DNA of 33,590 nt. Origin: Dermatophilaceae bacterium (GTDB lineage Bacteria > Actinomycetota > Actinomycetes > Actinomycetales > Dermatophilaceae). The notes beneath the pieces were generated by a model. It was not told where the DNA came from. It did no database searches and saw nothing but the letters and a program-made list of their open reading frames with translations. Positions 1 to 33,590 of the stretch are shown in pieces; the stretch's first letter is position 1, and every line of letters starts with the position of its first letter. A program made the position numbers and the translations under genes. The stretch covers positions 1 through 33,590 of the forward strand of contig JACMPC010000267.1 of assembly GCA_014377705.1 (NCBI GenBank), read 5' to 3'.

Positions 1-1
1 C

Positions 2-364
2 ACAACGGCGACCATGATCCACGGCACCATGCCGCGCGACAGGGTCGACGTCATGGACGTGAGCACGCGGCTGTCGCAGACCGACGCCGTGGACGTGTCT
101 GCCTACCTGCTGTCAAGGAGCCACCCCTACAACGAACGCTTCGTCAGCGACTGGACCGGCGTGGGGCCCACTGGAATGCCGAACTGGCTGACGAGAGATT
201 CTAGCGCCTCCTACGACTTCACGATGCCGCGAAGCGACGCGGGGGTGGCAACCGACGACCCGGCCATGCCGCCGATGTTCACCAGAGAACAGCACGTCTA
301 CGGCCCCTTTCAGCCCATCGACGCCGCACTCAAGGCCGCCCGCAACGCCCGCGGCTACCCGTGA
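2..364 (+). CDS. c-type cytochrome, C-terminal part (5' end outside window)
   Basis: The reading frame is open from the left edge and stops at TGA 362-364, so only about 120 C-terminal residues are present. The visible part matches the last section of a cytochrome c domain of the TsdA/SoxD-like kind: a MIHGTMPRD segment supplies the likely axial methionine, followed by a DAVDVSAYLLSRSHP helix like the usual DVAAYV-S-RP end of these domains. After it comes a tail with a QHVYGPFQPI motif that I associate with TsdA-like periplasmic cytochromes. The haem-binding CxxCH motifs must lie upstream and cannot be checked. It would be an exported haem electron carrier or oxidoreductase. A ferredoxin-like gene follows 84 bp downstream on the same strand, so the two may share a transcript and a redox chain. 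The family call is moderately sure; the substrate is unknown. Confidence 0.6.
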   Translation, partial: TTATMIHGTMPRDRVDVMDVSTRLSQTDAVDVSAYLLSRSHPYNERFVSDWTGVGPTGMPNWLTRDSSASYDFTMPRSDAGVATDDPAMPPMFTREQHVYGPFQPIDAALKAARNARGYP

Positions 365-448
365 GCCCAGCCAAGGGCTAGGGCGGCCGGCATGAGGGTC
401 TGAAGGCCAAAGCCACTGACACAGAAAACGAGACGAAGGAGGCACCAG

Positions 449-1596
449 GTGCGACCGCTCGGACTTGCGGGCTATCTGTTCGGCGGGCTCGGCCGGTCCG
501 GCCTGCGGGTCCTGGCCGAGCGCTGCCTGCGAGCCAGCGGATCCGACTGCCGGGCCTGCGTCGCCATCTGCCCGGCCATGGCGCTTCGCCTTGTTCCTGC
601 GGGCAGCAGCGATGCTCCGCAGTCGGAGCTGACCCGCTGCACCGACTGCGGGCTGTGCGCGGCGACCTGCCCCTCCGGCGCCATCGCCGGGGTGGGCGTC
701 CCGCCAGCAGCGTTGACCAGGGAGGCAGAGCGCCAGTCGTCCTCGATGAACGTGGTCTGCGGGCCTGCCCGAACAGGGCTGCCTGACAAGGAAAGGAACC
801 ATGCCTTCCCGGTCAGCTGTCTGGCCGGGTTGCACCCCGAGACCGTCGTTGCCACCGCGCGCGCCCTCCAGCCGGGCTCGGCACTCACCCTGGTCCACGG
901 GCAGTGCTTGCAATGCCCGGGCGCACAGCGGGCGCGGGTCGACGTCTGGCCCAGGAGTCAGTGGATCTGCTCCAGCGCCTGGACAATGGTGGACGCAGCG
1001 TCCTGCTCGCCCACGCCCAGACGCAAGCCCCCACGCACCAACCGGAGGTAGCAGCGCACCCGCCCGCCGCCCGCCGTGGCTGGTCGCGCCGCGAACTGAT
1101 CACCGCCGGCCGGTCCGCGGCCCGGGCGGCTCCGACCCCGGCGGTGACATCGCCTCGGACTGAGCTGCTCAGATACAGCGCAGAGCCGTCATCGGTAACC
1201 TTGCAGCTCACCCACCCAGTCGACGCCACGGGATGCACCTTCTGCCACGCGTGCGCTGTGGTGTGCCCCACCCAGGCGCTGGTCGTAGGCCGCCTTCCCA
1301 CAGACGGCACTGAACCGGACGGCGCCGCGACCGGGCTTCAGCTAGCGCTGGACCCGGTTCGGTGTGTCGGCTGCGGCAGGTGCGCGCACGTGTGCGTCGA
1401 AGACCTGTTCACTCTCGGTCGCGCGCCCGGGCGAGTCATCGGGGATCCGGCCCGAGCAGCTCGGCTGATCGTGCTCGCCCGAGGCCAACGGCCCAACTGC
1501 CACATGTGCGCTCAGCCACTTGCGCCTCGTGAGCAGGAGATCTGCCGCCGGTGCGAGTCCGCCAGCGCGCTCGTCGCCGACGTCTTGGCGCGATAG
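449..1596 (+). pseudogene. multi-cluster 4Fe-4S (polyferredoxin-like) protein interrupted by one frameshift
   Basis: Translation starts at GTG 449 behind an ideal AAGGAGG at 436-442. The first frame carries two ferredoxin motifs, CRACVAICP and CTDCGLCAATCP, then a conserved-looking HGQCLQCP segment. At about 946-949 coding sense moves to the -1 frame, which is open to TAG at 1594-1596. That frame continues the helix as LAQESVDLLQRL and adds CTFCHACAVVCP, CVGCGRCAHVC and a zinc-ribbon-like CHMCA...CRRC pair near the end. Adding one T (GTCTGG to GTCTTGG) would restore a single protein of about 380 residues. Read separately, the halves are 449-1051 (200 residues, with a nonsense tail) and 904-1596 (230 residues, no good RBS). 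The intact protein would be a cytoplasmic electron-transfer protein with four clusters, probably serving the upstream cytochrome or an oxidoreductase outside the window. The break could be genuine decay or an assembly error. Confidence 0.65.
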
Positions 1597-1909
1597 GGGG
1601 GTTGCTCAGTTGCCGCACAGGTGTTGGAGAGAGACCTCGACCGGATGGCAGGCTGTGAGCGAAGAAGCATCGGAGCCAGGATCTGATGCTCGTCGGGGAT
1701 CACCGCCTGCGTTTACGGTACGTAGACGCCTACCTCACGGTACGAGGGATGGAGTCTGATGGCGAAGCCAAGTAGCCATGTAGGTTCGTACGGCGAGACG
1801 CATCACTGTCCGCGCGCCCTTCGCGGCAGAAGTGTGTTTTCAGATGACGAGTGGGACATTCGGATCCCGCGAAGCGATCGACTTCCGTAACCAAGGCGGC
1901 ACGAGTAGC
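1597..1909. other. intergenic region, no gene seen
   Basis: I see no supportable gene here. Short open frames lack an RBS and resemble no protein. The only visible structure is a direct repeat of ACGGTACG at 1715-1722 and 1737-1744, 22 bp apart, in a stretch that also contains GTAG/CTAC inverted arms. Its meaning is unknown. Confidence 0.4.
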
Positions 1910-1925
1910 ATCATCAAATGATGAT
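1910..1925. promoter_or_regulatory. candidate VapB operator (inverted repeat)
   Basis: A perfect 7-bp inverted repeat, ATCATCA-AA-TGATGAT, lies 23 bp upstream of the vapB start. Ribbon-helix-helix antitoxins usually repress their own operon by binding such palindromes, so this is the natural candidate for VapB/VapBC autoregulation. The assignment rests on symmetry and position only. Confidence 0.45.
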
Positions 1926-1948
1926 CGTCGAGATGCCTGGAGGTAAGC

Positions 1949-2140
1949 ATGAGGACTACACTGGTCCTGGATGATGACCTCATCCGTGAGGCCCAGCGCT
2001 TGACGGGCACCAGTGAGAAGAGCGCACTGGTGCGACAGGCACTGCGGGCGCTGATCGAGCGTGAGAGTGCTCAGCGCCTCGCTCGACTGGCGGGAAGTGA
2101 ACCTGCCTTGAGCGCGATCCCGAGGCGTCGTACGACGTGA
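1949..2140 (+). CDS. vapB: type II antitoxin, VapB family
   Basis: This 63-residue protein begins with MRTTLVLDDDLIREAQRLTG, the beta strand and first helix of a ribbon-helix-helix DNA-binding domain typical of actinobacterial VapB antitoxins. The C-terminal half (about residues 40-63), ending ...AIPRRRTT, is the expected flexible toxin-neutralising tail. The start is fixed by GGAGG at 1939-1943, five bases before ATG. Its stop overlaps the vapC GTG start (GTGA, 2137-2140), so toxin and antitoxin are translationally coupled. It should bind VapC and repress its own promoter through the palindrome just upstream. Length and order are normal for the family. Confidence 0.88.
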   Translation: MRTTLVLDDDLIREAQRLTGTSEKSALVRQALRALIERESAQRLARLAGSEPALSAIPRRRTT

Positions 2141-2523
2141 TCCTCGTCGACACCTCGGTCTGGATCGACCACCTCCGAGTCGGAGTTCCTCAGCTCACCG
2201 CGCTCCTCCAGGAAGCCCAAGTGCTGGCTCACCCCTGGGTGATCGGCGAGCTCGCGCTCGGCCAGCTCTCTCGTCGCAGAGAAATCCTCGGCCTTCTGAG
2301 CAACCTCCCACAAGCAAAAGTCGCCACTGAGGCCGAGGTGATGACCCTGGTCGAAACCCAGCACCTGTTTGGACTCGGAATCGGTTATGTCGATGGCCAC
2401 CTCCTCGCAGCGACCTTATTGACAACAGATGCGAGCCTGTGGACCCGCGACAAGCGACTCGCCGCTGCCGCTGCAGATCTCGGAATCTCATACCGGACGG
2501 CGGGCAAGTCGTCACGCCAGTAG
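2137..2523 (+). CDS. vapC: type II toxin, VapC family PIN-domain ribonuclease
   Basis: This 128-residue PIN-domain protein should be a Mg-dependent endoribonuclease that cleaves structured RNA (tRNA or rRNA in studied members) when not held by VapB. The acidic active-site residues are visible: Asp5 in MILVDTSVWID, Glu38 in VIGELALG, Asp86 in IGYVDGHLLA and Asp105 in LWTRDKRL. The length is normal and all four positions are filled, so the toxin looks functional. It starts with GTG inside the vapB stop. The last 12 bases overlap the end of the convergent gene at 2512-2853. The RNA target cannot be told from sequence. Confidence 0.88.
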   Translation: MILVDTSVWIDHLRVGVPQLTALLQEAQVLAHPWVIGELALGQLSRRREILGLLSNLPQAKVATEAEVMTLVETQHLFGLGIGYVDGHLLAATLLTTDASLWTRDKRLAAAAADLGISYRTAGKSSRQ

Positions 2524-2853
2524 TGGCGTGACCCCGAAGCAACACCCAGCGGCAAGAGTGGACGTTGGCTGTGACGGCGCCCGTGACGACGTCTTGTCCC
2601 AGAACTGTGGCACGTCGTCGGGTCTGGGGTCGGTCCCGGCGCACCGCATCACGTCAGGTTCGCTGTCGGCGGGTAGGACCGGCACCCACCCGGACCGCTT
2701 GCGGGCCCACGTGACACGGTCGTCCAAGGGCCCGTCGACGCGCTCGACCATACGCCCGTCCGCGGCTTCGGTGTCGGCGCGCCACAGCTCCGGGTCCCCT
2801 TCGGTGGGGCTTGGCACGGGGCCGATGTAGGCGCGGTGCCCGCGATGGCTCAC
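2512..2853 (-). CDS. hypothetical protein, 113 residues
   Basis: I do not recognise a named family. The frame has strong G/C third positions and a convincing start: GTG at 2853 preceded on the minus strand by GGGGGGAG five bases upstream, giving MSHRGHRAYIGPVPSPTEGD. The frame is open further upstream but loses its coding look there. The middle part (ELWRADTEAADGRMVERVDG, then a WARKRSG segment) resembles small actinobacterial hypothetical proteins with a WRA-EA-DGR-xERVDG core, from memory only. There is no signal peptide or membrane segment. The C-terminal 30 residues look unlike a folded domain and run into the end of vapC, so the 3' end may be disrupted. Confidence 0.45.
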   Translation of the reverse strand: MSHRGHRAYIGPVPSPTEGDPELWRADTEAADGRMVERVDGPLDDRVTWARKRSGWVPVLPADSEPDVMRCAGTDPRPDDVPQFWDKTSSRAPSQPTSTLAAGCCFGVTPLLA

Positions 2854-3315
2854 CGGCACTCCCCCCTGGGAGCGACCCGCGGCGTCCATCGGCCCTGAGT
2901 TCTCTGTCAACGGCAGTCCGCTCCCTATGGCCGCGAGACTAAACCAGCCGCCGCAGTGCGCACAACAAAGCGTCCGAGCTAGGGGGCAAGACCGTGCGTC
3001 CACGCGGGCTGCAGCCTCCAAGGTTCCCGTCCTTGACCGCTGGGCCAGTGTGGCCTTACTCGAGGCCGTGGCTCGCCGCAAGAGCTAGCGGATGTCAACC
3101 CCTTAGTTGATTCAGGGCAGCGTTATCAGGCGCTGCCACTCGCCGTCTTCGGCGAATTCTTTTCAGAGAAGAGGCTGGTCGTACGCCAGCAGAGCCGCGA
3201 GGTCGTCCTTGCGTAGAGGACATGTCGAAACTCGGCTGGCGAACTGAAACCGTCCTCCACGCCTGTCGAATGCGCGGCCCTGTCCTCCTGATGGAACAAG
3301 GGCCGCCGCCTGAGA
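2854..3315. other. intergenic / degraded region
   Basis: I see no supportable gene here. On the minus strand around 3120-3220 two short pieces look coding in different frames (one reading LRKDDLAALLAYDQPL, another FAEDGEWQRLITLP before a stop). They may be the worn end of a lost gene, but neither has a start. No terminator or clear promoter was found. Confidence 0.35.
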
Positions 3316-4149
3316 TTAGCGGGCTAGGAAGGCCAGCAGGGCATCGTTGAATTGTTGTGCGTGGGAGGCGTTGATGCCGTGCGGGCCGCCTTTGATGAGG
3401 ACGAGCTCGCTGCCAGGGATGGCGTCGTGTGAGCGTTTGCCGCTGGCCGAGAAGGGGACGATGACGTCGGAGTCGCCGTGGATGACCAGCGTCGGGATGG
3501 TGATCTTGGCGACGTCGTCGCGGAAGTCGGTGCGGGCGAAGGCGGTGATGCAGTCGGCGGTGCCCTTGGGGGAAGCGAACGCGGCGATGTCGCGGGCATA
3601 AGCTCGCTGAGCCTCGCTGACTTTCAGGTCGCTCCCGGCGGTGAAGAAGTTGGTCGAAAATTCGTCCAGAAAGGCGATTCGGTCGGCGCTGACACTGGCG
3701 AGGAAGCTGGCGATCGCGTCGTCATCCAACGCGCCGTCCGGGTTTTCGCTCGACTTGTACAGAAATGGCGGGACGGCTGAGGCGAGCACGGCTTTGGCGA
3801 TCCGGTCGGTGCCGTAGATGCCGATGTAGCGGGCAACTTCGCCGCCGCCCATGGAGAAGCCGACCAGGCTGGCGTCGTGCAGGTCGAGGTGTTCAAGCAG
3901 CGTGTGCAGGTCGGCGGCGAGGGTGTCGTAGTCATAGCCGCCCCACGGCTGGGAGGAGTCTCCGAAGCCACGACGGTCATAAGTGATGACGCGGTAGCCG
4001 GCGTCGAAGAGAGCAGGAATCTGGTTTTCCCACGAGCGCCCGCTCAGCGGCCAGCCGTGGATCAGCACGACCGGCTTTCCGGTGCCGTAGTCCTCGTAAT
4101 GCAACTCGATCGGGGCGTTGTTCTCGGTGCCTACCTGCAGTCTGGTCAT
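3316..4149 (-). CDS. alpha/beta hydrolase, non-haem chloroperoxidase / esterase type
   Basis: This 277-residue protein is of the size and pattern of cofactor-free bacterial haloperoxidases and related esterases. It shows the oxyanion motif HGWPLSGRSW (31-40), the nucleophile elbow GFSMGGG with Ser99, the acid Asp228 in HGDSDVIVP and the base His257 in GGPHG. YDRRGFGDSSQPW (58-70) is the usual block after strand 4. There is no signal peptide, so it is cytoplasmic. In vivo such enzymes hydrolyse esters or act as perhydrolases; the natural substrate cannot be read. The ATG at 4149 has GGAGG five bases upstream, inside a 6-bp inverted repeat. It is divergent from an OhrR-like regulator, which probably controls it and links it to peroxide or electrophile stress. 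Confidence 0.85.
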   Translation of the reverse strand: MTRLQVGTENNAPIELHYEDYGTGKPVVLIHGWPLSGRSWENQIPALFDAGYRVITYDRRGFGDSSQPWGGYDYDTLAADLHTLLEHLDLHDASLVGFSMGGGEVARYIGIYGTDRIAKAVLASAVPPFLYKSSENPDGALDDDAIASFLASVSADRIAFLDEFSTNFFTAGSDLKVSEAQRAYARDIAAFASPKGTADCITAFARTDFRDDVAKITIPTLVIHGDSDVIVPFSASGKRSHDAIPGSELVLIKGGPHGINASHAQQFNDALLAFLAR

Positions 4150-4273
4150 GTGAACCTCCAGGTTCGGGTGGTGAGATGACGTTGCACAGTTACCTCGTGT
4201 ACAAGTGAAGCGTCTGCCAGATAAATTCCCGGGCGACAGATAGAGTCCGGGGCGGCTGAGAGGAACGGATCAC
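4150..4273. promoter_or_regulatory. divergent promoter region between hydrolase and MarR regulator
   Basis: This 124-bp gap must hold both promoters and the regulator's site. Two candidates are visible. GAACCT-CC-AGGTTC at 4152-4165 is a perfect 6-bp inverted repeat that also contains the hydrolase ribosome-binding site. The second is an imperfect dyad, TTGCAC...GTGTACAA, at 4182-4203. MarR/OhrR dimers bind imperfect palindromes of this size, but which one is used, if either, is undecided. Confidence 0.4.
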
Positions 4274-4723
4274 ATGCCCAGTCGGCGCTCTAGCCCACCG
4301 ATCGAGCTGTCTGAGATGTTGTGCTTTGACCTCTACGCCGCATCCCGCGCGCTCACTGCCGCCTACCGGCCGCTGCTGGCCGGGTTGGGGTTGGCCTACC
4401 CGCAGTACCTCGTCTTGGTGGTGCTGTGGCAAGGAAGAGAGCAAACGGTGAAGCAGCTCAGCGAGACGTTGTACCTGGACTACGGCACGCTGACACCGCT
4501 GCTGCGCCGGATGCAGAGTGATGGGCTGATCACCCGCCAGTGTCGCCTGGAGGACGAACGATCGGTCTCCATTGAGCTTTCCGCCGCCGGAGCCGAGTTG
4601 CGTTTACATGAGCGTGGTATCCATGAAGCGATTCGGTCCGGGGTCGGTCTGAATGACCAACAGGTGGCTGCCCTGCAAAGCACTCACCGATCTATTTCTG
4701 CCGCGACCGCAGCGCTGGCCTGA
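4274..4723 (+). CDS. MarR-family regulator, OhrR-like (peroxide-sensing type)
   Basis: This 149-residue winged-helix protein carries SEMLCFDLYAASRALTAAYRP at its N-terminus. Cys17 sits at the reactive-cysteine position of OhrR repressors (LCFxLYAxSR in Bacillus OhrR), and the two Tyr of the sensing pocket (YAAS and YRP) are also present. The recognition-helix block TVKQLSETLYLDYGTLTPLLRRM and the wing with DER follow at about 60-100. It should bind DNA as a dimer and release it when Cys17 is oxidised by organic hydroperoxide. The usual partner, the thiol peroxidase Ohr, is absent; the divergent gene encodes an alpha/beta hydrolase instead. The start is ATG 4274 with GAGAGGA about ten bases upstream. 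Confidence 0.82.
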   Translation: MPSRRSSPPIELSEMLCFDLYAASRALTAAYRPLLAGLGLAYPQYLVLVVLWQGREQTVKQLSETLYLDYGTLTPLLRRMQSDGLITRQCRLEDERSVSIELSAAGAELRLHERGIHEAIRSGVGLNDQQVAALQSTHRSISAATAALA

Positions 4724-5202
4724 CACCGCCCAAACACGGCATCAGTCGCCCACCGAGCGGACTGCCTGCCGACACCTCGCCGTGGGGGTCGACGTGGTTC
4801 GACGGCTGCTGAGCGAGGTCTGGGAGCGGCTACCGGGTGAGGCGTTGTACGGGATCGGAGACTGGCGGCCGGACGGATCTGTTCGTATGCCGCTCGCACC
4901 ATTGATCCCACTCGGCGCAGATTGCCGGTATGAAATGGAACGTTGAAGTTTCTGGCGCTTGCAACCTGGACGTCATCGACAAAATCGAGGCTGCGTTCGA
5001 GAGCTGCTCGGACTTACCGCGGCGCCGGGGCGTGCCGATGGCTTGCCGATCCTGCACTGGTTCGATGGCCGGCTTAGTTGGGTGATCTGGAGGTGCCAGG
5101 ATCCGGCAGATGCCAATTCGGCCCATATGGAGTAGTCGCCGACGAGCTCGCAGACAGCGCCCACAAGTGGTGCCATAAGACGTCCACTTATTGGGGAGAC
5201 CG
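4724..5202. other. intergenic region with at most one tiny ORF
   Basis: Apart from the small frame at 4930-5085, listed separately, I see no gene, terminator or repeat. The base composition and lack of long sensible frames suit degraded sequence between the regulator and the next toxin-antitoxin pair. Confidence 0.35.
4930..5085 (+). CDS. possible small protein, 51 residues
   Basis: The ATG at 4930 opens a frame reading MKWNVEVSGACNLDVIDKIE, with a plausible helix to about residue 28, then a Cys/Arg-rich end with CRSC. No good ribosome-binding site precedes it. The +2 frame downstream also looks protein-like (PILHWFDGRLSWVIW), so this may be the start of a longer gene broken by a frameshift near 5020. 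The family is not recognised. It is listed because the N-terminal part reads like a real domain start. Confidence 0.2.
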   Translation: MKWNVEVSGACNLDVIDKIEAAFESCSDLPRRRGVPMACRSCTGSMAGLVG

Positions 5203-5448
5203 ATGGCAGTCACGGCGAGCGAGGCGCGCAAGAACCTCTTCACGTTGATCGAAAGAGTCAACGACGATCGCACCCCGATCGAGATCACGTCGCGGCGGGG
5301 AGATGCCGTACTGATGTCCCGCGCCGACTACGACGCACTGGAGGAAACCGCGCACCTGCTGCATGTGCCTGCGAATGCCAAGCGCCTGATCGAGAGCCTG
5401 CAGCAAGCCAGGACAGGGCAGCGCGAAGAGCACGATCTGACCCGGTGA
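5203..5448 (+). CDS. yefM: type II antitoxin, YefM/Phd family
   Basis: This 81-residue protein starts at ATG 5203 (MAVTASEARKNLFTLIERVN), four bases after GGGGAG. A TTG twelve bases upstream is in frame but less likely. The N-terminal ASEAR-NLF-LIE-V pattern and the RRGDAVLMSRADYDAL strand-turn-helix are the hallmarks of the YefM/Phd DNA-binding fold, and the acidic or polar C-terminus binds toxin. Its stop overlaps the GTG start of the toxin (GTGA, 5445-5448). Antitoxin and complex normally repress their own promoter. The gene looks intact even though the toxin beside it is altered. Confidence 0.88.
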   Translation: MAVTASEARKNLFTLIERVNDDRTPIEITSRRGDAVLMSRADYDALEETAHLLHVPANAKRLIESLQQARTGQREEHDLTR

Positions 5449-5744
5449 GGCTGGTCTTCACTCCTCATGGATGGGGCGATTACACCTATTGGCCAGGTGC
5501 CGACCGCGCCACTCTCAAACGCATCAACCGATTGATCGACGACGCCCTGCGGGACCCCACCGAGGGCAGAGGCAAACCGGAGCCGCTTCGCCACATGCTC
5601 GCTGGAGCGTGGTCTCGACGCCCAACCGAAGAACACCGACTCGTCTACCTCGTCGATGGCGACGACCTCGCGATCTTGCAGGCACGGTTCTTCTACAAGT
5701 GCGTTCACGCATCTGCCGCGGTGGGTGTTCGACATTGCCGATGA
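5445..5744 (+). CDS. yoeB: YoeB/Txe-family toxin, C-terminus altered, probably inactive or impaired
   Basis: The protein aligns without gaps to YoeB, the ribosome-dependent mRNA interferase of the RelE fold. The N-terminal MRLVFTPHGWGDYTYW, the GKPEPLRH block with Glu46 and the WSRRPTEEHRLVY block with Arg65 are all in register. Normal family members end Tyr-His-Tyr at 82-84, with His83 acting in catalysis. Here the same place reads Phe82-Phe83-Tyr84, and the stop is missing, so translation runs on for 15 unrelated residues (KCVHASAAVGVRHCR). Loss of His83 and an added tail should weaken or abolish RNA cleavage. The unrelated sequence begins exactly where the adjacent convergent pseudogene ends, suggesting a recombination junction near 5695. 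It is translationally coupled to yefM. Confidence 0.8.
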   Translation: MRLVFTPHGWGDYTYWPGADRATLKRINRLIDDALRDPTEGRGKPEPLRHMLAGAWSRRPTEEHRLVYLVDGDDLAILQARFFYKCVHASAAVGVRHCR

Positions 5745-5756
5745 GCGTGCCTGGCC

Positions 5757-6061
5757 TCAACTCTTGACGGCGTCCGCGATCTGCAGGGCGGCCTGGCCGG
5801 GTGTGAGGTGCGCGAGATGGCATGTTGGGCGAGGCGCCAGCTGATCTCGCGCCAGTGCTGCTCCACCAGCACAGTCATGGGCATCACCAAAGTGCCGCCG
5901 GTGTAGTCGAGTACGTGGCGGGCGGTCTCGGCCACGAGCGGCCGCCACCGCGGCCAGTGCTGGAAGTTGTCCGTCTTGGGCAACCCCGGCGTGATGTCCA
6001 TAAGTGTCTCTCCGACCTTCTCAGCATCGAACACTCGTGAGTTCGGGACCAACCGCTGCGT
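5757..6061 (-). pseudogene. remnant of a TmrB-like ATP-binding protein / small-molecule kinase
   Basis: On the minus strand the stretch RVFDAEKVGETLMDITPGL, DNFQHWPRWRPLVAETARHV and LDYTGGTLVMPMTVLVEQHW matches the middle of P-loop proteins related to the tunicamycin-resistance protein TmrB. The N-terminal third with the Walker A motif is absent. After WREISWRLAQH the frame changes and only the final HLAHLTPGQAALQIADAVKS tail is left, with the stop at 5757. The gene is therefore 5'-truncated, internally deleted and frameshifted, and cannot be functional. It lies tail to tail with the altered yoeB, marking a recombined, decaying spot. Confidence 0.65.
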
Positions 6062-6107
6062 CTGGGGCGTGGAGCATCGCTCGAGGGGGTCTGCCCGAGG
6101 AAGGTGC

Positions 6108-6908
6108 TCAACGGAGCATGGCCGCACGCCCGTTGCGCTGCCCGACCTCCACGAGCCACTCATACCAGAGATCGAGTCCTTCGGTGCTCCGAGCGCTGAC
6201 CTGGAGCACGGTTGCCGCGGGGTTGACACTGGCGAGGTTGCGCAGGAAGAGCGGGAGGTCGAAGTCGAGGTGCGGGAGCAGATCAAGTTTGTTGACCAGG
6301 ACCAGCTCAACGGAGCGAAACATCACCGGGTACTTGAGAGGCTTTTCCTCGCCCTCGGTGATCGAGTACACCATGACCCGGTGGTGTGCGCCGACGTCGA
6401 ACTCGGCCGGGCAGACGAGGTTGCCGACGTTCTCGATGAACAGCAGGTCCACGGTGGCAAGGTCGAGCCTGGGCAGCGCCGAGGCGACCATCGGAGCGTC
6501 CAGGTGGCATTCGCCGCCAAAGCCGCTGGCCGTGTTCAGCAGGGCGATCTGTGCCCCGAAGCCGGCCAGCCGCTCGGCATCCAGGCTTGTCTCGATGTCA
6601 CCCTCGATGACCGCGACCCGGGTGGTGTCCGGCAGGCTGGCAAGGGTCTGACGCAAGATGGCCGTCTTACCTGCACCCGGGGAGGACATCATGTTGATCG
6701 CGGTCACGCTGGCAGCATCGAAGGTCGACCGGTTCGCTGCTGCCAGGCGGTCGTTCTCGCCGAAGATGCGTTCAAGGACGACCACCCGCTCGGGGCCGGT
6801 CTGGTAGCCCGACATGTCACCTTGGTCATCTTGGTCACCTTGGTCACAGTGTTGGTCATCGTGGTGGTCTTGGTCCGTGCCGTCCTGATGTCTGTGGAAC
6901 CTGCCCAT
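6108..6908 (-). CDS. hypB: HypB, hydrogenase nickel-insertion GTPase
   Basis: HypB delivers Ni(II) to the hydrogenase large subunit together with HypA, using GTP hydrolysis. The 266-residue protein has a Walker A SSPGAGKT (75-82), the GDIETSLDAERL block, the metal-binding Cys134-His135 in GGECHLDA, Cys166 in NLVCPAEFDVG and the guanine motif NKLD (206-209). The first 32 residues are rich in His, Asp and Gln (His5, 7, 15, 16, 20), a short nickel-storage arm; part of it is written by a 9-bp tandem repeat (6822-6848). It is the last gene of hypFCDEAB and starts 3 bp after the hypA stop. An ATG at the MSGYQTG segment would give a version without the His arm but has no better ribosome-binding site. 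Confidence 0.95.
   Translation of the reverse strand: MGRFHRHQDGTDQDHHDDQHCDQGDQDDQGDMSGYQTGPERVVVLERIFGENDRLAAANRSTFDAASVTAINMMSSPGAGKTAILRQTLASLPDTTRVAVIEGDIETSLDAERLAGFGAQIALLNTASGFGGECHLDAPMVASALPRLDLATVDLLFIENVGNLVCPAEFDVGAHHRVMVYSITEGEEKPLKYPVMFRSVELVLVNKLDLLPHLDFDLPLFLRNLASVNPAATVLQVSARSTEGLDLWYEWLVEVGQRNGRAAMLR
6822..6848. repeat. 9-bp tandem repeat inside hypB
   Basis: Three consecutive copies of TTGGTCAYM (plus strand; a partial copy precedes them) encode the Asp-Gln-Gly/Asp pattern of the HypB N-terminal arm. Slippage at such a repeat would lengthen or shorten the metal-binding arm without shifting frame. Confidence 0.6.
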
Positions 6909-6911
6909 GGC

Positions 6912-7253
6912 TCAAGCCTCCGCCAGTTCGAGTGAGGTGAGCACGAGCTCCTCACCAGTGGTCACGCTGACGTCGGCTCCGTCGCACTGCGTACACAGCA
7001 GCAGGAGCTCATCGGTCAGTGTGGTGGTGGAGCTGCAGTCCCGGCAACGCAACGTGACCGGCACCGTGTCGACCACGAGCTGCGACCCGGCCAGCGTGGT
7101 CTGATCTGAGACCACGGTCCAGCAGTACGTCAGTGTGTCCGGCACGACCTGGCGCAGCTGACCGACCTGAAGGTGGATCGCGGTCACGGTCCGCCCCGCC
7201 GCGGTGCGGTCGACGATCTCAAAGATCGACTCGCACATGGAGAGCTCATGCAT
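6912..7253 (-). CDS. hypA: HypA, hydrogenase nickel metallochaperone
   Basis: HypA binds nickel and hands it to the HoxH precursor with HypB. The 113-residue protein begins MHELSMCESI, placing the nickel ligand His2 directly after Met1, and has the structural zinc site as two pairs, Cys70/Cys73 (CRDC) and Cys87/Cys90 (CTQC). Length and order of motifs are those of the family. It lies between hypE (83 bp gap, the only sizeable gap in the operon) and hypB (3 bp gap), so it may carry its own ribosome-binding region or an internal promoter; no clear promoter is seen. Confidence 0.95.
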   Translation of the reverse strand: MHELSMCESIFEIVDRTAAGRTVTAIHLQVGQLRQVVPDTLTYCWTVVSDQTTLAGSQLVVDTVPVTLRCRDCSSTTTLTDELLLLCTQCDGADVSVTTGEELVLTSLELAEA

Positions 7254-7336
7254 GCCGGTGCCTCACTCCGATCGACTCCCGACGCGGGTCCGTCGTCCGG
7301 TACTGGCTTTCCTCCGGCTGACCTCTTGCGCTCTCA

Positions 7337-8413
7337 CTAGCAGATCCTCGGCAGCTGCTCGCCGAGGGGGAGGTCGACCACGCGCGTCCCGCCCATACCG
7401 GTCTTCGCGACCACCATGCCCGCATGGTCAGGCACGCACGTCCCGATCCGGCACGCGGACCGTCCGAGCGGATGCGCCTGCATTGCCTGGAGCACCAGGT
7501 CTGCGGCCTCGCCGGGCACTATCGCCACCAGCTTGCCCTCGTTCGCCACCTGAAGCGGGTCGAGGCCGAGCAGGGCGCAGGCGTCCCGAACCGTCTCGGG
7601 CACCGGGATGTCCTGCTCCACCAGCTCGATCCCGACTCCGGAGGCGCGAGCGATCTCGTTCAGTGACGCCGAGACACCTCCTCGTGTCGGGTCGCGGAGC
7701 ACGTGCAGGTCGGTGCCGGTGGCGATCATCGCAGCCACCAGCCCATGCAGTGGCGCGGTGTCGCTCTCGACGGCGGTGCCGAACTCCAAGCCCTCGCGAC
7801 AGCTCATGACCGCGATGCCGTGCACCCCGACGTCACCACTGATCAGCACGGCGTCCCCGACCTGGGCGCGATAGGCATTGATGTTCACACCATCGGCGAT
7901 CACGCCGATCCCGGCTGTGTTGATGTACACCCCGTCGCCGCTGCCATGGTCGACGACCTTGGTGTCCCCGGTGACCAGCCGCACCCCGGCGGCCAGCGCC
8001 GCCGCGCCCATTCGCTGAGCGATCCGGCCGAGCTCACCCACCGAGGTGCCTTCCTGGAGGATGAAAGCTGTGGACATGAACAACGGCGTCGCTCCAGACA
8101 TGGCCAGATCGTTGACAGTCCCGTTCACCGCGAGGTCACCGATCGACCCACCAGGAAAAAACATCGGCTTCACCACGAACGAGTCGGTCGAGAAGGCCAG
8201 CGTCGATCCGCCCACGGACAGGACCGCGCAGTCACCGAGGTCGGCGGTGGCCGCAGCGCCGTATGCCGGCAGGAACAGGTGCTCGATCAGCTCGGCCGAC
8301 ATCGCCCCGCCGCCGCCGTGCCCCATCACGATGAACGGTGTGTCGCGCAGCGGGACCGGGCAGACCCATCCCTCGAAGTCGATCGTGTCGTGACTTTCAG
8401 TGGCCCCGGTCAT
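7337..8413 (-). CDS. hypE: HypE, hydrogenase maturation protein (carbamoyl dehydratase)
   Basis: HypE takes a carbamoyl group from HypF onto its C-terminal cysteine and dehydrates it with ATP to a thiocyanate, the source of the cyanide ligands on the active-site iron. The 358-residue protein starts with the PurM-like glycine-rich segment [15 protein letters not shown], has GDTKVVDHG and [15 protein letters not shown] blocks of the ATP-binding fold, and ends PRIC with the essential terminal Cys358 intact. The hypD stop overlaps its ATG (ATGA). Expected to act in a cytoplasmic HypC-HypD-HypE complex. Confidence 0.96.
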
Positions 8414-9513
8414 CTGGCGTCCACAACGTCAAGGCGCCGGTAGGCGTAGTAGGCGGCGCAGGCGCCTTCGGACGAGACCATCGTGGCGCCGAGTGGTTTG
8501 CGAGGCGTGCACTGCGTGCCGAACGCCGCGCACTCATGCGGCTTGATCAGACCCTGCAGCACCTCACCCGAGCGGCACAGGGTGGACTCATCGGTGTGGA
8601 TGTCCGCAACGTCGAAACGCCGCTCCGCGTCGAGATCGAGATACCGGTCCGACAGCCTCCAGCCGCTCTGCGGAATCATCCCGATACCGCGCCAGGTCCG
8701 GTCGGTCACCTCGAACACCTCTCGAAGCATGGTCATCGCCGCGATGTTGCCCTCGGCCTGCACGGCTCGGGGGTAGGCGTTCTCCAGCTCATAACGGCCC
8801 TCCTCGAGCTGGATGACCGTCTTGCGAATCCCCTCGAGGATGTCCAGCGGCTCGAAGCCGGTGACCACGATCGGGACCCGGTACCTCTGCGCCAGCGGCG
8901 GGTACTCCGATGTGCCCATGACGCTGCACACGTGCCCTGCCGCCAGGAACCCCTGCACCCGGCAGGTCGGAGACTCCATGATCGCGGCCATCGCCGGCGG
9001 GACCAGGACATGGGACACAAGCATCGAGAAGTTCTTGATGGACAGGCGTTTGGCCTGGTAGACCGTCATGGCGTTGGCCGGTGCGGTCGTCTCGAAACCA
9101 ATCCCGAAGAAGACGACCTCCTTGTCCGGGTTCTGCCGGGCGATGTTCAGGGCGTCCAAGGGAGAGTAGACCACGCGGACGTCCCCGCCACCGCTCTTGA
9201 TCATGAAGAGGTCCTGGGTGCTGCCGGGGACCCGCAGCATGTCGCCGAAGGAGCAGAGGATGACGTTGTCCAGGGCGGCGATCGCCAAAGCCTTGTCGAT
9301 AATCTCCAACGGGGTGACGCAGACCGGGCACCCCGGGCCGTGAATCATCTCCACGCCTTCGGGCAGCAGCTGGTCGATGCCGTGGCGGATGATCGAGTGG
9401 GTCTGACCGCCGCAGACCTCCATCAGCGCCCAGCTCTGGGTGGTGGCGGCGTGGATCTGGTCGAGCAGCTTCTTAGCCAGATCGGGGTTGCTGAACTCGT
9501 CGAGATACTTCAT
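8410..9513 (-). CDS. hypD: HypD, Fe(CN)2CO scaffold protein
   Basis: HypD, a 4Fe-4S protein, forms with HypC the platform on which the iron receives CN and CO ligands. This 367-residue protein shows [15 protein letters not shown] with Cys34, [11 protein letters not shown] with Cys62 and Cys65, a GFETTAPA segment, and the cluster-binding C-terminus CAAFGTQC followed by [17 protein letters not shown]. All signature cysteines are present. It overlaps hypC and hypE by 4 bp each, as expected for a tightly coupled operon and a stoichiometric complex. Confidence 0.96.
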
Positions 9514-9806
9514 CGTCCGGTTCCCTGGTCGATTCCTGCCTGCCGGGCGGCGCGCGTGAACCCGTCGCCGAGCTCGTCCTCCAGGATCCCGAGCTTCCTG
9601 AAGTCGGCAAGGGTCTCCCGGGCCGACTCTTCGTCGAGCCGCTGGATGGCGAAGCCGACGTGCACGACGACGTACTCACCGACCTTCACATCCGGGATGT
9701 AGTGCATGCACACCTGCTTGCGGACCGTGCCGAAGTCCACCTCCGCCATGAGGGCGTCATCGATGTCGGCGATGCTGACGACGCGCCCTGGAATTGCTAG
9801 ACACAT
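9510..9806 (-). CDS. hypC: HypC, hydrogenase maturation chaperone
   Basis: HypC carries the iron-ligand unit with HypD and then docks on the hydrogenase large subunit. The start [10 protein letters not shown] provides the essential Cys2 once Met1 is removed. The short beta-barrel core ([22 protein letters not shown]) and the HVGFAI motif are typical. At 98 residues it is slightly longer than many HypC proteins because of a C-terminal extension. The start lies inside the last codons of hypF (10-bp overlap), and its stop overlaps hypD. Only one hypC is present, so it presumably serves HoxH. Confidence 0.95.
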
Positions 9807-12199
9807 GTCCGGTCCCCTTGCTGGGTCTGAGGTTGCGCTGACGCGCCGACCAAGATCTGACCGAGGGCGATACCGCCGTCGTTGGGTGGAAGCAGTCGCG
9901 GACGCAGGACAGTGAATCCCCTGTTCGTGAGGGCGTGCTGTGCTGTGTCGAGCAGCAGTGCGTTCTGGAAGACCCCGCCGCCGAGTGCCACCCGCTCAAG
10001 GCCGGTTCGCTCTTGACATCGCTCGGCGAGGTCGACAATAAGGTCGCTGACGGCCGTGTGGAAACGTAGGGCGACCAGTGAGACCGGTTCCCCGGCCAGC
10101 ACCTCGGAGGCGACCGCGCTGATCACCGGACCGGGATCAGCGATGACGGGCGTGTCGGAGCCGAGATCCTTGATGTCAAAAGCGTAGCGCGGCGCACTCG
10201 CGACCGGAGCCGGCGCCGACAAGGCCAGACTCTCGAGCTCGATCGCCGCTTCTGCCTCGTAGTCCGCATGCTGCCTGACGCCGGCCAGGGACGCGACGGC
10301 ATCGAAGAGCCTGCCCATGCTCGAGGTGGGGGCGCAGCCGAAGCCGGTGTCGAACTGGTGAGCAAGGACGTTGCGTTCGCCTGCCGGGCAGGCACGGACC
10401 GGGGGCAGGGCCTCGTCCCACGGGACGCCGGCTGCATAGAGATGAGCCAGTGCCATCCGGTAGGGCCGCACGATGCTCGTGTCGCCGCCGGCCAGGGGCA
10501 CGTATCCCAGGTGGGCCGCCCGGGAAAACGACCCGTAGCCGGCTATCAGCACCTCTCCACCCCACACTGCCCCGTCGGTCCCGTAGCCGGTGCCGTCGAA
10601 CGCGAACCCGATCACCCTCTCGCCGGCGCCGAGCCCGTGCTCTCCCATCACCGAGGCGATATGGGCGTGGTGGTGCTGCACCGTGCGGACGGGTCTGCCG
10701 CCGGCATGACGATGTGCCCAGCGGCTGGACCGGTAGCCGGGGTGCAGGTCGGCCACCACCGTCTCGGGTCGGACACCGGTGAGGAGCTCAAGGTGCCCTA
10801 CGGTCCTCGTCAGGGCGTCGATCGTGGAAAGGTCGTCCATGTCACCGATGTGCTGGCTCACCCACGCGTACCGGCCCTTCGCCAGCGCGCACGTGTTCTT
10901 CAGGTCCGCACCGACCGCGAGCGTTGCGTTCACCTCGAACGGCAGGGCAATGGGAAGGGGCGCGTAGCCTCGGGAACGGCGGATCGGGAGCTCCGCGGCG
11001 TTGCCCATCCGCGTCACCGAGTCGTCACATGCCACGTGGATCCTTCGGTCATGAAGCAGCCAGGCATCGACGTACGGGCTCAGCTTCTCCAGCGCGTCGC
11101 CATCATCAGTGACGATCGGCTCTCCTGACAGGTTGCCGGAGGTCATCACGAGCGCATCGGGTCCCGGCTCGTCGCCGTCGAGACCGAAGAGAAGAACATG
11201 TAACGGGGTGTAGGGAAGCATCAGGCCGAGGCTCGGGCTCTGGGGTGCGACCACGTCTGCGACGCCGACGTCGCCGCTAGGCCCTCCTCGGGGAAGTATG
11301 ACGATCGGCCGCCGGATCCCGGTCAGCAGATGCTCGTCCTGCTCGGTCATGGACACCATTCGCCGGGCCACGCCGATGTCAGCGACCATGACCGCGAACG
11401 GCTTCCCGCCCCTGCGCTTGCGACGCCTGAGCTCAGCCACGGCCTCAGAATTGCGGGCATCGCAGGCGAGGTGGTAGCCGCCGAGGCCCTTGACCGCCAC
11501 GATACGACCCTCGGCCAGCAGAACCCGGGCGGCCCGCAGGGCCTCCTCGCCCCTGGTCGCGGCCCGCGTGTCGCGGCGGATCAGCTCGAGCTGCGGACCA
11601 CAGCCGGGGCAGGCGATGGGCTGGGCGTGGAAGCGGCGGTTCGCCGGATCGTCATACTCATTCCGGCAGTCGTGGCACATGTCGAAACCGGCCATCGTGG
11701 TGGTGGCCCTGTCATAGGGGAGGTCCGTGATGATCGTGAACCGGGGCCCGCAGTTGGTGCAAGTGATGAAGGGGTGGCGGTGCCTGCGATCAGTGGGGTC
11801 ACGCAGCTCGCTCAGACAGTCTTCGCAGGTGGCGATGTCGGGAGAGGCCAGGGTTCGCGACTGGCTGAAGCCTGGGCTGGAGCTGTCGATGGTGAAGCCG
11901 GTGCCGCCTCGCGTGGAGGCTGCCGACTCGTGAATGCGCTCGACGACCGCGAGTGGGGGAGGGCTGCTGCGGAGTCGCCGGCCGAACGCCGCCACTGCCG
12001 CGGCGCTGCCCTCGACTTCCGCGACAACGCCGGCAGTGGTGTTCGCCACCGAGCCCGCCAGCGAGAGCTCGGCCGCGGTGACGTAGACGAAGGGCCGAAA
12101 ACCGACGCCCTGGACCAGGCCGTAAACCTCAAACCTGCGCCGAACCCGAAGCGTTCCGACGATGGGAGAGCCATCAGCTTCATCATCGGGCTGCTTCAT
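9797..12199 (-). CDS. hypF: HypF, carbamoyltransferase
   Basis: HypF uses carbamoyl phosphate and ATP to make carbamoyl-adenylate and transfers the carbamoyl group to HypE. The 800 residues show all four parts in order: an acylphosphatase domain (YGLVQGVGFRPFV, 26-38), zinc fingers with Cys125/128, 147/150, 175/178 and 197/200, a YrdC-like domain (from about 215, with KGLGGYHLACDA and MTSGNLSGEPI) and a Kae1-like domain with the metal motif HHHAH and GGGVFQN. Length is normal. ATG 12199 is preceded by AGGAG with good spacing. It is the first gene of the leftward hyp operon, so its promoter lies in the 191-bp gap shared with hoxE. Confidence 0.96.
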   Translation of the reverse strand: MKQPDDEADGSPIVGTLRVRRRFEVYGLVQGVGFRPFVYVTAAELSLAGSVANTTAGVVAEVEGSAAAVAAFGRRLRSSPPPLAVVERIHESAASTRGGTGFTIDSSSPGFSQSRTLASPDIATCEDCLSELRDPTDRRHRHPFITCTNCGPRFTIITDLPYDRATTTMAGFDMCHDCRNEYDDPANRRFHAQPIACPGCGPQLELIRRDTRAATRGEEALRAARVLLAEGRIVAVKGLGGYHLACDARNSEAVAELRRRKRRGGKPFAVMVADIGVARRMVSMTEQDEHLLTGIRRPIVILPRGGPSGDVGVADVVAPQSPSLGLMLPYTPLHVLLFGLDGDEPGPDALVMTSGNLSGEPIVTDDGDALEKLSPYVDAWLLHDRRIHVACDDSVTRMGNAAELPIRRSRGYAPLPIALPFEVNATLAVGADLKNTCALAKGRYAWVSQHIGDMDDLSTIDALTRTVGHLELLTGVRPETVVADLHPGYRSSRWAHRHAGGRPVRTVQHHHAHIASVMGEHGLGAGERVIGFAFDGTGYGTDGAVWGGEVLIAGYGSFSRAAHLGYVPLAGGDTSIVRPYRMALAHLYAAGVPWDEALPPVRACPAGERNVLAHQFDTGFGCAPTSSMGRLFDAVASLAGVRQHADYEAEAAIELESLALSAPAPVASAPRYAFDIKDLGSDTPVIADPGPVISAVASEVLAGEPVSLVALRFHTAVSDLIVDLAERCQERTGLERVALGGGVFQNALLLDTAQHALTNRGFTVLRPRLLPPNDGGIALGQILVGASAQPQTQQGDRTCV

Positions 12200-12390
12200 C
12201 TCAGCTCCTGGGTCGCGGCCCTGGGTTCTGGGCCCGAGGGTCGGCTCAGCCTACCGCTGACCTACCGCTGAACTACCGCTGAACTACCGCTGACCTTGTG
12301 TTGAGCAATGCCGCGTCGTCTAGTATGTTCCACTTCTGAGAGGTCCTACGTTCGACAGAACGGTGGCCTGGCGTCTGGCGCCTGGCGCCG
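12200..12390. promoter_or_regulatory. shared hypF-hoxE divergent control region
   Basis: The 191 bp between the two operon heads must hold both promoters. It contains four 11-bp direct repeats (12250-12293), a TAGTAT hexamer at 12321-12326 that could be a -10 box for hoxE, with TTGTGT (12296-12301) 19 bp upstream as a weak -35, and a 5-bp inverted repeat, CGTTC-GACA-GAACG, at 12349-12362. The arrangement suggests coordinated control of enzyme and maturation genes. No known regulator site was recognised. Confidence 0.45.
12250..12293. repeat. four 11-bp direct repeats between hypF and hoxE
   Basis: The unit MCTACCGCTGA (first two copies begin CC, last two AC) occurs four times head to tail without spacers. 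An 11-bp period puts each copy on nearly the same face of the helix, as in arrays bound by cooperative regulators. The array ends just before the proposed hoxE -35 region, a fitting position for an activator. Confidence 0.75.
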
Positions 12391-12903
12391 ATGTCACGAG
12401 GGGTGAGGGTCGTGCCAGTTCGCGCAGCGAGGCCTGAGGTGCCCAGTGACGACAAACGCTGGCGCATCGTCGAGACGCGGATGCGTCGCCTCGGAAGCCG
12501 TCCCGACGCCCTCATCGAGGTGCTTCACTCGGCTCAGGAGGCGTTCGGCTTCCTGGACGACGACGCGTTGCGATTCGTCAGCGACAGCCTCCGGGTTCCG
12601 CCTTCGAAGGTCTTCGGGGTGGCCACGTTCTACCACCACTTCACACTGAAGCCGCACGGTGAGCATACGTGCGTCGTCTGCACCGGTACGGCGTGCTATA
12701 TCAACGGCGCGGACGAGATCCTGAGCTCGATCAAGGCGGGGCTCGACGTCAAACCCCGGGAGACGACGGCTGACGGAAAGCTGTCGCTCCTCACCGCCCG
12801 CTGTCTGGGCGCGTGCAGCCTCGCCCCGGTGGCAACCGTCGACGGGGCGGTTGAGGGCAGGGTCAGCTCGAGCGACCTCGTGGCGAAACTGGCGGGGCTG
12901 TGA
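12391..12903 (+). CDS. hoxE: HoxE, [2Fe-2S] subunit of bidirectional [NiFe]-hydrogenase
   Basis: HoxE is the 24-kDa (NuoE-like) electron-transfer subunit of the diaphorase part of the NAD-linked hydrogenase. The thioredoxin-like domain carries the four cluster ligands as CTGTAC (Cys97, Cys102) and CLGAC (Cys138, Cys142), after the usual [11 protein letters not shown] segment. The start is uncertain: ATG 12391 has no clear ribosome-binding site, whereas in-frame GTG 12412 lies ten bases behind GAGGG and would remove seven residues. It begins the rightward hoxEFUYHW operon and overlaps hoxF by 4 bp (GTGA). Presence of HoxE separates this enzyme from the HoxE-less soluble hydrogenase type. Confidence 0.93.
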
Positions 12904-14570
12904 GCGAGTCTGCCCCCTCGGCTCCCCCGGCGCCGCCGAAGCGACCCCGGCGTGCGGCCGACGGCCTTCGGCCCCTCGAAGGCCCGGCGCGGGCGTCGGC
13001 GTATGTCTGTGAGGCTGTCAGCTGCCTGTCGGCCCAGTCGCACGATATCCTTCTCAAGCTGGGGGAGCAGGTCTCCGGTGCCGGTCTCAAGGACGTGGAG
13101 GTCAAGCGCGTCGGCTGCCTCCTGCTGTGCGCCTCGGGTCCGCTCGTCCAGATCCCGGGCACCGGCCAGCTCTTCTCCAACGTCCGGCCCGACGACCTCG
13201 ACGCCATTGTCGAGGCGCTCGCCGATGTGACGCCGGGCGAGCAGCGCGCGCCCGAGGCGCCGTTCTTCAGCCGGCAGCGGCGCATCGCAACGGAGAACTC
13301 CGGTCGCATCGACCCTGAGAGCCTGGACGACTACGTCGAGAAAGGTGGCTTCGAGGCGCTCCGATCCGTCCTGACCTCGATGACTCCCGCGCAGGTGCGC
13401 GAAGAGATCACCCGCAGCGGCTTGCGAGGCCGTGGTGGGGCCGGCTACCCGACCGGTCTGAAATGGAACACCGTTGCCAAGGCTGTGGGCTCGCCGAAGT
13501 ATGTCATCTGCAATGCGGACGAAGGTGACCCCGGAGCGTTCATGGACCGCAGCGTCCTGGAGAGCGACCCTTACCGGGTCATCGAGGGGATGGCGATCGC
13601 TGCCTACGCCGTCGGTGCCAGCGAAGGCTACGTCTACTGCCGGGCCGAGTACCCCCTCGCGGTCAGCCGTCTCCGCAAGGCCATTCATTCGGCAGGCCGA
13701 GCCGGTTATCTCGGCTTGCACATCCTCGATAGCAAGCTGGGCTTCGAGGTCGACGTGCGACTGGGGGCGGGTGCTTTCGTGTGCGGTGAGGAAACCGCGC
13801 TGATCGCGTCCGTCCAGGGGGGGCGGGGCACTCCCACGACGCGCCCGCCATATCCCGCAGTGGCCGGCCTCTGGGATCAGCCGACCCTGATCAACAACGT
13901 CGAGACGTTCGCCAACATCGCGCCGATCATTCGCAAGGGAGGCGCCTGGTTTGCCGGCATCGGGACCTCGACCAGCAAGGGAACCAAGGTCTTCGCGCTC
14001 GCCGGCCGAGTCGTGAACACAGGTCTGATCGAGGTGCAGATGGGCACCACGCTGCGGGAGATCGTCTTCGACATCGGTGGCGGGATCGTTGACGGCCGCG
14101 CCTTCAAGGCTGTGCAGACCGGAGGTCCCTCGGGCGGCTGTATTCCGGCTGAGTTCCTCGACATGGGGGTCGACTACGAGTCGCTTGTCGGGGTCGGATC
14201 GTTCATGGGGTCCGGTGGCATGATCGTGATGGACGAGACGTCCTGCATGGTCGATGTGGCGAGGTACTTCATGGACTTCTGCCGCGAGGAGTCGTGCGGC
14301 AAGTGTGCCCCGTGCCGGGTCGGCACGACGCAGCTGTGGATCTTGCTCGATCGGATCAGCCATGGAGGGGCGACGTTGGACGACCTGGCTCAGATGGAGC
14401 GTCTGGGCGCCATGGTTCAGCGGACGAGCCTGTGCGGACTCGGCCAGGGCGCCCCGAACCCGATCTTCAGCACCCTGCGCTATTTCCGGGACGAGTACCT
14501 CGCCCACATCGTGGACCGGGTCTGTCCTGCTGGCGTATGTGCGATCGAACCAGCGCCGGTGCCGGTATGA
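12900..14570 (+). CDS. hoxF: HoxF, NADH-binding diaphorase subunit of [NiFe]-hydrogenase
   Basis: HoxF exchanges electrons between NAD(H), FMN and iron-sulphur clusters. This 556-residue protein has an N-terminal thioredoxin-like domain with Cys37, 42, 73 and 77 in 2Fe-2S spacing, the FMN/NADH motif [14 protein letters not shown] (176-189), the second nucleotide motif [14 protein letters not shown] (289-302) followed by QGGRG, and a 4Fe-4S site with Cys466, 469, 472 (ESCGKCAPC) and Cys512 (SLCGLG). It resembles NuoF, but the following hoxY and hoxH show it belongs to a hydrogenase rather than complex I. GTG start overlaps the hoxE stop; its stop overlaps the hoxU ATG. Confidence 0.95.
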
Positions 14571-15286
14571 CCACGGTCCACACCTTTCGGATCAACGGTT
14601 CCGATGTGGCCGGGACCGATGGCCAGTCGATCCTCGCCGTGGCCACGGAGAACGGCATCGACATCCCGACGATGTGCCACCTCGACGGGCTCTCCGACAC
14701 CGGCTCGTGCCGCCTGTGCGTGGTCGAGGTCGCGGGTTCGAGCAAGCTCACGCCGGCGTGCACCACGCTCGTCTCCGAGGGAATGGACGTCAGTACCACC
14801 TCCGAGCAGCTCTGCGGGTACCGCCGGACGATCATTGAGATGTTGTTCCTCGAGCGCAACCACATCTGTGCTGTCTGCGTCGCCAACAATCATTGCGATC
14901 TGCAGAACCTGGCCGAGGAGCTGAAGCTAGACCACTTCGAGCTGCCGGTCATCGCCCCCAAGGTCGGCATCGACGCCAGTCACGCCCTTTTCGCGATCGA
15001 CCACAACCGCTGCATCATGTGCGTCCGCTGCGTGCGTGTCTGCGACGAGGTCGAGGGTGCGCATACCTGGGACGTGATGGGCTCGGGGATCGGCGTGCGG
15101 GTCGTTACCGACATGGGGACTCCCTGGGGCGAGTCCACGAGCTGCACAAGCTGTGGTAAGTGCGTCCAGGTCTGCCCCACCGGAGCGCTCTTCGAGAAGG
15201 GACGATCTATCGGAGAGGGCAGCAAGGAGCGGCGTCCCTTCCTGCCGTACCTGAAGAACCAGGCCCAGGAGCCTGAGCTCACGTGA
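14567..15286 (+). CDS. hoxU: HoxU, iron-sulphur diaphorase subunit of [NiFe]-hydrogenase
   Basis: HoxU wires HoxEF to the hydrogenase module, like the N-terminal part of NuoG. The 239 residues hold a plant-type 2Fe-2S site (Cys37, 48, 51, 65), a His-ligated 4Fe-4S site (His99, Cys101, 104, 110 in [13 protein letters not shown]) and two ferredoxin-type clusters (Cys149, 152, 155, 159 and Cys193, 196, 199, 203). ATG 14567 overlaps the hoxF stop (ATGA); the frame is open further upstream but there it only mirrors hoxF. It ends well before the long C-terminal domain of NuoG, as HoxU should. GTGA overlap couples it to hoxY. Confidence 0.95.
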
Positions 15287-15813
15287 CCAAACCCACTCTC
15301 GCCACCGTCTGGCTCGACGGCTGTTCGGGTTGCCACATGTCATTCATCGACATGGACGAGCGCCTGCTCGAGATCGCGGAGCGCGCCGATATCGTCTACA
15401 GCCCGCTCGTCGACACCAAGGTGTACCCGGACCACGTCGACCTCTGTCTCGTCGAGGGGGCGGTGTCCAGCGAAGATGACCTCCGCAAGATCAAGCTCAT
15501 CCGCGAACGGACGGGGACTCTCATCTCGTTCGGCGACTGCGCCATCACCGCCAACGTGCCGGGGATGCGCAACCCTATCGGCGTCCAGCCGCTGTTGGAG
15601 CGCGCCTACCTGGAGAACGTGACGCTGAATCCGGGAGCTCCGACCGAGGTGGTGCCCGCGTTGCTGCCGATGGCACTGCCGGTGCATCGCGTCGTCAAGG
15701 TCGACGTCTTCCTGCCGGGCTGTCCGCCGTCGGCCGATCTCATCCACCAGTCGCTCGTGGATCTGCTCGAGGGGCGCACCCCCGACACCCGCGGCGCCCG
15801 CTTCGGCCGCTGA
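15283..15813 (+). CDS. hoxY: HoxY, small subunit of bidirectional [NiFe]-hydrogenase
   Basis: HoxY carries the single proximal 4Fe-4S cluster that takes electrons from the nickel-iron centre. Its ligands are visible as Cys14 and Cys17 (WLDGCSGCHMS), Cys86 (SFGDCA) and Cys147 (LPGCPPS). At 176 residues it lacks the C-terminal two-cluster domain and the twin-arginine signal of membrane-bound uptake hydrogenases, so the enzyme is cytoplasmic. It starts with GTG overlapping the hoxU stop and precedes hoxH by 9 bp. Confidence 0.95.
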   Translation: MTKPTLATVWLDGCSGCHMSFIDMDERLLEIAERADIVYSPLVDTKVYPDHVDLCLVEGAVSSEDDLRKIKLIRERTGTLISFGDCAITANVPGMRNPIGVQPLLERAYLENVTLNPGAPTEVVPALLPMALPVHRVVKVDVFLPGCPPSADLIHQSLVDLLEGRTPDTRGARFGR

Positions 15814-15822
15814 GGAGCCTCT

Positions 15823-17247
15823 ATGAGCAGCAGCAAGATCGTCATCGACCCGGTCACCAGGATCGAGGGCCACTCGAAGATCACGATTCAGCTCGACGAC
15901 CAGGGCGAGGTGGTCGATGCCCAGTTTCACGTGACGCAGTTCCGGGGCTTCGAACGCATCGTCGAGGGCCGCCCCATCCACGAGATGCCGTCCATCATGG
16001 CGCGCATCTGCGGGATCTGCCCGGTCAGCCACCTGATCGCTTCGGCGAAGGCCTGCGACCAGATCCTCGCGGTCGTGCCCCCGCCCACCGGGATCGACCT
16101 TCGCCGGGTGCTCAACCTGGCGCAGATCGTCCAGTCGAACGCCCTCAGCTTCTTCCATCTCTCCTCGCCGGATCTGTTGTTCGGTTTCGAGGCGGATCCT
16201 GAGCAGCGCAACATCATCGGCCTTGCCCGGGCTCACCCCCAGCTTGCCCGCGACGGCGTGGGGGTCCGCAGGTTCGGGCAGCAGATCATCGAATGGCTGG
16301 GCGGCAAGCGGATCCACCCCGGTTGGGTCGTGCCCGGTGGCGTCGATGCGCCGCTCGAGGCGGAGACGCGCGACCGGATCCTCTCCACGATCCCCGAAGC
16401 GATCGCCGCGATCGAACGGGCCCTCGCCTGGTACAAGTCGTCGCTGGTCCAATGGGAGGACGAGGCGGCCTCGTTCGGCGACTTCCGGTCCGCCTTCATG
16501 GGCCTGGTCGATCAGGACGGCAACATCGACCACTACGACGGGCTGCTGCGGGTCATGGACGCCGACGGCCACTACCTCGCCGACCGGATCGACCCGACGA
16601 CGTACACCGACTATCTGGGCGAGGCGGTCGAGCCCTGGTCCTATCTGAAGTCGACCTACTGGAAGAAGCTCGGCTACCCGGACGGGGTCTACCGGGTGGG
16701 ACCGCTGGCCCGGATGATCGTGGCAGGACAGCTGGGTACGCCGCGCGCCGACCTGGAGCTCGACGAGTTCCGCCGGCGACTCGGGCGCGTCCCCAGCAGC
16801 TCGTTCCACTACCACTACGCCCGGCTGATCGACGCGCTCTATGCCGCCGAGCGGATCGAGGAGCTCCTGCTCGGGCCTGACATCCTCTCGCCGCGAGTGC
16901 GCTCGTTCGCCGGGATCAACAGCAACGAGGGAATCGGCGTCTCCGAGGCACCGCGCGGCACGTTGCTCCACCACTACAAGGTCGATGACGACGGGATCGT
17001 CCAGTGGGCGAACCTCGTGATTGCCACCGGGCACAACAACCTGGCGATGAACCGCAGCGTCCGACAGGTCGCGAAGCGCTACGTCAAGAGTGCCCAGCTG
17101 ACCGAACCGATGCTGAACCGGGTCGAGGCAGTGATCCGCTGCTATGACCCCTGTCTGTCCTGCTCGACGCATGCACTGGGCGAGATGGCCCTTCATCTCC
17201 AGCTCATCGGCCCCACCGGGACGGTGCTGGACGAGATCAGGCGATGA
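15823..17247 (+). CDS. hoxH: HoxH, catalytic large subunit of bidirectional [NiFe]-hydrogenase
   Basis: HoxH holds the NiFe(CN)2CO centre and splits or forms H2. The 474 residues include RIEGHSKITI near the N-terminus, the L1 motif RICGICPVSH with Cys63 and Cys66, and the C-terminal DPCLSCSTH with Cys444 and Cys447, giving all four metal-bridging cysteines. After His450 there is a 24-residue tail beginning ALGEMAL, which HoxW should remove once nickel is in place. A GGAG ribosome-binding site fills the 9-bp gap after hoxY. With HoxE, F, U and Y the set fits group 3d; in studied relatives the enzyme works in both directions with NAD(H), in some with ferredoxin or flavodoxin. Confidence 0.96.
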   Translation: MSSSKIVIDPVTRIEGHSKITIQLDDQGEVVDAQFHVTQFRGFERIVEGRPIHEMPSIMARICGICPVSHLIASAKACDQILAVVPPPTGIDLRRVLNLAQIVQSNALSFFHLSSPDLLFGFEADPEQRNIIGLARAHPQLARDGVGVRRFGQQIIEWLGGKRIHPGWVVPGGVDAPLEAETRDRILSTIPEAIAAIERALAWYKSSLVQWEDEAASFGDFRSAFMGLVDQDGNIDHYDGLLRVMDADGHYLADRIDPTTYTDYLGEAVEPWSYLKSTYWKKLGYPDGVYRVGPLARMIVAGQLGTPRADLELDEFRRRLGRVPSSSFHYHYARLIDALYAAERIEELLLGPDILSPRVRSFAGINSNEGIGVSEAPRGTLLHHYKVDDDGIVQWANLVIATGHNNLAMNRSVRQVAKRYVKSAQLTEPMLNRVEAVIRCYDPCLSCSTHALGEMALHLQLIGPTGTVLDEIRR

Positions 17248-17717
17248 CAGACGGGGTCGTCGTCGTGGGCTACGGCAACGCGCTGCGCACCGATGACGGG
17301 CTTGGCTGGTATGCGGCGGATCGCCTCGCCAAGGATCCGAGGCTGACCGGAGTCACCGTCCTCCAGCGCCATCAGCTGATGCCTGAGCTCGCTCTCGACA
17401 TCAGCGCCGCCATACTCGTCGTGCTCGTGGACGCGAGTCACGGTATCCCCCCGGGCGCCGTCACTGTCACGCAGGTGGAGCCAGCGAGCGACGCCGCGAC
17501 GACATGGTCGCATCACCTCAGCCCACCCAGCGTCGTCGCGCTCGCCCATGAGCTGTACGGCCGGGCAGCGGAAGTCTTTCTCGTGCGCTGCGGGGTGGAG
17601 TCGTGCGAGATGGGGGATCGGCTGTCGCCTGTGGTGATGACGGCATTGCCGCAGGTGGTTGACGCGGTGGTGGAGCTCATCGCCTCGTGCGCTGCGGAGC
17701 ACAGGGCCGATGGGTAG
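17244..17717 (+). CDS. hoxW: HoxW, hydrogenase maturation endopeptidase
   Basis: HoxW cuts off the C-terminal tail of HoxH after nickel insertion. The 157-residue protein belongs to the HybD/HycI fold: GYGNALRTDDGLG (9-21) with Asp18, a VLVDAS strand with Asp63 and HHLSPP with His91 correspond to the nickel-probing Glu16, Asp62 and His93 of HybD. HQLMPELA (43-50) is the HoxW-type second loop. Its ATG overlaps the hoxH stop, so protease and substrate are made together. It is the last gene of the hox operon; no strong terminator is seen after it. Confidence 0.93.
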   Translation: MTDGVVVVGYGNALRTDDGLGWYAADRLAKDPRLTGVTVLQRHQLMPELALDISAAILVVLVDASHGIPPGAVTVTQVEPASDAATTWSHHLSPPSVVALAHELYGRAAEVFLVRCGVESCEMGDRLSPVVMTALPQVVDAVVELIASCAAEHRADG

Positions 17718-17897
17718 GTTACGCCGGGAAGTCACGGCCACGTCCGGCACTCCGACGGGCGCGCCGAGCGCCAGCGCTGCCTCGATGCGCGCCTTCGCGT
17801 CCTCGTCTTGGCCGTGACGCACTTGGCGCAGACCCCGAGGAGAGCATTCATGCTGGGTCCGGCCCACTCGGCGCACCTGAGAGAAGCAGATGCGCGG
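17718..17897 (-). other. degraded coding sequence, unknown
   Basis: On the minus strand from an ATG at 17847 the frame reads MNALLGVCAKCVTAK, after which the sensible reading continues one frame away as EDAKARIEAALALGAPVGVP and DVAVTSRR into the end of hoxW. A single missing G near 17805 would join them. This looks like a broken small gene with a CxxC pair, family not recognised. Alternatively it is chance; no ribosome-binding site is obvious. Confidence 0.25.
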
Positions 17898-18225
17898 TCA
17901 GCGGGTCGCTGGTGGTGGTTCGATGAGCGGAGCGAGACCGTCCAGGACTCGGGCGAGCCCGAAGCGGTAGGCGTGGGTGGGGGTGTGGGCGCTGCCCTGC
18001 GCGGCGCCTGCGGCGGTCCCGATGCGGGTGGCCCGGGGATACTTCTCGGGGATTGAGGACGCGGGCAAGGACCTTGTCCGCGCTGGCCCGCCACTGCTCG
18101 TCGTCCATGGCGCTGTCGCGTCGAGCGGTGTGGGCGTCGATGGTGCCGCGGGCGTCGGCGCCCACGATGGTGAGCAGGTGGGTGAGGCCCCGGCCGTACT
18201 CTGTGCGTCGTACTACGTTGATCAT
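17898..18225 (-). pseudogene. remnant of a TetR-family regulator (C-terminal domain only)
   Basis: From ATG 18225 the minus strand reads MINVVRRTEYGRGLTHLL and then SAMDDEQWRASADKVLARVLN; there the frame changes and continues as EKYPRATRIGTAAGAAQ and HAYRFGLARVLDGLAPLIEP to a stop at 17898. The second part is the typical last helix pair of TetR regulators with the TetR_C domain (FGL-R-LDG), and the first supplies its preceding helices. The DNA-binding N-terminus is missing and a frameshift lies near 18055, so this is a dead gene. Confidence 0.5.
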
Positions 18226-18275
18226 ACGAAACCTGGACGGCGGCCCGTCTCTCGAATACCCCGGCGGATCCGAGA

Positions 18276-18680
18276 TCAGTCGCCGGTGAATATCTTGATG
18301 AGCTCGCTGACGCGATGGTCGGCCTCTGCAGGGTGCCGGAAGGCCAGTTCGTCGTGCACGATGTAGCGGTTGCGGCGGCCGACCCGCGCCTTGGTGAGGT
18401 AGCCGGCGAGCTCGAGATCCCGGACGATCGTGGCGGCTGCCCGCTCGGTGATCCGGGCATGGTCGGCGATATCGCGCAATCGGATGTCCGAGTCCCGCGC
18501 GATGAGCAGCAGCACCCGTCCATGCGAGGTCAGCAACGTCCAGACCTTCCCTGGGCGCGCCGGGCTCGCGAGGTTTTCGCCCTGGTGTCCTTGGGCCACG
18601 CCCTGCTCGGCTGGCTGAGCCCGCGACGACGTCTGGAGGGCAGCAGGTCGGGATGACGGCGGTCTGCGGTTGGGTGACAC
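18276..18680 (-). CDS. winged helix-turn-helix regulator, MarR/ArsR-like
   Basis: The core from about residue 46 reads VWTLLTSHGRVLLLIARDSD, then RLRDIADHARITERAAATIV and RDLELAGYLTKARVGRRNRY. It is a winged helix with the recognition helix at ITERAAATIVRDLE and an Arg-rich wing. The C-terminus (HPAEADHRVSELIKIF) looks like a short dimer helix. The first 45 residues are Pro/Ser/Gln-rich and may be untranslated: GTG 18680 lacks a good ribosome-binding site and a GTG at 18599 is an alternative. No metal or ligand site is evident. It is divergent from the DabB-DabA gene with an 81-bp gap, the classic position for a local repressor or activator of that gene. Confidence 0.7.
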   Translation of the reverse strand: MSPNRRPPSSRPAALQTSSRAQPAEQGVAQGHQGENLASPARPGKVWTLLTSHGRVLLLIARDSDIRLRDIADHARITERAAATIVRDLELAGYLTKARVGRRNRYIVHDELAFRHPAEADHRVSELIKIFTGD

Positions 18681-18761
18681 GGCCCCATTCTGCCCGAGGG
18701 GTGATGTGGGGGGAACCGCAGGTCGGAGAGAGTCTATGCCAAATAAATTTCATGTATCTTT
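18681..18761. promoter_or_regulatory. AT-rich divergent promoter/operator region
   Basis: The 81 bp contain a patch at about 18737-18770 that is far richer in A/T than its surroundings, including AAATAAATTT (18741-18750, arms AAAT/ATTT) and TATCTT (18755-18760). The patch runs up to the ATG at 18762, where no ribosome-binding site is visible, so a leaderless transcript or a start further inside is possible. The dyad is a candidate site for the adjacent winged-helix protein. Confidence 0.4.
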
Positions 18762-21700
18762 ATGCTTGTGAGTCTCCTAAAGATCGTCCGCGCGCCGATG
18801 GCCGCACTCGTTCTCGTCTCGCTGGTCGTCCTGGGCTGGGCGCTGTCGGGCACCCCGGTGGAACTGTCGCTGGGGCGGATCGATCTAGGCCCTCTGGGTA
18901 GCGCCGACGTAAGCCCGAGCTTCGGCGTCGTGGAGAGCCTCCTCCTCACACTGGTAGCAGGGGTTGGCAACGTCGTGGCGATCTACAGCGCCCGCAACCT
19001 CGTCGGCCAGCACCGCCTGGCACGCTTCGCGGCCTACGAGATCGCGACCGTCGCCGGACTGGCAGTCGCGGTGACCGCGTCATCGCTGCCGATCCTGGCC
19101 GCGGGCTGGACGGCGGCCACGCTGGCCATGTCCGGTCTGGTCGCGCACCCTGGCACACAGCAGGCGCGGCGCGCCGCGCGCCAGATCCGGGCCCGACTCC
19201 TCCTCGGAGATGGGTTGCTGTGGGCGGGGGTCCTCGTCGTCGGGTTCGGGGTAGGAACGCTGGACCGCGCCACCCTGGCGCAGAGCGTCGACACGGCGCC
19301 GGCCTCCGTCGTCACGCTCGCGGCGCTGCTCGTCGTCGGCGCCGGTATCGTGCGCAGCGCGCTCCTGCCAGCTCATCGGTGGCTTCCGGAGACGGCCGAA
19401 GCGCCCTCACCGGTGAGCGCGCTCCTGCACGCGGGACTGGTGAACGGCGTCGGCGTTCTCGCACTCCTGCTCTGGCCTCTGGTCGAGGCCGCCTCCGCCG
19501 CTCGGGTGCTGCTGCTCGTGGTCGGGGCAGCCACGGCCGTGGCCGCCACGGCGCAGATGCGCACCCGGGCCGACGTCAAGGGACGCCTCGCCGCGTCGAC
19601 CTCCGCCCAGATGGGCTATCTCGCCGTCCAGGTCGCGGTCGGCATCCCGGCCGCCGTCCTCGTGCACGTCATCGGCCACGGGGTGTGGAAGTCGTCGCTC
19701 TTCCTCGGCGCGGGCCGGGTGGTGGGCCAGGCCCGGGATCGTGAAACCACGCCGTCCAGCCGTCTTGGCGTGGCCGCGGCACTCGGCGCAGGCTCCGCGG
19801 CGTTCGCCGCGGTGGTGGGGGCGGCTCTGGCTCCAGTGCCGTCCTGGCCAACGCTCACTGCACCGGCGGAGCTGCTGCCGCTGGGCATCGCCGCGGCCGT
19901 ACTGTGTCTGGCCCTCGCCGCGGTGGTGCGACGCGGCGGGCACCTCGTGGCGCAGGTCGTCACATCGGCGATGGTCCTCGGCGGTGGGGTGGTGTACATC
20001 GGCGGGCTTCGGGCGCTCACGGAGGTGCTGGCGAGCAGCTTCGGCGAACCCGCGGCCTGGGGGACCGTCGAGGGATCGGCGGCTGCCGTCGCGATCGTGC
20101 TCCTGGCCGTCACTGCGGCGGTGGGGATGGCGGTCGGCCGGGCCGTCCGCGACGCTCGACTGGAAGCGCTGGCGCGCCGCGTCGCCCGCGCGTCATTGCA
20201 GCCTCCGACGCTGCGCGAGCGAATGACCCGCAAGCCGTCGGTGGCGCTTGCGGTCCCCCCCGTCACCATGGAGGATGCCGCAGCCGCGCGACTGGCTGTC
20301 GATGTCGCAGCGCGGTCCGGCGGTGCCCTCTTCCCGCTCACGTCGTTCGTGGCCAGCAATCCGCTCGCAGGCCTTGAGGACCTCGGCTTCGAAGAGGCGA
20401 CTCGTATCGCCGTGAAGGTCTGGGATGCAGAGACTGGTCCGTCGGCGCAGGCGCTGCGCCGCGCCCTGGCGCAAGGACAAGCCCGCGACGCCGACATCGA
20501 CTCGGTTCTCGACGACGCGCTGGGCGCGCTCCCGGCGGGTGCTGCCGGGTCAGACCATCGCGCCCTGGTCCGCGCGCTCCTCCTTGAGGACGAGGCCTCA
20601 CCCGGGCGTGTCGCATGGGCGGCCGACCTCCTCCTTCGAGCCGGCGTCGAACCGGACCGCGCGTTGAAAACGCCGCTGCAGGTGCTTCCCCTGCCAGCGG
20701 CGGCCTCGATCGACCGGCGGACCCGCATCTTGGCCCATCACTGTTGTATCCGGTCCCTGGCCGGACCGGTCTGGCCGGGCGCCTCCGGGCCGTGGCACGA
20801 GTTGCGTGCCACCGCTCCTGCCCTCGACACGCTGCTGCACCTGCGCGGCGCCGGAGACGTCGTGGCCGCCCTCCCTGCCGAACCCACCGCTGCGATCGCC
20901 GCGCTGCTCGAGCACCTGGGCGTCTCCCCCCGGGACCGCCCAGACCTCCTGGCGCGCCTCCTGGCGCGGGACCCCGGCTGGCCGGCCCACCTCGCCTGGC
21001 GTGCTTGGCACGCCCGGCTCGGCCAGGAGGCGGGAATCGACATCACGCACGAACCCGAGGCGCCGGCACGGTTGCTCGAAGAACTCGTGGCCACCCGCCT
21101 CGCCCTGGAGGTCGTCGTGGCCCAGTCCCACGCGCCTCGCCTGCTCGGTCGCAACCTCGTCGCCGACGATCTCGTGGGGGGCTCGACCCACGCACGACTG
21201 GCCCGGCTCGTGGCTGCCGGTGCCTCGCGTGGTCTGGTCGGCGGGGAGCCGGCGGACCGCGAGGTGCGGGAACTGGCAGGCATCCTCACGCCGCTGGCCC
21301 GGGGTGGACTCGGCCGGCTGCGCGGCGAAGTGCTGGAACATGCCTTCCGCCGTGCCCTGTTCGGCCGGATCGACGCCCCAACCCGCGACCTAGCCTCCCG
21401 GGGCCGCCCGGCCGGCACGGTCGCGAGGCCGGGCACACAGGCACAGGTGGTCACCTGCATCGACGTGCGCTCCGAGAGGCTGCGACGCCATCTCGAGGCT
21501 CTCGGACCGTGGGAGACCCTCGGTGCCGCGGGTTTCTTCGGGATTCCACTGCGGCACACCTCCGTCACCGGCACGGCCACCGAGCGCACGCCCGCGCTGC
21601 TTCGTCCGGTCGTCGCGGTCACGGAGCGGCCCCGGCGTACGCACGGCCTGGCCGGCTCAGCCGATGCCCTGGGCTTCGCGGTCCGGACCGTGGAAGGCTC

Positions 21701-22982
21701 GCCGGTGCTGCCCTTCGGCTGGGCCGAGGCGGTGGGCTGGCTTCTGGCACCCTTCGTGCTGCTGACGACCACCATGCCCCGGTACGCGCGGCGGCTGAGT
21801 GACGCGTGTCGGCGAAGGGTCGGCACGCCGAGCGGCGGGTACTTCGAGGTGGTCGAGGATGTCGGGGTGCCGACGCTCGTCGCGGCCGCCAGCGGGTTCC
21901 TCGCTTCCTTGGGGACGCACGAGCTCGCCCCCCTGGTGGTTCTCACCGGGCACGGCGGCCGGGTCACGAACAACCCGCACGTCGCCGCATATGACTGCGG
22001 GGCGTGCGGCGGCTCCGCGGGTGACGTCAACGCGCGTGCCATGGCCCAGAGCCTGAACGACCCGCGGGTGCGCGCGGCGCTTCGCGCGCGGGGAGTGTCG
22101 CTGCCCGACCGGACGTGGTTCGTCGCGGCGCTGCACGACACCACCCGAGACGTTGTTGACATCCTGGACCGGCACGCGGTTCCGGAACGGCTGCGCGGCG
22201 CGCTGGACCGACTCGAGCACGATCTGACAGACGCCGGGGATCGTGTGCGGTCGGAGCGGCTTGACCTGCCCCCGGACGCACGGCGCGTGTCGGGCCGCCG
22301 GCTCCGTCGGCACGTCGACAACCGCGCAACCGACTGGGCACAGCCGCGACCGGAATGGGGCCTCGCCGGGGCGGCGGCCATCGTCGTCGGACCACGAGAC
22401 CTCACGACGGGGCTCAAGCTGGACGGCCGGGTCTTCCTGCAGTCCTACCGACCCGACCTCGATCCCGATGGCGCGATCCTCGAGCAGCTGCTCACCGCGC
22501 CGGTGATCGTCGCCCAATGGATCACGGCGCAGTACTGGGCGTCCACTGTCGACCCGCACCGCTTCGGTGCCGGGGACAAGACGACGCACAACGTGATCGG
22601 CGACGGAATAACGGTGTCCGCCGTGGTGACCGGTGCTCGCGGCGACCTGCGCATCGGGCTCCCGTGGCAGGCCGTCTCGGCGACCGCCCCGGCCCACAAC
22701 CCGTCCCGGACCGAGGGGCCCTGGCGGGCGGGCACGCGGCACGAGCCGGTCCGCCTGCTCACCCTGGTGAACGCCAAGACCACCGTGGTCGAGGAGATCC
22801 TGGCGCGCCAGCCGTCGGTGGCCCGCCTCGTCGCAGGCGGTTGGATCACCCTGTGCGCGGTGCAGCCTGGGGACGGGCGGATCCTGAGGCGGACCCGGGA
22901 CGGAGCCTGGCTCGCCGACAGCGGCCACCCCGTCGACGGCACCCTTGATGCCCAGGAACGCGCGTCGGTCGGCGACCCCTGA
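18762..22982 (+). CDS. dabB-dabA: DabB-DabA fusion: inorganic carbon (CO2/HCO3-) accumulation pump in one polypeptide
   Basis: The 1406-residue protein joins two modules normally encoded separately. Residues 1 to about 480 are a NuoL/MrpA-like proton-translocating membrane domain with about a dozen hydrophobic helices; RSALLPAHRWLPET (198-211), PVSALLHAGLVN and HVIGHGVWKSSLFLGAG (302-318) are its signature blocks. After a charged linker, residues from about 510 form a DUF2309 (DabA) domain: FPLTSFVASNPLAG near 524, then CIDVRSERLRRHLE with Cys899 and Asp901, and GHGG...NNPH...DCGACGG with His1064 and Cys1079. These correspond to Cys351, Asp353, His524 and Cys539 of Halothiobacillus DabA, the beta-carbonic-anhydrase-like zinc site, so the active site is complete. 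The known two-gene system uses the cation gradient to drive one-way CO2 hydration to bicarbonate. Start alternatives are GTG 18768 and ATG 18798. A winged-helix gene is divergent upstream. Confidence 0.88.
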   Translation: MLVSLLKIVRAPMAALVLVSLVVLGWALSGTPVELSLGRIDLGPLGSADVSPSFGVVESLLLTLVAGVGNVVAIYSARNLVGQHRLARFAAYEIATVAGLAVAVTASSLPILAAGWTAATLAMSGLVAHPGTQQARRAARQIRARLLLGDGLLWAGVLVVGFGVGTLDRATLAQSVDTAPASVVTLAALLVVGAGIVRSALLPAHRWLPETAEAPSPVSALLHAGLVNGVGVLALLLWPLVEAASAARVLLLVVGAATAVAATAQMRTRADVKGRLAASTSAQMGYLAVQVAVGIPAAVLVHVIGHGVWKSSLFLGAGRVVGQARDRETTPSSRLGVAAALGAGSAAFAAVVGAALAPVPSWPTLTAPAELLPLGIAAAVLCLALAAVVRRGGHLVAQVVTSAMVLGGGVVYIGGLRALTEVLASSFGEPAAWGTVEGSAAAVAIVLLAVTAAVGMAVGRAVRDARLEALARRVARASLQPPTLRERMTRKPSVALAVPPVTMEDAAAARLAVDVAARSGGALFPLTSFVASNPLAGLEDLGFEEATRIAVKVWDAETGPSAQALRRALAQGQARDADIDSVLDDALGALPAGAAGSDHRALVRALLLEDEASPGRVAWAADLLLRAGVEPDRALKTPLQVLPLPAAASIDRRTRILAHHCCIRSLAGPVWPGASGPWHELRATAPALDTLLHLRGAGDVVAALPAEPTAAIAALLEHLGVSPRDRPDLLARLLARDPGWPAHLAWRAWHARLGQEAGIDITHEPEAPARLLEELVATRLALEVVVAQSHAPRLLGRNLVADDLVGGSTHARLARLVAAGASRGLVGGEPADREVRELAGILTPLARGGLGRLRGEVLEHAFRRALFGRIDAPTRDLASRGRPAGTVARPGTQAQVVTCIDVRSERLRRHLEALGPWETLGAAGFFGIPLRHTSVTGTATERTPALLRPVVAVTERPRRTHGLAGSADALGFAVRTVEGSPVLPFGWAEAVGWLLAPFVLLTTTMPRYARRLSDACRRRVGTPSGGYFEVVEDVGVPTLVAAASGFLASLGTHELAPLVVLTGHGGRVTNNPHVAAYDCGACGGSAGDVNARAMAQSLNDPRVRAALRARGVSLPDRTWFVAALHDTTRDVVDILDRHAVPERLRGALDRLEHDLTDAGDRVRSERLDLPPDARRVSGRRLRRHVDNRATDWAQPRPEWGLAGAAAIVVGPRDLTTGLKLDGRVFLQSYRPDLDPDGAILEQLLTAPVIVAQWITAQYWASTVDPHRFGAGDKTTHNVIGDGITVSAVVTGARGDLRIGLPWQAVSATAPAHNPSRTEGPWRAGTRHEPVRLLTLVNAKTTVVEEILARQPSVARLVAGGWITLCAVQPGDGRILRRTRDGAWLADSGHPVDGTLDAQERASVGDP

Positions 22983-23107
22983 TGACCAGGCCCGGCCAGC
23001 GCCCCACCTGCAATCACGTCGTCGTGGCCGAGATCGAGACCGATGCCTTCGGAACGTCCTCCGGCGAGGTCTCCAGCCCGGGCCCGAGCGGGGCGATGGC
23101 CCGATGA
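22982..23107 (+). CDS. possible 41-residue protein coupled to the DabB-DabA gene
   Basis: ATG 22982 shares its A with the TGA stop of the fusion gene (TGATG), and its own TGA overlaps the ATG of the next frame (ATGA, 23104-23107), so all three would be translationally coupled. The product begins MTRPGQRPTCNHVVVAEIET and ends GAMAR, with no recognised domain or membrane segment. It may be a real small partner of the pump or the residue of a larger gene. Support is positional only. Confidence 0.3.
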   Translation: MTRPGQRPTCNHVVVAEIETDAFGTSSGEVSSPGPSGAMAR

Positions 23108-23481
23108 GATCGGCCCCGTTCGGTGAGGCCGACCAGGTCAGCTATCGCGGTCGCCGGATCGGGTTGCCTACTCAGCACGGAAAGGAGCGGGTGATCTCGC
23201 CCGAGCTGGATCCTGCGCTCGACTGCCGGGTCGAGCGCGTTGGCGGCTATGACACGGATCTACTCGGTACGTTCACCCGCGATGTCCCGCGGGCCGGCAC
23301 CCAAATTGAGGCGGCAGGCAAGAAGGCACGCACCGGCATGGAACCGTCGGGCCTGCCCCTCGGCCTGGCTAGCGAGGCCAGGTCGCTGCGCACACTGACC
23401 GAACGCCGTCCCTCGGCTCAGCCGCTGACGCAGGACATCGCTCAGCCGCTGAGGCAGGACATCGCTCAGCCGCCGATGTAG
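23104..23481 (+). pseudogene. truncated DUF6671-family protein
   Basis: The 125-residue frame starts MRSAPFGEADQVSYRGRRIG and continues with TQHGKERVISPELDPAL, GGYDTDLLGTFTRDVPRAG and KARTGMEPSGLPLGLASE. These blocks match my memory of the N-terminal third of DUF6671 proteins (about 280 residues; biochemical role unknown). Right after GLASE the family would continue with a GSFGPHP segment, but here it turns into unrelated ARSLRTLTERR and a tail written by the 24-bp repeats that copy the moaA end antisense. It is therefore cut off and most likely dead. It overlaps convergent moaA by 16 bp. Confidence 0.55.
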
Positions 23482-23488
23482 GACATCT
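23417..23488. repeat. 3 x 24-bp tandem repeat at the moaA 3' end
   Basis: Three adjacent 24-bp units begin CTCAGCCGCTGACGCAGGAC at 23417, 23441 and 23465; the first two differ at one base, the third at a few. The third unit is the real 3' end of moaA (codons for MSYIGG and the stop, minus strand), so units one and two are downstream copies of it. They also form the tail of the truncated DUF6671 frame. Confidence 0.8.
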
Positions 23489-24539
23489 CGATCTTGGTCT
23501 TGCCGGTCGCGCGCAGCTCGCTGGTCCTGGCGCTGCGCCGCTGCGAGTAGTTGTCTGTTCTTTCTGCCCAGAGCTGGGCCATGGCGGCGGAGAGCTGCTG
23601 GTCTGAGCATCCGCCCCGCATGATCGCTCGCAGGTCATGTCCTTCGGTGGCGAACAGGCAGGTGTACAGCTTGCCCTCGGTGGAGACCCGGACCCGGGTG
23701 CAGCTGTGGCAGAACGCCTGGGTGACGCTGGAGATCACGCCGATCTCGCCGGTCCCGTCCTGGTATCGCCATCTGGAGGAGGTCTCGCCGGGGTAGTTCG
23801 CCGTGACCGGTTCCAGCGGCAGTTCGGCATGGATGCGGCTGATCACCTCGGAGGAGGGCACGACCTCAGCCATCTTCCAGTCATTGCTGGCGCCGACATC
23901 CATGTACTCGATGAAACGCAGGATGTGTGGGGTGTCCTTGAAGTGGCGTGCCATCGCCACGATGTCGTGGTCATTCTGACCGCGTTTGACGACCATGTTG
24001 ATCTTGATCGGTCCGAGGCCGATCTGGTGGGCCACGTCGATCGCGTGCAGGACTTTGGACACGGGGAAGTCGACGTCGTTGGCGGCCTTGAAGGTGGCAT
24101 CGTCCAGCGAGTCCAGGGAGACGGTGACCCGTTGGAGGCCGGCGTCCTTCAGGGATGCGGCCTTGCTGGCAAGGGCGGAGCCGTTGGTGGTCAGCGCGAC
24201 GTCGATCTGAGCGCCAGCCGGAGTTCTCAGCGCGGTGAGCATGCCGACCAGGTCCTCGAGGCCTTTGCGCAGCAGCGGTTCGCCGCCGGTGAGACGGATC
24301 TTCTCGACCCCGTGGGCCACCGCGATCCCGGCCAGCCGGGTGATCTCCTCGAAGGTCAGTAGCTCGTCCCGCTCCATGAACGTGAAGTCCTTGCCGAAGA
24401 CCTCCTTCGGCATGCAGTAGACGCAGCGGAAGTTGCACCGGTCAGTCACCGAGATGCGCAGATCACGCAGCTGGCGGTCCCGGGTGTCGACCACCGGGCT
24501 GGCCGAGGTCTGAGGGTCAACTGGTCGGCTGCTGCTCAC
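23466..24539 (-). CDS. moaA: MoaA, GTP 3',8-cyclase (molybdenum cofactor biosynthesis)
   Basis: MoaA is the radical-SAM enzyme for the first step of molybdopterin synthesis, converting GTP to 3',8-cyclo-GTP (with MoaC, not in this window). The 357-residue protein has the radical-SAM cluster Cys35, Cys39, Cys42 in [10 protein letters not shown], the SAM-contact block [10 protein letters not shown] (82-91), the second C-terminal 4Fe-4S cluster with Cys277, Cys280 (FCHSC) and Cys294, and the conserved Gly-Gly end (SYIGG). The start is GTG 24539 with a modest AAAGG upstream. No other Moco gene is adjacent. Its presence shows a need for molybdoenzymes, which may relate to the redox genes at the left edge. 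Confidence 0.95.
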
Positions 24540-24739
24540 CGTTGAGGCCTTTCGGAAATCGGTCGGGTCAGAGCGATCTTATCCGGTGCCACGCGCCGTC
24601 GGCCCCGATGGTGCGGGCGTGCGGATGGCCTTCAGCTCGCCGAGCCGAGCGGTAACCCGACCGACCGGAGCTGTGCGCGGTCTGCGCCTTCCGGGCCGGG
24701 AACCGTTCGGGTCGGCGATGCCGCCGGGCGTCGCTGACC

Positions 24740-25771
24740 TCAGTGGAAGGAGTTCGTGAAGGCGGTCAGGGTGGACATGTAGTTCGCCCGTTCGAAGGCG
24801 GCCGGGTCCGCGACGTGGCGCTGGCTGACGCTGCCCCGCAGCTGCGCCACCGACTCGTATCCGGACTCCGCAGCCCACGCGACGAGCTCTTGTTCCACGG
24901 TGGCGACGTGCTCGGCGCCGTTCACCAGCAGCGAAGAGGTCATCATTGCCACGTCGGCGCCGGCCAGCAGGCAGCGCGCGGCGTCGGCGCCGGTGTGGAC
25001 CCCTGTCGTCACGGCGAGCGACGCCTCGACCCGCCCGGAGAGGATGGCGGTCCAGCGCAGCGGAAGCCTCAGCTCCGCCGACGATGACAGCTCCAGCGCC
25101 GATGTCACCTTCCGGGTCCGGGGGTCGATGTCGGGCTGGTAGAAGCGGTTGAAGAGCACGAGGCCGTCTGCCCCCGCATCGATGATCCGCGCTGCCTGAT
25201 GGCCCAACGCGCTGTAGTGCGGTCCGATCTTGACCGCGAGCGGTATGGACAGGGATGCCTTGACCAGAGCGACGAGCTCCACCTGGTCGTCCTCGATCTC
25301 TCGCCCGGTCACGTCGAGGTCGGCGGCGACCCCGTAGAGGTTGAGCTCGATGGCATCGGCGCCTGCGAGCTCGAGCAGCCGCGCATACCTCACCCAGCCG
25401 CCCGAGGTCACCCCGTTCAGGCTGGCGACCACGGGGATCGACAACGCCTTCTTCGCCTCGTCGACATGGCGCAGATAGCGGTCGGCGACCGACTCGTAGT
25501 CGGCCAGGTCCGGGAAGTAGCCCGTGGCCTCCGGGTTGCTGTCCGCATGCAGGTCGCCCATCTGGTCGGCCTGCATCTCCTCGTGGTCGACCTGCTCCTC
25601 GAACAGCGAGGGCAGGACGACGGCCGCGATGCCGGCCTGCTCCAGGGCGCGAAGTGAGTCGATGCGGGCGGTCAGCGGTCCGGACGAGGCGACCAGCGGT
25701 GTGCGCAGCGGCAGCCCCAGATACGTGGTGGAAAGGTCGAACTCCGGCAGGACTGTCGCTTCGGCGGTCAC
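24740..25771 (-). CDS. dihydroorotate dehydrogenase-like flavoprotein coupled to nifJ
   Basis: This is a TIM-barrel FMN protein of the PyrD superfamily, 343 residues from GTG 25771, which overlaps the nifJ stop (GTGA). It shows TTYLGLPLRTPLVASSGPLT (early strand), PVVASLNGVTSGGWVRYA, AVKIGPHYSALG with the FMN-contact Lys, and late glycine segments that hold the FMN phosphate (TTGVHTGADAARCLLAGAD). The ELNxSCPN motif of true dihydroorotate dehydrogenases is replaced by ELNLYGVAADLD, so orotate is unlikely to be the product. Genes of this type are commonly found beside pyruvate:ferredoxin oxidoreductase, suggesting a flavin-linked role with reduced ferredoxin; the substrate is unknown to me. 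Not a replacement for pyrD. Confidence 0.82.
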   Translation of the reverse strand: MTAEATVLPEFDLSTTYLGLPLRTPLVASSGPLTARIDSLRALEQAGIAAVVLPSLFEEQVDHEEMQADQMGDLHADSNPEATGYFPDLADYESVADRYLRHVDEAKKALSIPVVASLNGVTSGGWVRYARLLELAGADAIELNLYGVAADLDVTGREIEDDQVELVALVKASLSIPLAVKIGPHYSALGHQAARIIDAGADGLVLFNRFYQPDIDPRTRKVTSALELSSSAELRLPLRWTAILSGRVEASLAVTTGVHTGADAARCLLAGADVAMMTSSLLVNGAEHVATVEQELVAWAAESGYESVAQLRGSVSQRHVADPAAFERANYMSTLTAFTNSFH

Positions 25772-28700
25772 TTCGGCACCTCTTCGTTGGCGATTCCCTC
25801 GGGGTCGACGACGTCCCCTGCCTCGTGCGGCACGCTGCGTTCGACTCCGGCCAGCTGCTCGTAGTAGCGCCACCGCTCGTCGACGTCGGCCTGGGCCAGG
25901 GCCATCAAGTGGTGTGCACGATCGGGGTCAGAGCGTTCCAGCATCGCGAAGCGGGCTTCCTCGTGGGCGAAGTCGCGCAGCGCCAACGCCGGCTTGCGGG
26001 AGTCGAGCCGGAACGGCTTGGTGTGCTCGTCAGGCCCGGGCGCGAACCGGTAGAGGGGCCAGTGGCCGCTCTTGACCGCGTTGCGCTGGTGGGTCATGGA
26101 GAACTTCATGTCGATGCCGTGGGCGATGCAGGTGGAGTAGGCAAGCACCAGCGACGGTCCGGGCCAGGCTGCAGCCTCCGCCAGGGCCCGCACGGTCTGA
26201 ACCTCGTTGGCCCCCATGGCGATCTGAGCGACGTAGACGTTGCCGTACTGCATCGCCAGGGCGCCCAGGTCCTTCTTGGGTGTCTCCTTGCCGGAGGTAG
26301 CGAACTTCGCCACCGCGCCCCTGGGGGTGGCCTTGGACGCCTGGCCGCCGGTGTTGGAGTAGACCTCGGTGTCCAGGACCAGCACGTTGACGTTCTCCCC
26401 GGAGGCGAGCACGTGGTCGAGCCCGCCGTACCCGATGTCATAGGCCCACCCGTCACCACCGATGATCCAGACGTCGCTGCGAACCAGATCGTCGGCCAGG
26501 CTCAACAGGTGGCGCGCCGCGGGGTCCGACCCGAGTGTGTCCAGCCTCTCGCGCAGGCGCAGGACCCGCTCCCGCTGGGCGCTGACCCCCGCCTCGTCGG
26601 ACTGGTCCGCGCCGAGGATCTCGGCGGCCAGCTCGGGCCCGACCGCGTCGGCCATGGTGCCCACCAGGGCCCGTGCGCTGGCCGTGCCCTGTTCCTTGCC
26701 CAGCCGCATGCCCAGGCCGAACTCCGCGTTGTCCTCGAACAGGCTGTTGGACCAGGCCGGACCCCGGCCCTGGTCGTTGCGGCTCCACGGCGTGGTCGGC
26801 AGGTTCCCGCCGTAGATCGACGAGCATCCCGTGGCGTTGGCCACGATCATCCGGTCGCCGAAGAGCTGGGTGAGCAGGCGCAGGTATGGCGTCTCGCCGC
26901 ACCCCTCGCACGCGCTCGAGAACTCGAACAGCGGCTGGAGCACCTGCGAGCCCTTGACGGTGTCATGCGGGAGCAGCCCGCGGTCGAGCAGCGGAATGGT
27001 GTCGAAGAACGCGTAGTTGGCGCGCTCTTCGTCCCGGTGCTCGGCAACCGGCTCCATGTTGATGGCCCGGTGCCCGACCACGCTCTTGCTGACCGCCGGG
27101 CACTGCTCCACGCACACCCCGCACCCGGTGCAGTCGTCCGGGGAGACCTGGATGCTCAGCAGGTGCGGTGTCTGCAGCTCCCGGGACTTGAAGGACTTGG
27201 TCGTGAAGGTGTCCGGTGCACCGTCCAGGTTCTCGGGTGGGAGCACCTTCATCCCCATCGCGTTGTGCGGGCAGACGATCGCGCACTTGCCGCAGTCGAT
27301 GCAGATGTCGGCGTCCCAGATCGGGATCTCCTTGGCGAGTGCCCTCTTCTCGTACCTCGTGGTGCCGGTCGGGAAGGTTCCGTCCACGGGCATGGCACTG
27401 ACCGGGAGCAGGTTACCCTCGCCCGCGAGGATGCGGGCGGTCACCCTGGTGACGAAGTCCGGCGCCCCGGCCGGGATCAGCTCGCGCAGCGGGGTGGTCG
27501 AGGTCACCGTCTGCGGCACGGTGAGCTCGTGCAGCTGCGCCAGGGACTGGTCGACCGCTGCGAGGTTGCGCTCGACCACCTTCTGCCCGCGCCGGCCGTA
27601 GGACTTCTGCACCGCCTGCCGGACTGCAGCCAGGGCCTGCTCCTGGGGCAGGATCTCGGAGAGGGCGAAGAAGCACGGCTGCATCACGGTGTTGATTCGC
27701 CCTCGCAGGCCGAGCTCGCCGGCCACCCGGTGTGCGTCGATGACGTGCACCTTCAGCTTCTTGTCGATGATGGCCCGCTGGACCTTCTCGGGCAGCACGT
27801 CCCACACCTCGTCGCTCGGGTACGGCGCGTTGAGCAGCACGGTCGCGCCGGGCTTGGCCACGGCGAGGACGTCCTGGGTGAACAGGAACCCGAACTGGTG
27901 GCAGGCGACGACGTCGGCCTGTTCGATGAGGTACGTCGAGCGGATGGGTTGGGGGGAGAACCGAAGGTGCGAGACGGTCATCGCCCCGGCCTTCTTCGAG
28001 TCGTAGACGAAGTAGCCCTGGGTGTGCAGGTCGCTGTTCTCGCTCACGATCTTGACGGTGTTCTTGTTCGCGCCGACGGTGCCGTCCGAACCCAGCCCGT
28101 AGAACACGGCCTGAACATCGCCGGCCGGCGTGGGTAGCCGGAAGTCGGGGTCAGGGGACACCGACAGGTGGGTCACGTCGTCGACGATGCCGACCGTGAA
28201 CCGCGGCCGCGGCGCCTGCGACTCCAGCTCGTCGAAGACCCCCTTGACCATGGCCGGGGTGAACTCCTTCGAGGAGAGCCCGTAGCGGCCGCCGGTCACC
28301 CGTGGCAGGGCGCCCGGGTCGCGCTTCCCGCTGGTGACGGCCTCGGCCAGGGTCGCGACGACGTCCAGGAAGAGCGGCTCGCCATACGAGCCCGGTTCCT
28401 TGGTGCGGTCGAGCACGGCGACCCGGCCTACCGACAGGGGCAGCGCGGCGACCAGCTCGGCGGCGGGGAACGGCCGGTACAGTCGCACGGTGATCACCCC
28501 GACGCGCTCGCCGCGGCGGTTGAGCTCCTCGACGGTCTCCTGGACCGCGCCAGCGCCCGAACCCATGATCACGATGACGCGGTCGGCCTCCGGATGCCCG
28601 TCATACTCCACCAGGTGGTGCGCGCGCCCGGTGAGCTCTGCCAGCCGGTCCATCGCGTCCTGCACAGCGGCCGGTACCGCGTCGTAGAAGGGGTTTACCG

Positions 28701-29385
28701 CCTCGCGGGACTGGAAGAACACGTCCGGGTTCTGCGCCGATCCGCGCAGTACCGGGTGCTGGGGGCTCAGCCCGCGTTCGCGGTGCGCCACGACGCCGGT
28801 GTCGTCGACCAGTGCCCGCAGGTCCTCCCGTTCGAGCATGTCCACCCGGTTCAGCTCGTGCGAGGTGCGGAACCCGTCGAAGAAGTGCAGGAACGGCACC
28901 CGGGTCTGCAACGCGGCGAGGTGGGCGACGGCGGCGAGGTCCTGCGCCTCCTGCACCGAGCCGGAGGACAACATCGCGAAGCCGGTGGTACGTGCGGCCA
29001 TCACGTCGGAGTGGTCGCCGAAGATCGACAGCGCGTGGGTGGCGACCGCCCGGGCGGCGACGTGGATCACCGCCGGGGTCAGCTCACCAGCGATCTTGAA
29101 CATGTTGGGCAGCATGAGCAGCAGGCCCTGGGAAGAGGTGAAGGTGGTGGCCAGCGACCCGGTCTGCAGCGCGCCGTGGAGTGCGCCGGCGGCGCCGCCT
29201 TCGCTCTGCATCTGGGCCACCCTGGGCACCATGCCCCACAGGTTGGTCCGGCCGGCCGACGCCCAGGCGTCCGCGAGCTCGCCCATCGGCGACGAGGGGG
29301 TGATCGGATAGAGCGTGACGAGCTCGCTCAGCGCATACGCGACCGAGGCCGCCGCCTGGTTGCCGTCGACACAGTCATGCCTCAT
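25768..29385 (-). CDS. nifJ: pyruvate:ferredoxin (flavodoxin) oxidoreductase, single-chain
   Basis: This thiamine-diphosphate enzyme interconverts pyruvate and CoA with acetyl-CoA, CO2 and reduced ferredoxin or flavodoxin in the cytoplasm. The 1205-residue protein has the full homodimeric layout: an N-terminal pyruvate-binding domain (LYPITPSSPMGELAD), the transketolase-like middle domain, a two-cluster ferredoxin domain with CIDCGKCAIVCP from Cys695 and CTGCGVCVEQCP from Cys752, a proximal-cluster site CEGC (Cys826, Cys829) and the ThDP motif GGDGWAYDIGYGG near 975 followed by TEVYSNTGGQ. ATG 29385 lies behind AGGAGAG. The enzyme is oxygen-sensitive in most hosts, so it argues for anaerobic or microaerobic growth. 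Overlaps the flavoprotein gene by 4 bp. Confidence 0.96.
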   Translation of the reverse strand: MRHDCVDGNQAAASVAYALSELVTLYPITPSSPMGELADAWASAGRTNLWGMVPRVAQMQSEGGAAGALHGALQTGSLATTFTSSQGLLLMLPNMFKIAGELTPAVIHVAARAVATHALSIFGDHSDVMAARTTGFAMLSSGSVQEAQDLAAVAHLAALQTRVPFLHFFDGFRTSHELNRVDMLEREDLRALVDDTGVVAHRERGLSPQHPVLRGSAQNPDVFFQSREAVNPFYDAVPAAVQDAMDRLAELTGRAHHLVEYDGHPEADRVIVIMGSGAGAVQETVEELNRRGERVGVITVRLYRPFPAAELVAALPLSVGRVAVLDRTKEPGSYGEPLFLDVVATLAEAVTSGKRDPGALPRVTGGRYGLSSKEFTPAMVKGVFDELESQAPRPRFTVGIVDDVTHLSVSPDPDFRLPTPAGDVQAVFYGLGSDGTVGANKNTVKIVSENSDLHTQGYFVYDSKKAGAMTVSHLRFSPQPIRSTYLIEQADVVACHQFGFLFTQDVLAVAKPGATVLLNAPYPSDEVWDVLPEKVQRAIIDKKLKVHVIDAHRVAGELGLRGRINTVMQPCFFALSEILPQEQALAAVRQAVQKSYGRRGQKVVERNLAAVDQSLAQLHELTVPQTVTSTTPLRELIPAGAPDFVTRVTARILAGEGNLLPVSAMPVDGTFPTGTTRYEKRALAKEIPIWDADICIDCGKCAIVCPHNAMGMKVLPPENLDGAPDTFTTKSFKSRELQTPHLLSIQVSPDDCTGCGVCVEQCPAVSKSVVGHRAINMEPVAEHRDEERANYAFFDTIPLLDRGLLPHDTVKGSQVLQPLFEFSSACEGCGETPYLRLLTQLFGDRMIVANATGCSSIYGGNLPTTPWSRNDQGRGPAWSNSLFEDNAEFGLGMRLGKEQGTASARALVGTMADAVGPELAAEILGADQSDEAGVSAQRERVLRLRERLDTLGSDPAARHLLSLADDLVRSDVWIIGGDGWAYDIGYGGLDHVLASGENVNVLVLDTEVYSNTGGQASKATPRGAVAKFATSGKETPKKDLGALAMQYGNVYVAQIAMGANEVQTVRALAEAAAWPGPSLVLAYSTCIAHGIDMKFSMTHQRNAVKSGHWPLYRFAPGPDEHTKPFRLDSRKPALALRDFAHEEARFAMLERSDPDRAHHLMALAQADVDERWRYYEQLAGVERSVPHEAGDVVDPEGIANEEVPK

Positions 29386-29520
29386 GTCATCTCTCTCCTG
29401 CAGTTCCGGTGCCTGACGCTGATACGGTAGCGCGCCGCGAAGAGATCAGCGCGGGCGAGATGACTCAGCGGGACGCCGGACCACCCGGGATCAGGACGGT
29501 CGGGGCGAGCGAGCGCGAGT

Positions 29521-29547
29521 CAGGCCAGTCAGGCCAGTCAGGCCAGT
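29521..29547. repeat. 3 x 9-bp tandem repeat upstream of the protease gene
   Basis: The unit CAGGCCAGT occurs three times without spacing, followed by shorter CCAGT/CCAG echoes to about 29560. It lies in the 293-bp gap between the divergent nifJ and protease genes. No gene is seen in this gap. The function is unknown; it may be simple slippage DNA. Confidence 0.7.
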
Positions 29548-29678
29548 CCAGTCCAGACCAGTGCGCGGAGAGCGGGCCGGTTGCGGTGTGGCTAGAGTGT
29601 GCCAATCATCTATGTCCTTGTGACCCACATCTCACTTATCCGGCGGGCTGGCATGTCCGACCGGTCGGAAAGAGGATC

Positions 29679-31430
29679 ATGCGCAAGTTCTTCCTGTATG
29701 CAACGGCGGCCGTCGTGGCCGTCGGCACCACCGCGGGGTTCGGCGACGCTGCCGGAGCCTCGAGGACGGGCGGGTCAGCTAGGAACGTGACTGCCCAGAG
29801 CTCGTCCTCAAACGCCGGGTCCGCGACCGAGTACGTCGTGCTGTATTCGCAGGGTGGGAACGTAGCTGCCGTGCAGGACGCGATCGTCGCCGCCGGCGGC
29901 ACTCTCATCTCGCAGAACGTGAAGCTCGGGTATGCCGTCGCACGGAGCTCCGGTGCATCCTTCGCCACGAACGTGGACAAGTCCGCTGTCGTTCTGGGGG
30001 CTGCCCGAAACCGGATCGTCGGTGCCGCGCCAAAGCTGCAGCGTGCCAGGTCCAGCGAGATCGAGCGGCTGGACTCGGAGCGTCGCGCAGCCGGTCGATC
30101 CCGCGCTGCGACGACGGAGAACCCGACGTCACTGCCCGCGACACCGCTGGCGGAGCCGCTGGCCAATAGGCAGTGGGACATGCGCCAGATCGGGGCCACC
30201 CCCGCGGGCTCCTACGCCCGGCAACCAGGGAAGGCCGGGGTGCTGGTCGGCGTGATCGACACTGGTATCGACGGAACCCACCCGGACATCGCGCCCAACT
30301 TCGACGCGGCGCGGTCACGCAACTTCGTGACCGACATCCCCTCCATCGACGGTCCGTGCGAGGTCGCCTCGTGCGTCGATCCGGCGAACGTGGACGACGA
30401 CGGGCATGGAACGCACGTGGCGAGCACCATCGCCTCCCCGGTCAATGGCCTGGGTATCGCTGGCGTGGCACCCAAAACCACGCTGGTCAACATCCGCGCC
30501 GGCCAGGACTCGGGGTACTTCTTCCTCGCCTCAACCCTGGCTGCACTCACCTACGCGGGTGACATCGGCGTCGACGTGGTCAACATGAGCTTCTACACCG
30601 ACCCGTGGCTGTTCAACTGCACGAACAACCCGGCTGACTCACCGGCTGAGCAGATGGAACAGCGTGTGGTCCGTGAGGCCACTCAGAGGGCGGTCAACTA
30701 CGCGCGAGGCCATGGTGTCCTGCCGATCGCGGCGATGGGAAACGAGGCCACCGACCTCAACTCCCCGACCGTCGACGAGACCAGCCCCGACTTCCCGCCG
30801 GGCGCCGAGAAGCCCAGGACGATCGACAACTCCTGCCTCAGCGTGCCGACCGAGACCAAGGGTGTCCTCTCGGTGAGCTCGACCGGGATCAGCACCCGAA
30901 AGGCGTACTACTCCAACTTCGGAACCGAGCAGACGGAGGTCGCCGCTCCTGGGGGGGACGCCTATGACTCGCCTGACAACACCAGGGATCCGCGCAACAT
31001 GATTCTCGCCGCCTATCCTGCTGGCCTGGCAGCATCGAACGGGGATCTCAACGCCGACGGCACGCCGAACACCCCCTTCGTCGTGCGCGACTGCAAGGGT
31101 TCGGTCTGTGGCTACTACCAGTACCTGCAGGGCACGTCGATGGCAGCGCCGCACGCGGTGGGCGTTGCCGCCCTGATCGTCAGCGAGTTCGGCAAGACGG
31201 ACCGGCGCCGTGGCGGGCTGACCCTGGCGCCCGCGGATACGGCCAGGCGACTGGCCGGCAGTGCCACCGAGCACGCCTGTCCAGAGCCTCGCCTGTTCCA
31301 CTACACACGCATCAATACCGCTGGCAAGGTCTTCGAGTCGGACGCCCTGTGCGCCGGGCCGAATGGAGCCAACGGCTTCTACGGTGCCGGGATCGTCAAC
31401 GCCTATGCGGCGGTGACCAGCCGACGATAG
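29679..31430 (+). CDS. secreted S8 (subtilisin-like) serine protease
   Basis: The 583-residue protein has a signal peptide (MRKFFLYATAAVVAVGTTAG, likely cut near Ala-Gly-Ala at 26-28), then an inhibitor-I9-like prosegment (ATEYVVLYSQGGNVAAVQDA, about 50-120) and the catalytic domain. The triad is complete: Asp194 in VIDTGIDGTHPDI, His243 in DDDGHGTHVAS and Ser487 in QGTSMAAPHAVG, with the oxyanion Asn in AAMGNE. A Cys-containing insertion and a C-terminal end ...FYGAGIVNAYAAV close the fold. No sorting motif or C-terminal helix is visible, so it is probably released. The frame is open further upstream, but ATG 29679 behind GAAAGAGG with the signal peptide is clearly the start. It should be an extracellular processing or nutrient protease. 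Confidence 0.93.
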   Translation: MRKFFLYATAAVVAVGTTAGFGDAAGASRTGGSARNVTAQSSSSNAGSATEYVVLYSQGGNVAAVQDAIVAAGGTLISQNVKLGYAVARSSGASFATNVDKSAVVLGAARNRIVGAAPKLQRARSSEIERLDSERRAAGRSRAATTENPTSLPATPLAEPLANRQWDMRQIGATPAGSYARQPGKAGVLVGVIDTGIDGTHPDIAPNFDAARSRNFVTDIPSIDGPCEVASCVDPANVDDDGHGTHVASTIASPVNGLGIAGVAPKTTLVNIRAGQDSGYFFLASTLAALTYAGDIGVDVVNMSFYTDPWLFNCTNNPADSPAEQMEQRVVREATQRAVNYARGHGVLPIAAMGNEATDLNSPTVDETSPDFPPGAEKPRTIDNSCLSVPTETKGVLSVSSTGISTRKAYYSNFGTEQTEVAAPGGDAYDSPDNTRDPRNMILAAYPAGLAASNGDLNADGTPNTPFVVRDCKGSVCGYYQYLQGTSMAAPHAVGVAALIVSEFGKTDRRRGGLTLAPADTARRLAGSATEHACPEPRLFHYTRINTAGKVFESDALCAGPNGANGFYGAGIVNAYAAVTSRR

Positions 31431-31440
31431 CGTCTGACTG

Positions 31441-31483
31441 AAGGAGCCCCTGATCTGCGGAAACGCAGGACAGGGGCTCTTTT
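31441..31483. terminator. Rho-independent terminator between convergent genes
   Basis: A perfect 9-bp stem, GAGCCCCTG (31444-31452) with CAGGGGCTC (31471-31479), is extended by A-T/G-U pairs, contains an inner CTGCG/CGCAG stem and is followed by TTTT on the plus strand. It ends the protease transcript, and because an AAGG run flanks the other side it may also slow the convergent MFS transcript. Confidence 0.9.
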
Positions 31484-31517
31484 CAGGCACCGTTCCTGCA
31501 GACTCGAGATCGGGTAC

Positions 31518-33050
31518 CTACTGCTTCAGCGATACGTCGCCCGGTGGCGCCTGGTCTGTCCCGCGGCTCGTAGGGGGCCCGCCGGCCGCGGCGCGTTGCG
31601 GCAGGGCGAAGACGAGAAGGAAGGAGACCACGGCGAAGGCGGCACTGACGGCCAGGGCGGAGGTGGCGCTGTGGGTGAAGGCAACGGCGAGATCGATCGG
31701 GGTCGGAGGTCCTGCCCCCGGAATCGACAGGGTGCCGAAGAAGACGCTTCCGATGATGGCGATACCGATCGCACTGCCGACGCGCTGCATGGTGGCGATG
31801 ACCCCGCTGGCAGCCCCGGCGTCCTGGCGATCGACGGTCGCGATGATGAACTGGGCATTAGGTGCGATGAACAGTCCGCTGCCCGTGCCGGCAATGAGCA
31901 GGGGCAGGAGCAGATCCCAGTTCGTCAGCGTGCCCGGGGTCACCAGCATCAGCACGAGCCAGAGGGCGACGAGGCCGGCGGCAACCATCCCCGTGCCGAT
32001 GACGAGCACTGTCCGGCCGATCCGCGCGGCGAGTCTGCCCGACTGTGAGGCGCCGACGATGCTGCCGAGCGCGAAGGGGATGGAGACGACCCCGGACTCG
32101 AGGGCAGTGTGGCCGAGGCCGGCCTGCCACAGGATCGAGATCGTGAAGAAGATGCTGACGAAGGCGGCGAAGTAGACCATCGCCAGGATGGCTCCGCCGG
32201 TGAACGCGGGGTGCGAGAACAGGTGGGGTGGCACCAGAGGCGTCCGGCCACGCCCGGCCACGGAAACCTCCCAGGCGCCGAAGAGCGCTATCAGGGTGAG
32301 ACCGCCGATCAGCGTCAGGTACGTCCAGAGGGGCCAGCCCTGGTCCTGGCCCTCGATCAGTGGCACCAGGATCGCGACGAGGCCACCCGACAGGAGCAGG
32401 AGCCCGAGGCCGTCCACACCTTCCGACTTCCCCAGGCTCTCCGAACCCGCCGGCAGCAGGAACGCCGCCGCGATCAGGGCGATGACACCGATCGGCAGGT
32501 TCACGACGAAGACGAGGCGCCAGCCGTTGGCTTCGCCGAACGCCTGGATCAGCAGCCCTCCGATGAGGGGCCCCAGTGCCGAGGAGACGCCGATGACAGC
32601 ACCCATGATGGCGAAGGCCTTCCCGCGGGTGCGGCCGGTGAAGAGCAGCTGGATGTATGCCGTCACCGCGGGGACGTAGATGCCTGCGGCGAGCCCCTGG
32701 CCAACCCTGGCCACGATCAGCTGGGTGCCGTCCTGGGCGAGCCCGCACGCGAGGCTGGCAACAGTGAAGAGAGCGAGCCCGCTGAAGAAGACCCACTTGT
32801 GCCCGTACCGGTCCCCGAGCCTGCCCGCCGGGATCAGGGCCAGGCCGAACGCGAGCGCGTAGCCGGAGATGATCCACGACAGGGTCGCCTCGGACGCGCC
32901 GAGGCTGGTGCGGATCGTCGGCAGGGCGACGTTGACGATGGTCGCGTCCAGCAGTGACATGAACATCCCGATGAGCAGGACACCGAGCGCCCGCCAGGCG
33001 CGCCGGGGGGTGGCCCCGACACTGCTCGATGAGGTCGTTGTCACGGACAC
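31518..33050 (-). CDS. MFS drug:H+ exporter, DHA2 (EmrB/QacA) family
   Basis: The 510-residue membrane protein has the 14-helix pattern of DHA2 exporters. Motif D-like LLDATIVNVALPTI follows the first helix, motif A is GRLGDRYGHKWVF, motif C is the GVSSALGPLIGGLL segment of helix 5, and helices continue to about residue 480 with a polar cytoplasmic tail. It should export lipophilic or cationic compounds with proton antiport; the substrate cannot be told. The start is GTG 33050 behind GAGGA; a second GTG six bases in is possible. A 5-bp dyad, GTCCT-CTC-AGGAC, lies directly upstream (33059-33071). No regulator gene is adjacent. Confidence 0.9.
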   Translation of the reverse strand: MSVTTTSSSSVGATPRRAWRALGVLLIGMFMSLLDATIVNVALPTIRTSLGASEATLSWIISGYALAFGLALIPAGRLGDRYGHKWVFFSGLALFTVASLACGLAQDGTQLIVARVGQGLAAGIYVPAVTAYIQLLFTGRTRGKAFAIMGAVIGVSSALGPLIGGLLIQAFGEANGWRLVFVVNLPIGVIALIAAAFLLPAGSESLGKSEGVDGLGLLLLSGGLVAILVPLIEGQDQGWPLWTYLTLIGGLTLIALFGAWEVSVAGRGRTPLVPPHLFSHPAFTGGAILAMVYFAAFVSIFFTISILWQAGLGHTALESGVVSIPFALGSIVGASQSGRLAARIGRTVLVIGTGMVAAGLVALWLVLMLVTPGTLTNWDLLLPLLIAGTGSGLFIAPNAQFIIATVDRQDAGAASGVIATMQRVGSAIGIAIIGSVFFGTLSIPGAGPPTPIDLAVAFTHSATSALAVSAAFAVVSFLLVFALPQRAAAGGPPTSRGTDQAPPGDVSLKQ

Positions 33051-33371
33051 GTTCAGGAGTCCTCTCAGGACTGTTCAGGTCGGTGCAGGCAGAGATGCCT
33101 GCCATAGCGTCTGAACCGTACAACTGCTTCCATGACGCGATCAGCCCGGTGGGAGCGCTCCGGCTCCGAGGCGCCGACGTGGTCGTCGAGCCCTTCCGTC
33201 CGGGAGGCCGACGCGCGAAGCACGGCTATGACCCCGTCTTTCGCCTCGGCCGTGCCAAGCCATGGTTCCACCGGCCAATGCTTCCAGGTGAGCAGGCCCT
33301 TCATCCGCAGCAGCTCGATCCGGGGTGATCCTTCGGATAGCCGGGAGGCGCAGTGGTGAGGGCGATCGCCG
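33051..33371. other. intergenic region upstream of the MFS exporter
   Basis: No supportable gene is seen. A minus-strand frame (33065-33391) contains MKGLLTWKHWPVEPWLGTAE with fair G/C third positions but has no good start, ends near the exporter's ribosome-binding site and overlaps the permease end; I do not count it as real. A 5-bp dyad with 3-bp spacer at 33059-33071 could be a regulatory site. Confidence 0.35.
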
Positions 33372-33590
33372 TCACGGTTCTGCGTGTTCACCAGTCATGG
33401 TCCCAGCCGTCGCGTCGAGTTCACCGTCATCCACCGCCGACCGGAAGCGGACTTCCTCCAACGATAGTTTTGCCCTGAAGGCGCTCCAGACCGTCCAGGT
33501 CACCGCGACCAGCGGTACCGCCACCACCGCGCCGATGACGCCGGCGAGGACCGTCCCGGAGGCCACGGCAAGGGCAACGGCGAGCGGGTG
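33372..33590 (-). CDS. AI-2E family permease, C-terminal end (runs off the window)
   Basis: Only the last 72 or so codons are present; the gene continues beyond the right edge. The segment HPLAVALAVASGTVLAGVIG followed by AVVAVPLVAVTWTVW is the typical final helix pair of AI-2E/PerM family transporters (HPL...LAG..GA..AVPL.A). A hydrophilic tail of about 40 residues follows. The family includes autoinducer-2 exporters and Na+/H+ antiporters; the substrate here is unknown. Confidence 0.75.
   Translation of the reverse strand, partial: HPLAVALAVASGTVLAGVIGAVVAVPLVAVTWTVWSAFRAKLSLEEVRFRSAVDDGELDATAGTMTGEHAEP

Follow-up and report, generated by a model that had tools for sequence, protein, structure and literature searches.

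The DAB2 complex of Halothiobacillus neapolitanus (9rd0) is encoded by two natural genes, which were fused only by the authors of a 2026 cryo-EM study: the complex dissociated during sample preparation and required an artificial DabB2-DabA2 fusion, which mirrors a gene of Acidimicrobium ferrooxidans and did not significantly alter growth yield (PMC13144422). In DAB2 the zinc ligands are two Cys and a His, while Asp353 is paired with Arg355 and keeps the water on the zinc in place, and coupling is assigned to a finger of DabA inserted beside DabB, not to the linker (PMC13144422). Substitutions at the zinc site, Glu444 or the proton path impair the pump; loss of Arg182 or Lys235 lowered function without abolishing it, and the ion-pair residues Arg182, Asp185 and Lys235 of DabB2 are described as not strictly conserved across the family (PMC13144422).

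The natural fused gene of Acidimicrobium ferrooxidans has been on record since 2019 (Fan et al., PMC6689103). Like dabBA, the subject of this study, it is a single gene in which DabB precedes DabA, and it retains every catalytic and proton-path residue that was checked apart from Asp590, where it has Glu. It differs in belonging to a separate lineage that clusters with proteobacterial DABs, in a longer DabB tail ahead of DabA, and in a host that has RuBisCO and no match to PF00484 carbonic anhydrase. Schmid et al. are said to have dealt in 2021 with the natural fused DAC/MpsAB gene of this organism as well. The suggestion in an earlier note that no fused form had been characterised therefore fails, given both the 2019 gene and the DabB2-DabA2 construct. 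Actinomycetales fusions, or two fusion origins, were not mentioned in the main-text passages covered by a literature search on DabA/DabB, DUF2309, DAC and MpsAB. What is new is that the Actinomycetales fusions, dabBA among them, seem from their sequences to share no single fusion ancestor with that of Acidimicrobium ferrooxidans.

Fusions of the same clade and architecture as dabBA are found in Actinotalea lenta (L035; 64% identity over residues 130-1329) and Terrabacter tumescens (59%), each with a winged-helix (wHTH) gene upstream. The former has a longer DUF6671 gene downstream; the copy beside dabBA has decayed, and the latter showed no such gene. A plasmid-borne DAB of Nocardia cyriacigeorgica (NZ_CP026745.1) shares with dabBA the nearby wHTH and DUF6671 genes and the B-then-A order, but is unfused, with two genes that overlap by 4 nt.

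Domain architecture and conserved residues

Open-frame analysis of the window (the whole stretch of DNA analysed, 33,590 nucleotides) identified dabBA as an uninterrupted forward-strand frame of 1406 amino acids, from ATG at 18762 to the stop at 22982. This start lies at an equivalent place in four relatives, by eye just past a similar upstream element. The DabB half matches Proton_antipo_M (PF00361) at residues 111-386 (19092-19919, forward strand; E 2.8e-26, score 92.8 bits, cutoff 21.5), aligns with 9rd0_B and carries the DabB signatures at residues 198-310. It is followed by a linker of about 49 residues (463-511; 20148-20294, forward strand), the limits of which were set by eye. The DabA half (residues 512-1385; 20295-22916, forward strand) is supported by Pfam, the 9rd0_A alignment and conservation, and matches DabA (PF10070) at residues 515-1316 (E 6.3e-183, score 610.6 bits, cutoff 25). 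Four Pfam families were matched by dabBA at E values up to 1, and PF00484, the canonical beta-carbonic anhydrase, was not among them. The presence of PF00361 and PF10070 in one frame confirms the original observation that DabB and DabA follow one another in a single gene, and its identification as a DAB pump with an intact active site is supported by Pfam, by alignment with 9rd0 and by conservation across 19 aligned rows (11 fused and eight unfused).

Residues were matched by aligning dabBA with the solved complex, in which 9rd0_A is DabA2 (aligned to residues 859-1397) and 9rd0_B is DabB2. C899, D901, H1064 and C1079 correspond to Cys351, Asp353, His524 and Cys539 of DabA2, so that the Cys-His-Cys ligands (C899, H1064, C1079) and a D901-R903 dyad are kept. 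The earlier note had counted all four as the zinc set; the positions and the intact site stand, but D901 is a dyad residue and not a ligand, because DabA2 Asp353 pairs with Arg355 in the solved structure. Matches to DabA2 C351, D353, R355, S356, E444, H524, C539, H585, L658 and W656 are identical in all 19 rows, as are those to DabB2 S256, H260, K310, S316, H339, H343, K347 and D185. All seven proton-path residues of DabB2 are thus matched in dabBA (S219, H223, K273, S279, H302, H306, K310). Of the ion-pair residues, Asp185 is matched by D150, Lys235 is replaced by R198, an Arg in most rows, and Arg182 has no exact match, aligning with L147.

The counterpart of DabA2 Glu444 is E989, a Glu in 19/19 rows, which lies in a predicted membrane finger (helices 983-1004 and 1006-1020; 21708-21821, forward strand) recognised from the model, hydrophobicity and conservation. 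Residues 982-1001 form the only strongly hydrophobic segment within the DabA half, and the predicted model of residues 130-1329 (pTM 0.70, mean pLDDT 73.9, with the last 60 residues unreliable) has a helix-turn-helix at 983-1020. A structure search with the model returned complex I subunits over residues 130-512 and barely probed the DabA half. Eight of the 50 structural matches listed end their alignment at model positions 865-874, inside the finger, although their targets are complex I subunits; solved DAB2 is not among these 50, from a library that ends in April 2026.

Taken overall, dabBA is best explained as a single-chain DAB (DAC) carbon pump, to which we assign a probability of roughly 0.85. 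The N-terminal half would form a NuoL-like proton channel in the membrane, and the C-terminal half would be a beta-carbonic-anhydrase-like enzyme on the cytoplasmic side, with the helical finger carrying E989 entering the membrane beside the channel. By analogy with DAB2, CO2 would be hydrated to bicarbonate at the zinc site in one direction only, with inward proton flow as the driving force. The idea that fusion fixes a 1:1 stoichiometry and reveals how the modules couple is weak, as two-gene DAB2 is already described as heterodimeric, with coupling placed at the DabA finger. Within the homologous MpsAB family, sodium-driven import of bicarbonate in place of CO2 hydration has been claimed for Staphylococcus aureus, and a sodium/bicarbonate symporter role proposed for MpsAB is reported in PMC13144422. 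It is unlikely that dabBA acts in this way, since DAB2 showed no dependence on sodium in the same study, and the zinc-site residues essential to DAB2 are kept in dabBA, though homologues of either kind may keep them.

Host and neighbouring genes

RuBisCO was detected in none of eight genomes, including the host and four fused relatives, only four of the eight being at least 90% complete; it is present in the fused relative G599, as in Acidimicrobium ferrooxidans. The host is likely, rather than certain, to lack the enzyme, because its assembly comprises 278 contigs and is 96.93% complete, and because of the limited completeness of the other genomes. The host has one PF00484 carbonic anhydrase gene, so the pump would not be its sole route to bicarbonate. 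As RuBisCO was not found in the host or the four fused relatives, the likeliest use of the bicarbonate is to supply ordinary carboxylases under CO2 scarcity. A pump in hosts without detected RuBisCO would add cases outside autotrophy, a use already known for MpsAB.

In the window, dabBA has hydrogenase and maturation genes just upstream of it and a pyruvate:ferredoxin oxidoreductase downstream, raising the speculation that the pump belongs to an autotrophic or hydrogen-oxidising island and supports CO2 fixation for which the adjacent NiFe hydrogenase provides the energy. The fused relatives G493 and G599 also possess hydrogenase genes, though on other contigs. There is only a small chance that this is correct: in addition to the failure to find RuBisCO, the hydrogenase large subunit is unmatched in five of seven other fused genomes tested (G004, G018, G027, G096 and G174), and the hydrogenase genes of the window are unmatched on the stretches around the closest fused relatives. 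The hydrogenase neighbourhood was consequently set aside as a partner system.

A divergent winged-helix (MarR-like) gene on the reverse strand (18276-18680), supported by below-cutoff matches to MarR_2 and HTH_24 and by homologues, is a probable regulator and partner of the single-chain pump. Among 35 stretches searched, wHTH homologues occur at 11 other loci: ten lie within about 0.4 kb of the pump genes, and the one in L037 is at a distance of about 3 kb. The actinobacterial wHTH gene is nearby in 7/10 Actinomycetales fusions; at the other three (L049, a short contig, L051 and L052) neither a wHTH nor a DUF6671 partner was found. Adjoining the dabBA start is a putative operator-like sequence (18735-18761) containing TTTCATGTAT, recognised by eye from similar sequence upstream of fused relatives. 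Downstream, a truncated remnant of a DUF6671 gene (23116-23376, forward strand) has 47% identity over 87 amino acids to the Actinotalea lenta gene. Two small forward-strand frames (18315-18656 and 18653-18901) were dropped in the absence of a Pfam match, the first also lying opposite the conserved wHTH gene on the other strand. DabA was not seen in same-genus genomes (68-87% complete), and no DAB match adjoined four moaA homologues in these genomes, where two of the four contigs end 0.3-1.5 kb past moaA.

Probable separate origins of the fused genes

A single fused clade was rejected by the AU test for both DabA (p 1.4e-61) and DabB (p 6.9e-10), and none of 200 bootstrap trees had one fusion origin. 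The Acidimicrobium ferrooxidans fusion (G174) clusters with unfused Thiodictyon genes (100/99), with which it has its longer DabB tail in common. Identical module order, and hosts within one phylum, would be expected if dabBA were the same fusion, inherited or transferred; this is nevertheless highly improbable in view of the AU tests, the Thiodictyon grouping and shared tail, and the lack of a visible wHTH or DUF6671 partner on the 19 kb stretch that carries the G174 gene. Holding the ten Actinomycetales fusions together was not rejected for DabB (p 0.399), and for DabA a quick tree unites them at 87. The careful tree of DabA leaves the long-branched G493 and G599 without a clear link to the remaining eight, which perhaps points to a third origin. 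Neither the DabB tree nor the count of overlaps uses L009 or L012, for which the wrong neighbour had been chosen as DabB; L026-L034 were excluded as fragments or duplicate pieces; and L003-L007, L014, L016, L018-L020 and L039-L041 were swapped for longer stretches from the same genomes.

At 11 of 13 unfused B-then-A loci, DabA could start within a 4-nt overlap with the DabB stop. This is a count of possible starts: among the four annotated plasmid loci, L062 has its start placed by the annotation 11 nt beyond the stop of DabB and not at the overlapping GTG. The dabBA fusion appears to have arisen in Actinomycetales, apart from that of Acidimicrobium ferrooxidans, probably through a frame change at such an overlap. 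The odds appear evenly balanced on the wider proposal of at least two, perhaps three, DabB-DabA fusions by frame restoration at the 4-nt overlap, with the Actinomycetales branch a RuBisCO-independent pump that has its own winged-helix regulator and operator and is patchy among genera. The recurrence of fusion with the modules in one order suggests a joint that is readily tolerated. For structural studies and the engineering of bicarbonate supply, a second group of natural fusions, independent of the first, would provide proteins that are already single chains, which is useful because the published DAB2 complex fell apart and required an artificial fusion (PMC13144422).

The four close fused relatives have 55-64% identity to dabBA over residues 130-1329 and align with linker residues 463-511 at 51-57% identity, with third codon positions the most changed. 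Although the window is a contig from a fragmented assembly, and a single indel would join genes that overlap in different frames in unfused relatives, an assembly or sequencing artefact, by a missed stop or an indel, is very unlikely, with almost no probability left to it, and is excluded by ten other fused homologues of different sequence, including those of Actinotalea lenta and Terrabacter tumescens, by the gap-free linker and codon-like change in the four close ones, and by nucleotide alignments with L048 and L035 that run unbroken across the joint.

A single-chain DAB pump

The gene dabBA occupies a single reading frame at 18762-22982 on the forward strand of the window and encodes 1406 residues; in a Pfam search, residues 111-386 match PF00361 and residues 515-1316 match PF10070. 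The earlier note had read one DabB-DabA frame with C899, D901, H1064 and C1079, and this is borne out by Pfam and by alignment with 9rd0, the solved DAB2 complex of Halothiobacillus neapolitanus. DabA residues Cys351, Asp353, Arg355, Glu444, His524 and Cys539 of 9rd0 correspond to C899, D901, R903, E989, H1064 and C1079, and DabB residues Ser256, His260, Lys310, Ser316, His339, His343 and Lys347 to S219, H223, K273, S279, H302, H306 and K310. All 13 are invariant across 19 aligned chains, namely 11 fused chains and eight unfused pairs joined by script. Two DAB2 ion-pair residues differ, in that Lys235 is matched by R198 (Lys or Arg in the remaining rows) and Arg182 by L147.

For DAB2, impairment of the pump by zinc-site, Glu444 and proton-path substitutions has been shown, as has a DabA finger inserted into the membrane alongside DabB (PMC13144422). 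The predicted structure of residues 130-1329 (pTM 0.70) forms a helix-turn-helix finger between residues 983 and 1020, and the last aligned residue lies inside it in eight of the 50 structural alignments listed, the targets being complex I subunits; such end points would be expected if the finger packs with the channel. On sequence grounds dabBA is best regarded as a real, intact, fused DAB pump, the activity, direction and energy source of which we infer by analogy.

A stop codon lost in the assembly is very unlikely, given that four relatives, 55-64% identical over residues 130-1329, are also fused, that their linkers align gap-free with residues 463-511 at 51-57% identity, and that nucleotide alignments of the window with the fused loci L048 and L035 (Actinotalea lenta) are continuous across the joint. 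Against these relatives, third positions differ in 49-63% of linker codons, and first and second positions in 22-33%.

Distribution and origins of the fusion

DabA was found in 5/97 genomes of the relatives sample, 6/396 of the order sample and 23/396 of the phylum sample, which overlap and each include the own genome. Within the order, seven of eight different DabA genomes are fused (G749 is unfused). In the phylum sample two of the 23 are fused (the own genome and G174, Acidimicrobium ferrooxidans), 18 have a DabA frame without a DabB domain and three only fragments. Among four further contigs, Actinotalea lenta, Terrabacter tumescens and an Actinomycetales MAG carry the fusion, and Bradyrhizobium BTAi1 is unfused. 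The pump is present in 4/59 genomes of the family, a patchy spread consistent with transfer or loss. Nine unfused loci (L008, L010, L011, L013, L015, L017, L021, L022, L023) have the reversed order, DabA then DabB, with a DabA frame of ~1300 aa; its extra part matched no other Pfam family above cutoff in the two scanned, L008 and L011.

The suggestion that a fused form was uncharacterised did not hold, as Fan et al. 2019 (PMC6689103) report that Acidimicrobium ferrooxidans has the two joined in one gene. The gene dabBA belongs to an already known kind, and the new point is convergent fusion in Actinomycetales. With the fused group set by architecture prior to tree building, the DabA tree (35 rows) needs two changes for the fused label, and the DabB tree (33 rows) three, two of them forced by well-supported branches. 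A single fused clade was rejected for all 11 fused DabA (p 1.4e-61) and for DabB (p 6.9e-10). When DabA was treed more carefully with 24 rows, one origin appeared in 0/200 bootstrap trees, G174 grouped with a Thiodictyon plasmid gene (support 100/99), and the window fell among eight fused rows that form a clade (98/95). These trees argue that the Actinomycetales fusion is convergent and separate from that of Acidimicrobium ferrooxidans. G493 and G599, whose branch is long, may mark a third origin.

Of 13 unfused loci with DabB before DabA (L009 and L012, with wrong pairings, are left out), 11 have a potential DabA start codon, ATG or GTG, whose overlap with the DabB stop is exactly 4 nt, and in 12 DabA is read in the frame two ahead of that of DabB. 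The annotated start agrees with this overlap on the Nocardia plasmid and differs in Martelella. A small frame-changing indel could fuse genes overlapping in this way.

Neighbouring genes and possible role

A divergent winged-helix gene (wHTH; 18276-18680) lies upstream of dabBA. The search for wHTH covered 35 stretches, some of which had short flanks, and found it in 12: fused in the window, L035, L036 (Terrabacter tumescens), L037 (~3 kb away), L046, L047 and L048, and unfused in L053, L054, L056, L057 and L059 (the Nocardia plasmid). A DUF6671 gene was found in six (L035, L046, L056, L057, L059, where it is annotated, and, decayed, the window at 22983-23463, between dabBA and moaA). Neither was found on the stretches searched of proteobacterial L038, L060 and L062, haloarchaeal L061, Acidimicrobium ferrooxidans (L050) or fused L049 (a short contig), L051 and L052. 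Same-genus similarity returns at the moaA end, ~23463. Between wHTH and dabBA, a TTTCATGTAT-like candidate shared operator (18735-18761) was recognised by eye; it recurs upstream of several fused relatives (L035, L036, L048) and is an inverted repeat in L035.

The RuBisCO large chain was not found in eight genomes (own, three same-genus, G004, G018, G027, G096), four of which are >=90% complete and <=5% contaminated, so that feeding of a Calvin cycle by the pump is unlikely. It was found in 5/11 other genomes, including fused G174 and G599, and not in fused G493. PF00484 carbonic anhydrase is present in 19/20 genomes, own included (G174 alone had no match), and the pump is therefore not the sole bicarbonate source in its host. 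Supply of carboxylases at low CO2 would be its likeliest role.

The fusion may have arisen at least twice by frame restoration at the 4-nt overlap, giving in Actinomycetales a RuBisCO-independent pump with its own wHTH regulator and operator, patchy between genera. We give this reading roughly even odds (0.5), lowered slightly because no regulator partner was found for 3/10 Actinomycetales fusions on the stretches searched; seven have it.

Elsewhere in the window lie a NiFe hydrogenase operon (NuoF-like, NuoG-like, small and large subunits, protease-like) with HypF, HypD, HypE-like and HypB-like genes, at 12900-17717 (+) and 6108-12199 (-), and a 1205-aa pyruvate:ferredoxin oxidoreductase (25768-29385, reverse strand) adjoining a dihydroorotate-dehydrogenase-like gene. 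The top NCBIfam match of the hydrogenase large subunit is VhuA, under its cutoff.
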